Shown piece by piece: positions 1-64,000 of a DNA stretch of 64,000 nt. The stretch spans positions 372,001 to 436,000 of the forward strand of contig NBAY01000029.1 in NCBI GenBank assembly GCA_002794775.1, given 5' to 3'. The notes under the pieces are model-generated. The model was not told the origin of the DNA and did not search any database. It saw nothing but the letters and a program-made list of their open reading frames with translations. How positions within the stretch are numbered: position 1 is the stretch's first letter; each line of letters opens with the position of its first letter. The translations under genes and the position numbers were made by a program. Source of the DNA: Porodaedalea pini. Its lineage: Eukaryota > Basidiomycota > Agaricomycetes > Hymenochaetales > Hymenochaetaceae.

Positions 1-830
1 TTTTCGTCGGGGTCTGCATCAATGTCCTCTAGACTATGGATATAGCCACATACATCGGGGCATCGATCAAATTCGATCGTTGATTTTTGCCAGTCGATGT
101 TGGGATTGTGCAGCTTTAACCATTCATGTCCGATGAACACATCTGTTTTCCCTAGATCTGTGACCGCGAAGTGGATGCGCTCCGAATGATCTTTAATCGT
201 CATGCGCATTTCCACAAACTCTGTGATCGAGCCGTCCTTGTTGAGCGTGCCATCAGCATTATAGACTCGGATTGGGATGGGTGTCTTTTTTGTCTGGATC
301 TGATGCTTTTCGACGAAGGATCAGTTGATACATGAGCCAGTGCAGCCACTGTCCAGTAGGGCGTCTACCTTGAACTGGTTACCGGTGTCGGTCGTTTGAA
401 GGAGAATCGGTACCATGAGCTGTTGCCCCCGAGACCCTCTTACGAACCGTTTCGGACCCCTCAGGTCCCTAACAGCTGCCACAGCATCTGGTTCTTCTAG
501 CGCAATGATTTGACGCACCGTCTCTTCATTCGCTTCAGCATGCCTCTGCTGTTTCATCCACACTCGGAGAGTCGTTAAAGCACTTTCGAGTTTATCCTCT
601 TTGAGACGCCGTACTACCCATGGGGCCGTAAAGGGGACAGGGCGATCTCTCCAGGACTTCCTCTCAGCTTGTTTCGACGAGTTTTCATTTTTCACGGATT
701 TCGGTTCAGTTCCGGCCAAGGAAGAAATAGAATTAAAAGATTCGGAACAGGGTTTTACATGATTTTTTGACACAGGAGTAGGACGAGATGATGAGGCAGA
801 CGTGTTGTTACATATAGGCATATCTATACT
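1..830 (-). pseudogene. Gypsy pol fragment A (retropepsin domain), runs off the window
   Basis: Minus-strand reading gives a basic, Ser/Arg/Lys-rich stretch and then a retroviral-type aspartic protease. The active-site motif LLDSGCTGSC lies at about 325-360. After it comes the rest of the protease fold (VFIGHEWLKLHNP, then an acidic stretch) down to base 1. A TGA at 321-323 interrupts the frame directly after GSCIN, where sibling elements continue with a basic residue, and the reading frame is open on both sides. RT, RNase H and integrase would lie beyond the left edge. It follows gag A on the same strand, as in Ty3/Gypsy elements. Function in life: gag-pol polyprotein maturation. The copy is inactive as read. 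Confidence 0.75.
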
Positions 831-1103
831 ACTAGCTACTGGTACAGGGACAGAAGGAATATTTTTGCGAGTGACATTGCTTTTTACATTTTTTTTGTTT
901 TTTATCTAAATTATCTACAGAGTCCATAGAATTATCAAAAATGGCCGTTTGAAAAACCGAAACTGAACCTATCCCAGTCAGTGCCGTGTTCACTGCTGGG
1001 GTTCCGCAAAATCCAACTCCCGCTCAAAGAGCGCCTCCTCTTCTTCCTCCACAAAGTCTGACTCCTTGAGCATCGCGGTCTCGTCTGCCCAGACTTTTCT
1101 CTC

Positions 1104-2075
1104 TCAGGGTTCCATCCCCATCAACACAGCCCTTATCACCTTCTTCTGCATCGGGCAATTCCTCTGTAGATGTCCAGATTCCTTGCAGTAGTAGCAGAGT
1201 CCGGCTTTCCTCAGCTCTTCGAGTGAGACGTCCATCGGCTTCCCCATGCCTCCGTATGTGACTCTGGTGGCATCGCATCTTTCGGGGATTCTCGGTGTGA
1301 ACGTCTGGGTAGGTTTTGGTGGGAGCACCTGAGGTCTGGACGGGGCAGCGCGCATTTGTTCGATGGCCTTCATCTGACGTCTAGCGTTGTCGAATCGAAT
1401 GGCTTTTTCTTGCCAGCCTTTGTACGTGGTTGGGACCGTGTCACTCATTTCGATTCGGTATACGATCTCTCTATCCAAGGCTTTCGTCAGTTTGTGGATG
1501 AGGGTGTCGTCATTCTTTGCGTCATCATTGTATCCTGCCGCACGGCGATAGATGTCGAACTGCTGGAAGAATTGGTCGGCTGTGATGTCTCGGGTGTGCT
1601 TCCAGCTATCCAATTTTTGCATGGCGTTCATGCGTTCGTTCGGATCTCCGAACGCTTTCTCCAGCTGTTCGTTAAACTTCTGGCGACTGACGAGCGAAAA
1701 GATCAGATAGCCGTCCATCTTGATGCTTTCCAGGAAGTTCTGTGCCCAGAGTGCGGCCGAGCCTTCCGTCATGAACGACAACACAAAAAGGAAGTAGTCC
1801 TTGTCGTTCATGAAGTCCTCTGTGTTAGCTTCAACGTAAAGGGTGATGGCACGTTCGAACTTCTTGTAGTCTCGCCCGTTGAACGCCTCGGGTTTGGCGA
1901 TATGTCTTCCTCCACTGCGGCTTGTTGGTGGAGGGACAGGTGCGGCTGCGGCTGCTGGCGTGGGGGTTGCGAGTAATCCCAGGCCATGTAGCGCATTGAT
2001 GATCTCCTGCATCATGTCGTTTGAGATCGTTGGAGTTGCGGCTGCTGGCGCAGCTGGGGCTTGGGGTTCTGCCAT
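1104..2075 (-). CDS. Gypsy retrotransposon Gag (A)
   Basis: A 323-residue ORF with an ATG start. The N-terminus is rich in Ala and Pro. The middle is a retrotransposon gag domain (about residues 65-250, with WAQNFLESI and ADQFFQQFD typical of fungal Gypsy Gag). The C-terminus carries a CCHC zinc knuckle, CYYCKESGHLQRNC (CX2CX4HX4C). Gag packages the element RNA into virus-like particles. The ORF is unbroken, in contrast to the pol fragment that follows it at lower coordinates. Related in layout, but not closely in sequence, to the Gag at 47.3-48.3 kb. Confidence 0.85.
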   Translation of the reverse strand: MAEPQAPAAPAAATPTISNDMMQEIINALHGLGLLATPTPAAAAAPVPPPTSRSGGRHIAKPEAFNGRDYKKFERAITLYVEANTEDFMNDKDYFLFVLSFMTEGSAALWAQNFLESIKMDGYLIFSLVSRQKFNEQLEKAFGDPNERMNAMQKLDSWKHTRDITADQFFQQFDIYRRAAGYNDDAKNDDTLIHKLTKALDREIVYRIEMSDTVPTTYKGWQEKAIRFDNARRQMKAIEQMRAAPSRPQVLPPKPTQTFTPRIPERCDATRVTYGGMGKPMDVSLEELRKAGLCYYCKESGHLQRNCPMQKKVIRAVLMGMEP

Positions 2076-2930
2076 GATAGGCGGTGGTGTTGGTGATGGG
2101 TGGGGTGGTTGGTGGGCTCCTAGCTCGTCGTCTAGGTGTACCAGGTCGTCGTCGGTCAGGGGTGGTAGTTGTGCGAGGACAGCGTCGGCAGTGTCTTCTG
2201 GTGGTGTATTCCACCGCTGTGCCGCTGATCCAGGCAGTCGAGCGTACGGGTGTGGAGCCAGCTCAAATCAGAGACAACACTGCCAGCCGACAGGTGGTGC
2301 GGACGCCTGCGGATCTGATTGAGCGCTGTAACAAAACTCCTGATGTGGTGGTCGACTTTCACTTGCTGATCAAACCCGGATCTTCCTCTGTGAAGACTCC
2401 AACGGGCGCCAAGGGACCTTTCCGAAGATCACCCCCAAGGCCTGGTAGCTACTCTCGAGTGGGTCGGACTCAACATTACCCCCTCTCAAACGAGCGCTAG
2501 TTGATCGAATAGAAAGAGGACGGCGGGTTGTGAAACGAGTGAGTTTAATAATGAAGGTAAGGAATTAACGACGTATCAGCCTGATCGATGCACGTGAGAT
2601 CAATCTAAGAATAGGTGTGGGTCGAAGCGATCGTAGTCGGGGTCGCAGTCCAAGTCGTCGGACACGTCGGATGAGAATGTTGGTCTAGAGTTCGGGGTTA
2701 CGGACAGGTAGTGGTCGGTTTTGAGGTTGTTGGACGAGATGAGGGTTGAGAGTGATGATGATAGATAGTAGGAATAGTTCAATGGTGAGAGTGATTTGCG
2801 GGGTACAGGTGAAGGTGTAGATGGTAGCGCGGTAGAGAGATCGTTGTTGGTAGGAGATGCGAATGTTTAGAGCCAGCGTGGTGTTGGTGACTGAGAATGC
2901 GCAAGGCGGTAGGGGTAAGTTTCGACCTTG
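2076..2930. other. Gypsy A leader or older element debris, no gene
   Basis: No convincing coding region. On the minus strand 2472-2490 reads as a purine tract (GAGAGGGGG) followed by TAATGTT. This is the same arrangement as the polypurine tract plus LTR start of the Gypsy elements at 21.6 and 51.9 kb, so the boundary of another element copy may lie here. A short acidic minus-strand ORF (2600-2782) ends just upstream of it and could be the tail of a pol gene. Both readings are tentative. Confidence 0.35.
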
Positions 2931-3353
2931 TGTCAGCGACGGACTACGGGTACGCAAATGGTAGCCGGGTCGCGCGGAACTCAGTCAGAGAGGAGGGAGA
3001 CAAGAGAGAGAGCGGTGAGCCAGGGGGAACTGACACAGCGCGGAGATAAGGAGCAGCTTCTGGACGTAGCCAGGTAGAATTGACCAGGTCGAAACTAGGG
3101 GATAAGTACAGGAGGACTACCTACTTATATACCCTTCAGTGGCTGCGCACGGACCAGGGAATTAACTACTACATAAGGATAGATGATAGAACGTCGTGGA
3201 ACTTCATAGAATAATGAAATCATAGGATCGGTCAGCGAGTAAGGATAGTGCGAGAAGGAGCGTAATGAATAATGAGTAAGCAGGAATAAGCGTGATTAGT
3301 GATGGATGGATAAGATATGATAAGATAAGATAATTTAAAAAGCGTCCATGACA
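2931..3353 (-). repeat. LTR-like block bounded by TGTCA/TGACA
   Basis: A 423-bp block begins TGTCAGCGAC and ends CCATGACA, giving a 5-bp terminal inverted repeat of the TG...CA type. On the minus strand it contains a TATA box (GGGTATATAAGTAGG, near 3122-3136) about 190 bp before the end, where an LTR promoter would sit. It lies upstream of gag A on the same strand, so it may be the 5' LTR of element A. No second copy is in the window and no 5-bp target duplication flanks it, so this rests on structure alone. Confidence 0.4.
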
Positions 3354-3354
3354 G

Positions 3355-4662
3355 ATGCCAGGAGGAACACGACTGCCGCCGGGACCTCAAGGCTCTTCCC
3401 TACTGGATCGAATGAACTTGTACTACCGAGACCACCCGAACGAAGTCCCTCCAGGTACAACTATTCCTGTCAACATGATGGTGCTACGAGATCCACCACC
3501 GCACCAAATGGCGAACTTGTTCGATACGTACTATCCTGCCATATCAGGACCAAGTATGTATACACCGACCCAGCCAGGAAAGGGGGAAGCCCACATCAAA
3601 GAAATTCAGGATGAATACATAGGGGAAGGAAGAAAGGTTCGGTTCGACGATACGGGCAATTCTCACGAGCAGCAGAGGCGATCGGCGAGACTGGCAAATA
3701 TAGGAAAAGCCAACTCTCCCTCACCTAGGTGCACGACGAAACCAACGAAAGAACGAGAGGGACGTGAAACGGCTATGGACTCGGGCGTACCGGAAACAGA
3801 AACAGATAAAGGAAAGGAGAAAGTATCGGCCCAGCCCAGAGCAATCAAAGAATCGGTACCCGACTCTATTCCACCGAGCGAGCCTATGCAAGTACATGTA
3901 GCACCACCACAGGAAATGATGGAACTGAAGCCTGGACATCCCAACCCGGTGATAGACATACAGAGACCTCAGTTCAAATACAACACACCGGCTAATGACC
4001 CCGCAATGGTCAATGCAGTATTTCGCCGATTCTTGGACTCCACAATATCAATATCAGGTCGAGAATTGTTGGCAACCTCGCCGGAGGTCAGACGAAAATG
4101 CAAGGACATGATGACGGCAAAGCAGAGTCCGATAAACCATGACGAAGAAGGTGCGGCAATGTATTCAGCGGGACCCAGACCAGGATCGCCAGATGAAACA
4201 ACGGAAAGGGAACCAATTGCACCAGCGACTGTACCAATTTGAGTCATCTATGTATGGCTGGATGGAAAAGTCGAGGTAGAAGGACTACTTGACACTGGAG
4301 CTTCGTTTATAGGGCTTTCTCGGGATGTATGGAAACACCTAGGATCACCGACCCTAAATAATGAACAAATCACTATCGAAACAGCAGACGCGTCTAGGAC
4401 CCAATCGCTTGGACTGATACCACGACTCAGGATAGGACTCGGAGGATTCTCGGTACTCGTACAAGCACAAGTCGTACACCCAGCACCATTCGACATCCTA
4501 CTCGGCCGACCATTCCTCGCACACTGCAAGGCTCGGTTGGTGGATATAGACATCGACGACCAGGTACTGGAACTAATCCACCCGGTAACGGAAGAAGATG
4601 TATCAGTTCCAACTCGAGAACGAACACGACGAAAGCAACCAGCCGAGGACGAGGATTTTTGA
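3355..4662 (+). pseudogene. Gypsy element B: pre-protease region and retropepsin
   Basis: Two joined segments in one frame, separated by TGA at 4240-4242. The first (3355-4239) is a Pro-rich, charged region, probably the Gag/linker part. The second (4243-4662) is a retropepsin with LLDTGASFIGLS and the downstream ILLGRPF motif, ending at a natural-looking double stop. The TGA falls at PI-stop-VIYV, where an Arg codon would fit. The first ATG at 3355 directly abuts the LTR-like block at 2931-3353, so the true 5' end of the element is probably missing. It is followed in another frame by the pol part. Confidence 0.7.
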
Positions 4663-7600
4663 TAGTCAATGAATTGGTACAACATCGACGAGATGAACCA
4701 GAGGTGCAACCATGCTATACCACAGATACCCCGGAGTCAAACACAGTACATATTTCTTTTGACAGACAGTCTATCGAGATCACTGTCACAGAAAAAGGAG
4801 GTGTAAAACCAAAACAAAATATGGAAAACAACAAAACCCGAACAGACGACGCAACAGGACTATTCTCTATCAATCACCCATATGACAACGAATCCCTAAT
4901 TCCTCGAACAAGTCAAACTCGCTGAATGACTCAACCCTTCTACAAATACAAGAAGGTCACCGATCGTATAAAGTCGGTACCAACCACACTCCCCGAAGAA
5001 TACCAAATCACCAGGACACAGAACCCCGATCCTCTAAAGGACCTTCCAGAATTACCAACCCACCTGCCACCATTCTCACCTGGGAAACGACTCACCCAGG
5101 AATGATACGACGAAATGGACATAGATCCGGCCAGATTCCTACTCCCTGAAGAAAAGGATCTCGCGTGGTGGGTTATTCAGACACAGGAAATGGCGTTCGC
5201 ATGGGACAAAACAGAAAAGGGTGCACTCGACTACGATTACTTCGCTCCAGTTCTTATCCCAACGATCGAGCATATTCCATGGGTACTGAAGAATATTCCC
5301 ATCCCACCGGGGATATTCGACAGGGTCGTCGCAATCATCAAAGACAAAATCATGTCCGGTGTTTACAAACCGTCAAACTCGTCCTATCGATCCAGGTGGT
5401 TCTGCATAGTAAAGAAGGATGGAAAGTCGCTGAGAATAGTCCACGATCTTCAACCACTAAACACAGTCACAATACGAGATCCATTGGTGCCGTATCCAAC
5501 CGAACACATCGCCGAGTCTTTTGGTGGCCAATCCTGTTATACAACCTTGGACTTATTCGTAGCATTTGACCAAAGGAAACTCGCCATACGAAGTAGGGAC
5601 ATAACGACATTCCAGACGCCACTAGGAGCATTCCGACTCACATCAATTCCCATGGGGTATACGAACTCCCAGCAAATCATGCACGCCGATGTCACATTCA
5701 TCCTGAAGGACAAAATCCCAGATGTGGTGTTCCCATACATTGACGATGTACCCATAAAAGGGCCAGCCACGTGATACGAGTTACAGGACGGATCATACGA
5801 GACCATCCCGGAAAATTCAGGAATCCGCCGGTTCATATGGGAACACCTAAATGACGTCAACCGAGTCCTCCAAAGATTCAAAGTAGTTGGGGCGACTCTG
5901 TCCGGGAAAAAGTTGGTACTTGCTGCACCCGAAGCCGTGATAGTCGGCCACACCTGCAACTACTCAGGACGAGTCCCAGATGAAGCACGAGTCCAAAAGG
6001 TCATTGACTGGCCTCCTTGTGAAGACATTACGGACGTTCAATCATTCCTCGGAACTGCAGGAGTCCTCAGGCATTTTATCAACGACTTCGCCCGATTGGC
6101 ATATGATCTGAACCGACTCACCGGAAAAGACGTCCCCTTCTCATTCGGAAAACTCGAACAGCGATTGATGGACCAACTTAAGAAGGCAGTTGCCAAGTCT
6201 GGAGCCATCAGGCTGATCGACTACAAATGCGGGAGACCGGTCCACCTCTGCGTAGATTTGTCGATTCGAGGATATGGAGCGATTCTCTTACAGATCGGAG
6301 AAAATGGAGAACAATTCCCAGCCTGTTTTATGTCTGCAACATGGAACGAGAGGGAACAGAACTACTCACAGCCAAAAGTAGAACTGTTTGGGCTCATGAG
6401 GGCACTCCACAACGCACGAATCTACCTAATAGGACTGGACCACTTCTACATTGAAGTCGACGCAAAGTACATTAAAGGCATGATCAACAACCCAGATATC
6501 CAGCCAAACGCGACAATCAATCGGTGGATCGCTGGAATCTTACTGTTCCACTTCACAATTATCCATGTACCAGGCACTCGGCATACAGGCCCAGACGGAC
6601 TCAGTCGGCGAAAGCAAGCAGACGCCGACCCTCCAGACAATGAAAACTACAAAGAATGGATTGACAATCAGTATGCCTTCATATTCATAGCATACACTGG
6701 AGACATTCCTCCCGCCGCAGACCCTCCCACCATTCCTCGGACAGCTGCAGCAGAATCGGCCGATCAAGAGTTGATAAAAATCAAGGAGTTTCTCAGCGAC
6801 CCAAAGAAACCAGAAGACATGTCAGACAACAAATTTCGACACTTCGTAACAAAGGCAACTCGGTTTTTCGTCGCAGATGGACAACTTTGGAGGAAACGAT
6901 ACTTGGGACCGCACCAACTCGTACTTGCATGAGATCGCTGATTCTCAGTCATGCAGTCAGCACACAATGACCTGGGACACAAAGGATTCTTTTCAGTACA
7001 GCTACGAATCCACGATCGATTTTGGTGGCCCATGATGAGTTCCGACATACATTGGTTCCTGAAGACATGTCACTTGTGCCAGACTCAGCAATTCACTCAC
7101 GTACGGATTCCACCGAACGTCCCAACACCAGCGCCACTATTCGCCAGGGTACACATAGACGTGATGCTCATGCCCAAATCAGGGGGATTCAGGTATATCG
7201 TCCAGGCAAGAGACTCACTCACAGGCTACCCAGAATTCCGACTCTTATATGCTGACAACTCAAGATCAATCACCAACTTCATTTTCCAGGACATCATATG
7301 TCAATGGGGTTATGTACACGAGATCGTTTCAGACAATGGTCCATCATTCAACGGCGAAGTAATCAGGATGTTGGCAAGATACGGAGTCCACAATATCCGA
7401 ATCTCCCCCTATAACTCGAGAGCAAACGGAATTGTAGAGCGGCGCCACAGGGACCTTAGGGAAACACTGATGAAACTTGCCGGAAACGACAAAACCCGAT
7501 GGTCACAACACGCATACCATGCCATATGGGCGGAGAGGATCACGATTCAGAAAGCAACGGGATATTCGCCATACTACATGGTCCATGGAGTCCAGCCAAT

Positions 7601-8171
7601 CCTTCCATTCGACTTGGCCGAACAAACGTACATGTCACCAGTATATACATCGAAGGTATCCCAGTCAGAACTACTTGCAGCACGAGCAAGAGCACTCCAG
7701 CGTCGACCAGAAGACTTGAAACGAGTACACTCAGCAGTCATGTGTGCTTGCTTCAAATCAATCCAGCAATTCGAAAAACACTACCAAAACACGATCCGAG
7801 ACTACGACTTTGGCCCTGGAGCCCTGGTTCTGGTTCGAAACTCACGAATCGACACAGAACTAAGCCGGAAAGCCAAACCCAAATACCTCAGACTGATGGT
7901 AGTTGTTTGCCGAACAACTGGAGGATCATACATTCTCGCAGAACTCACAGGTGCAGTCTCGGCACTACGATATGCAGCCTTCAGAGTTATCCCGTACCAC
8001 CCCCGAGCAAACATATCGACCCCAGTCACCCAGATAGTGGAGCAAACCGACTCAGAACTTGACGATCTCGCCAACAAACATTCAAAAATCGAAGGGGAGG
8101 AGCTCAGTGCTGAGGATAGGCCACAATGAACAGAAATCCTCAACACCGACTCTGGAACCGAATCCGAATCA
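4663..8171 (+). pseudogene. Gypsy element B Pol: reverse transcriptase, RNase H, integrase
   Basis: One frame stays open from about 4660 to 8129 except for TGA codons at 4923-4925, 5103-5105, 5772-5774, 6930-6932 and 6939-6941. Domains in order: an N-terminal linker; RT at about 5330-5800 with YIDDV at the active site; RT thumb and RNase H at about 5900-6620 (SFLGTAG, then the Ty3-type RNase H); an H2C2 zinc-binding domain at about 6957-7085 (HNDLGHKG ... CHLCQ); and the integrase core with HIDVML, SDNGPSFNG and the catalytic Glu in GIVERRHRDL. Several stops sit at expected Arg positions, for example GPAT-stop-YE and TQE-stop-YDEM, consistent with CGA to TGA change. The copy cannot make a full Pol as read. 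Confidence 0.88.
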
Positions 8172-8510
8172 TGATACCCCTTATTCTCTTTGATATTCAT
8201 TCTCATTCTGTTTCTTTTCACACAGTAAACCCCTACTCTCAAACTTCGAAACCGCGAAATCCACGAAAAACAGTACCCTACCGAGCCTGGAAGGAAAAGC
8301 CGAATCTTTTACTTCCATTGTAAAGCACAGTTAACGCGGTACCAACCATAGACTAAATTCCCTTAATAAATAACAAACAGCAAAACTACCCTACTTTCTA
8401 CCCTTCCCTTTTCCCTTCTTCTTCTTTTCCTTTTCTTCCTTCTCCTCCTGTTCCTGAACGGTCCGATAGTTAATGAAAGATTCCTTGTCAAGGAATGGCA
8501 TAGGCGGCAT
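8172..8510. other. Spacer between integrase B and antisense gene
   Basis: No coding region recognised. It contains pyrimidine-rich sequence (8395-8450) that would lie just downstream of the antisense gene ending at 8511. No LTR was recognised here, so element B does not obviously end after its integrase. Confidence 0.4.
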
Positions 8511-10492
8511 TCATCCCTCAACCTCCTCGTATTCACCGAGACGACACGTAAGCTCATCGACACGAGCCTCATACGCCTCAAGACGACGATGAACTGCGGC
8601 CTGGCGCTCGCGAATTGACATGCAAGACTCGGCGACATTCCTAGCCAATGCCCCGACCAGGATGTCGACGGAAGCCGCATCTGAGTAGTCGGGCACGTCC
8701 CCGAACTGCCAGACTGCGCCGCCGATACCGATCGGGTCTGCCATGGAAAGTGCGAGAGGAGCGAGCTGGGTACCACCACGCTGCCCATGGAACCTCTTGA
8801 AAACGCAGTGCGCCTTATTCCACAAACAGCGGGTGCACCGCCGACTCTTGGGGACACCATCGCATGACGCACCCGCAACAATGCAAGTGTTGCAAGCGAG
8901 GGCAAACTGAACAGTCTGCCCTAGGTGTACCCCACCTCCGAGCAAATCTGGGTCTGGGCCATCAGAAACGGCCTCTTCGGGCTTCGCATCTCTCGCAGAG
9001 GACGCACCCGCAGCACGCGGAACCTTGGACGGACCAGGACGAGAAGGTACTTCGTCGCTGCTGGATTCAACCAGAACCGGCTTTCGCTTCATCCCAGGCT
9101 TCGTAGGAGGGACGTTAGCTGCCACCGCCTCAGAACATGTGCGCAAACCACCAACCTACATGGGAACAGTCAACCATGAAGATCAGGATCTGTACAGAAA
9201 GGAATGTTCACCTTTGTCACCTCATGCGGTATTTTCGTGGATGAGGTGCTTCCGCCGACTGTCGAAGGATCGGTTTTTACAGTCCCAGCTGGCGCAGCCA
9301 GGAAAGGAGAGGTGGAAGTCACAGCGGGCCCACCAGTACCTCGACAAGACACGGCACTCGCATCCGAACCAGCTTGAGGCAACAACGTGGGAGAAACGAC
9401 CACCCCACTTTCTGCTCCCGAATGTGCGAGGACAGGACGAGGGTGAGGCTGACGCGTACATGATCCATGACGTGGCAGAGACGGAATCGAATGAGTAGGA
9501 GCAGAAGGGATCGCAGTCGAAACCAGCAGAGGAGGACCGACCATACGTTGGAGTCGGCCCTGGAGCTCCTCGTCGGTCGCTGTAGGATACAGCGCATGCA
9601 ACAACTCATGCACGCCCCTCAGTTTTGCCGTGCGCTCCTCCTTTTCCCGAGCCTGTTTGGCCACCAGGAGATCTGTATGCTCGAGCCAGAATCGCGCCTC
9701 CTCCGCAGCCTGTTTGGCACGCTCGGCGTCCTCACAAGCCCAATGCTCTACCCTCTCCTGGGCCTCAACAGCAGCGCGTGCACGCTCGGCAGCAACGAGC
9801 TCACGTTTGCGCTTACGCTCGGCCACCTTCTCCTCCTCCTCAGCAATAAGGGACCGGAGATGCTTGGGCAGCGTCTCCTTGGTCACATTCTCCACTGCCT
9901 CCTCAGCCTCAGTCTGGAACACGTCCAAAAGGATGTCCATCGCGGTAAAAGAGATATGGGTGGCTTTTGTGCGCTCGGAAATGCCATCCCACGCGGTAGA
10001 AAGGGAGCGCTAGAAAAGGTGTATCAGAAGCAAAAAGAAGAAAAAAAAAAAAAAAAAAAAAAACAAGCGGCGCACCCAAGTAGCCCACACATATGCCATC
10101 GCTTCCTTGCGAGCCTCTTCACTTGACTTCTCGAGATTGTCGAGAGCTGAGTTGAAGTCTTCCATACGTGATGAGAAAGGATCACGCTGGGCGAGACTCG
10201 GCAGGACAGACTTGGCAGGGGGAACACCAACTTCCCCAGCGGGTTCCCCCTCTCTGCCCACTTCTCTGCCCAACAAGGACGACGGTAGCTGCAATGGATG
10301 CAGGAGATCCGCACCGACGAGCGCGCCTCCCACATCTCGGTTGCCGTTGTCAGTTTCCTGCGAAAAACCAGGTGCCGCCGGCGCGTGATTGCTAGCCCCC
10401 AACTTCTCCTGTGGCGGTGTCGAAGAACCCCCCCCACCCTTGGGAGACGTGGGGGTGCATGGGACGGTATCAGGAGTCGTAGCGTTGTCCAT
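8511..10492 (-). CDS. Zn2Cys6-like cysteine-cluster protein, three exons, intact
   Basis: Three exons join in frame: 10492-10076, 10009-9221 and 9155-8511. The introns are 66 bp (10010-10075, with a long poly-T tract) and 65 bp (9156-9220), both phase 0 with GT-AG ends. The product is about 616 residues with no internal stop. Exon 1 is Pro/Gly-rich and then acidic. Exon 2 carries a long charged coiled coil (Glu/Ala/Arg-rich, about residues 160-240). Exon 3 starts basic and contains six cysteines spaced CX2CX6CX8CX2CX6C (CNTC ... CTRC), matching the fungal Zn2Cys6 spacing, then a C-terminal coiled coil. The family suggests DNA or nucleic-acid binding, but I do not recognise the whole protein. 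It lies antisense between the Gypsy B integrase and an LTR, so it may be an accessory ORF of the element or a trapped host gene. Confidence 0.65.
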
Positions 10493-11201
10493 TGAATGGG
10501 TAAAGGGAGACAGAGGAGGTGGTAGTAAAAAGCAAAGGGGGGCACATTTCGAAAACTACGACGATCTTTACCAACAGGAATCACGCCCCTGCGTTACCGG
10601 ACTGGAACAGGCGCCGTGATCGCACTCAAGAAGCACGACGTGGAACCTGGTCATTTCAAGATCACTGAAGCGCCTGAAACGGTCCTCGACGATCACACAC
10701 CTCAAAAGCCAATCACATGTGGATCCAGACCACACCAAATACAGCACAAACCTGCCAATCACTCACAACGAACCCAGGTACACACCAAACACCAGCGTTC
10801 AACAACAAGGCCACTCCAAATGAAAAGAAACCACGAGGCACACAACACACAGATGCTCAACCGAATGTGAACACCAAAGAAAATAGCTACACCGAGCCAA
10901 GACCACCAAACGAAATCACAACCGGCCAAACAGAGACACGGACCGGCACCAGACACACGAAATACGAAACAACGGACTAAAAGACAAAAATTTGCCAATT
11001 GACCGGCCGCCAACCACAAGAAAATGACACTATTGCTGTCACGAATCACCCACCGAAGGACCGAATTGAAGCATGCGAAAGAATCGCCCGAAGCACGCAA
11101 TGAATGCGAACTCCGCCGACTGACGGCATGACCAATACAGAGAGGTCCTCCTGAAACAGACACACAAATGACTCAGGCGACGCATCTGTCCTTAAAAAGA
11201 C
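10493..11201. other. Intergenic region between divergent ORFs
   Basis: A 709-bp stretch between the start of the minus-strand cysteine-cluster gene and the start of the plus-strand ORF at 11202. It is rich in CA/AC runs and shows no convincing ORF. It presumably holds both promoters, but I see no clear TATA box. Confidence 0.4.
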
Positions 11202-12137
11202 ATGCCATTACTGAAAGCGACAAAAAGGAAAAAGAGACAACACCCAACCCTGCCCACAATGGAATGTACCGACATTACGCCTCCCCATGCAATCATCCTC
11301 AAGGACATGGCACGCTGTATGCCCAACCCGACCCCTGGCGACCTCGCATTAGCCAACCCTCGCCCGATGGGTGTCTCGCAGATAGTCGTATATGACCCTG
11401 TAATGACCTCATTCGCCAAGTTTGCGGTGGAGTTACTGTTCGCGTTCGACAAGCTTACGCCCACAGACCCGACTCTGATTTACGTGGCCTACACGTTCTG
11501 CACACCAAAAATACAAGAGCGACTCTTGCAGTCACCCGCACTCGCCGGAGGTTCGTGGTCTCAATTCTGTACCGCAGTCGCCATAGCCAGTCCCGATTAT
11601 GAGGGCCTCACGCAACTCGCATACGAAGAAGTATACCGCACAGTGTTCAGATGGATCGCGAGCAGGAAGGCGACCTTGTATGAATCAGCCCTGACCCTCT
11701 CTCGGTTTAACGCTGCAGCAACGGTGTCCTACGTCCAGCCAGCATACCTCAGCCAACTGTACGAAGCCCGAGAATTGCTAATTTCTGCAGAAGCTGAGCA
11801 GGCCGACTTCACAGCGATGCTTGAAGACACTGAGCAAGAATGCACAGCACACAAAGCACAACAGTTGGCCCTTCAGGAAACAGCGCTCAGGATGGCTCGC
11901 CTCGCCGAAGTCACTCGGGAACAAGCCATCAAAGCCCACGATCTACTCTCACAGTTAGTTGGTCAATTAAACGAGCTACATATTGCACCGATCAACCTGG
12001 GCAAGCACATGAACCTGATCGCGTCCTGGAACGACTTCAATGTGATGTTCGCAGTCGAGTATGGAAGGGTTGCACAGGAAGGATCAGCCACGATGAATGG
12101 GCAGGCCAAAGCCAAACACCCAGTGCATTTCTCTTGA
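11202..12137 (+). CDS. Hypothetical 311-residue protein, retroelement-associated
   Basis: An open ATG-to-TGA frame. The N-terminus is basic (KRKKRQH). The middle part looks globular (FAVELLFAFDKLTP ... EVYRTVFRWI), followed by a Gln/Glu/Ala-rich coiled coil (about residues 190-260). No family was recognised. It lies on the same strand as the Gypsy B pol and upstream of an LTR, with the small ORF at 12423 next to it. This makes an accessory gene of a long Gypsy element plausible. It is one of the few ORFs in this region without a stop. Function unknown. Confidence 0.5.
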   Translation: MPLLKATKRKKRQHPTLPTMECTDITPPHAIILKDMARCMPNPTPGDLALANPRPMGVSQIVVYDPVMTSFAKFAVELLFAFDKLTPTDPTLIYVAYTFCTPKIQERLLQSPALAGGSWSQFCTAVAIASPDYEGLTQLAYEEVYRTVFRWIASRKATLYESALTLSRFNAAATVSYVQPAYLSQLYEARELLISAEAEQADFTAMLEDTEQECTAHKAQQLALQETALRMARLAEVTREQAIKAHDLLSQLVGQLNELHIAPINLGKHMNLIASWNDFNVMFAVEYGRVAQEGSATMNGQAKAKHPVHFS

Positions 12138-12422
12138 AACCCCCCTGATTCAAACGCCTCATGTTACATTAGGCAAAATAGAGTACCCCTCCATTTCCCT
12201 TAATAACAAGAACCCTGTTTCGTATGACAACAAGCACCGACCCTCTTTATTTTTACTTTCTCTCCGCCAAAATTTTTTTACACTGAACATCGCACTAACT
12301 AATAACCCCGAGTCTCTATAAAATACTCCCTCCTTTCCGTTCATTCAGAATCATCCGCTCTACAATATCCCCCTCTTGAATAATTCAGCTTTGTTCTTCT
12401 TCACTTCTACCTTTCACCGACC

Positions 12423-12974
12423 ATGCATTCAGACCGAACCAGCACCGAGTTTTTCTATGACAACCGAATCCTGTGCCCGGACAACATACGCGGGGTTCAC
12501 AACTGGTCGATATCATTCACTCTCGCGGTCACATGCCATCACTCACGTCAGGCTACTCTCGAGGACGTCCTATGTCACTCCAGATCTCACCAGCACTTCT
12601 GGCGCTCAATCGCCGAGCCAGGCATGAAGGTGCACGAGTTCTTCCTACGCCTGTACATGGTGATCGACGTCCAGTACCAACCCTGACCGACCTTGATTAA
12701 CAACCACACCAAATATGTCATCAATCAAGGCCTGGAACTGCCAGTGAATCAGCGTCTACATTCGGCAGTGACACATGACCTCATCCGGATCGTGATTATC
12801 CCATGGCACCCAGACCTCCAGACCAGCATACACCACCCAGCCCCATCAGTCCAACTGGAGAACCTCCGTGACACTGTTGCGCAGCAGATAGCGCACATAA
12901 CGAAACTCCAGGGTGCGATTTCGGCATTGATCAGTGAACCGTCAACCTCTTCTTCTTCTTCTTTGCACCATTAA
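12423..12974 (+). pseudogene. Small hypothetical ORF with one internal TGA
   Basis: A single frame from ATG 12423 to the stop at 12972, broken once by TGA at 12684-12686 (QYQP-stop-PTL). The C-terminal half forms a short heptad-like helix (ENLRDTVAQQIAHITKLQG) and ends in a Ser run. No family recognised. Its position between the 311-residue ORF and the LTR suggests a retroelement accessory gene. The broken codon again fits CGA to TGA. A preceding TATA-like AT-rich stretch lies at about 12315-12325. Confidence 0.4.
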
Positions 12975-13079
12975 ATACCACAGAATGCACCGAACCTCGC
13001 CCATTACACATTCTTTAATTTCCAATTCAACCACTTCTCATGTACACCGCAAACACCTTTTTTCTGGCCCCCCGGGAGA

Positions 13080-13618
13080 TGTAGCGATTAACCATCGCCT
13101 ATGTGCCGGCCAAGTCTTTCTCCCTTCAATTACACTACTCCTTTGACTCCCTTTACCGGCCGCCGAACATTACCATTTATTCATTCATAATCGGCAGCCG
13201 ACTCTTTATTATTAATTCTTGGTATGGACACGATCAGACGGATGGATGTCGCATGAACTTGATCAGCACATGGACGACCGACTCTCGTGGGCACAGGTGG
13301 AAGGATTTAGGCGAGTAGGACAAGGACGTGGGATACAGGTGTGCAGTGGTGGGAGACGAGAGAGCAGGTTGGGCACTATAACATCACTCTGCAACGATCA
13401 GCTGCGTGATGTGCGCAGGCCGATCGTCGACTCACCTTCACATCTGTTCACACAAACTCGGCCGAGTCTTGCACCGCTTTCTCTGCTTCAGTTTAGTATA
13501 AATTCGTGGTAGTTTGTAGATAGATATACACAGACATAGAGGGACAGAGACAGGGAGATACGAGACAAGTACAGAGACAGACAGTCCCCTCTCCACCTCT
13601 AGACCACAATCTACTACA
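13080..13618 (+). repeat. LTR (539 bp), probably 3' LTR of the element carrying 3.4-13 kb
   Basis: Begins TGTAG and ends CTACA, a 5-bp terminal inverted repeat of the TG...CA kind. It is directly preceded by a short purine tract after a C run (CCCCCCGGGAGA), as expected of a polypurine tract. A TATA-like AGTATAAATT lies near 13496-13505, about 115 bp from the end. No matching 5' copy is in the window, so the element is either 5'-truncated or this is a lone LTR. Bases 13619-14359 beyond it hold nothing I can name. Confidence 0.6.
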
Positions 13619-14359
13619 TGCATTACTACGCACTACTCGCCCGACTCTCATTCTGAAAACAGTATACACCAACTCTGTCACCGACTCTCAGAACTCCATC
13701 ACCCAATCACCAAACGGCCTCGGCCGCTGCCACAAGTGCCAATTCTACCCGTCCAAGTCTTGGTCCAACTGGAATCCCGCACGTATCCGTATCGCCAAGT
13801 CTTCATATCTCGAACCTCGCTCTACTTAGGTTGTCCCTCTTGGTATACCAAGTCACCGCAGTCCCCCTTGGGTCGATCACGAGCCGTAGCCCAAATCACC
13901 CTTCGGATTAGAAGAGTCTGCACCCCTACACCAATGCAGCCAGAAAGGTGATGGGCCTGCTGTCAATTGCTTGATCATGCACTTATGCCACATGAGTATT
14001 ACCTCTTCATGGTCTTTCTCATATCATGCTCATGAAGATCTGCTCTAATATCAATCAGATTGGAAGCCGGAGAGCTGATATACTGGACCCAAAAACAGAC
14101 TCCTTGAAATGTGCTACACAACAAAGGGATATTCAAACTTGGACTTCAACCAAAGATGCCCTGGCTTGAGTCATCGAGAGATTTGAAAGCCCCCAGATGT
14201 GTCTCCTTTACTTTCCAAGACTACAGCTCCTTGCTGTCACATGTGCTATCATGTCTATGTGTGTCCTCCTCATACAGTACTTAAAGCAGCATGATGAGTA
14301 CAGTAAGCAGATAACAACATAATGTGTTGCATTCCACTGATGTCTCTTGAACCTCAGGT

Positions 14360-14797
14360 TACAGAGCATACAATTTTCCTAAGGAGTTACTTGTGCCTGA
14401 CTTGCATACTGTGATTATGGTCATTGAGGAGTCACTCTATTATCCTATTGAAGGTCTGAATGCACTTTCTGACTGGGACTCAAACAAGCCTGCTGGGATG
14501 GGTTTTGTGTGCCTTGGGCCAAATCACCACATGTTCACTATTTCCATAGCTCATCAATTACACTGCTTGCATATCATCTGAGCAACACTTGTGGAACCGT
14601 CTTCCTTCCTTCTCCACCACTCTCATCACTGTCTGAACTATATCCAGCAGATGACTCTTTGTAATCCTGACCTTAGGCTCAAGAGATTTGACCTGCTGGA
14701 TCGAGATTTCGAAGTTGATAGAGTTGGGGCAACACATGTTTGCAGGGACTGGAGTGCTGTTTATGCTGAGCTCTCAAATAATCTTGTAGAATTATAA
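14360..14797 (+). pseudogene. UstYa-like oxidase (DUF3328) C-terminal part, broken
   Basis: The frame holds both hallmark HxxHC motifs of the UstYa/DUF3328 family: HQLHC in the first half and HHSHHCLNYIQQ in the second, followed by the family's VCRDWSAVY ending. Upstream come the conserved IEESLYYPIEGL and CLGPN stretches. UstYa proteins are membrane-anchored oxidases of fungal RiPP (dikaritin) and other secondary-metabolite pathways, and act on precursor peptides in oxidative cyclisation. A TGA at 14579-14581 sits between the two motifs (LHII-stop-ATL), where Arg is usual. No N-terminal membrane segment was found upstream. It is therefore probably a relic, unless an unseen intron removes the stop. 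Confidence 0.75.
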
Positions 14798-15007
14798 AAG
14801 CATGTAAACAATGTACATTCATAGCAATCTTTGTTGTATGAATGCACAAGAATGAATGGCTGGTTAGCAAACACATCAAGTTGATTTATGTGTTTAGTTT
14901 TTTTTAGTTGCATGAGTTGTTCGATCGCTCTATTGAAGCCTTGTCTTTCATCATCTACTAAAATAAATGAGAATAAAAATAAAGTTGTGGTATGTCTGCT
15001 TGTCTTA

Positions 15008-16085
15008 CTGCCCTTTTCAGAAGTATTGTCACACATGATTTCACTGATTTTTGTGCTACAAGAACCTCAAAACACAAACATTTTCATATCTCAACCAAAA
15101 GTTGACCTTTTTGTGTCATCTAAGTTGCTATATTCATTTTTTTTATCTCATCTTCCATATTTCAACAAGAGTGATAAGAAATAGTCAAAATTGGAGTCCA
15201 AAACATCAAAACTGCTGTTTTTGAACCCATTTCCCTTGTTCATTTTTTCCTGCACTCAGATTTCACTGTACAGTGCTCCAGACCAGCCCAGAATTCCAGT
15301 ATTAGTCTATTATGAATTTACAGACTGATTTTGAGATGTATTGTGAGGTAGATGTGCTGAATTGGTGCATGCCTAAAACACACAAATCCCCTCTGTTTCT
15401 GCAAGCCCCCCAGCCCCCAGGAAAAATTCTTCTCAACTAATTTCATGCATGTAAATTTATTCAAAGTGTATTGGAAGAGTTTTGAGCAGCATCCATGGAT
15501 ACAGGCTTGCTTCATGAATCAGGGATATGTTCACAAGAATAGTGCATACAGTCAGAATCTGGTACTCAATTCAGCTCACTGGTTGATACTAGAGCCCTGG
15601 ATGCTGCTCAAAACTCTTCCAATACACTTTGAATGAATTTACATGCATGAACTTAGCTGAGAAGAGTTTTTCCTGGGGGCTGGGGGGCTTGCAGAAACAG
15701 AGGGGATTTGTGTGTTTTAGGCATGCACCAATTCAGCACATCTACCTCACAATACATCTCAAAATCAGTCTGTAAATTCATAATAGACTAATACTGGAAT
15801 TCTGGGCTGGTCTGGAGCACTGTACAGTGAAATCTGAGTGCAGGAAAAAATGAACAAGGGAAATGGGTTCAAAAACAGCAGTTTTGATGTTTTGGACTCC
15901 AATTTTGACTATTTCTTATCACTCTTGTTGAAATATGGAAGATGAGATAAAAAAAATGAATATAGCAACTTAGATGACACAAAAAGGTCAACTTTTGGTT
16001 GAGATATGAAAATGTTTGTGTTTTGAGGCTCTTGTGGCACGAAAATCAGTGAAATCATGTGTGACAATACTTCTGAAAAGGGCAG
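15008..16085. mobile_element. Palindromic MITE, 1,078 bp, TA-flanked
   Basis: Two arms of about 470 bp (15008-15480 and 15605-16085) are near-perfect inverted copies separated by a short centre. The ends are CTGCCCTTTTCAGAAG in inverted orientation, and TA lies on both sides (15006-15007, 16086-16087), the target duplication of Tc1/mariner-type elements. No transposase is encoded. The arms differ at only a few positions, mostly C/T or A/G. It inserted beside or into an older inverted repeat that continues to about 16778. Confidence 0.85.
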
Positions 16086-16087
16086 TA

Positions 16088-16778
16088 AGCAGTTTTTGAA
16101 AGTGCCTCCAAATACAAAATACATCATATCTCACTCAATTCTTCACAAAAACTCTTCAAAAAAGTTGCTAAATTTATGTTTCAATGGTTTCTAAGCTTAG
16201 TGTGAGATTAGAGGACAGAAGGTGGTATATTGAGGCTGCAGTAGTGAGAATGGATGTTTTTCTAGAAAAACTCCTTCCCTGATTTTTCCTGAGCTCAATT
16301 TTGAAGCTAATGACATGAAACTTGTTGGAGAATAGTATCTATATTGTATGTTAAATTATAGATGGCTTATAACAATGCAGGCATTTTTTGACAACTGTCT
16401 GAGTCAAGCAAATTTGGGTGAGTTTGAGAGTTTTAGCACAACAGTCAAACAGGACAAGAGGAGACATTCACTCTAGTTCATCCCTGATAACATCAACAGT
16501 ATAATATATAGACCATTCTCCAACAAGTTTCATGTCATTGGCTTCAAAATTGAGCTCAGGAAAAATCAGGGAAGGAGTTTTTCTAGAAAAACACCCATTC
16601 TCACTACTGCAGCCTCAATATTCTAGCTTCTGTCTACTAAGCTCACAAACATTTAGGAGCTATTGAAAAATAAATTTGGCAACATTTTTGAACTGATTCT
16701 GTGAAGAATTGACAGAGATATGGATTTTACAAGTTTTTGAGGTGCTGAAATGCTCAAGACTTATGAAAAACACTGTGA
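16088..16778. repeat. Older diverged inverted repeat
   Basis: Arms of about 260 bp (roughly 16120-16370 and 16490-16740) pair in inverted orientation with many mismatches. Shared blocks include CAATTCTTCACA, TATTGAGGCTGCAGTAGTGAGAATG and the segment around TTTTTCTAGAAAAAC. No ORF. Probably an old palindromic MITE; its ends are not sharp. Confidence 0.65.
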
Positions 16779-17156
16779 CCTGCAGATAGTTCATGGGTCC
16801 CAGTATAGGTCCAAGAAGCCAATCTAGTACCTGCACCTGTGTCAAGCCATGGCAGAATCTAATGAATTCCACAATCAGTATTTTATTCTACAAAATTGCA
16901 TAGAATCTATGAGGTGTGTCATTTTTCTATCCATATTCTAAATTTCAAGCTGCAGATTCTGTTCAATTCCAAACTTGGACAACTTTCCATGAAGTTCTAC
17001 AAGTTTTCTAAATTTAGGACTGCATTCTCATGACATTCCAAAGATTCTACAATTTACTACAAATCTAATAACTTTCTAAGGGTTTCTGAGCAGGAGGTTT
17101 TTCCTGATGCCGGAAGATGGTCAGAATAGACAAGGCTTTGCAATACACAAAATCAG

Positions 17157-18030
17157 TCAAATGAGCTTTCTCAGCATAGTTGGAAGAAATTGGAACTTAC
17201 TAATGATAGCCAGATAACTCAAAAATGGGATAGCCAGCACAAGAAAAAATTTGCTCCAGACAATAAACAAATGATAGATCTTGTTGAGATAAGTCAACAG
17301 TTGTGAAAAAGGAGGGAAGTACATGAAATGCATACTCACAAGAACTCCATCTGCAAGAAGGTTAGCAATAATGTAGGCAGTGTTCCCTGTTGTTTGTATA
17401 GGATTACTGAAGTCGGCCAATCCAAAAGCAATAGGTCTACCAGGAAAATCACAGTCATTGATAAACATCATCTCATTGGTCTTGATCATCACAGCCAGCT
17501 GGATAGTGCCACATGCAAGCAGGGCAGTAACAAAGGCCAGGTAAGGCCATGACATTTTCCCATTTGCCGGTACTTGAGTGAGGAAATACACAGTAACTGA
17601 GAATATAGTCAAATGAATGCCTTAAAGGCTGATGTTAGACTACAGAAACTTTGACATAGTCAAAAAGCAATGATTGAAATACCATATGTGACACCTGCAA
17701 GAGCCACAGAAATGAAATTCACCCTCTCTTGAAGAAGTATAGAGGGAGCCTCATCAGGCATGTACAACATTGGAAGAAGGACACTGAGAGTAGCAACAGA
17801 GAATGCAAGTGACTATCAGTGAGAACGAGTCGAGTCAGATTCTGGGGATTTTGAGACAAGCCGATAAATAGTTCAAAAGGTGCTCTTTTAGGTGAGGCCC
17901 AGGAGAGACCATAGGAAGACAAATACCAACAGAAACAGATCATGATGCAGATGAAGATGATGAAAAAGCTCACAGCCATTGTGATCCATGATGATATGCT
18001 GATGCACAATGCACAATGCACGGAGAACTG
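17157..18030 (-). pseudogene. Basidiomycete multi-span membrane protein, 5' end interrupted
   Basis: Minus-strand exons encode hydrophobic helices. A first segment at 18026-17900 carries WITMAVSFFIIFICIMICF. The 17612-17200 exon contains the motif order MMFIND ... PGRPIAFG ... NTAYIIANLLADG, characteristic of a large basidiomycete seven-helix family. A short block ERVNFISVALAG at about 17720 joins them through introns. Such proteins are plasma-membrane proteins of unknown role. The TA-flanked DDE transposon starts at 18042, immediately 5' of the first recognisable exon, so the promoter and first codons are displaced. Frame breaks near 17620 and the missing 3' end suggest it is not functional. 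Confidence 0.55.
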
Positions 18031-21000
18031 CATGGTAGATAAGACACACAAAAGTTAAACTCAACAAGCTGGTGTCACATCATGGTAACAGATCCTGAAC
18101 CCTTTGCTTACCCCATTTGGAAGGACCCTGATGGCCAAAATTGCAAGTTCAGAGAATGAAAAAAAAAATGTACTGGTTTTGAAGCTATACTTAGTCTGCA
18201 AATACATATGTTTTATATTCCATGAGCATCTAATTCCTCTAGAATTTTGTTTGGCAAGGTTCTATGGCCATGATACTTTTTATTTGCCCATTGGGCTTGT
18301 GGCCCATTCAGACCCTTCTGATAAGCATCTATGAACCATAATGAGTGAGTTGCAAAGCTAAAATCAATCAATTTCTTGAATTTCTCACACAAAAGTGAGA
18401 AAAACTTACTTTTTGAAAAGTTCTAGGGGAATTGATTCAAGGCATATCTTGATGTTTTGCTCCATCTCTGCTTTGTTCAGAGGTCTAGGCATCATCTGAT
18501 AATAGTATTTTGCCTTTCCCCAGCACTGTTCAATAAAATTTAGTTCACAATGGAATTTTGGATAAAAAACAGCCATGTAACCACATCTCTTGATGAGCTC
18601 CTCCAGTGCAGATTTTTGCGCTCAAAAATCTGGCTCATTGAATAAAATTCATCTGCAGCAGCACTGTGAATCCAGACTTGTATCTGCACATTTGAAGTTC
18701 TTGCACTCTGCTTTCAAGCAATGTACATCATACCCTCGTTCTTCAAGAATCTGAGCTATTCCTTTAAACTTTCCATCCAGAAAATAAAAAGGTTGAGGTG
18801 TGCCGTTTTTGAGTTGACCTGGATGCATTCCAGGGGCTGGTGATGTCTTCTTACTCTTCCAATGGCAGGTATTTTTTGGCATATGACATGCAGATAGAGC
18901 ATTGTCTGCTTGTTTTGAATGGGTTGTAGCATTGTCAAAAGCAAAGAGGGCAGTGCAGTCTGGAAAACAGTCCTCAAAAATGGTGATAGCTTCATCAACT
19001 TGCTTTATAATGTCTTCATGTTAGAAGTATCCCTCTTGATTTTTGCCAACCTTGAAATAAATGTGAGCCTCACAAGTACTACAGTTCCCAAGAATTAAAA
19101 GCAAGATATTAGCTATATTTCTCAGGGATATAATACAAAACATACCCATCTGTGGATTTTAACTATCCTCCCTCAGGTGTGCAGAAATCTGACACCATTA
19201 TTGACACTCCTTCTCCCTTTACACATGGCTTGGCAGTTGTTGTCTTATGGCACCATACTGTCTTTTGTTGATCATTTGCATAAAATGTTGATTCATCATG
19301 TGTGACGAGGACACAGCAGCAATGTGTGGTTCCATCTTGACATGCTCCATCCAGAGCCATGTCCTTCTCAAGCTCTGCCCACAGGGGCAAAAAAACATTC
19401 TGGCAGTATTTGACTACATCTTCTCTTTCATGCCCATCAACATACATTCCAGTAGGTGCCTTTCCATATTGATAATCCATGGCATTCATCCAGTTCTGGG
19501 CAGTACAGAGTATAACAGGCTTTGATCATCTAGGCTGCTTCAGCACATCTGGCTGGTTCAAGTACTCAAGGACATTATCAGGCCCAAGATACTCTTTTTT
19601 GAGGCTTTGCAGGTGAGCATGTATTTTGTTTGCAAAATCCTTGTCATGAATAATTGATCTCTTCCATTCACCATACAGGTTCATGGGCAACACTCGATGG
19701 TCTTCAAGATGATCTCAAACCCATTTCCAAAGCAAACATGCTAGGTGAGGACCATGACCAGCACTCACAGTTGCTGCCATCACTGACACCTCAACACAGC
19801 CAAATTTATTGTATTTGGTATACAGCTGCAAAAACATAAGCATCCCTGAGATACAGCCACAAAAAAACAGATTAAGACTTCTATCTTTTGAAATATAGTA
19901 AAGCTGCCATATCACATCAATGAGGGCAGGATCTTTTTGATCAGGAGCACAGAACTTCACATGACTTGGATTTGACTGTGCAATCTGTTGAATCATAGGC
20001 TGTGGAAATGATGTATGCTGCTCTGGCAGTTGTATGCACTTGTCGAGGTTCAGATTTGACTGTGTGTTCTGCTGAATCATAGGTTGCAGAAGCACCACAT
20101 TCTCCTCCTCCACTTGTGACAGCAAGTGTGCAAGTTCATGGGCACAAGGATCTTGTGCAGGTTGGACAAAAAGAGCTCTCATGACATCCTGTGAGTCATT
20201 TGTCATGGCATGGGGATGCATTTGCTGCTCGTTCTGGTGCTGCAAGGGTGAGAGTTGTACCTGGGTCTGCAGAAAAGTTGCCAGAATGACTGCAATGTCA
20301 ACATTTGACTCATCACATCTGCCAGCAAATGAGAGCGAGGGAGGAGGTGTGATCTCCATACTTTCAGACCTGAAAGTGAGTTCTGAAAGTTTTTCAGGGT
20401 TGCTATGATCAAGCTGAGCCTGAGTGATCTGATGCATGCTGAGTTGTGCATACCACAACTGGGAGACCAATGGACTGCTCGGATACATTGCCGATGCGGC
20501 CATCTGTGACAATGCAATAGATGTCTGAACCATCACCTGCAACTGTGTTGAGGATGATGGAGCACCTGGGTTGTTGCTGCCATTCAATTGCAGTGTTGCG
20601 GATGTAGACTGCTGAAGCACACTGGTGAGTGTGTTGGCCTCATTGCTCCATGGACTACTCTGATACATTGTTGGTGTGCCTGTGGTCATCTGCGATAATG
20701 TGATGGACATCTGCATCACAGCCTGTGACTGCATTGAGGACAACGGAGCACCTGGATTATTGCTGCCATTCGATTGTTGCTCCACCTGCAATGTTGCAGA
20801 TGTAGCGAGTGTGTTGAGAGTGTTGGGCGTGATGGTCGCCATGGCTGCACTACCTGCAGCACCTGAATTGATCATGGCAAGGAAGGCAGCAGTGTTGGGC
20901 AATGGTGGTGGGAATGCAACTGGCCCACCAATGAGAGGTGTGAGGCCTGTGGAGGGAGTGAGACCCATGCAAAAGGAGCTAGAGGCATCAAAGCCAAAGA

Positions 21001-21187
21001 GCAGGGGTTGCAAAGAGCCAGCACTTGCTGTGAGAGTGGTGATAGAGGCAGTAGGCTGAGATGTTGCAATGGGTTGTTGTATCTGTGGACCAGCAAGCAT
21101 GGCAGGGGAGCCAGAGGCATCAAAGCCAAAGAGTGGGGGGTGCAAAGAACCAGTGCTTGCTGTGAGAGCAGCAATGGAGGCAGCAGG

Positions 21188-21630
21188 TGTTAGGCGGGAG
21201 TCTGGGAGATGACTCAGACTGGGCAGGCCTCGGCTGACTGTCATCTGGGACATGCTATACTCGAGCGGGGACTTGGGATACACTGTACTCAGGCTAGGTC
21301 ATCGCAGAGGTAAGAGGATTAATACAATATACTCTACTACAGGAGGGGGACACAGTCTCACCTAGGTTGTTGCAGAGGTAAGAGGAAAAGCAGAACAGGT
21401 ATTCAGATGTGATTCCTCTTCCTTATATACAGCAATCACCTCATGAGAACCAGTTGCCCAATTGTCTAAGATTACATAAAGGGAGCGGAATGGAACAAAT
21501 GAAGGTCAGGTGCAAGGGAGTGTGGGAAATGATTGGAAAGATGGTTAAATATAATGAAAAGGGAGCAATTAAAGTAAAAGAAATGGTAAAAAGGAAATGA
21601 AAAGAAAAGGTGAAAGTTCGAGTTCTAACA
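21188..21630 (-). repeat. Downstream (3') LTR of Gypsy D
   Basis: Minus-strand sequence starts TGTTAGAACTCGAAC and ends CTAACA. It contains the TATA-like TATATAAGG motif and matches the LTRs at 26995-27438, 46132-46537 and 51950-52388. Part of it is read through by the long minus-strand ORF that starts at 21283, so that ORF's first 32 codons are LTR-derived. Confidence 0.93.
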
Positions 21631-21639
21631 TTACCCCCC

Positions 21640-24600
21640 CCCCTCAAGGTTGGGTGTCCCAACCAACCATGATTGTGGTCGTGCAGCTCAGTGTTGACGA
21701 AGATTGGATGGAGGCATTGTCGAGGGATTTCAAGTTTATGAGGTGCGCCAGGGTGTTTTCAATAGAATTCTGTGATCGCCTCCTTTGTGTTCTCACTGAA
21801 GTCTGTCTCGGGCTGCCAAGTTGGTTCATTGTAGCCGACCCACTTGACGAGGTACTGTAGCTTTCCTCGGTGTAGGCATGAGTCTAGAACCTCCTTGATC
21901 TTGTACTCCTCCTCATTATCAACAATGTCGGGTAGCAGCAGTAGTGGTTGCTTCTGGCTTTCGAAGGATGGTTCAATGGCAGGTTTCAGCAGGGCCTCAT
22001 TAAAGACAGGGTGGACCTTTCTCCATTGCTTCGGGAGCTTGAGTTTGTATGCGCTTGCTCCTACCTTGTCAACAATGTCGAAGGGGCCATACCACTTGTC
22101 AGCCAGCTTCTTTGTCAGCGAATCTGTGCTGATGTTTCACCTGTTGAGGAAGACCTTGTCTCCAGCCTTGTACTCCACCGAAGTTCCTGCTGTCCAGTCA
22201 TGGTAGCATTTCATGTCCTCTGCTGCCTTGACCAGATTGTCCTTTGCAATGCAATGAGTGTCCTTGATGTGCTTTGTGAATTCTTCCACCAACATGTTAG
22301 CGGATGAGGTTCACATCATGTCAAAGCTCAAAGGATGACATTCTGTATTTGTGTAGAAAGGGGACATCTTGGTAGCCAAATGTTCGCAGTTGTTGTATGC
22401 GAACTCTGCGAGGGGGAGCCAATCCTTCTAGTCCAATTGTCAATGGTTAACAAAGAGCTGAAGGTACTGTTTGAGTTTTTGGTTAACATGTTTTGTCTGA
22501 CCATCTGTCTGCAGGTGGTATGCCATTGATGGGTTGCCTTCGATGTGCAGGAGTTTGTATAGCTCCTTCATCATTGACACATCGAGCTGTGTGCCTTGGT
22601 CATGGATGATCTTCTTCAGTAAGCCATGAAGGTAGAAGACATGGTCCGGTACAATTAAGCCATGCCTTCCGCTGACAGTTTCATCATTGTTGGAATCGTG
22701 TGCATCTGCTTCAAGAATCTGTCCATGAAGATGCAGATCGCATTGTGTTCCTTTGAGTCTGGGAGCTCTCCGATGAGATCAACCATGATAATTTCCCAAG
22801 GACCTTCAGAAACTGCATTTGGATGGAGTGGCCTTGATCTTGATGCCCTCAGAGCCTTTGTTCACTGACAGCAATCACATCCTCAGACATACACTCAGAT
22901 GTCAGAGAACATCGATGCCCACTAGAAGTCTTGACAGACGAGCTTCACCGTTTTTGACACTCCTGGATGCCCAGCTAGTACCAAGTTGTGACACTCCCAT
23001 AATATGGCCTCCTTCATCGCTAACAGTACATAGACCTTTCTCTTCATTCACCATATCCTGTCAACCTCTGTCAGCCCTGTTGGCCTCTCTGACTTGTCCT
23101 GCACCCTCTGCGCTTCACCCACTCGGTTCAACACCTCATCTTGAGATGTCCTCACCACTCCATGATTCAACCACTTCTCCTTAATGAACATGATGCCGTC
23201 ATTATCATCCTTGCCTTTGTCATATCCTGCCTTGTGCAGCAGCAGGTCCACCTTGCCCATCATCTTTCCCAACTTGTGCTCAAGGTGGAAGTCAAATTCC
23301 TCAAGCTCTGTTTGCCAGCAAGCTTGACGATAGCTCAGCTTCTGCACTGACCTGAAATACGTGAGGTTGGCATGGTCAGACCAGATCTTGATTTTGTGAT
23401 GGGTGCCAAGAAGGTACTGTCTCCATTCCTTGAGTGCTGAAACAATTGCAAGCATCTCCTTGTCATAGATCTTGTAGTTTCATTCTGCTGGCAGGAGCAC
23501 CTCTGACCTGTAGGCGATGACTCTCCACTTGCCTTCCTGCTTCTGCAACAGCACACCTCTGAGCGCAAAGTTTGACGAGTCTGCCTCTACATGGAAAGGG
23601 CCCTCGTCATTGGTGATCGCCAGGACTGAAGGTGAGCTAAAACAATGCTTCAGCTCCTTGAACGCTTCTTGCTGTTTGGTCTCCCACACCCAGCCCTTCT
23701 TTCCATCAGCGACATCAATGGTTGGACCACCTTGCTATAGTTCTTGATAAACTGCCTTAGCCAGTTACCCATGCCAAGGAACTTTTGAAGTTCCTTCAGG
23801 TTGCATGGAGTGGGCCAGCTAGCGATCACTTCTGTCTTTGCCAGGTCAGCCTTAAGCTCGCCATTGCTAATGATGTGGCCAAGGTATTTAATGACCTTGA
23901 CGTCGAATTTGCATTTCTCCAGTTTTAGATACAGGCCATTTTCTCGAAGGATCTGAAGTATGCGTCTCAACATCTCGGTGTGCTCCTCGATGGTTTCTGA
24001 GAGGATCAGGATGTCATTGAGGTAGACAATGATCAGGTTTGCATAGATCAGGTCCTTGAAGATGTGGTTGACAAAAGCCTGAAATGTTGCCAGTGCATTG
24101 CAGAGACTGAAGAACATCACCATTGGTTTGAAAAGACCTATGTTCATGCAGAAAGCTGCCTTCCACTTGTTGCCTTCATGGATCCGGATGTTGTAGTATC
24201 CCCATCATAAGTCAAGCTTTGTGATGAACTTTGCTTTCTTGACCTTGTCAACTAGTTCGTCAATGAGGGAGAGAGGGTACTTGTTCTTTATCGTGCCCTC
24301 ATTGAGCTTTTGATAATCCTGGATCGGCTGTAAGGACTTGTCGGCCTTCTTGATGAAGAAGAAGGGTGATGCCATTGGTGAGATTGACTTTTGTATGTGG
24401 CCTGACTTCAAATTCTCCTTGAGGAAATCCTTCAGCAACTACTGTTCTGTCGGTGTCAGCAGATAGATCTTACAGTCGCTAGGTTTAAAGTTGGGTTTCA
24501 GGTCAATGACATGGTCCCAGGGGCGGTGTTCCGGTAGCTTCTCAAATCCCTTCTCTGAGAAAATGTCTGCGTAGTCATTGAGATATGTGGGCCAGGACAC

Positions 24601-25280
24601 CTTGTCCATTCGCACTTCTCACACCCTCCTCATCTCTTTCACAACCTCCTTCTCAATCACACATTCCTCTGGGCAGTGGGTGAATTCAATTGAACACATT
24701 TTCCAGTCAACCTCTGGGTTGTGTCGTCAAAGCCAATCATATCCCAGGAATATGTTTGATGATGCCAGGGATGTCACTGCAAGGACAATCTGTTCCTTGT
24801 GATGTCCAATCATTAGCTTGACGTTGATGTATTCCTTGATCAGGCCAGCCTCATTGTGCATGCTGTCAGCATTGAGCACTGTGAGGGGCCTGATATAGCA
24901 CTTGGTCTCCAACCCATACCGCTCGATGAACCCTATGTCGATGCATGATCCCATGCACCCTGAATCCACAAGGGCATGCATATCCACCTCCTTCGTTTTG
25001 CCCTCCATACTGTGTTCAACATTCAGGAGGAGGTCCAGCTGGCGTCTGCCAGTTCCCCTCATGAACAGTTGCTCATACTTATCTTTCTTGTTCACACTGG
25101 TGGGAGCTTTGTAATTAGAAAAGTCATCGATGTCATTTGCATCTAGGTATTGTACAGACAGTTGACTATATTTTATCAAGTCCGGATTCAAAGTCTCTTG
25201 TTCTTCTTGGTCAGTCACCCCAATGGCTACGCCTGACCACTCACAAAATCCTGCAAGTTGACAACCTCTTCATCATCACC
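21640..25280 (-). pseudogene. Gypsy D Pol: protease, RT, RNase H, integrase, chromodomain
   Basis: Collinear with the better preserved Pol at 48.3-51.9 kb. Protease at about 25060-24730 (LVDSGCMGSC). RT at about 24440-23900 with YLNDI in place of YLDDI. RNase H at about 23690-23050. Integrase at about 23000-22000. Chromodomain (YLVKWVGYNEPTWQPE) at about 21860-21700. Stops fall near 24727, 24204, 24440, 23470 and elsewhere. The RT active-site change (Asp to Asn, a G-to-A transition) alone should kill polymerase activity. A relic of a chromatin-targeting Gypsy element. Confidence 0.9.
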
Positions 25281-26402
25281 TTCCTCCTCCACATAATCCT
25301 CCACTGTCGACCTCCGAGTGTCTATGACTTCCTCAAAGGCTGATTCCTTCATCACGCCCAGTTCATCAGCAAGGAGGCAACATTCGCCTGGTGCCATCAT
25401 CTTCAGCATGCGCTGCATGATCGTCTTCCCCTGCAGGCACTTGTCCTTAAAGTGACCCAGCTGGCCACAGATCCAGCATGCCCATCATCATTGTGCCTCA
25501 TTCATCAAGATGTCCATTGGCTGACCAGTACCTCCAAAGGTGACACCGGTCATGTCGTGCTTGTCAACATGGGGAGCTGCAATCTGGCATTGAACCGAGG
25601 GTGCCTGCTGTTGCTGTGGACATGGTGGGGGCAGAAACACATGACCTTGTTGGATGGCCCAGATCTGTTGTTCCCCTCGGTCGATCTCAATAGCCTTCTT
25701 CTTCCAGTCATTGTATGTTGTCAGGACTGGCATTGACCTCAACACCCCACAAACTACCTTGATGTTCATTGCATGTTTCAGGCAGTCACAGATGATGATG
25801 TCATCTGTTAGGCCCGCCATTGTGATAATCATGTCAAGCTTCTGGAAGAACTCATCAGCAGTGAGGTCCTTCTAAACCTTGGTTTGGAACTCTGCCAGCG
25901 CCTTCTCCTTTCAGTTCAGGTTGTTGAATGAGGTGTCCAGTTGTTCCTGGAACCTGGTCCAGCTGTCCATGAAACTTATGACACCATTCATCGTGAACTC
26001 TTCAATGTAGTTCTGTGCCCACATTGATGCATTGCCACCCTTGAGGTAGGAGAGGGTGAGGTAGATCTTGCTTGATGATGAGGGGTACTTTGTAGGGTTC
26101 ACCAAGACAAAGAGAGTGACTTCGTGTCTGAAGTCAAGGTAGTCATTGTCACCAGCAAATTTGCGTGGTTGGGCAACATCAATCAAGAGAGCCTGAGTGA
26201 TGGGGGCATGTGTCACTTGATGAGTGAAGGTGTCCATGACAATGGCTGCGATCTGTTCCAGCTGTTGTTGGCTGAAACCTCTCATCAACATTGCTAGTTC
26301 AGGCATGAACGTCGAAGGTTCCGGAGGAGTTGGTGGTGAAGGGTCCTTATGGGTTTCACGGTATGAACCTGGAATCGGCAGTAAGGTAATGATAGATGTC
26401 AA
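25227..26402 (-). pseudogene. Gypsy D Gag, broken
   Basis: Counterpart of the Gag at 47259-48323. Recognisable blocks: FAGDNDYLDFRHEV, SYLKGGNASMWAQNY, and the zinc-knuckle region near 25480 where the CWIC motif is followed by a stop. The frame is interrupted near 25911, 25875 and 25488. The end overlaps the pol frame as in copy C, but the sequence at the overlap is GGATTTT (25245-25251) instead of the GGGTTTT of copy C. Confidence 0.85.
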
Positions 26403-26994
26403 TGGTGCAGATGACGATAGAATGGCTGGGGACCACCTGGCTCTCTTTCTGTCTGCGATTGTCGAGTACCAATGCTTGTTGATGTCACTATACCAGATGT
26501 CATGTACTATGCCATTATTGTCAGTTGCAACATAGCTTGGTCGATCTGGATCTCAATGTGCTGATGAACGAAGGGCCCATCATTGTTCATCAGTGAGATC
26601 TAACTTGATGGCGGCAGGGGAACAGGGATTGGTTGTTCATTCGATCTGGGGTTATGCCAATGTTGAATGGGTTCATTGGTGAAGTTGATGACAAGGTAGT
26701 AGGAGCCAAGCGAGATTACAAATGATAGTGTTGATGAAGCTTGTACTCTTCTAGTTGCCCACATCCATATTAGATGCGTGCTCAAGCTAATTTGGAGCGC
26801 CAGGGTCAGGAAAGGTCGGTTTGAAAGTTTATGTAATACACAAACATCTGAAAATGTCCAGGCAGGGTTGAGGGTTGTTGTTTAGGGGGTTTACATGTCA
26901 AGTCCATTGAGGGGAGTGCTCCTCTAGATCGAGTGAAGGTGAGTCGACAGTGACAATGTACGCTAGGGATGAGCCTGGGTAGATTCTGCTTTTA

Positions 26995-27438
26995 TGTTAG
27001 GTGGGAGTCTAGGAGATGACTCGGACTAGGCAGGCCTCAGCTGACTGTTGTCTGGGATGTGCTATACTCGAGCAGGGACTCAGGATACACTGTACTCAGG
27101 CTAGGTCATCGTGGAGGTAAGAGGATTAATACAATATACTCTACTACAGGAGGGGGACACAGTCTCACCTAGGTCATTGCAGAGGTAAGAGGAAAAGCAG
27201 AACAGGTATTCAGATGTGATTCCTCTTCCTTATATACAGCGATCACCTCATGAGAACCGGTTGCCTAATTGTCTAAGATTACATAAAGGGAGCAGAAATG
27301 AAACAAATGAAGGTCAGGTGCAAGGGAGTGTGAGAAATGATTGAAAAGATGGTTAAATATAATGAAAAGGGAGCAATTAAAGTAAAAGAAATGGTAAAAA
27401 GGAAATGAAAAGAAAAGGTGAAAGTTTGAGTCCTAACA
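26995..27438 (-). repeat. Upstream (5') LTR of Gypsy D
   Basis: 444 bp, TGTTAG...CTAACA on the minus strand, nearly identical to the downstream LTR. Includes the TATATAAGG promoter motif near 27229-27237. The adjoining leader (26994 downwards) begins TAAAAGCAGAA, the same as after the LTR of copy C, so this is the family's primer-binding region. Confidence 0.93.
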
Positions 27439-28930
27439 ACAGGCTGAGACATCACGACGGGTTGTTGCATCTATGGGCCAGCAAGCATGGCAGGGGAAAG
27501 AGGGCTGGCATGCAGGGAGTTTGTGAGACCTGCCAAGGAGAACGACCATGCATAGCTTGGGTCTGAGGGAGAGGTGATTCAAGCAAGCAGAGATGAGATT
27601 GGATTCACAGTGTCACCATTTGGATGAGCAGATGCATTCCTTATTGATGTCTTCCACAAGTGAGTGGACCCCTGTGTCGAGCTGGCTGAGGTGGGAGGGA
27701 ACTTGAGCACCACATGGAGAGAGTTTGTGAGGCCAATAGAAGATGACCTGCCTTCTTCCTCCTTGATTTCAACATCAATGTAGTCATGATCTCATCATCC
27801 CAGATCATCTCAAACTTCAACCAGATCATAGACAATGTGATGTCCATCAACATAGGCTTCATCATTCTCAAGCATGATCTCTTCATTTTCCTCCTCCCAA
27901 ATGGTCAGCCATGCACACTTCTCTGGACATTTTGGACTTTGCTCTTCATGAACTGCTTCCCCAATGGGAGCTAGAATGGCATCAGAGGCTGGAAGTTTTG
28001 CACCAGCAGCTCGAGACTGCACTTAAGGCTAAAAGAAGCTTTGAATGTCTGCAAAGCCCTGGTTGCAAAGCTTCTCCTTCTGCTTTCTGGCTTTAGCTTT
28101 CTGGTTTCGAATGGTACATGCAGGTTTTTGAGAAGGGAGCCTGATTTTGTTGTATTGGAAAGGTCGAGCTCTCTCCTTCAGGTGAGAAGTCCATTCAGCA
28201 AGCCTGTCTGAAAGCACATGAAAGAAGGCCCTTGCATCTGAAACATCAACAATGCCTGCTTGATCAAGGTTTGCTTCATAATCACTATCATCAGACTCCT
28301 GGCTGGATATTGAGAAGACATCTGAGCTGCTACACTGCTCTGGCTTGCTTGCACTGTCATCTGAGACAGAGATCGTCTCAACTGTATCCCATTCAGCTGA
28401 CTGACGAGATAAAAATACATTAGTATATAATTTGAAACATATTGTGAACTACTCACTAGCTTCTTCTTGCTGGTTAGATTCTTTATCCAACTGGTATGCT
28501 TTGTTGAACGACATGGCATGATGTTTTTTTTGATGGCCAGACAGGAGAAAATGTTGAAGATATGCATGATTAGTAATAGTGTAAACTTATTATATTTAGA
28601 AGTTATTTGTCAAATATAATTAGCCAAGAGTGGCCAAACTTCAGTGGTCAAAATTTCAAAAATTCATCAGAATGTTGCAAAGTAGAATCTGAGGCCTTTA
28701 GGACAAAAAAGGTTTTTTCCTCTTATGGAATAACTAATACTTGATATTTAAAAATTTTAAAAACACAGATTTGTAGATAAACATGATCCCAATAATGCTG
28801 TGGGGCTCAATTGTAATTTTGTGTTTAGCTGGAGAGGCAGTTTTGTTGATGTTGTGTGCAGCCAGATTAGGCAAGTGAGGTTAGCGCCACTCACGTCACA
28901 CCTTGTTGAGTTTAACTTTTGTGTGTCTTA

Positions 28931-31900
28931 GGTTGTTTGTCAGAGTTTGTTTATCTTTATCTTTCTAGCCCAGGGATCCATCTTAGACATGGTCCTTCAA
29001 AGTCATTCTTGACCATGTTTTCCTTCATCTTCTCAAGAAATACTGATCATGGTGAACAGTATCTCCCAATCAGTTCAGCAGAGCAACCAATAGTTAGCAA
29101 TAACATAAGTAAGTGTTCTTCCTATCATCACAGTGGATTTGAATAACAAGAATTTCTGGATAACATAACTATAACCTCTGTACCAGAAGTTCAACAAGGA
29201 AAGAGTGAGATTTGGACTGTCATTCTCCCTCTGCTCTCCATTGGGCTGTCAGTGCTGTTCAATAGCAATACTACATACTCCCAAATACCATGGCGTGGCT
29301 GGTATTACCTGCTTGATGAACGGCTCACCAGAGCTACTCAGTGCTTACATTGGATTCAATCAAAGCAAGTCACTGCAATTATGGGCCTTGAATACTCCAC
29401 CCATCTTCTCCTTTCTGTTGAATGTAATTCACATCAACTAGACTGCTCCAGATGCCATACTAGAAGACAGCACTCTCTATCTGTGGACTGACTTTGGGAC
29501 TGTCTTCCCAATGCACAGACACATTCAAATGAGCAGTTCTGTAAGCATTGCATACTTTGTATCAATCATGTGAGGTGTTTATATCATGGAAAGGTTTCAA
29601 CAATTTTTGGGGCTTAAGCCCTTGACTTTGGAATGGAAAAGTGCCAGCTTGAACTCACTATTCCATCATGTCAGAGCAATATCTCTTTTCTCATGAGTCC
29701 ATCTTCATTGACTCTTGAGATATGGCTCTTGTGCCCTGAGCCACAAACCAACTTCAGATGTATGACATGGAATAATCAGCCTTCATGACTCACACATCTT
29801 GGATCACTTGCTATATCGGAAGGGAGTAACAGTACAATACAGTCATTTTTCTGCGCATCGGGCACTCATCTTGTCTTTGAAACTGGGTGTTCAACAGTTG
29901 ACTGTGAGATAGACTTCTGGCAAGAGGCTAGCATTGTGACACTTGGTCCTTGTGAGTTGCCAAGTGTTATTTTTATACCTAAACATTAATTCTTATCTTT
30001 GCAGCAAAACACTTGCTCCAGCATTCTTCTCTTTAATACAAGCATAGGCAGGATCTATGCTTTTTTTGACATTCCTCAAGCAACCTATGATCCTTGGAAG
30101 TTTGCATACTTCTTTGATAGCATACACAATGATCTTGACTTGTTATATTGTGCTTCCCATTTCAGATGCATCAAGAGTGAAACTCATCAGTCATCAGCAC
30201 ACATTTATCCAAGATACTACTGGTATCAGTGAGAAAGATTCTAAACTAGTGTCACCAGCTTCCACTTATGTACTGCATGGGCTAAAAACCATTGATGATG
30301 CCGCTATCACGATGCAGACTCTTTTGTGGACCAAATGGTCAACTCAAGAGCAAATCTATATTCTTCCCAAGGGAGACTGCAGTGACTCGATAGTCAAGGA
30401 AGGACTATCAAATAGAAATGGAGTGATTGAACATTTGAAATGGTGGCTTCACTGGTCCAGAGGCTTTGCCAAAGTGCTTGAATCCATTAAAATCAAGCTT
30501 TCAACACAGACTCTGTGACTTGAGCGATTGAAATCTAAAGTTGAGGTAGGTGTGAGGCTGTGTCAGGCCTCCTCAGATGGCTTGAATCTCCTGTTGGCAC
30601 TCATCAAGCGTTCAAATGTGCTCAAAAATGTGCTCAAAGACCTTTGGACATACTCCAATGTGCTCGAGTGGCTTCTTGGTAGGTAATGAATGTGTGGTGC
30701 AGTGGAGATATACAGGTATGATACCCTGTTGGGTGTGTCTGGTGCTCAAAGCCTTGGAATACTGATTTTGAGTGTATGTGCTGAATTGAATGCACTGTTT
30801 GAGCAGTCAAGGAAGTTTGGTAGAGCTGAGCAGAGATGATCTGAAGGTGTGAACGACTTATGGGACTTGAAATGTGTGCTGTGGAGTGAACTGGGGCTGT
30901 ATCCCCCTCTGCAAAATGAGTACAAAGGTGTGCACTATTTATACTGTAGGCAAAGCAAGCTCAGTACCAAGGTCAAGCGTACATATGGAGGTAGGAGAGT
31001 GCATGCAGTGCACAATTGAGTCAGAATAATCATGTGTTAGGGACAGAATGACTCAAGAACATGATAAATCACAGACTCAAAGGGGAGTAATGGTTCAACA
31101 TCAATGAAAAGACCAATGAAACCAAGAAACTTATCATGTGTGCTCCAAACAACTCCATTTGAATGTCCCCAAATGTCCCCAAGGGCGTGACAGTGACAAA
31201 TGCACATCATGAGAGTGATAGACGATGATAATTAATGCTTGAACCACATGGAGAACCTGGGGAACGATGGAATCTGGTCGTTCAAGCATGCTACATTGAG
31301 TGTCAATGGCCTGAGGACTGTTCGAGTGACCTATGCTCAAACCCTATGCTTTCCAGACTCCCATCGTGTGATCTGGCTGCATTACAAGTGTTCAAATGAT
31401 TGAATATGAAGTGGAAATAGTGCTTGAGCATATATATAGTGGGATATGGGATGAATATAAAGGAAACAAAGCATTCAAGTGTGAATAGGAAGTGGTATGA
31501 GCATTCAAACAGGTGTATGAAGGTATTCAAACATATGTCTGAGGTCACTAAGGGATAATATGAAAGACTCAAAGGTATACTGATGCTCAAATGAGCAAGT
31601 GTGACCATTTGAGTGCATGAGGTACAAAGTATAAGATAGAAAGTGATGAAACGAAATGCTTGACTGTGTTTATGGGGTTTGTATCTGTATATTGTAATAA
31701 ATAAAGTGGGTGGTATGCTAGGATGGCTGACGCCTAAGCACAAATCAAGCGCTACACCGCAGATCGTGGAATATGAAAATCTCTTGAGTGATGACTACTT
31801 ACATCTGTTTCATCTCTGGTGGTGGACATGCACACCGATTGATATCCCGTTATCAAACTTTCTTACTGTGCTCCTCATTTCAGATACATCAAGATCAGAA

Positions 31901-32007
31901 TAAATCAATATGCAATAATCCAAGCTACTATCAATGAGAACAATCCTATACTAGTGTCACAGGTCTTCATTTATCTGCCCTATAGGCTAGAAGCAACTAA
32001 CAACAGT
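28931..32007. other. AT-rich gene debris, no gene recognised
   Basis: Only short disconnected frames are visible, for example a hydrophobic stretch near 29217-29260 and one near 30060-30510. A segment at about 30150-30300 is repeated in diverged form at about 31870-31990. The 30550-31740 part is rich in variants of CATTCAAA, has TATATATA at 31431-31438 and AATAAATAAA at 31698-31707, and could be an old LTR, but I could not define its ends. Confidence 0.35.
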
Positions 32008-32337
32008 CTACGGAACAGGAAAATTTCTCAAGTGATGGTTCCTTGCATCTGTTCCAAATTTGGCAGTGTCAGGCATGCTCATTCGGTGCAACTCATAATG
32101 ATATAGATTTAAACTTCCATTCTCATAATCTTCACTAGATGTATATGGAGGCGAAGAATTGTAGATAAAGAACAATGGAGCCTCAACATAAACCCAGAAG
32201 CCCCCACGCACTCTGTACCTTTGAGCTTTCATACTCGTCACCTCATGTCTACTCACAATGAGCTCCCTTTCTCCTTTCAAGTACTTGAGAAAGATGCACC
32301 ACATACAGTTCCATGTTCCAATGCTCATAATCTCCAT
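32008..32337 (-). CDS. Hypothetical protein fragment (109 residues)
   Basis: A minus-strand ORF with composition like a real globular protein rather than a shadow (RGGFWVYVEAPLFFIYNSSPPY, then an acidic Tyr-rich stretch). No family was recognised. It overlaps the beginning of the acetyltransferase relic on the other strand. It may be a truncated end of a larger gene, since no splice-linked continuation was found. Low confidence. Confidence 0.3.
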   Translation of the reverse strand: MEIMSIGTWNCMWCIFLKYLKGERELIVSRHEVTSMKAQRYRVRGGFWVYVEAPLFFIYNSSPPYTSSEDYENGSLNLYHYELHRMSMPDTAKFGTDARNHHLRNFPVP

Positions 32338-32344
32338 ATAGCTT

Positions 32345-33000
32345 ATAAAGTTTTAGAAAAGGACATTGATGCAGCTATTGACATATTTGTCAAGCTTCAC
32401 GTAGAAGGTATATACAGCTCACAATTAGCTGGAGATTCCCATTTTATGCTCTGTCCTTGTAGACAAGAGCATGTATTACTGTATAGGTGGCCAGATGAAC
32501 CTACTTCCAGACATTTTCTGCTTGCACATCAAAGCTGCACTCGCCGGAGGAATTGTCTACGTTGCAAAACATGTCTCAGATGGAATCGTCGGTCTCGTTG
32601 TGTGGTTCGGACCTAGAACAGAGCTGCTCAGAATGTAAGTCCTCCGAATCAATTTGTCTGATCAACGTGGTTTTGACCAATTAGTATTGACTGTGGCCAG
32701 GCTGGAGCAAGCTGAGGCCAGCTTCACTAAGTTGATGGCTGACATGGGAGCAAAAGACCCAGATATGCCAATATGGTGGATGCAGTCTGTACATGCCTGA
32801 TTATCTTCGCAAGTCTCCTAGTATTTGAAATTTAAGACGCATCACAAATGTGATTCAGTACCTTCCGAAATACGGTGAGTTCATGAAGAAAGCTTTTGGT
32901 GATCCTCAGTATAAGCAGAACAGCTGGACTCTCTCAATGCTGGGAGTCAAGCCTGAGTACCAGAGATGTGGAATCGTGACAGAGTTCATCTGATTGGGCG
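32345..33000 (+). pseudogene. GNAT-type N-acetyltransferase relic
   Basis: Plus-strand pieces match the fungal GNAT layout in order: AIDIFVKLH; HIKAALAGGIVYVA ... GIVGLVVWFGP; a plausible GTAAGT donor at 32634; a second exon with DPDMPIWWMQS; then WTLSMLGVKPEYQRCGI. The last corresponds to the acetyl-CoA binding motif (V-x-P-x-x-Q-x-x-G). Frame shifts between the first two blocks and after WWMQS, plus an in-frame stop, argue for a dead copy. The C-terminal third of the fold is missing after 33000. Confidence 0.6.
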
Positions 33001-33529
33001 AAGAAAAGGTGACATCATGAAAACAAGACAAATATTACATTTGCATACATTTAATTGTAAGAAATGAAATATGTAAATTATATGCAAGCCTTGTGGGTAA
33101 TATTGTACACCATTACACTGGTCGGCGCTTCTTACAAGGCTTGTAATAATTGTCAAAGCTCACAAGACTTATGGAGATTGTAATTCTCCATGATTCTTGT
33201 CAGACATTACCAGAACTACAATCACATGTAATTACTTGGGACACCAAGAAGAAAATAGAAAAAGTAGCTTTTTGGTTTTCTTTTGCTCCTTTTTTTATTT
33301 TATAATATTTCCTTTCTTAACTGTTTCTCAAATTTCAGGTTTCTTAATTTCTCAGGTTTCATTCTTTTTCTTAGTGCTGCAGGTCTTGAACTCATGACCT
33401 CTCTCTTATAATTTGCTTAAGGATTTCAATATACCACTAAACTATTTATGCTTAAATACAGGTGCAAGGCCAGTACACATGAACAATATGGATCTCATTC
33501 AGACCTGGACTTAGAAAACACGTCAAGAT

Positions 33530-34720
33530 GTGACACATTGTTACCACCTTGCTTGCTTCCACCACCATCTTGCCACAAAATTTCTCCAGTGCCAGGCCAA
33601 CCTGTCCAAGACAATCTGCCAGCAGTGGCACTCACTCTCTGCGGAGGAACACAAATACTGGGACGACCTTGCGAAGCAGTGCAAGAGGAGCATGAAGAGA
33701 TGTATCCTTGGTACGTCTATCAGCCCACACGCACTGTCAAGGAGAAAAAGGGCAAGGCAGAGTCGACATGGCGGGTGGCAGGTGAGGAAGAAGAAGGATG
33801 GGAAGAAGGAGTGTCATGACTGTACCAGTCGAGCAGCTGTGTGCGTGGTTCCAGTGCGCGTGCCTGCAACAGTTCCTTGTGCTCCACCACCAGCACCACC
33901 AGCACCACAAACGTCTCCTCATCTGCATCGACTGCCGACTCGGAGGACTTCAGCGAGCTCGACTCACTCTCCACTGATGGGTCTCTCTATTGTCCATATG
34001 GCTATGCAAACTGCAGGTGCAGCAGCATGCGCGAAGTCGAGATGGCGGACCTCACGGACTTCGACATGAGTGAATCAGAGGGATTGCAGGGCCAGGGTCA
34101 CAGTCAGACGCTCTCGCTCCTGCTGAGCCTCTCGATGCCCTCACTCTCCAGTGCATCTGGTTCTGGATCAGGAGTGAGCCTTGCAATCGACACGCCTCTC
34201 TCGAATTGGGCCCGCTCAGCACGTCTTCCTACTCATACTCGCACGACGGTGGACATGGGCATGGACACAGGACACTTGCTTTCTGTGCAAATCCCGACTC
34301 AGACTGCCCAGAGCCTAGTTCCTGGACCACTTAGCTTTGTCCTCCCGCAGAACCGCCACTCAACGAGCGCACCGGGTACACTGACACCACCGACAATGCC
34401 AGCTGACCTCTACCTGCCTGCGCCTCCTACAATCAAGATCCCGAGGCTGCTTGAGATGGCACCTGGTTCAAACAGTAGCTTGGCGATTGGCTTGCCTGCA
34501 ATGCATGAGGGCAGCGAAGGCATGCAGCAACGCAGATGGATGGCCACGGCCAGCAAAGACAAGGAGAGTTTGGTGGGATGAGTGGTTTCCATTTCCTGAA
34601 CTTGCATCCACAGTCCATGAGCTACAGTATGCCAGGGCAGGTTCCTGGTTTCTCGACTGCTGGCAGCGAGATGCAGGTGTGTTTTTTCTGCTTTTCGTAG
34701 TAGCGCATCTCGATGTCTGA
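33530..34720 (+). pseudogene. HMG-box transcription factor pseudogene (copy 1)
   Basis: The 3' two thirds of an HMG box are recognisable: LSKTICQQWHSLSAEEHKYW at about 33610-33665. A one-frame shift then leads into YPWYVYQPTRTVKEKKGKAE at about 33700-33760. After the box comes a long Ser/Thr-rich tail (TTSTTSTTN, DSEDFSELDSLS, YGYANCRCSSMREVEM) and a Met/Gly-rich C-terminus near 34590-34690. HMG-box proteins of this type bind DNA in the nucleus; fungal relatives include mating-type regulators. The shift inside the box suggests inactivity. Two further fragments of the same gene lie at 40.1 and 52.4 kb. Confidence 0.65.
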
Positions 34721-36041
34721 TCATTTCTTGTTGATCGTAAAGCATAACTCTGTGTTTTGGGTCTACGAGGAACAGGTGCCCGTCACCGCTAAGCCTCACC
34801 CTCGCATGCTCATAATAATAATATTGTTGCTTAAGACTCGTCATGCCCTTCTGTGCAAATGTATTCAAATCCAAATAATTTTTATTGTGCATATAATTAA
34901 TTATAAAGTGCATAAAGTACTTGTACAAGCCTACAATTAAGTTAAGAGCCTTGTTATATGATTACATTGAGTCGCAGTGCTTGTGGATAGCTACATTCAA
35001 ATGAAAGCCTTGTGGTTGCTTGTCAGTGCTTGTAATCACATATACTATGATATAGGCAGTGCTGATCCTTGCCTAATGTGTGTCAGAACTAAATGTCACT
35101 ACCAGCCGCGGATAGTTTTCGTGATGGATGCATCCTAAATCCTTGAGAAGTAGCATCAAACTGATAAGATGCTCTCTTACACTACCAGGCCTGCAGAGAA
35201 CCAGACGTAAAAGCTAGACACATGGCTGTCAATACAGAAACAGATGAAGCTGTGCGTTATGCAACCCCATTTAAATCTGCGAAGTGACGAGCATTGCTTT
35301 ATATTGTCTAGCTCGCTTTTTATTTGAAAGCTGGATTCGTTGAGAAGGGAAGAATTGGCATTGAAAGTGAAAAGAAGTTCAATGGTAGCTTTAAGCAGGT
35401 TTGCCTTGCCAAAGAATTATCCGCGCAGGATTAGTTTTCTGAATTCACTGCGTGTTTTGCCTCGAATCGGTATATGAGCCATTCGAGCAAAGCGCAAGGT
35501 TAGCCGCTGTCTATGATTAATTTGTTTGAACGAAATGCAACAGACATAGGACATTTGTCTAGCCTCCACGAGGAAAAACTTCCCTGCAAGAAATCGTAGA
35601 ATCCCTTACTTGGGTTGAGATTATATCTAAACCCCATCAACATTGAGTTCCTTTCTTATCTGTCTTTACCGTGTTTTCTTGAGTAAGGTTTTCAGACCTG
35701 CCGCCTCTACTGAGGACCATCTACTGTATGGGAACCTTCCCGTGCTTGCTCGCGATGCGATTTTCATCCAGCTACTTATACAGTACATCTACACATTCAC
35801 ATCTACGTAGATGTACAACAGCACCACACACAACCAGAGTCCAGATCTCGAGCCTATCGGATTTAAGAAACGGAGTTCACGGCAGTTCAAGTCGTCTTCG
35901 GTATCTTTGCGTGCATGACAATCATGTGGAGACGATGACGAAGTACAGATGTCAGAAGTCAGTAGTCAAGGAGATCGCGTATGTACACTGCGAAGCAGAC
36001 CGATGTCAATGTCAATGAGACGAAGTGAGAGGAGACAAGGA
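34721..36041. other. No gene recognised
   Basis: 1.3 kb between the HMG relic and the end of the sedolisin gene. It contains AT-rich sequence with repeated CTTGTA/GCCTTGT motifs at 34850-35060, similar in style to sequence at 33050-33180 and 55700-56220. No ORF or RNA gene could be supported. Confidence 0.4.
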
Positions 36042-39000
36042 TCAAGGAAGGAGGAGCCAAAGAGCGAGGAGACGCTCGAAGTTTGGCGTGCCAAGACCTG
36101 TCACCTGTATGAGGCAAAATGTCAGCAATCAGTAAGCAGCATAACGCAAGAAGAAATAGGAAGGCGCATAGGGAGGAGAATCCACGCACCGGATCCCAGC
36201 CCTCGGTCGCAGTGAAGCCCGGCGTGCCTGTCAACGAGGAAAGCAGAGTAAAACCAATCAGCATCGGCGCGAAGCGAATCAGCTGACGCGAAACCGAAAG
36301 AAGAAGAAGCTCGGATGAAGTAGAGAATACGACGACAGCAGCGCATGGTCGGGCGATACAAAGTACAGCCGAAGGAGATAGCCAGAAGCCGGTGTGCATG
36401 TGCGACGTGTGATGTGGCACAGAGAGACCATGGAAGGGCGACGGAGAAAGCGAAGAATGGAGAAAGATAGACAGAGAAGTAACACACCACAGCCTTGGTT
36501 CCCGCCCATCGTGATGTCATTGAACGCGACGCGGAACGACGCGCTGTAGATCGTGGGGTTGATGAAACCTGCGTCACGTGCAATGCAAGAGAAAGTCAGT
36601 TTAACGTGCCTACTTTCAATGCTAGGGTAGGCGCACCGACAGGACCCTTCCCGACGGCGAGCCGCGCGTCGTTGACGAGCGTGATGATAGAAGCAGTCGT
36701 TGGTGCGGATGCGGATGTGCCGAATACGAGATTGAAATCTGTTGGTAGGGGATTTTTGAATACCTAGCAGACACAATTGAGACGAGACGTAGCTTACCTC
36801 CGTCAACTGTTTGGCACACCGAACTAAGATCAGCCAACATCCCAAGAAAACGTGCTTAAATCAACGTACTTGCAATGACATAGTTTGCTCTACATCCTCC
36901 AGTCGCAATCAACACTTCGCCAACCATGCGTGTCAAACGGAGACTCACCCATTCGCACTAAGATCCGGGAACGCACGACTCGTGCCCGAATTATTAAACT
37001 GCTCCCCGCTAAACGGCGGCGGATGATTCTTGAGGAAGCTCGCAACGTCCCCCTTCTGGTAATCAGGGATGCTAAAGATGTTCGAGAAGCCGCCGCCAGA
37101 GAAGATGACCTGTTCGCATGCGCCTTCCGGATCGTGCACAGTACTGTTCGGATTCACCTGCGTCGCACCAACGCTGTTCGATTCGTGGCAGTTATAATGG
37201 TTATGAATAAAAGTATTGGCGAGCAAGAACAGAGACAATGAGACTTACGAGGTGACGAATGGACAGCCACTGGGGAAAGACTGTCGCTTACATTAGAAAA
37301 CATCCACGAATCGAGCACTAGAAAGACTCACGGGGTTGAAGCGAGTTCCATCATCAGACTCACTCCCTGTCATACAGTCTCAGAACATCAATGCAAGAAA
37401 GCCACTGAAGATAACAATACGCACCGTCCGCATTAAGGCAGACGCCGCCATTACCAGCAACGCCAAAGTCGCCGGAGCTGTACAGAACCGTGGTCTATCG
37501 AGACTCAGTTAAGTCGGAAGGAGTAAAGAAAGCATGTTTAGAAAGAAAAAAAGAGACTTACGCCCATGAGCCCAATCTTTCCGTACTCCGTGCACTGACG
37601 CATCGCAGATCGCGCCGTGATCGTGGCTTCGTCTTGTCCATACGAGATAGAGACGACATTTGGAGGCTAGGTGGAGCAAGTGAGTCGAATCGTCACAGTC
37701 GCTCAGACAGGGATATTCACCTTGATGATACCGCAACTTTCGGGGCCTACAAGCAATAGGGTCAGTCTAGAAGACCGTGTGAGAAGAGTAGATGCGCACC
37801 GTCGAAGCCACCCGGGAGAGGATCGGGGTAGATGCCATCCTGTGGATAAGGTTGACGTTAAAGAAGGATTAACCTTTGCATTGATCTGCATACTTGCGTA
37901 GGATCATCGCCACCTGTATGTCTCAGCGTTAGATTATGGTCGTCAAAGGAATCAAAAAGGTATGTATACCTTCGAACGTGCAGAAGGACGCATCAACCGC
38001 ATCCAGCCAGTTGTCAAAGCCCGCGCCCTCGACGAGATCACCAGTCTGGAGGAGCTGGACGGGCTGCGGGTTCGTAAGGACCATCGCATACTCGAGGTCG
38101 AGGTCGCTCTCGCCATTAAAGTCGAACGACTGATTCGTCGTCTGCGCAACACCACCATCGATGCTCACGAACAGGGGCTTCTGGCCTTGCTGGCTCGCAG
38201 AAAAGTTGTGGAAGAACATGTCAAGGTCCGACTGGAGGAATGCCTGTGGCGTGAACTCGACGACGGCAAACGTGTTCTTTTGCGTCGACACGGGCTTGTA
38301 GTTAATGTTGTACAGCGTCTGCAAACAGATGGGAGTGATGAACTCGTCGCAGTTTGCGAGAGTGAGATTTGTGCTCCCGTCCACCTTACGGCCGTTCGTC
38401 TTCGGCCCGTTGAAGCTCGATGGGCTTCCGAGTTTGACCGGTGGTGTGACGGTTGCCGCACGCCTTTCGAGGTTCTTCGGAGCCGGAAGACGCGCATTGA
38501 AGGCAGTCGTCGGCTTGATGACGTCAATGTGCGACGTGAGGTGCTCCGGGACGTGGTACGACTCGCATCCGACGCGTTCTGCGCCATCCGCGTCCTCAAA
38601 GACGTGGTATTCCGCGTGCAGTAATCTCTCCACTTCAACCACGCTTGCATTCAGTTCGAGCCAGCCGCGGCTCGCACTGAGGCGCAGACGCTCACGCGAT
38701 ACGCCACTCGACATCAGCCAGTCCGTGACGGCGCTGACGGTCTCCTCAGACGGCGCAAAGTGGTCAACGATGCGTTGTGCCGTCCAATGCCGTCCATACT
38801 CGGGCGACTCAGGGTGCGCGACAGCGTTGAGCGCGGCCTCGAGGGTGTGCGTGTTCTGGTGGACAAGTCCGAAGCGCAAGGGGAGGACAGCATCCGGCTC
38901 AAGACGGCGAGAGAAGCGCCAACCGCGGGACTCCGGGCTGAAGGACCGACGCTCGTGCAGGACGGGCGGAGACAACTGCAGCGACGTGCCCACTGCGTGA

Positions 39001-39050
39001 GAGGCAAAGGCGACGAACGCGAGAGCGAGGACACCAGAGAGAGCGAGCAT
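36042..39050 (-). CDS. Secreted sedolisin (S53) serine protease, multi-exon
   Basis: Starts at ATG 39050 with a signal peptide (MLALSGVLALAFVAFASHAVG). A long propeptide follows (EAALNAVAHPESPEYGRHW is typical of pro-kumamolisin). The catalytic Glu/Asp motif GESDLDLEY lies at about residues 312-320, at the end of the 1.1-kb first exon. After many short exons come SISYG, SSGDFGVAG (oxyanion-hole Asp, about 37455-37480), SGGGFSN, the catalytic Ser in FGTSASAPT (about 36697-36722), the calcium-site ITMGGNQGC (about 36500) and GWDPVTGLGTPNF. The stop is at 36042-36044. Introns are about 50 bp with GT-AG ends. All catalytic residues are present, so it looks functional. Sedolisins are acid proteases, often tripeptidyl peptidases, acting in the vacuole or outside the cell. 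The borosin gene lies 2.3 kb upstream on the same strand. Confidence 0.9.
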
Positions 39051-39739
39051 GACCGCGGGGACTGGAACGGGCTCAGCTATCTTGGTGTCATGATTAAAAG
39101 ACGGATTCGCTGTAAGCTAAGCATGCGGATGCTGAATGAAAATAGCAAGGCAGATCCCAGGCGTATGCTTCGCTGCGTAGAAAAATGCGAGAAAAGACGT
39201 TTGATGCTTCTTCGACGTCCAGAACAAGGTGCACCCACTGTAGTCGTGCGACCGTCCTTCGATGCTACCCTCATTGCACCACGTCGATAAGATACACGTA
39301 GTTCTCGATTGTACGGTGACAGTCGATGTGCATCAACCCGACATAACCGAGAAGACCGTCCGACGTCGTCAACAGCGGTTCACACAACATTCATCCTGAA
39401 GTGTCCTTATGAGCCGAACTTATAGCCGCCTAAGTACCATGAATGTTCATTGTTTCGTTCTGATGTCTTCTAGAAGACGGGTGCTGATAAGATGGCAAAA
39501 GAACAACAAATTACCACAAGCTCACCACAATCATTTCCTTCTGTCTTCTCACTCCCTTGTATCCCTCATATCGACCCTTCTCGAGTTTAATGAGCAGCAT
39601 GCTGAGGGTACTCAACGAGATGTCAAGACTGCTTTCGAAGCCTCCACGCAGGACTGCACCCGTTAGCTAAAAATATGGCGGGGAAAAGTTAGCTAACGGC
39701 CCGTTTAGCTCTGCCAATTTGAATTTTCCCAGGGTTAAC

Positions 39740-40130
39740 GCCCACAGTCTCCCTCACGTGACATGACAGACACTACTGCATTCATGGCCCCCATCTCCAA
39801 CTTGCAATTTTTTCGTGTACTGGACATTGCGGCACCCAGATGGACCGCCAATGATGGTTACGCGTTCGGAGCGGCCGCCGAGGCACTGACAGCAATAGTG
39901 AGTACGTCTTCCGCGCGTGGTACCTCACAGAGCGTGGCGATGAGCATGATTGACGCGACTACATTTTCCAGACCTTCAACATTTTCTACTACTAAATCAG
40001 CTGCGAGACCAAACCAACGGCGGCTAGCGAGATCAAGGGCAAAGTCTTGGATGGTAGATATCGCGAATTTGATTCCACCGCACAGGCCGACTATATCTCT
40101 TCGTGATCAGTTACCAGCATGGCTCGCGTC
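39740..40130 (+). pseudogene. Duplicate of the exonuclease gene's 5' part
   Basis: Aligns by eye with 58120-58560, the promoter and first exon of the WRN-type exonuclease gene. Shared features are CCCACAGT ... CACGTGACATGAC, then LDIAAPRWTANDGYAFG versus LDAEAFSSTTNDDDAFG, then the TSS..DTSQS block and RSRAKS. The downstream exonuclease domain does not follow. It is a partial, diverged duplication placed immediately before an HMG-box fragment. Confidence 0.55.
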
Positions 40131-40139
40131 TCCTTTCCA

Positions 40140-40560
40140 ACATCCATAGTCGACGTGGAGGACTTCAGAGAGTTTTCTCACTCGTAACAGGCATCTATCT
40201 CTACGTTCCGATGACTATGCGTATGGCGAGTGGAGCAGCGTGCGCAACGCGGGTACTGCAGACTCCTGCATGAGCGAGCTAGAGGAGTAGCAGGGCCAGG
40301 CTTAGGGCTAGACGTACTCGCTTTCACCTAACTTTCGATGCCCTGATCATAGGGCTTTTGTGCAGAATTGAGTCTTACGAGGCTCGCGATTAACACGCGT
40401 AGCGCCCTCGCTCGCTTCTCTCCCAGCGCGTCCTCTACTCACTCGCACCGCGGCAGACATGGCCACCGGCTTGGGTATTTGCCTTCCAACCTGATCTCTC
40501 ACCAGACCTTTCTGATCCGGTCTCTATTACGCTCAGCTGCGTCTACACAGCAGTTCCATC
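40140..40560 (+). pseudogene. HMG-box gene fragment (copy 2, C-terminal tail)
   Basis: Matches the Ser-rich tail of the gene at 33.5-34.7 kb: VEDFREFS, DDYAYGEW and SCMSELEE followed by a stop and QGQA correspond to SEDFSELD, YGYAN, MSESEG and LQGQG in copy 1. The HMG box itself is absent and several stops interrupt the frame. Confidence 0.5.
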
Positions 40561-41370
40561 TGTGAGGACGTTTTCTGCACGATCGAGGTAGGGCACACGG
40601 TGTACTGGCAGGCGGAGGTCACTACAGGGAATATCGTGTAGCTGGTGCGGAGGGATCCTGGAGCTAAGGCAATGAAGCCGGGTTTATGCCGAGGGAGGGC
40701 TAGAGAAGGAAGAGAAATAACGTGGTAACGGAATGGGAAACTGCTCCATAATTATGAGCTGCAAAGCTATACGCCCAGACCACCTACGATCCCGTATCCT
40801 CCAAGAATTTTAACCGTCAGTACAGTTTTTTGCTATCATGCTCACTATAACCTGCCGATAACAAAGTTTGTATTCGTCCATCATTTTACATACAGACATC
40901 TTTACAAGAAATCAGAAAGGAAAGCCAATCATCCGCCAGAAACTCAGGGGAAAGCCATAGGCGCAGAAACTCTGGTAAAAAGTAATACAGGCTGTGACAT
41001 GAATCATGAGCAAGAGGAGGTAGTACATGGTCGAGACAAGGAAATGAACAAGACAACAGACAGAAGATGCGGGTTGAACCGCAATTGATGGTGTTAAGCG
41101 GTGTTGAGACCGCAACGCCAGTAAGGACGCTAAAGAGTTGAACTGATTTATAATCAAGGACAGAATCAAGGACAGAAATCGTCAAATACGTGAAGCAAAG
41201 AAAATTGAGATGTTGACAATTGGCTCGCGCCATGTACAGGGCAGAAACGATTGTAACAATGTTCTTTGGATGGATGGGGACGAAAAGTAAGCAAAGGCTT
41301 CGACATTCACATTATTGAAAGTTGACGCACGTGCTAGTGATTTGACGCGGATCCGCGTTGGGAAGGTTGC
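40561..41370. other. Downstream region of the borosin gene
   Basis: No gene supported. A minus-strand ORF of 115 codons (40886-41233) lies just beyond the borosin stop codon and reads like low-complexity 3' untranslated sequence. Part of this stretch is probably the borosin 3' UTR. Confidence 0.4.
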
Positions 41371-42698
41371 TCAGGCGAGCAAAAGGATGATAGCCGCTGA
41401 AGGCTCAGTCGCTGAGACGACCGCGTCAACGGACATCTCGCGACCGTCAGTGATGTCGGAGGGGGTTGCTCTCATCACTGCATGAACAGGACCAGCTAAA
41501 TCCATATTAAGTGCAGCCTTCTCTTGCGCGGAAAGCCCCTCGGTCGCTTCGACGACTGCCTTTGTATTGGCTCTGTACTTCTCGAAGAGTTTCGGGTTCA
41601 GTGCAAGGTCAGTCATGAGCTTCTTCATGCTACGCGAAGCGTGGAGTATCTTGTGATCTTTCGGAGCCGCGTAAGTGTCAATTTTGGCGATAACATCCTT
41701 CTCGCGAGGGCCGTAAGCAGGCACAGTGGTAAACTTGGTCCCAGTCCATCTTGAAGGCGGATAGAGGCTTACCGGACGTGCTGACGCGTCGTCCATCCCC
41801 AGTTTCTTAGCCATTGCATCGAGAGGCGGGCTTATGTCACGAGGTGGGATGTAGAAGGTCGATGTGGTATTGAACTGCTTCACCACAGCGTCCTTGCGGA
41901 GATCGGCGATGGTGAATTTGTCCATCGTCGTGACCGACTGGGGAAGGACTGCGCCAATGTAGTGCACGACTGTGTGGCTAGGGCCAAAGTCCTTCTCGAG
42001 GCGATCAACAAGTAAATGGAACTTGGCGTTCTAATAATATCAAGAAGCGCATTAGTCAAGGGAGGGCGGGATTGAAGCATGTACTTACATCAAAAACCAT
42101 CGTACCGACACCGACTCCACCGACTTGCCAGATGATGTTGTGAGTCGAGGCGTTTAACGGTTTATTTCTGACGAGGAGGTCCGTCGCTTCGTATGATGTG
42201 CATCCGTGAGTGGCGGGGTCGAATCCAAGATCAGCAAACAGGTAATCTTCAGCGGAAACCCCTGGGAGCATGCGAGCCTTGTATCCTTCGTCACGCGCTA
42301 TGGCAATGGCCCTGTGCGAGGGGGACACGAAGACGCCTGGGTGCCCATAGAAGACGCCGAGGACTGTGTGGCCCGCTCTGACATCTCTCAACATGACCTT
42401 TGATGTGAATTAGCTGAGCTCAAGAAAAGAGTCAAGGGGAAGAACCTGCCTCGCACATCTGGACATACGAGTCATATCTGACCTTGTTCGTGTCATAGAA
42501 TATGGTCAAATCAAAGCAGGTTCCACTGGCGTTGTCCTGAATGAATGCCTCGGTGGCGGGGTCACTGACAATGTAGTAGACTCTGTCGGACTCCTTGATA
42601 TATGAGAGTGTTTCGAGAGTGATATGAGCGATGCTGGCAATGCCTGATCCAGCGATGACCAAGGTGCCATTCTTCGTAGTGGCGGTAGAGACTGGCAT
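41371..42698 (-). CDS. Borosin precursor: self-modifying alpha-N-methyltransferase with C-terminal core peptide
   Basis: Three exons (42698-42450, 42397-42089, 42030-41371) join in frame to 405 residues, close to OphMA (about 417). The start is ATG 42698. Residues 11-23 ([13 protein letters not shown]) form the SAM-binding entry of a class III (tetrapyrrole-type) methyltransferase. DPATEAFI (46-53), [15 protein letters not shown] (99-113) and [14 protein letters not shown] are hallmarks of the OphMA family, as are TFYIPPR and the helical clasp region ([18 protein letters not shown]). Of the residues linked to OphMA catalysis, Arg74 (R72), Tyr68 (Y66) and Tyr78 (Y76) are kept, but Thr65 stands where OphMA has Tyr63. 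The protein ends ...[12 protein letters not shown], a hydrophobic tail expected to be the methylated core; no follower peptide is visible. The first intron (52 bp) is GC-AG, the second (58 bp) GT-AG. In this family the enzyme methylates backbone amides of its own tail before proteolytic release. No stop or frameshift was seen. Confidence 0.93.
42398..42449 (-). other. GC-AG intron in the borosin gene
   Basis: Exon 1 must end in phase 0 after the codon for Glu83, and exon 2 must start at GTC ATG for the conserved VMLRDVR block to be read. The only junction meeting this is GAG|GCAGGT ... CAAAG|GTC, a GC donor with good consensus. The nearby GT would put exon 2 out of frame. Confidence 0.75.
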
Positions 42699-42851
42699 GG
42701 TCAAAAAGGGGCGTCAAACAGATGTGAGGTGTTAGATGCTGAGGAAACATTGACCTTTTTATAGCCTGGCTGCACTTTGTGTATACTGCGAGGGATGTAT
42801 TATTAGAGTAAAACGATACCAACTGCAAGTGCAGCATCGCGTAATCGAAGG

Positions 42852-43106
42852 CTAACGATTACTACTACTAGAGCATCGTGGTGTAGATGGACCCCAAGCC
42901 TCCATTCCTGATGAACATGTTGTGGGTTGTCGTCTTCCAAGCCTTGCTCTCGTCGGGCTCTTAATACTTTCCGGTTGCTTCAATATCATAGAAAGTTCTA
43001 TCGCCGATAAAGCCTGGAAGGTGGAGCTTCTACATATAGTACACAGTCCAAAAGCAGAACCGGGGAACGCGTATGCCTCAATGTCGGCTTCAGCGAAGAA
43101 TCGCAA
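42852..43106 (-). pseudogene. Unrecognised C-terminal gene remnant
   Basis: Minus-strand frames contain protein-like pieces (IGDRTFYDIEATGKY, a stop, EPDESKAWKTTTHN, FIRNGGLGSIYTTML) that look like the last exon of an enzyme. I do not recognise the family, and the frame is broken. It lies 150 bp upstream of the borosin start, where the borosin promoter should be. Confidence 0.3.
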
Positions 43107-43481
43107 GTTGAATACTTTGATTTAAGTGTATGCGATATGCCATAACTAGCATACTACAGTTGATTATCTCATAATAAATATGGTAAATCTCGGGTTTTCG
43201 TATTCCTTAATATTCCTAATCAAATTGTTGCATATGTGTGACTTTAGTGTGACATGCTCATAGAATATCATAAAGATCTTAAGACCTGCCTTTTTGATTG
43301 CATATACTGTTTTCAGGCTTACTTCTTTCACAGGGATCAAAAATATACCTTTGTCTGTCCCATTCTGATAAAATTGGGCGCATTTCTGACCATATTACTT
43401 CTACCTACTTACTCTAGAGACCGGCAGCTTGAGATTTTTTCTCACGCATTTTGAGTGTAAATCCTTATTTGGTAAGGAATA

Positions 43482-44170
43482 CAGTTGAACCTGTGTATAA
43501 GCATACCGGTGCATAAGCATTACCTGTACATAAGCATTGAATTTTTGATCCACCGAACTCGGTAGGCAGAGAATTCAGGGTCCTATAAGCATTATCCCCA
43601 TAAGCATTTGACATTAAGATTTGAACAAAAATTTAAACCAAAAATGCTTATCTAGAGGTCATCAGGTGACCATATATACCCCCATATGGATGTTCTTGTG
43701 ATGGTATGCAGCTTGGCAAGTAATGATTTTTGTGGCCTGCAGAAAGTAGATAGATAAGCAAAAAAAAAAAAAAAAAAAACACCTGTCAGATACCCTTACT
43801 TGCCATGCACTCTTGCAGCTAATGTGCTTTTTCAAAAGCCAGACCAGTGCAGAGTTCAGTCAGACACACAAGCTGTTACCAAAGGTCCAAAGCTGTGACA
43901 GGAGCTCCAGAAGGAAATTAACAAAGGTCTAAATGCTAATATTCATAGTTATTTCTCTTAAAGTGTCCTTTGCAACTATTTAACAGCTGAAAGTAATGTA
44001 AATGTCTTCACCTGCATGCGTGGGTCTTGACATTGGATTGCGTGAGACAGCATTCCATAAATGGAAATAACTTTATTTGTTTATTATGCAATAACGCGGA
44101 CAAGCATTCCTGTGTATAAGCATTGGCCAACATGTCCACCAAGGCCAATGCTTATACACAGGTTCAACTG
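43482..44170. mobile_element. pogo-like MITE, 689 bp, TA-flanked
   Basis: The ends are CAGTTGAACCTGTGTATAAGCA and its inverse; the start is typical of pogo/Fot-type elements. TA lies on both sides (43480-43481, 44171-44172). Shorter sub-terminal repeats (CATAAGCATT) follow. A poly-A run lies at 43761-43779. No transposase ORF. A second MITE begins six bases after its right end. Confidence 0.85.
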
Positions 44171-44175
44171 TATTA

Positions 44176-45023
44176 CAGCCTTTTTCATAAGTCCTGCGAC
44201 ACGTGCATGTCACGTGAAATGAGCCGCGTCAGAGCCAAAGTGTCGAAAAATTAGAATGAATGCCTATTTTCTCTGTGAATTCTGCACAGTACCTGCTCAT
44301 TAAGTACTCAAAAAAAAGGCACGGTTCTCAGGAGAATAAATATGTAAAATATGGAGCAATAAATTGACTGTGTAGGCAGGTTGAGATCAAACAAGTGCAG
44401 CTGGTCTGTTCTCTCATAAATTTTCACTAAGATTCAAAAATTATAGCTCCCCTACATCTATCTATAAAATTCTTTCCTGTATCTGTAAATTAAGTATATG
44501 ACTATACCAACATCTCCTGCAAGTTTGAAGCCAATCCATTCAGTATTCATGGTCCAGCAGCAAGATTTGTGTTCTACTCTGCAAGACCTGTTGTGAGAAA
44601 AGGAGGTGGAAAGAGCTTGAAGTGGAACACAAATCTTGCTGCTGCACCATGAATACTGAATGGATTGGCTTCAAACTTGCAGGAGATGTTGGTATAGTCA
44701 TATACTTAATTTACAGACACAGGAAAGAATTTTATAGATAGATGTAGGGGAGCTATAATTTTTGAATCTCAGTGAAAATTTATGAGAGAACAGACCAGCT
44801 GCACTTGTTTGATCTCAACCTGCCTACACAGTCAATTTATTGCTCCATATTTTACATATTTATTCTCCTGAGAACCGTGCCTTTTTCTTGAGTACTTAAT
44901 GAGCAGGTACTGTGCAGAATTCACAGAGAAAATAGGCATTCATTCTAATTTTTCGACACTTTGGCTCTGACGCGGCTCACTTCACGTGACATGCACGTGT
45001 CGCAGGACTTATGAAAAAGGCTG
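44176..45023. mobile_element. Palindromic MITE, 848 bp (copy 1)
   Basis: Arms of about 395 bp, inverted and almost identical, around a centre of about 55 bp. Ends CAGCCTTTTTCATAAGTCC in inverted orientation; TA on both sides (44174-44175, 45024-45025). The arms carry ACACGTGCATGTCACGTGA near each tip. No coding capacity. A second copy of exactly the same length lies at 62488-63335 with the centre in the opposite orientation. Confidence 0.92.
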
Positions 45024-45053
45024 TAATATTCAGAAAGTTCCTTATTAATATTA

Positions 45054-45601
45054 CAGTGTTTCCCAAAAATAATGATAGTCTGTGATTTTGAGTGCTTTTT
45101 TTTGAGCTGCCTAATTGAGATAGCCAGGCCTGTTTTGGCAGGTGAGACTAATGTGCGGCACGCGCGTCTGTTCAGCGTCTTGTCTGTTGGTGGCCATGGC
45201 TCAACAGCCTGGCCAATATTAATGTTCTTCCTTCTATCTCCCAGATGAAAGCAAGCAAACTTGGCCGGCTTCAGATCCTGGCCTCTCACTCTCCTTTGAA
45301 CACTAGTGCTATGGAGGTCCACAGGCCGCACCTTCTCAAGACCTGACGTTTATCGGCAACAGTAAACAACAGTCACATTCCTCACAGTTTAATGTCCTCA
45401 CTAGTACTGATCTTGCAGAACCCCATGACATGGAGAAGCACACATGTACACTGACAGTACTAGTGACACGGGAGACGCTGTAGAGACGCGCATGCCACGC
45501 GTCACATTCTCACCTGCCAAAACAGGCTTGGCTATCTCAATTAGGCAGCTCAAAAAAAAGCACTCAAAATCACGGACTGTCATTATTTTTGGGAAATGCT
45601 G
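45054..45601. mobile_element. MITE, 548 bp, TA-flanked, third in the row
   Basis: Left end CAGTGTTTCCCAAAAATAAT, right end the inverse of CAGCATTTCCCAAAAATAAT. The similarity extends for about 90 bp through TTTTGAGTGC, GAGCTGCCTAATTGAGATAGCCA and CTGTTTTGGCAGGTGAGA. TA at 45052-45053 and 45602-45603. The interior is unique. No transposase. Confidence 0.85.
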
Positions 45602-45603
45602 TA

Positions 45604-46131
45604 ATATTCATTATTCCATACTACATTTTCGTGGAATATTAGACCGGGACGAGCCCCATCCCAAGAGATCTTATTCCTTATGAGATTTATTCCTTTTGAC
45701 ATGATTTGTTATGCGATAATCAACTGTATCACACAACAGATTATTAAACTCAGAGTTCAATTGTTGTAAAATATTCATCATGAAAATGTCTAAAATCTTG
45801 CACAGGCTTATATGCCCGTGGAAGATGTATATTTTCTAAATTATGTACAACCGAATACGGCGCAGCTTCGATCTGATACAAAGCTACAAGTTGCTGCAAG
45901 ATTGCTGCAAGTCTGATTGACCTTGCCAAGTTAGGTCATACTGATCGTCACTTGCCGGAAATATACAAGAATGACTGGCCCTGAAGAAAATATAGAAGAG
46001 AATACGGCGCAGCTTCAAAATGACATGGGATAATCTTACTTGTGGTTCTTGTCGTGTCTGGTAGAGTTCTTATATATGGTCTGCAAGTCGTTATACGAGA
46101 CTGAAAGTCTACTGGTTCATTATCACACCAT
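45604..46131. other. No gene recognised
   Basis: AT-rich spacer before Gypsy C. The string GAATACGGCGCAGCTTC occurs twice (near 45853 and 45999). No ORF is supported. Confidence 0.4.
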
Positions 46132-46537
46132 TGTTAGAACCTGAACTCTCACCTTTCCCTTTATTTTCCCCTTTCCTTTTCCTTTTCTTTTAATCACTTC
46201 CCACACTCCCTTCATATGACCTTCATTCGTTCCATTCCACCCCCTTTTATGTAATCTTAGACAAAGGGGCAACCGGTTCTCACGGGGTGATCACTGTATA
46301 TAAGGAAGAGGAATCGCATCTGAACACCTGTTCTGCTTTTCCTCTTACCTCCGTGACGACCTAGGTGAGACCGCGTCCCCCTCCTGTAGTAGAGTACATT
46401 GTATTAATCCTCTTACCTCCGTGACGACCTAGTCTGAGTACAGCGTGTCCCGAGTCCCGCTCGAGTATAGCACGTCTCAAACAACAGTCAACCGAGGCCT
46501 GCCCAGTCCAAGTCGTCTCCCGGACTCCCGCCTAACA
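46132..46537 (+). repeat. 5' LTR of Gypsy C
   Basis: 406 bp. It lacks about 33 bp present in the 3' LTR: a CTTTTCATTATATTTAATCATC block in the T-rich part of U3. Otherwise nearly identical. Contains GTATATAAGG at 46296-46305. Confidence 0.95.
46296..46305 (+). promoter_or_regulatory. LTR TATA box (Gypsy C)
   Basis: GTATATAAGG sits within U3 of the 5' LTR, and the same motif is found in the 3' LTR at 52147-52156 and in both LTRs of copy D. It is the likely start-site determinant for the genomic RNA. Confidence 0.6.
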
Positions 46538-47258
46538 TAAAAGCAGAACCCACCCAGGCTCGTCCCCAGCGTACGTCGTCGCTGTCGACTCGCCTTCACT
46601 CGGTCTAGAGGAGCGCTCCCCTCGACAGACTTGACGTGTAGAACCCCTAAACGACAAACCCTCAACCCTGCCTGGACGTTTTCGGACGTTCGTGTATTAC
46701 GTAAACTTACAACCGACCTTTCCCGACCCTGGCTCTCCGCCTCTCCCTCTGGTGGAGGAACCATCTGACCTGGACGTGGGTAACACACCGTGTACAGTCC
46801 TCGACGTCGTTGTCGATTGTGCTCTCAGCCTCCTCCTTCCGATTGGTCATCAAACTCGCCAACGAACCTGTCCTTCGCCAGCGTAACATTCATCCGGACA
46901 ACCAGCCCCTCCCCGTTCCCCCTCCGGTCTAGTCAACATAGATCTTACTGAGGAACAGCAGCGGGCCCTCCCTCATTCGTCGCGCTACGACACCGAACGA
47001 CAGTCGTACGTAGCCGACGATAGAAACCACGTCACCCATAACCTCTGGTGGAGTGACATTAGACGCGCCTGGTACTCAACTGAACCATCAGGCGAAAGAA
47101 CTCGGTGGGTGCCTCGAACCCCTCGCGCCCCATCATCCCCTACCGTTTCAACATCGTCGGTCGTCCTTCCCAGTGAACCAGGAGGATACCGAACGCCCCG
47201 CAGAGACTCATCGCCGCCGACGCCCCCTGAACGCCTAACGCACACACCCGTACCAGCG

Positions 47259-48323
47259 ATGTCGGAGGGCTTTACCCAAAGGCAACAACAAGAAATCGCG
47301 GCGATCGTAGCGGCCGCCTTCACCCGCGTGGCAACGAATGCCCCTGCGACCCAAGCCCCAGCTCCCTCAATTGACGTCGCCCGGCCACGTGAATTCGCTG
47401 GCAGCGATGACTACCTCGACTTCAAGCGCGAAGTCCTTCTCTTTGTCTCGGCGAACCCCGCGAAGTACCCCTTGTCGTCGAGCAAAATCTATGTCGCCCT
47501 CTCTTACCTCAAGGGTGGCAACGCGTCGACGTGGGCGCAAAACTATGTCCAGGAATTCACGACGAGTGGCGTTGTGAGCTTCACGGATGACTGGACCAAG
47601 TTTCAGGAACGACTGGATGCCTCCTTCGACGACCCGAACAGGAAGGAGAAGGCGTTGAAGAAGTTCCGAGACAAGGTCCAGAAGGATCTCTCTGCCGACG
47701 AGTTCTTCCAGGATCTCGACGTAATCATCAAGGCAGCAGAGTTGAAGGACGACAGCGTCATCTGCGACCGCCTGAAGCGTGCGATGAACATCGAGGTGGT
47801 CCGTGGTGTGTTGAGGTCGACGCCCGTACCAACGACGTACGAGGCGTGGAAGAAGAAGGCTGTCGAGATCGATCGTGGTGAACAGCAGATCTGCGCCATC
47901 CAACGAGGCCATGCACTACCCCCCGTGCGCCCACAGGTCCAGCAGGCGCCGCCTGTCCGCCGTCCGTTCGCACCCCCCCACGTCGACAAGCGCGATGCGA
48001 CTGGCGTTACCTTTGGAGGTGCTGGTCAGCCAATGGACGTCTCGATGAACGAGGCGCAACGACGATGCGCGTGCTGGATTTGCAGTGGGCTGGACCACTT
48101 CAAGAACAAGTGCCCGCAGGGGAAACCGATCATCCAGCGCATGCTGGAACTGATGGCGCCAGGCGAACGTCGCATCCTCGCCGACGAGCTCGGTGCAATG
48201 AAGGAATCGGCATTCGAGGAAGTCGTAGACACTCGAAGGTTGACTGTGGAGGACTATGTGGAGGAAGAAGACATTGACGAAGAGGTCATCGACTCGCAGG
48301 GTTTTGCGAAGGGTCAGGCGTAG
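47259..48323 (+). CDS. Gypsy C Gag
   Basis: First in-frame ATG at 47259 (MSEGFTQRQQQ). The frame is open upstream to about 47109, so an earlier start is possible. The gag domain (FAGSDDYLDFKREV, SYLKGGNASTWAQNY, ADEFFQDLDVI) is followed by a CCHC knuckle CWICSGLDHFKNKC (CX2CX4HX4C) and an acidic tail (VEEEDIDEEVID). It assembles the particle and packages RNA. Its end overlaps the pol frame by 46 bases, where a slippery heptamer lies. Confidence 0.9.
   Translation: MSEGFTQRQQQEIAAIVAAAFTRVATNAPATQAPAPSIDVARPREFAGSDDYLDFKREVLLFVSANPAKYPLSSSKIYVALSYLKGGNASTWAQNYVQEFTTSGVVSFTDDWTKFQERLDASFDDPNRKEKALKKFRDKVQKDLSADEFFQDLDVIIKAAELKDDSVICDRLKRAMNIEVVRGVLRSTPVPTTYEAWKKKAVEIDRGEQQICAIQRGHALPPVRPQVQQAPPVRRPFAPPHVDKRDATGVTFGGAGQPMDVSMNEAQRRCACWICSGLDHFKNKCPQGKPIIQRMLELMAPGERRILADELGAMKESAFEEVVDTRRLTVEDYVEEEDIDEEVIDSQGFAKGQA
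48299..48305 (+). promoter_or_regulatory. Candidate -1 frameshift heptamer (gag to pol)
   Basis: GGGTTTT in the register G GGT TTT fits the X XXY YYZ rule. It lies inside the only stretch (48278-48323) where both the gag frame and the -1 pol frame are open, 16 bases before the gag stop. Pol has no nearby ATG. The pseudoknot or stem that usually follows was not established. Confidence 0.55.
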
Positions 48324-51300
48324 TCATCGGGACGACTGACCAAGAAGAACAAGGGACTTCGAATCTAGATTCGCTAAAATATAACCAACCGTCTGTACAA
48401 TACGTAGACGCAAACGACGTCGATGGTTTTTCCAATAACGAAGTCCCCACCGGTGTGAATAAAGATGAGGAGTACGAACCGCTGTTCATGAGAGGAACTG
48501 GTGGACGCCAGCTGGACCTTCTCCTGAACGTCGGACAAAGCGTAGCGGGCGAAGTGAGAGAGGTGGACGCACATGCTCTTGTGGACTCGGGGTGTACAGG
48601 ATCGTGCATCGATGTGAGGTTCGTCGAACGGTATGGGTTGGAAACGAAACGTTACATCCGACCCCTAGCAGTGCTCAACGCCGATGGCACGCACAACGAG
48701 GCTGGGTTGATTGAAGAATACGTCGAAGTCGAGCTCATGATCAGCCACCACAAGGAAAGGATTGTCCTTGCGGTAACGTCCCTAGCGTCGTCAAACATAT
48801 TCCTGGGGTACGATTGGCTTCAACGTCATAACCCTGAGGTCGACTGGAAAACGGGTTTGATTGAATTCACTCGTTGTCCAGAGGAATGTACGATCGAGGG
48901 AGAGCCGGTAGAGGACCTAGGCAAGGTAAAGGAGGTAGTGGAACAGATGAGGAGGGTGAGTGAGACGCGAATGGACAAGGCGTCCTGGCCCGCATACCTC
49001 AATGACTATGCCGATGTTTTCAGCGAAAAAGGCTTTGAGAAGCTGCCGGAACACCGACCCTGGGATCATGTCATCGACTTGAAGCCCGACTTCAAACCGA
49101 GCGACTGTAAGATCTACCCGCTCACGCCGACGGAGCAACAGTCACTCAAGGACTTCCTCAATGAAAACTTGAAGTCTGGTCGCATCCGACGATCGATATC
49201 ACCCATGGCATCACCTTTCTTCTTCATTAAGAAAGCCGACAAATCGCTACGCCCGATCCAGGATTACCGTAAGCTCAATGATGGTACGATCAAGAACAAG
49301 TATCCCCTTCCTCTCATTGATGAACTCGTCAACAAGGTCAAGAAAGCGAAGTACATCACTAAACTTGACCTTCACTGGGGGTACTACAATATCCGGATCC
49401 GCAAGGGTGACGAATGGAAGGCAGCGTTTTGCACGAACATGGGCCTCTTTGAACCAACGGTCATGTTTTTTGGCCTTTGCAATGCGCTGGCCACATTCCA
49501 GGCTTTTGTCAACCATATCTTCAAGGACCTGATCTATGCTAACCTGATCATTGTATACCTCGATGACATCCTAATCCTCTCAGAAACCATAGAGGAGCAT
49601 ATCGACACGTCGAGGCGCGTACTCCAGATCCTCCGAGAAAATGGCCTGTACCTGAAGCCGGAGAAGTGCGAATTCGATGCCAAAGTGGTCAAGTACCTCG
49701 GTCATATCATTGGCAACGGCGAAATCAGGGCTGACCCGGCAAAGACGGACGTGATAGCGAACTGGCCTGTCCCACGAAACCTCAAGGAGCTACAACAGTT
49801 CCTTGGCATGGGAAACTGGCTGAGACGATTTATTAAGGACTACAGCAAGGTGGTCTGACCGTTGACGTCGTTAACAGGCAAAAAGGACTGGGTATGGGAG
49901 ACTGAACAGCAGGAAGCGTTTGAGGAGCTGAGACGACGTCTCTGCTCACCTCCAGTCCTAGCCATCGCCAACGACGAGGGCCCTTTCCGCGTGGAGGTGG
50001 ACTCGTCAAACTTTGCACTCGGCGGCGTGTTGTTGCAGAAGCAGGAAGGAAAGTGGAGGGTGATCGCCTACAGATCAGAGGTGCTCGAACCAGCGGAACG
50101 AAACTACGAGATCTATGACAAGGAGATGCTCGCAATCGTTTCAGCGCTCAAGGAGTGGCGGCAGTACCTCCTTGGCGCTCGCCACAAGATTGAAATCTGG
50201 TCCGACCATGCCAACCTCACCTACTTCAGGTCAGTGCAGAAGCTGAGCTATCGTCAAGCTCGCTGGCGAACCGAACTTGAAGAATTCGACTTCCACCTCG
50301 AACACAAGTCGGGGAAGACAATGGGCAAGGCCGACTTGCTGTCACGCAAGGCGGGCTATGATCAGGGCAAGGATGACAACGACGGCTTCGTGTTCATCAA
50401 GGACAAGTGGCTGAACCGTGGGGTAGTGCGAACATCGCGCGATGAAGTGGTGGAACGAGTGGGTGAAGCGCAGAGGGCGCAGGACAAATCGGAGAGACCG
50501 ACGAACATGACGGAAGTCGACGGGTTGTGGCAGATGAAAGGCAAGATATACGTTCCATCGACGATGAAGGAGGCCGTGTTACGAGAGTGCCACGACTTGG
50601 TACTCGCCGGTCATCCAGGAGCATCGAAGACAGTAGAGCTCGTCCGTCGCGATTTCTGGTGGGCATCGATGTTCTCCGATATCCGAGCATACGTCCGAGG
50701 ATGCGACCGCTGTCAATGGATGAAAGCCTTAAGAACGTCGAGGTCGAGGCCGCTTCACCCAAACGCAGTCCCTGAAGGTCCTTGGGAAATCGTCATGGTC
50801 GACCTAATCGGAGAGCTCCCGGAATCTAAGGGACACAACGCGATCTGTGTCTTTGTGGACAGGTTCTCAAAGCAGATACATGTGATCCCGACAACGACGA
50901 AATTGTCAGCGGAGGGTATGGCTCAGTTATACCGCGACCACGTCTTCCGTCTCCATGGCCTACCAAAGAAGATCATCCACGACCGAGGCACGCAGTTCGA
51001 TGCATCGATGATGAAGGAGCTGTACAATCTCCTGCACATCGAAGGCAACCCGTCAACCACGTACCACCCACAAACGGATGGTCAGACGGAACGTGTCAAC
51101 CAAGAGCTCGAACAGTATCTCAGACTCTTCATTAACCATCGGCAATCAGACTGGAAAGACTGGCTCCCTCTCGCAGAATTCGCTTACAATAACCGCAAAC
51201 ACTCGGCGACGAAAATGTCACCCTTCTACGCGAACACTGGACGTCACCCCAAGAGCTTCGACACCGTACGAACTTCTTCTGCCAATATGTCGGCGGAAGA

Positions 51301-51938
51301 ATTCGCAAAGCACATCAAGGAGACTCATCGTGTAGCAAAGGACAATCTGGTCAAGGCGGCAGAGGACATGAAGCGCTACCACGACCGGACAGCAGGGGCT
51401 TCAGTGGAATACAAGGCTGGAGACAAGATTTTCCTTGATGGGCGAAACATCAGCACAGACTCACCGACGAAGAAGCTAGCGGACAAGTGGTATGGTCCCT
51501 TCGAGATCGTTGACAAGGTGGGAGCGAGCGCGTACAAGCTCAAACTCCCAAAACGATGGAAAAAGGTCCACCCGGTCTTCAATGAGGCCCTGCTGAAACC
51601 CACAGTTGAACCGTCCTTCGACAGTCAGAAACAACAGCCGCCGCCGCCACCTGACATCGTTGACAACGAGGAAGAGTACGAGATCGAGGAAGTCATAGAC
51701 TCGCGTCTGCACTGAGGGAAACTACAATACCTCGTCAAGTGGGTTGGCTACAACGAACCGACGTGGCAGCCCGAAATGGACTTTGGCGAGAACGCAAAGG
51801 AGGCGATCGCTGAATTCTATCGAAAACACCCCGGTGCCCCTCGAAAACTCGACATTCCTCGCCAACAACTTCGCCCACGCTTCATCGACACCGAGTCAGA
51901 CGACCGCGATCTTGGCTGGTCGGGACGCCCAGCCTTGA
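48306..51938 (+). pseudogene. Gypsy C Pol: protease, RT, RNase H, integrase, chromodomain
   Basis: One frame from the gag overlap to a stop near 51948, interrupted only by TGA at 49856-49858 and 51713-51715. Protease LVDSGCTGSC at about 48575. RT about 49080-49620 with YLDDI at 49556-49570. RNase H about 49960-50340 (EVDSSNFALGGVL). H2C2 zinc domain about 50580-50715. Integrase core with MVDLIGELP, HDRGTQFDA and the Glu of GQTERVNQELEQ. Chromodomain after the second TGA (LQYLVKWVGYNEPTWQPE). Copy D has CGA at the position of the second TGA (21867-21869) and CAA at the first, so both stops are best read as decayed CGA. With two codons restored by nature it would be complete; as it stands Pol is cut after RT. 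Confidence 0.92.
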
Positions 51939-51949
51939 AGGGGGGGTAA

Positions 51950-52388
51950 TGTTAGAACTCGAACTTCCCCTTTTCTTTATTTTCCCTTTTCCTTTTCCTT
52001 TTCTTTTAATCGCTCCTTTTCATTATATTTAATCATCTTTTCAATCATTTCCCACAATCCTTTCACATGACCTTCATTCGTTCCATTCCGCTCCCCTTTA
52101 TGTAATCATAGACAAAGGGGCAACCGGTTCTCACGAGGTGATCACTGTATATAAGGAAGAGGAATCGCGTCTGAACACCTGTTCTGCTTTTCCTCTTACC
52201 TCCGTGACGACCTAGGTGAGACCGCGTCCCCCTCCTGTAGTAGAGTACATTGTATTAATCCTCTTACCTCCGTGACGACCTAGTCTGAGTACAGTGTGTC
52301 CCAAGTCCCGCTCGAGTATAGCACGTCTCAAACAACAGTCAGCCGAGGCCTGCCCAGTCCGAGTCGTCTCCCGGACTCCCGCCTAACA
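51950..52388 (+). repeat. 3' LTR of Gypsy C
   Basis: 439 bp, TGTTAGAACTCGAAC ... CCGCCTAACA, directly after the polypurine tract. Full-length version of the family LTR, with TATA motif at 52147-52156. Confidence 0.95.
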
Positions 52389-52800
52389 GGTTCACCATCT
52401 CGACTTCGCGCATGCTGCTGCACCCGCCGTTCGCATAGCCGTATGGACCATAGAGAGATCCGTCAGCGGAGAGCGAGTCGAGCTTGCTGAAATCTTCCGA
52501 ATCGACAGTCGATGCAGATGAGGGGGCACTCGTGGTGCTGGTGGTGCTGGTAGTGGAGCACAAGGAGCTGTTGTAGGCACGCGCGCCGGAACCGTGCACA
52601 CAGCTGCTCGACTTGGTACGGTCACGACGTTCCTTCCCATCCTTCTCCTTCTTCACCTTCCCGCCCGCCGTCGACTCTGCCTTGCCATTCTTCTCCTTGA
52701 TCGTGCGTGTGGGCTGATAGACGTACCAAGGATAGAACTATTCATGCTCCTTCTTGCGTTGCTTCATGAGACCGTCCCAGTACTTGTGGAGTAGAGGCCA
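52389..52800 (-). pseudogene. HMG-box gene fragment (copy 3), cut by Gypsy C
   Basis: On the minus strand, KYWDGLMKQRKKEHE, a stop, then FYPWYVYQPTRTIKEKNGKAE form the end of an HMG box. The same Ser/Thr tail as in copy 1 follows (TTSTTSTTSAPSSAST, YGYANGGCSSMREVEMVNL). The text stops exactly at the LTR end (52388), where copy 1 continues with TDFDMSE. The Glu-to-stop codon (TAG) in the box and the insertion show it is dead. Confidence 0.65.
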
Positions 52801-53220
52801 GTTAGACGAACTGTCTGTATACAGGGGCTACTCACCAATTTGAGTGGCATGAGCTTATCTGAGCTCTGTTTCGAGCTATGTTTTGACTAACATGCTCGTT
52901 ATATCCCAAAGACTATGTGGCCTTACTTTTGATGTGCTTGACAGATTTGCAACCGAGGGAGAGGCAGGCGATGGTGGTGGGAGAGAGCAAAGTGCAACGA
53001 CACGTCGAGCACGTCTCGATGCGTTTTCTAAGTCCGCATTTTCTAAGTCCGCTAAGCTGATGCGTGTCCTTCTACACCATCAGCATCCCAATTCTCAAGA
53101 ATCCACTTCTTTAATTACCCCGGCTGCATTCGTGTACACTATCTCTCCCGCTGTCTCCACCTTCTCCCACTCCCCGCACCCACTCTCAGCACTGCAGCAA
53201 GCGGCGCCTCAAACGTTGAA
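52801..53220. other. Spacer upstream of the cyclin gene
   Basis: No gene recognised. CT-rich tracts at 53090-53190 just before the cyclin ATG look like a fungal promoter/5' leader. Confidence 0.4.
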
Positions 53221-54240
53221 ATGACCCCAACTCCCGAAGATGCACCCAGCAAAAGCAAACTACGTTTGATCGGCGAGTCAAGCATTCCAATTGTCGGCAA
53301 CCTTCCAAGGCATGCACGCAAAGTCAATAGATAATTTGGTTTTGTCCTGTTTCCCTAACTGATGTGCTCAACTCTAGATCAAGCTGTGAAAAGCCTGACC
53401 GATATTTGGCTCCCCGAGAACATCCCAGTCGTCTTTTCAACTCAAACAGATATCACGGCGGTGACAAAACAGCCCCCGTCTCTCAACGCCAACCACTAAA
53501 ACCTCAATTGGTTCAACTTCCTCACCCTGTTCACCCATCACGCTTTCCTCGCCTCTTCCCCATGCCCCATCCGACCCACCACACGCTTCAACATCAACGT
53601 CAGTCGTTTTCCCGTCTGCCTTTCTCGCCCAGAATTTCGGCAGCAATGCCGCAACCGTCGTGTCCAAGAAGGACCTCATTCCGATCGAAACATTCGTACA
53701 GGTCCTCCACTGTTCACGCGCAACATGCAGGAGAGCAAGAGAGGCTCGGCACGGGAGTGAGAAGTGAGCCGGAGTTGGATAAGAGGATCATGAAGGAAGA
53801 CGAGGTGTCTGCATCGTCGAAGGCGAATACCTCTTTGGACACGTCCAACCTCTGCGGCCTTCCGACGGAATTGATGTCAATGGACCCGTTCGATGCATAG
53901 TGTGTGCCGACAGTCCTCCAGATGGACGCTTCGCTTCCATTAACTCAGTAGATGCAGACTCAAAGGCAGTCTAACGACAAGCGTCGCAAGATTCCGGCAA
54001 AACAGCTCACGCCGCACCTCTTCCCTTGCCGCTCCTCTGCCCGTGGCGCATCTTCCTCACTGCGCTCATTCTAGCATCAAAATTCTTACAGGATCAATGC
54101 TATTCGACTCATGGATGGGCAAAGCTCTCCAGTCTCCCACTGTGGGAAGTTGGACACTGCGAACGTGCATTCGGCGATGCGTTTGGGTGGCATCTCTCGG
54201 TCGGCAAGAGCTCAACGCTGCCGCAGGAAGAGAACTCGCG
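53221..54240 (+). pseudogene. Pho80/Pcl-type cyclin, probably damaged
   Basis: Blocks of the fungal Pcl cyclin appear in order on the plus strand. DQAVKSLTDIWLPENIPVVF lies at about 53378-53440 after a CTCTAG acceptor. KKDLIPIETFVQVL and CSRATC lie at about 53666-53730. CPWRIFLTALILASKFLQDQ, CYSTHGWAKLSSLP and CERAFGDAFGWHLSVGK lie at about 54040-54200. The latter are the cyclin-box helices that bind a Pho85-like kinase. The first block is in another frame than the rest and runs into TAA near 53499. The segment 53731-54040 is not recognisable, so either introns were missed or the gene is decayed. The N-terminal exon may be the ATG at 53221. Confidence 0.7.
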
Positions 54241-55104
54241 CAGTATGCAACACATGAAAAGCAAGGATACAATCGCATCTGGATCATCTCCGGTTTCTGC
54301 AATGCGCAACGTGATGCACTTTCCGAGTCCACCTTGTCGGATGCAGGTGCAAGTCCGGAGTTTGGCCGTGCGCAGACGAAGGCAGGCATGGCAAATAGAG
54401 CACTTAGATGTGCTGCGACACTGCCAGACGATGTGGCAATGCGGAGCGTGCCGCTCCGCTATTGATCCCCAGGATCGTTGCCATTCTCGTTTGCAGGTCC
54501 ATCTCAGCTCACCAGCACGCGGCGCTTAGTGCACAGTAAACATTGCTTTCTTCTGCATTTACGTCACAGACACCCTTGCCTTCTGATCTGACGCCTGTCC
54601 CACTTGAAGAGCCGATACAGCGCCTTTCGTATTTGCCGCTCTCGGTGAATCAACGCTCAAGACGCCAAGTGCGGCATTGTGCAGCTACAGTTATAACTAC
54701 AATTTCAACAACGGTGCCAATGGTGTGTGGAGTTCCGCACAGAGCACGGACTCGAACGATTCGTCCGACTCGAGCTCGAGCGTCGGGTCGGAGGCCATCG
54801 CAACTCCGCCAGATATACCTACGGCCGTGTGGCTTGCAGGCGATGTCGTGTGTTCCGACCTGGGTGCAGCAAAGGGCCACCGACTCGTCCCCATGGATGT
54901 CTCAGACCCGGTTGCGTGGTATGCGCCGGTGCTCTCATGGGCGTTCCCGGGAACAGGACCGTGATCAGCGGCATGGGCGGAATTGGATACGGAAACGGGA
55001 TTGACGGACAGGGACAGGCATCGCTGTCCATGTCCATGCTGGATAGCCTCACGACTGTTGATCTCGGGCTTGGGCTTGGGCTCGGGCTCGGTGGTCATGT
55101 ATAG
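54241..55104 (+). other. Possible C-terminal part of the cyclin gene
   Basis: Several overlapping frames of Ser/Asp- and Gly-rich composition (SDSSDSSSSVGSE near 54760; LGLGLGLGLGGHV ending at 55104). They could be the low-complexity tail of the cyclin. Not provable by reading. Confidence 0.25.
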
Positions 55105-55729
55105 GCTGGTGCAACGACTTTCGCGACTTATGGATCTGGATGTTTAGGATATGGGTGCGGGCTACTGGTCTGGGCTACGCCGAGTTGGACTGTGCAGAGC
55201 TTGAGGGCCTTTCTTCACTGGTTGTCATGCACTTGCTCACGATTGCAGAGGTCTTTGCTCTTGTCAGTATGGCTTTGGCGCGCCTTCCACCTTGTATTCT
55301 CTTCTCTCCTCTCTTCTTAATTTCCTAGTAATACATACGTCTCTTACACCTTTCCCTCCAACCGTACACCCAACTGTCTCATTTCATCCATCCATGCGTG
55401 CAGCGCGACTCGCTCATTCGCCATACACGGTCTCCTCTTCCTTTTCTCCCCTCAATTTTGTACTGCGGCTCGTATCTTCCACAGATCTCTTTTTTCCTTC
55501 TCTTTACTTCATTGACTCAACTCTTGTTACTTTTATTCTTTCATGTGCTGTGAAGTATTTTCTCCGTATTATACCATTGTCTTGTCTCACCATCCGCTCT
55601 TCAGCCTTTCGGCTCTCAAGTTTCAGTGCTGGATTGGCGGTCCCAAAGGGGTGGTGCGAGCTTGAACTCCCACCACATGTGCATCTCTTATGAAAACAGA
55701 GCAAATCTTAGACAGTGATTGAAGAGCTG

Positions 55730-56200
55730 GTATCTGAAATACAAGTGGATGATCAGGCTTTTGGCCTTGTTATCAGACAAAAACACTATGATTAGTGCAT
55801 CACAGTTTAGACATTAGATTTTGGAAGGACATATAAGTGGCATACAATACAAGAAAAATAAATGCACATTTCCTGTAAGCATCTATCTAACTTGTATTTA
55901 CCTTGTATCCTAATAAGTTTGTGATATGCAGACTGACATGCTGACACCGAACATATAAACCTGTGAAGAGCCTTCCGGCCTGATTGTCAGAAATAATCAG
56001 TAGAATAAATGCATTACAGCTGAAATGGTAGACTTCCTGAGGACATATAATTAGAATACAAAATGATAAAAGTATTTTTTTTTCTTGTAACTATCTGCCT
56101 ATCTTGTATACACCTTGTATTGTACAAAAACTCTTGTAGCAGACTTGTATTCGACTCAAAGACATAACAAGCTGACTAACAGACTTATATTACCTTACAT
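55730..56200 (+). repeat. Tandem pair of diverged ~240-bp units
   Basis: 55730-55968 and 55969-56200 align head to tail. Both contain GAAGAGC, CCTGATTGTCAGA/GCCTTGTTATCAGA, a GCATTACAG-like block, GGACATATAA and CTTGTAT..ACCTTGTAT. The flanking 55105-55729 and 56201-56700 hold nothing else that I can name. Confidence 0.5.
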
Positions 56201-58198
56201 GGTATACAAGACTATACAGGCGACGCGACTTTTTCGTGATGTTTATGAGAGTGAAGTGAGAAAGCAGAGAGCACCCAAAATCACATGAGCACAAATACTT
56301 TGCAAACAGCTGTAAGACTGCCGCCTCCGTCACTTACGTGCAAGACGGATAGGCCTTTGTGAGATCTAGGGATATATCTTATCCACACACAACTCAGTCA
56401 ATAGAGAATGAAGTACAACGCAGATTCAAGGCCTCCGTGAATTTGAAAATGCTGGCAATGCAGACTCACTTCTCTTCCTGTCACCTCGGATGAGTGTATT
56501 CATGCTCCGCTTCTAGGAAGAACTCTCATATTAGGCGTTCCAGTCAAAACAATTTGACCTCAAGGTGTCCATGTACTCGGCACGCTCCATGTGTTCGAGT
56601 GATATATTTCTTCTCTGTCACAGAGAATGGCCCTCCTATGGCTAAACGTGTTCGTGGCATTTCCAGTTGTGTGCATCTCCTATCATCGTATGCATGTCAT
56701 TCGTACCGCGTGCGTCTAGGTGGACATGCTTAAGTCGCTAATTTGGCTGATCATGATACTTCCTTACTGGGAGTTTAATCAGGGGTTTTTCTGCGCCGCT
56801 CTTGCGTAATTTGGCTGCAATGCATTACAAAGGCAGGAACAGCTAATGCAAACGGAATCGTCAGTCCTTTGAAGTCGGACTTTGAGCAACAGCTCTGTGT
56901 CAAGATTCCAGTCGTGAGCGATATTTCTTCACCTCGTCTTGGATCCCGTGTATCGTTCTGTGCTATTTTCCACACCTTTGATTTGTTGGAGGACCGCCTT
57001 CTGCAATGAATTTCGTGATAAGCTACTGTGCAGTCCGTAGGAAGTGGTATACTGTTATCAGAAGATAGTTGATATGCCCATGACTGCACGACACCCCTTG
57101 GTATCTCAAAAGCCCGCTAAATGTTACTCTTGGGACTGAGTACTAGTTACTGAGAGCGATGAAACTGCCCCTTGTTGATTAGCTGCGCCTGATATCGAGG
57201 TTTACATCGCGTGATGCGAAGGCGGACGATAAGGGTCTGAAAATTCCGTATAGTGTGTCAGGTGTCGTAGAGATTCTATGTCCTTCTGGGCCTCCGCAAC
57301 CACACTGCCAAAGGCGCTCCAGGTAAAGTCAGTTTATCCGCACACCCGAGCTACAACCATATGCATCTCCGTGCTCTATATTTGGCCTTGAAGCTAATTG
57401 TGAAAATTTGTCCATTCTATGCTCGCATCTACTCCTTTATGTCCCCCTCTTCCCCCGATCTAGTCCTTGGCTTGCAGTGCATGTGAGATGTCTGCAATAG
57501 CCGACCCAGTAAGGTCAGAGAAGGCAGCTACATATGTTGCATAAATCAGGGGGAACATTCAGTGTAAACACGTACTTCGATGCTTTACAATCGCGGCTGC
57601 GAAGTTCATTCTGCGTGTCTGCGTCCGCAGACTTCCCACTGTCAAGCGAACTCCGAGGCCATCCAGAGTTTCTCTACTTCCTCCTCCAACAAACCTAAAC
57701 ATGCTCCAGCGCCATCATAAATTGTCCTCGCACCGCGAAATTGAATATGAAACTGCTAAAGACACACCAAAATGACAACTGACCTGGTGACCTGAGCACA
57801 AAAGGATGGGAGTCTATACTCTCAGAGCTGACGCGATCCGAGTCGCCATTTACAGAAATGACGACTGAGCTCTTAATGCCTTTCATGGATAACTTTCCGG
57901 TCTCCTCCCGGACTCCTGTGTGCCGGCGCGGGAGGATCTTTGAATAGAAGTAGCCATTGCGTTTGTTATACGGTTTTGTATTACTAGCAGTCTGCCATTG
58001 GTGGAGATGTGCCGAATAGGGAGTATTTGGTGCTTGTACTCCTGACATGCATATGTACTACTACTATGATAGTATGATGTAGTTTGGCGACCCGCCACTC
58101 GCATAAGATTCGAGGAAAGTCACTCCCACAGTGTCGCCCACACGTGACATGACCGTTCGCGTCTCTCTTTCAACGCGCTAACCGTTGCCTTCGCGTCC
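56201..58198. other. No gene firmly recognised; exonuclease upstream region
   Basis: Two minus-strand ORFs (56775-57089, 57695-58048) have no recognisable family. About 100 bp at 57580-57690 recur in diverged form at 61010-61110. CACGTGACATGAC just before the exonuclease start also precedes the duplicate at 39.7 kb. Confidence 0.35.
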
Positions 58199-60768
58199 AT
58201 GCTGCGTCCTTCCCGACTCATGTCCCTTGTCCCCCGCAAAGATCCATCTCCAAACCGCGTCTTCTCTGTGACCAACATGAGGTTTCTTCATGCACTGGAT
58301 GCCGAGGCGTTCAGCTCGACTACCAACGACGACGATGCGTTCGGCTCAGAGTGGCCGTCGAGGCAGTCGACGGCGACGGTAAATACGTCTTCCGTGGATG
58401 ATACCTCACAGAGCTCACAGTACATCCTTCTTCTTCTCATTGAAGAGCACGATTGATGCAACCTTTCCCAGGTCCTCAACCTCTGCGACGATTGAAGCAA
58501 CTGGAACACTGAGACAATGGCCGCCAGTGAGATCAAGGGCAAAGTCTAAGATGATGGATGCTGAAAGTTCAACCAGACCAAAGTCGTGTGTCACTAAAGT
58601 TCTCTTGCTTTATGATATAACTTAGATGTAACCCTCAGGGCTCTCAAAAGTAGCATCGACCAGCCCTCATCCATTTTTTCCTCTTCAATAGTTATCCCAA
58701 TACCAAAGCCGGTCTTGAAGCGCCCAAAGGAAAATGGCTTCGTTCAGTCCGTTTCACAAATCATACTTGAACCCGCTATTATGCACCCACTGCCTTTGTA
58801 CTCATACAAGGATTACAATCCTTCGCCGGTGCGTGTGTACGTCCGACACGAGGAGGAGGCGAATGACCTCGTCGAAGCACTCTCTGGGTATGCCCCTTCA
58901 TTTTGATTCATATTCATTTACTCCGGAGCCGATGACGGCAAATAGTGCAGTGGGATTTGACATCGAGTGGAAGGTTCTTTTCCGCAGGGGAACAATTATG
59001 CGACCCGCGGCGACTGTGCAACTCAGCAACCGGAGAATGATTCTCATTATTCAGGTCAGCGCTATGACAGGTGAGTTTCTCTCTGATCTCACATCATTAC
59101 GCACTAAATTTCTTGCGCAGCATTTCCTGTAAAGCTCAAGGTGATTGCAGATATAAAACAACACGGTGCTCCTCTTATTCCGCTGGCAGGAATTCCTCGA
59201 GAACCCAAAGATTGCGAAAGTCGGAGTGAACATCCTAAGTCCGTATATTCCGGTCACCATTCAGCGTGCCGCCTCTAATCATTTCTGCGCAGACGATGGC
59301 AACAAGCTCGCCAGGGACTACGGTGTGCGCTCGCAAGGGCTCATCGAGCTGGGCGGGCTTGCGCGGCAAGCTGATACACATTACGTCGAACGTTATTTCC
59401 GCGCCTCTGCGCCTCCTCAGAATGCGACGCTTCCAACTGGCCCCTCGTCAAAAATGCGCAAGCCGGGAACGATCATCAGTCTCGCTGTCGTCACGGCCAT
59501 GTACACCGGGCATGCTCTCTCCAAGGGCGCAGTGCGCACCAGCGATTGGGAGGCGCAGCCTCTGAATGAGGTACAGTTAGAATGTACGTCCTCGTTTCAC
59601 CTTCACCTCCAAACGCAACTCACGTCGACGCGTACGGTAGACGCGGCAAACGACGCACACAGCGCGCTGATGGTGCATGACCGCTTGGTAGCTCTTGCAA
59701 AGGCAGAGAATGTGCGACTCGAACCGGCGAAGTATACGATAAGTGTTAAAACTCAATATGGCGTAGTTTCTGACGGTACGTCAGCGCTGCCGCCGCTAGC
59801 ACCACCATTCCCAGCCCCGGTATTGGATACAGCTGCATCTTCGTCTTCCTCCGCATCTGCTTCGACGTCCGCGTCAGGATACGATGCCGACTCTTCTTCG
59901 TCTGCGTCTCGATCCACGACCCCCGCCGTCATCAGGCTCGCTGATCCATCCACTACCCGAACCAAATTAAAACCAGTCTTTTCGTTGACGTATGCGCCTG
60001 TGAACGATAGCGACATTCGAGCCCCGTCGAAGCGGAGTCAAGTTCCGAAACGTCAGTTGACGTTCGCGGGCGTGAGTGACAGTGACGTGGAGGTGCTCGA
60101 GATACGTGATCACCGCACGGGCAACCGGCCCATACTGCAACCGAAAAAATCTCTTGCGATTGCAAGCGCCTCTCTACCGACCGAGTCAACTGCCAAATCG
60201 CTTCCTAAAGCCAGGCCTAGATTCAAGCCGAGTTACGACGCGATCGTCATGCCCCGTTCAGATCCACCGCCGGTGTCGACAACGTCAAGACCGCCGATAC
60301 TGATGAGTCAGATGCAGACCAGGTATCCTCCCCCGGCCCCGCACCCTCCTCCACGACCGACCATCCAGTGCTCCCAGCATATCCGTGCATACAACCTATG
60401 GCACGTTCGGCAGCTACCTCTTCCCGAGATCTGCAGCGCGCTGCGCTCGCGTGACAATCCACTCAAGAATAGCACAGTAATGTGTGTTCCCTTCGCAATG
60501 CTCAATGTCCTGCTCTACTCACTCCTGACCCCCACTTCCGTGGTATAGAAGCTATGTCATCAGCGCACTGCGCACAGACCCGAACCTGCACTTTTCTCGC
60601 GAGCGCCTGCGAGCGCTTCTCGATTCCAACCGGAATTCATGGCTATACCACGGGGAGTGGTTCAATACCCTTGATGCACGAAGGCATGTGAATATGGATG
60701 CCGAAGCGGCAACTAGCATTGGGACTGAGACTGGGACTGGGAGTAGGGATGACAAAGGACAAGTGTAA
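58199..60768 (+). CDS. WRN-type 3'-5' exonuclease (DEDD superfamily)
   Basis: Likely ATG at 58199. Domains: a low-complexity N-terminus; a conserved lead-in LYSYKDYNPSPVRVYVRHEE (58797-58856); Exo I FDIEW (58953-58970); RPAATVQLS; VGVNIL spliced to NDGNKLARDYG (Exo II, Asp at about 59293); Exo III with AANDAHSALMVHDRL at about 59645-59690. A Ser/Pro-rich linker follows, then a C-terminal helical domain (LWHVRQLPLPEICSALRSRD). A 67-bp intron (60482-60548) restores STV-I-SYVISALR, and the stop is TAA 60766-60768. The family degrades DNA from 3' ends in repair. In Exo III the usual catalytic Tyr of YxxxD is Asp (DAAND), so activity is uncertain. I could not fix all introns between 58420 and 59200. 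Confidence 0.78.
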
Positions 60769-61189
60769 ATTTATATATCGGAAAATTTGGTCTCCCTTAT
60801 TGCATATTATCCCTAAACGGACTACTCACAATGAATTACACCTTATATGCCAACCGTACATTTTAAAGCGGAGGAGCGTAGTCATCCGATGGACTGGGCC
60901 AATGATGACCGCGATGCGAGCACTTCCGCATCCTTCCAGATTCAGGATATGTTCAACTCCGAAAGGCAAAATATAATTATAATTCTCTGCGGAATGGTCT
61001 ACAATTTCGGCTTTGCGACATTCTTCCCATCCGCCTGCGGACGCAGGCTTCCTACTGTCAAGCGTACCCTAAGATCATCCAGGATTTCTTCACTCCCTCC
61101 TCAACGACCCAGACGCGCGTATCGCGACTTATCTGTTCAACAACGGTTCCGACGCCGTTGCGTGTTATTCCTGAGCCTCGAAATATCTG

Positions 61190-61215
61190 TTGAGCTACTC
61201 GTTCGAGTAGCTCAA
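61190..61215. repeat. 26-bp perfect hairpin
   Basis: Arms TTGAGCTACTCG (61190-61201) and CGAGTAGCTCAA (61204-61215) around TT. It lies just past the truncated acyl-CoA dehydrogenase end and is not followed by a T run. Confidence 0.6.
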
Positions 61216-61281
61216 GAGTCTATTATTAATCCAATGGTTTTAGTAGAGACGAGTCTGGCATCGCTCTACGAAATTGCTTAC

Positions 61282-62077
61282 CTTTCCTGCTTGTACCTTC
61301 AGCAGAGCGATCCGGCATGCAATATATGGCTCTGCAAATGCCGCTGAATAGTCCTTCATGTTCAATCCCGCCCTCCGCGAGGTAGCTTGCTCGATTCCCC
61401 GCACAAGGGACTCATACCAAGCATGGGTAGACTCCAGAGCACGAATCATACCCGCAATTTTAGCTCGGATAGTCTGCGCAAATGTAGCCATAAACTGTCA
61501 GTTCATCGTTAAGGACCCAGACACACTTGGTTCTCAATGAGTGCTTTTCCGAATGTCTGTCGCCTTAGAGCGTGCGATAATGCTTCAGAAAGGCACGTCC
61601 GCGAGAGCACAAGCGCAGTGCTCGAAAGGACGAGACGCTCGGGATTGAAGTTTTTCATTACCATCGCGAAACCCTTGCCCTCTTCTCCTATTAACACGGA
61701 CATCTCGGAGCACAATGAGAGCCGTCCCAGATGCCTTCAAACCGCTAACTAGTACCCAGCGGATAGTAACGCCTAAAGGTCGTGAAGCGGAAGGCGTCTT
61801 GAGAGGGATTATGAGTAATGAAAGGCCAGATGCGTCTTTCGAAGGTGATGTGCGGACAAGGGTAGTGCAAATCTGCAAATAGACCGTTCGTTATCCATTT
61901 TTTACGCCCGTTGACGAGCAAAAAAGAAGGGTCCGAAGGGTCTGCAAAAGCAGTGGTAGAGATATTTACAACGTCCGAACCAGCTGTGAAATATTACGTT
62001 GAGTTGAATAATGTAGGGCGACAATGCGATATGCATACCGCCAGGTTCTGTAATGGCTAGACAGAAAGAAATTCTGC
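61282..62077 (-). pseudogene. Acyl-CoA dehydrogenase, truncated at both ends
   Basis: Minus-strand exons read in family order. FCLAITEPG is spliced over a short intron (ends ATTTCACAG) to AGSDVVNI. NGRKKWITNG follows. Then come GLSLLIIPL, VSGLKASGT, IGEEGKGFAMVMKNFNPERL and ALRRQTFGKALIENQ, ending at IALLKVQAGK before a GTAAGC donor at 61276-61281. This covers the flavin/substrate-binding middle and C-terminal helices of a mitochondrial or peroxisomal fatty-acid oxidation enzyme. The last exon, expected to contain the GGxGY-type end, is absent. The right side stops at a hAT-like element (target duplication 62078-62085). Small frame breaks occur near 61700. Confidence 0.72.
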
Positions 62078-62085
62078 CTTTATAT

Positions 62086-63539
62086 TATAGTTGCCGTTGT
62101 CCGGTCCAGGGTCCAGCTCTCCTGCCATTTTTCTGGACCGAGCTGGACCCTGGACCGGACCTGGACCGGAAGAAATATTTGTGGGAGTTAGTTTGACATC
62201 ATTACTGGCCTCAAGTTGGTTGACAAAGAAGTAGAACAGCTCTAGTGAGACTGGAAGATGTGCTTGAGCTTTGCATAGCACTGTGACATGACTACTTGCC
62301 TATGCAGGGGGTCTTCCATACTGTGTGAACAGGTTTTCTCAGGACTCAGGAGCAGGTCTGGTGGATACCAAGTGTCATATGACTCATATCCACCTTCTTT
62401 CTGAAACTTTTGAGTACAGAGATACTATAGATGTACTACAAAGGCCTTTTCAAATGCATGTCTTTGTCTCAAGCATAAATAGAATTACAGCCATTTTCAT
62501 AAGTCCTGCGACACGTGCATGTCACGTGAAGTGAGCCGCATCAGAGCCAAAATGTCGAAAAATTAGAATGAATGCCTATTTTCTCTGTAAATTCTGCACA
62601 GTACCTGCTCATTAAGTACTCAAAAAAAAGGCATGGTTCTCAGGAGAAGAAATATGTAAAATAGGGAGCAATAAATTGACTGTGTAGGTGGGTAGAGATC
62701 AAACAAGTGCAGTTGGTCTGTTCTCTCACCCATTTCCACTGAGATTCAAAAATTATGGCTCCCCTACATCTATCTATAAAATTCTTTCCTGTGACTGTAA
62801 ATTAAGTATATGACTATACCAACATCTCCTGCAAGTTTGAAGCCAATCCATTCAGTATTCATGGTGCAGCAGCAAGATTTGTGTTCCACTTCAAGCTCTT
62901 TCCACCTCCTTTTCTCACAACAGGTCTTGCAGAGTAGAACACAAATCTTGCTGCTGGACCATGAATACTGAATGGATTGGCTTCAAACTTGCAGGAGATG
63001 TTGGTATAGTCATATACTTAATTTACAGTCACAGGAAAGAATTTTATAGATAGATGTAGGGGAGCCATAATTTTTGAATCTCAGTGGAAATGGGTGAGAG
63101 AACAGACCAACTGCACTTGTTTGATCTCCACCCACCTACACAGTCAATTTATTGCTCCCTATTTTACATATTTCTTCTCCTGAGAACCATGCCTTTTTTT
63201 TGAGTACTTAATGAGCGGGTACTGTGCAGAATTTACAGAGAAAATAGGCATTCATTCTAATTTTTCGACATTTTGGCTCTGATGCGGCTCACTTCACGTG
63301 ACATGCACGTGTCGCAGGACTTATGAAAATGGCTGTAATTCAACTTTTTCTTCTCAATTTACCAGCGGTCCAGGTCCGGTCCCGGTCCGGACCTGGACTG
63401 GACCCGAGGTCCGGTCCAAAAGCGGTCCAGTTGGGGTCCGGTTCAGGTCCGAGCTGAGCAGGAAAATCCAAAATGGTCCGGGTTACGGTCCACCAACATT
63501 TTGCCTGGACTGGACCTGGACCGGACCGCGGCAACTTTA
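62086..63539. mobile_element. hAT-like non-autonomous element with nested MITE
   Basis: An 8-bp direct repeat CTTTATAT flanks it (62078-62085 and 63540-63547). Imperfect 25-bp TIRs begin TATAGTTGCCG and, from the other end, TAAAGTTGCCG, both followed by GTCCGGTCCAGG. Sub-terminal regions are packed with GGTCC/GGACC repeats (62098-62170 and 63365-63530), as is common for hAT elements. Without the nested 848-bp MITE it is about 604 bp and has no transposase. Confidence 0.8.
62488..63335. mobile_element. Palindromic MITE, 848 bp (copy 2), nested in the hAT-like element
   Basis: Same length, ends (CAGCCATTTTCATAAGTCC) and TA flanks (62486-62487, 63336-63337) as the copy at 44176-45023. The centre is inverted relative to copy 1, so the two were inserted in opposite orientations. 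Differences from copy 1 include CG to CA changes (GCCGCGTCAG versus GCCGCATCAG). Confidence 0.92.
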
Positions 63540-63547
63540 CTTTATAT

Positions 63548-64000
63548 ACACTTCAGGTACCCCCTTTACCCAGACCTCTTAGGTGTAACTTAGTCCAATT
63601 GAGTTACACCTAAAGGTGCCTGTCCTGATATGTATATATATAGTCTGGGATGTCCCAGGGCAGGGGATATTCCTGTAAGTTAATACCTATCAGTGCAGTT
63701 ACCATAGGGCTGTCCCTCTGTTGTCACTGGGTGCCAGGGGGACTTTTCACTGGGATTTCCCCAGATAATTTCAACCTAGTTTTATATTAAAAATTTGATA
63801 TTTTAGGGCTTAAATTAGCAATTCCATGTTAGTTTTGAACAGTTGTGATGCATTTAATGCTTGGCCTTGTGCATGGCCACTTTATACATACTAGGCAGTT
63901 GCTACTCTGTGAATATTATCATAGATTCAGCTTCACTGGATGTTTGTATGACAACAGATATGATATGGCTACACATCCTCTAGCTTTGAATATAAGGAAA
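63548..64000. other. No gene recognised at right edge
   Basis: Contains an inverted pair TTAGGTGTAACT / AGTTACACCTAA (63579-63590 and 63602-63613) and AT-rich sequence. The missing 5' part of the acyl-CoA dehydrogenase was not found here. Confidence 0.4.

Follow-up and report, generated by a model that had tools for sequence, protein, structure and literature searches.

Does the minus-strand locus at 41371-42698 of a 64,000-nucleotide stretch of Porodaedalea pini DNA (hereafter the window) hold a working gene for a borosin, a precursor that methylates the backbone of its own C-terminus, and what peptide would such a gene yield? The initial annotation, made from the letters alone, had read here a complete borosin gene of the OphMA family with an unfamiliar core, and had taken its intactness among broken neighbors as a sign of selection. 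From the analysis presented here, the best explanation as a whole appears to be a fused type I borosin precursor, orthologous to the catalogued pocMA, whose core would be methylated and released; we place the probability of this reading at about 0.88, the type I label being taken from the name of the pocMA record and not from the criteria that separate types I-III.

Gene model

The coordinates first proposed for the gene, its three exons and its length of 405 residues were all recovered on the minus strand (Table 1), and the five motifs that had been quoted for its product were found at residues 11, 46, 99, 127, and 244. The exons add up to 249 + 309 + 657 = 1215 bases, that is, 405 codons, and the ORF runs without stops or frameshifts when the first intron is read as GC-AG. 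Intron 2 is ordinary, with a good GTAAGT donor and a 3' end TTATTAG. The junctions of intron 1 are GAG/GCAGGT ... AAAG/GTC, such that the donor is the rare GC; introns of the GC-AG type are a recognised minor class. A GT-AG splice of intron 1 can be drawn if both of its ends are moved, which would give a protein of 402 residues in which a conserved 12-residue stretch becomes MCEADVRAG. We rejected it as the main reading, since it deletes a stretch whose longer form is kept in 8/8 of the relatives that cover it in the alignment, including the 405-residue pocMA. Because all these relatives have the longer form, the GC-AG reading, which gives the same length and the same junction as pocMA, was preferred, and the 405-residue model is favoured over the 402-residue one.

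Table 1. Features of the borosin locus and of its neighboring peptidase gene (positions in the window).
Feature	Position	Strand	Description
Borosin precursor gene	42698-41371	minus	3 exons; ATG at 42698, TGA at 41371-41373
Exon 1	42450..42698 (249 bases)	minus	residues 1-83; opens the alpha-N-methyltransferase domain and contains Y68, R74, and Y78
Intron 1	42398..42449 (52 bases)	minus	GC-AG; preserves the frame and a stretch conserved in relatives
Exon 2	42089..42397 (309 bases)	minus	residues 84-186; methyltransferase domain continues and contains FYGHPGVF (Y100), LPGVSAED, and Q174
Intron 2	42031..42088 (58 bases)	minus	GT-AG
Exon 3	41374..42030 (657 bases)	minus	residues 187-405; completes the methyltransferase domain, then clasp region and core
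Predicted core peptide SAAIILLLA	41374..41400	minus	residues 397-405; reaches the C-terminus; register from the alignment with OphMA
Stop codon TGA	41371..41373	minus	
TATAAAAA, possible TATA box	42756..42763	minus	about 58 bases 5' of the ATG
S53 sedolisin gene	36042..39050	minus	15 exons in a hand-built model; 648 residues; apparently intact

Relationship to pocMA and other borosins

The 405-residue protein was searched against a collection of 5.8 billion proteins, in which 7994 candidates were scored, 2029 of them had E <= 0.001 and the best 120 were listed. Comparison with fungal borosins had been proposed as a check in the initial annotation. The best match among the candidates scored was P0001, whose UniRef/nr record carries the name 'type I borosin cyclic peptide precursor pocMA', with 391/405 residues identical (97%), no gaps and a phmmer E = 6.1e-260. 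We take the source species of pocMA to be Porodaedalea chrysoloma. Among the matches listed, the next full-length ones are 66% identical, partial Rhizopogon records reach up to 74% identity over about 60% of the length, and many of the named ones come from Agaricomycetes.

The protein matches the Pfam family TP_methylase (PF00590; E = 2.1e-15) and three solved fused enzymes, namely MroMA1 (7twk; residues 6-403 aligned, E = 5.7e-154), dbOphMA (6mjg; residues 4-389), and OphMA (5n4i; residues 6-388). With the E values obtained for pocMA, MroMA1, and TP_methylase, a chance match is excluded. The methyltransferase domain is shared also with SonM of Shewanella oneidensis (PDB 7ltc; E = 3.5e-35), a type IV, split borosin in which the precursor is a separate peptide according to the part of PMC8429565 that treats it, whereas the two are fused in this gene. 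Hence the assignment to the OphMA family, made originally by inspection, is well supported by the Pfam, solved-structure, and pocMA matches: the gene is predicted to encode a fused precursor of that type, and most likely represents the pocMA orthologue in a close relative of the pocMA source. The borosin precursor is real and apparently functional, of a known kind, and this member of it a close variant of the catalogued pocMA.

The likeness to pocMA extends to the absence of a follower, the differences amounting to 14 substitutions. MroMA1 of Mycena rosella (P0017), 58% identical, also has a hydrophobic tail, although of a different sequence, TAFIIIYIVQG. OphMA of Omphalotus olearius, the omphalotin precursor (P0083), and the Dendrothele bispora precursor (P0064), respectively 44% and 46% identical to this protein, share with it the fused order of methyltransferase, clasp, and core and the register of the core after a proline; they differ from it by a 12-residue core and a follower (SVMSTE or SVVSSA), which is not seen here.

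A search of the 53-Mb genome gave three borosin-like matches, which are the three exons of this gene, so it is the sole borosin-like gene found. TP_methylase itself matched four times, on C2, C33, C123, and the contig of the gene, C29, with low sensitivity, as only 1/3 of the borosin exons registers. No second haplotype copy or paralogue was found with a 7-kb query, which matched only itself in full among 16 matches in all; of the others, one was a 71% match of its sedolisin part on C37 and 14 were short. The literature searched for pocMA, MroMA1, or borosin together with Porodaedalea returned no paper on this gene; in the papers listed, 'pocma' occurred solely with a meaning from medicine or veterinary science.

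Predicted core and conserved residues

The C-terminal tail aligns without gaps under FPWVIVVGPIG of OphMA. P396 falls opposite P399, and S397 opposite W400, the position at which the core of OphMA starts. In P0083, which seems to be a PDB chain, the reading at this place is VVGPIG. Because the tail is in register with the omphalotin core, we predict the core to be SAAIILLLA, which probably corresponds to residues 397-405; in this register, a clasp region followed by a C-terminal hydrophobic core is found in one protein. The nine residues include neither Gly nor Pro, carry Ala at 398, 399, and 405, and reach the C-terminus with no follower behind them. The core had been described as unrecognised; its sequence does differ from that of the pocMA core, SAALILLLV, at 2/9 positions (400 and 405), but it is close to this catalogued core.

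Conservation was read from an alignment of 62 rows, this protein plus 61 relatives of 380-425 residues drawn from matches 1-94 on the list of 120 (33/94 were dropped on length). Among the last seven residues of the protein, 5/7 are V/I/L/M/F/W, above any of the 395 seven-residue segments starting at residues 1-395; among the last 12 the count is 5/12, and half is reached by 35/61 relatives. We considered a polar end to be missing when the last five residues held no D, E, N, Q, K, R, H, S, T, P, or G, and by this rule it is missing in 11/61 relatives and in this protein too.

For OphMA, the section of Song et al. (2018, PMC6108569) on these variants describes methylation as undetectable after purification in R72A, R72K, Y76F, Y98A, and Y98F, and as reduced in Y63F, Y66F, Q172A, and W400A. 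The catalytic residues are conserved in the P. pini protein, where R72, Y76, Y98, Y66, and Q172 of OphMA correspond to R74, Y78, Y100, Y68, and Q174. Among the residues required for methylation it is Y63 that is not kept, being T65 here and T also in MroMA1; T occupies this column in 17/62 rows. The Y66 column has Y in 61/62 rows (one gap), the R72 column R in 60/62 (two gaps), and the Y76 column Y in 59/62 (two gaps and one D). At the columns conserved in at least 95% of the 62 rows, the protein fits the consensus at 68/68.

None of the 14 substitutions relative to pocMA falls within residues 46-218, and an unchanged run of at least 173 residues appears in 0.5% of random placements of 14 differences. 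The last 15 residues hold 3/14 of them, and as many fall there in 1.2% of random placements. It appears, then, that change is restrained in the enzyme and more readily accepted in the tail, which would be expected of a precursor; this is a comparison of proteins, blind to synonymous sites, and not a test of selection. The unchanged residues 46-218 are consistent with purifying selection, as far as protein differences alone can tell.

Surroundings of the gene

The nearby sedolisin gene has GT-AG ends at 14/14 introns of its model, whose exon boundaries were placed by inspection with the motifs of the family as a guide and include one 9-base exon, such that its details are uncertain. Its product matches the Pro-kuma_activ domain, falls just below the cut-off for Peptidase_S8 (20.9 vs 21.8 bits), and resembles tripeptidyl-peptidase 1; the closest relative is from Sanghuangporus baumii (P0121, 85%), the other of the two best named matches being from Phellopilus nigrolimitatus. 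As a maturation protease it was rejected, since it looks secreted, judging by eye from a hydrophobic N-terminus. Nor is there any hint of linkage between the sedolisin and borosin genes, as the closest S. baumii relatives are listed on separate contigs, P0121 on one of 3.23 Mb and the borosin relative P0005 on one of 0.55 Mb. The sedolisin is thus probably not part of the borosin pathway. Nor did we retain a biosynthetic cluster: the nearest P450 match on C29 (343498-344097), among 92 of 280 candidates scored, is about 69 kb off, outside the window, and was not counted.

The remark that nearly every neighbor is broken, judged here on selected frames, holds for the stretches of retrotransposon and repeat but fails for the adjacent sedolisin, which reads as complete. 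Because the sedolisin also reads as intact, the borosin gene is not alone in having stayed whole among repeats, and the earlier argument for selection drawn from its intactness is weak.

The repeats themselves are varied. A near-perfect palindrome of about 858 bases has copies at 44171-45028, about 1.5 kb upstream of the borosin gene, and at 62482-63341. As a single strand, the first copy folds at -494.5 kcal/mol, whereas 20 shuffled versions average -88.6. The family occupies at least 40 distinct near-full-length places in the genome, including the two copies in the window, each matched on both strands (80/92 rows, with 40 of 530 candidates scored, hence a lower bound), and partial copies adjoin on C128 and C1; its appearance is that of a fold-back or MITE-type element. 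Upstream of the borosin gene there is also a Ty3/gypsy retrotransposon (46186-52388), whose terminal repeats, each about 353 bases long, are 95.8% identical. Its three long frames match gag, protease, reverse transcriptase, RNase H, and integrase, in some cases just below the cut-offs, and a relative that has diverged to 79% is found at 21188-26192. Two inverted-repeat elements were seen at 15004-16089 (arms of 495 bases, 98% alike) and 16125-16722 (arms of about 228 bases, 87% alike). A high-copy repeat upstream of the borosin gene, at about 53000-56240, is up to 98% identical to its other copies; at least 97 matches were counted with 40 of 245 candidates scored and, apart from the window itself, all fell in that part of the query. 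Within it, the frame 53975-54526 matches Cyclin (23.7 bits, cut-off 21) and is possibly a captured gene piece. The frame 33515-34069 is like an HMG box by eye, with no Pfam match, and 33650-34052 is 85% like 52388-52788, just past the retrotransposon, on the opposite strand. No RNA family was matched at the gathering score.

Discussion

By analogy with characterised relatives, two copies of the precursor would interlock as a dimer, and each methyltransferase domain would bind S-adenosylmethionine and take the C-terminal tail of the other copy into its active site. There, as expected for the family, the backbone amides of the hydrophobic SAAIILLLA would be methylated stepwise, starting at the N-terminal end, in the N-to-C order that the relevant part of PMC8429565 states for borosin methyltransferases; a protease cut in the clasp region would then free the core. 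OphMA trimmed to end in WVIVVG is still methylated at two positions (PMC10947093), therefore a follower is unnecessary for methylation. The survey of Quijano et al., as summarised in PMC11285071, includes more than 50 putative methyltransferases, with 11 precursors expressed heterologously.

Several points sit less comfortably with the borosin reading. The position of Y63 is held by T65, although T is common there; S397 stands in the place of OphMA W400, whose change to Ala lowered methylation; a GC donor is required for intron 1; and, of the last 12 residues, only 5/12 are V/I/L/M/F/W. An ordinary tetrapyrrole methylase that bears a hydrophobic tail by chance and yields no peptide would agree with the name of the Pfam domain; we hold this to be extremely improbable, as the match to solved peptide N-methyltransferases spans the clasp region and, with MroMA1, most of the tail, the residues that bind the core are conserved, and the other TP_methylase matches of the genome sit elsewhere. 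A decaying or silent gene, in which GC is a damaged GT donor and splicing gives an inactive protein, either of 402 residues or frameshifted, deserves somewhat more attention, given that donor, the available GT-AG alternative, and surroundings rich in retrotransposons and repeats. It nevertheless seems unlikely in a gene that keeps the strongly conserved columns without exception and the long unchanged run relative to pocMA, shows neither stops nor frameshifts, and agrees with pocMA in length and junction under a splice type that, although minor, is recognised.

Within the preferred reading of a pocMA-like precursor, it is harder to say whether the product would be cyclic or linear. In the parts of PMC7878506 on clustering, OphMA, LedMA, and DbiMA1 continue for a few residues past the core and are accompanied by a clustered prolyl oligopeptidase, OphP being the one used in the characterised omphalotin pathway. 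A head-to-tail N-methylated macrocycle like omphalotin, closed by a prolyl oligopeptidase encoded elsewhere in the genome, is thus conceivable here. The source name of pocMA speaks of a cyclic peptide precursor, and the 53.27-Mb genome (201 contigs) has two Peptidase_S9_N matches, both on C8, and 12 Peptidase_S9 matches over C31, C35, C47, C69, and C87. However, an exon-by-exon search, which may miss weak pieces, gave no match to Peptidase_S9_N (PF02897) or Peptidase_S9 (PF00326) on C29, in contrast to the clustered enzyme of the OphMA and D. bispora systems (PMC7878506, PMC12235650, in the parts concerned), and the predicted core ends at the C-terminus, so it has no bond behind it to cut. The passages of PMC12235650 on OphP substrates bear on both sides: the enzyme does not recognise the follower and cuts after N-methyl-Gly, and in unrelated substrates it cuts after Pro or N-methyl-Ala, the latter compatible with the Ala residues of this core; yet it prefers N-methyl-Gly, whereas the core here is without Gly or Pro, it failed to close a ring after Val, N-methyl-Val, or Ala in those unrelated substrates, and it yielded nothing but linear products where a nine-residue ring was expected. 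We regard the macrocycle as a tentative possibility, with the balance somewhat against it.

A linear product seems about as likely as the macrocycle. The missing follower, Gly, and Pro, the length of nine residues, the lack of an S9 match on C29, and the linear-only outcome with OphP make a linear N-methylated peptide a live alternative. Even in the omphalotin pathway, as the part of PMC12235650 on release states, the protease that acts on the clasp still awaits identification. We therefore put forward, as a speculation that may well prove wrong, that a nine-residue core without a follower, which the OphP route could not close, would end up as a linear peptide with several N-methyl groups and a free C-terminus, that one cut by a protease other than a clustered prolyl oligopeptidase would suffice to release it, and that such a one-gene, one-cut pathway would be common to a group of Agaricomycetes precursors whose tails likewise lack a polar end.

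The P. pini gene offers a second natural core close to the pocMA type, such that the effect of two core changes on methylation can be compared in near-identical enzymes. With neither a follower nor a clustered macrocyclase, it would also be a tractable system in which to ask whether the products of some fused fungal borosins are linear N-methylated peptides and which protease sets these free.
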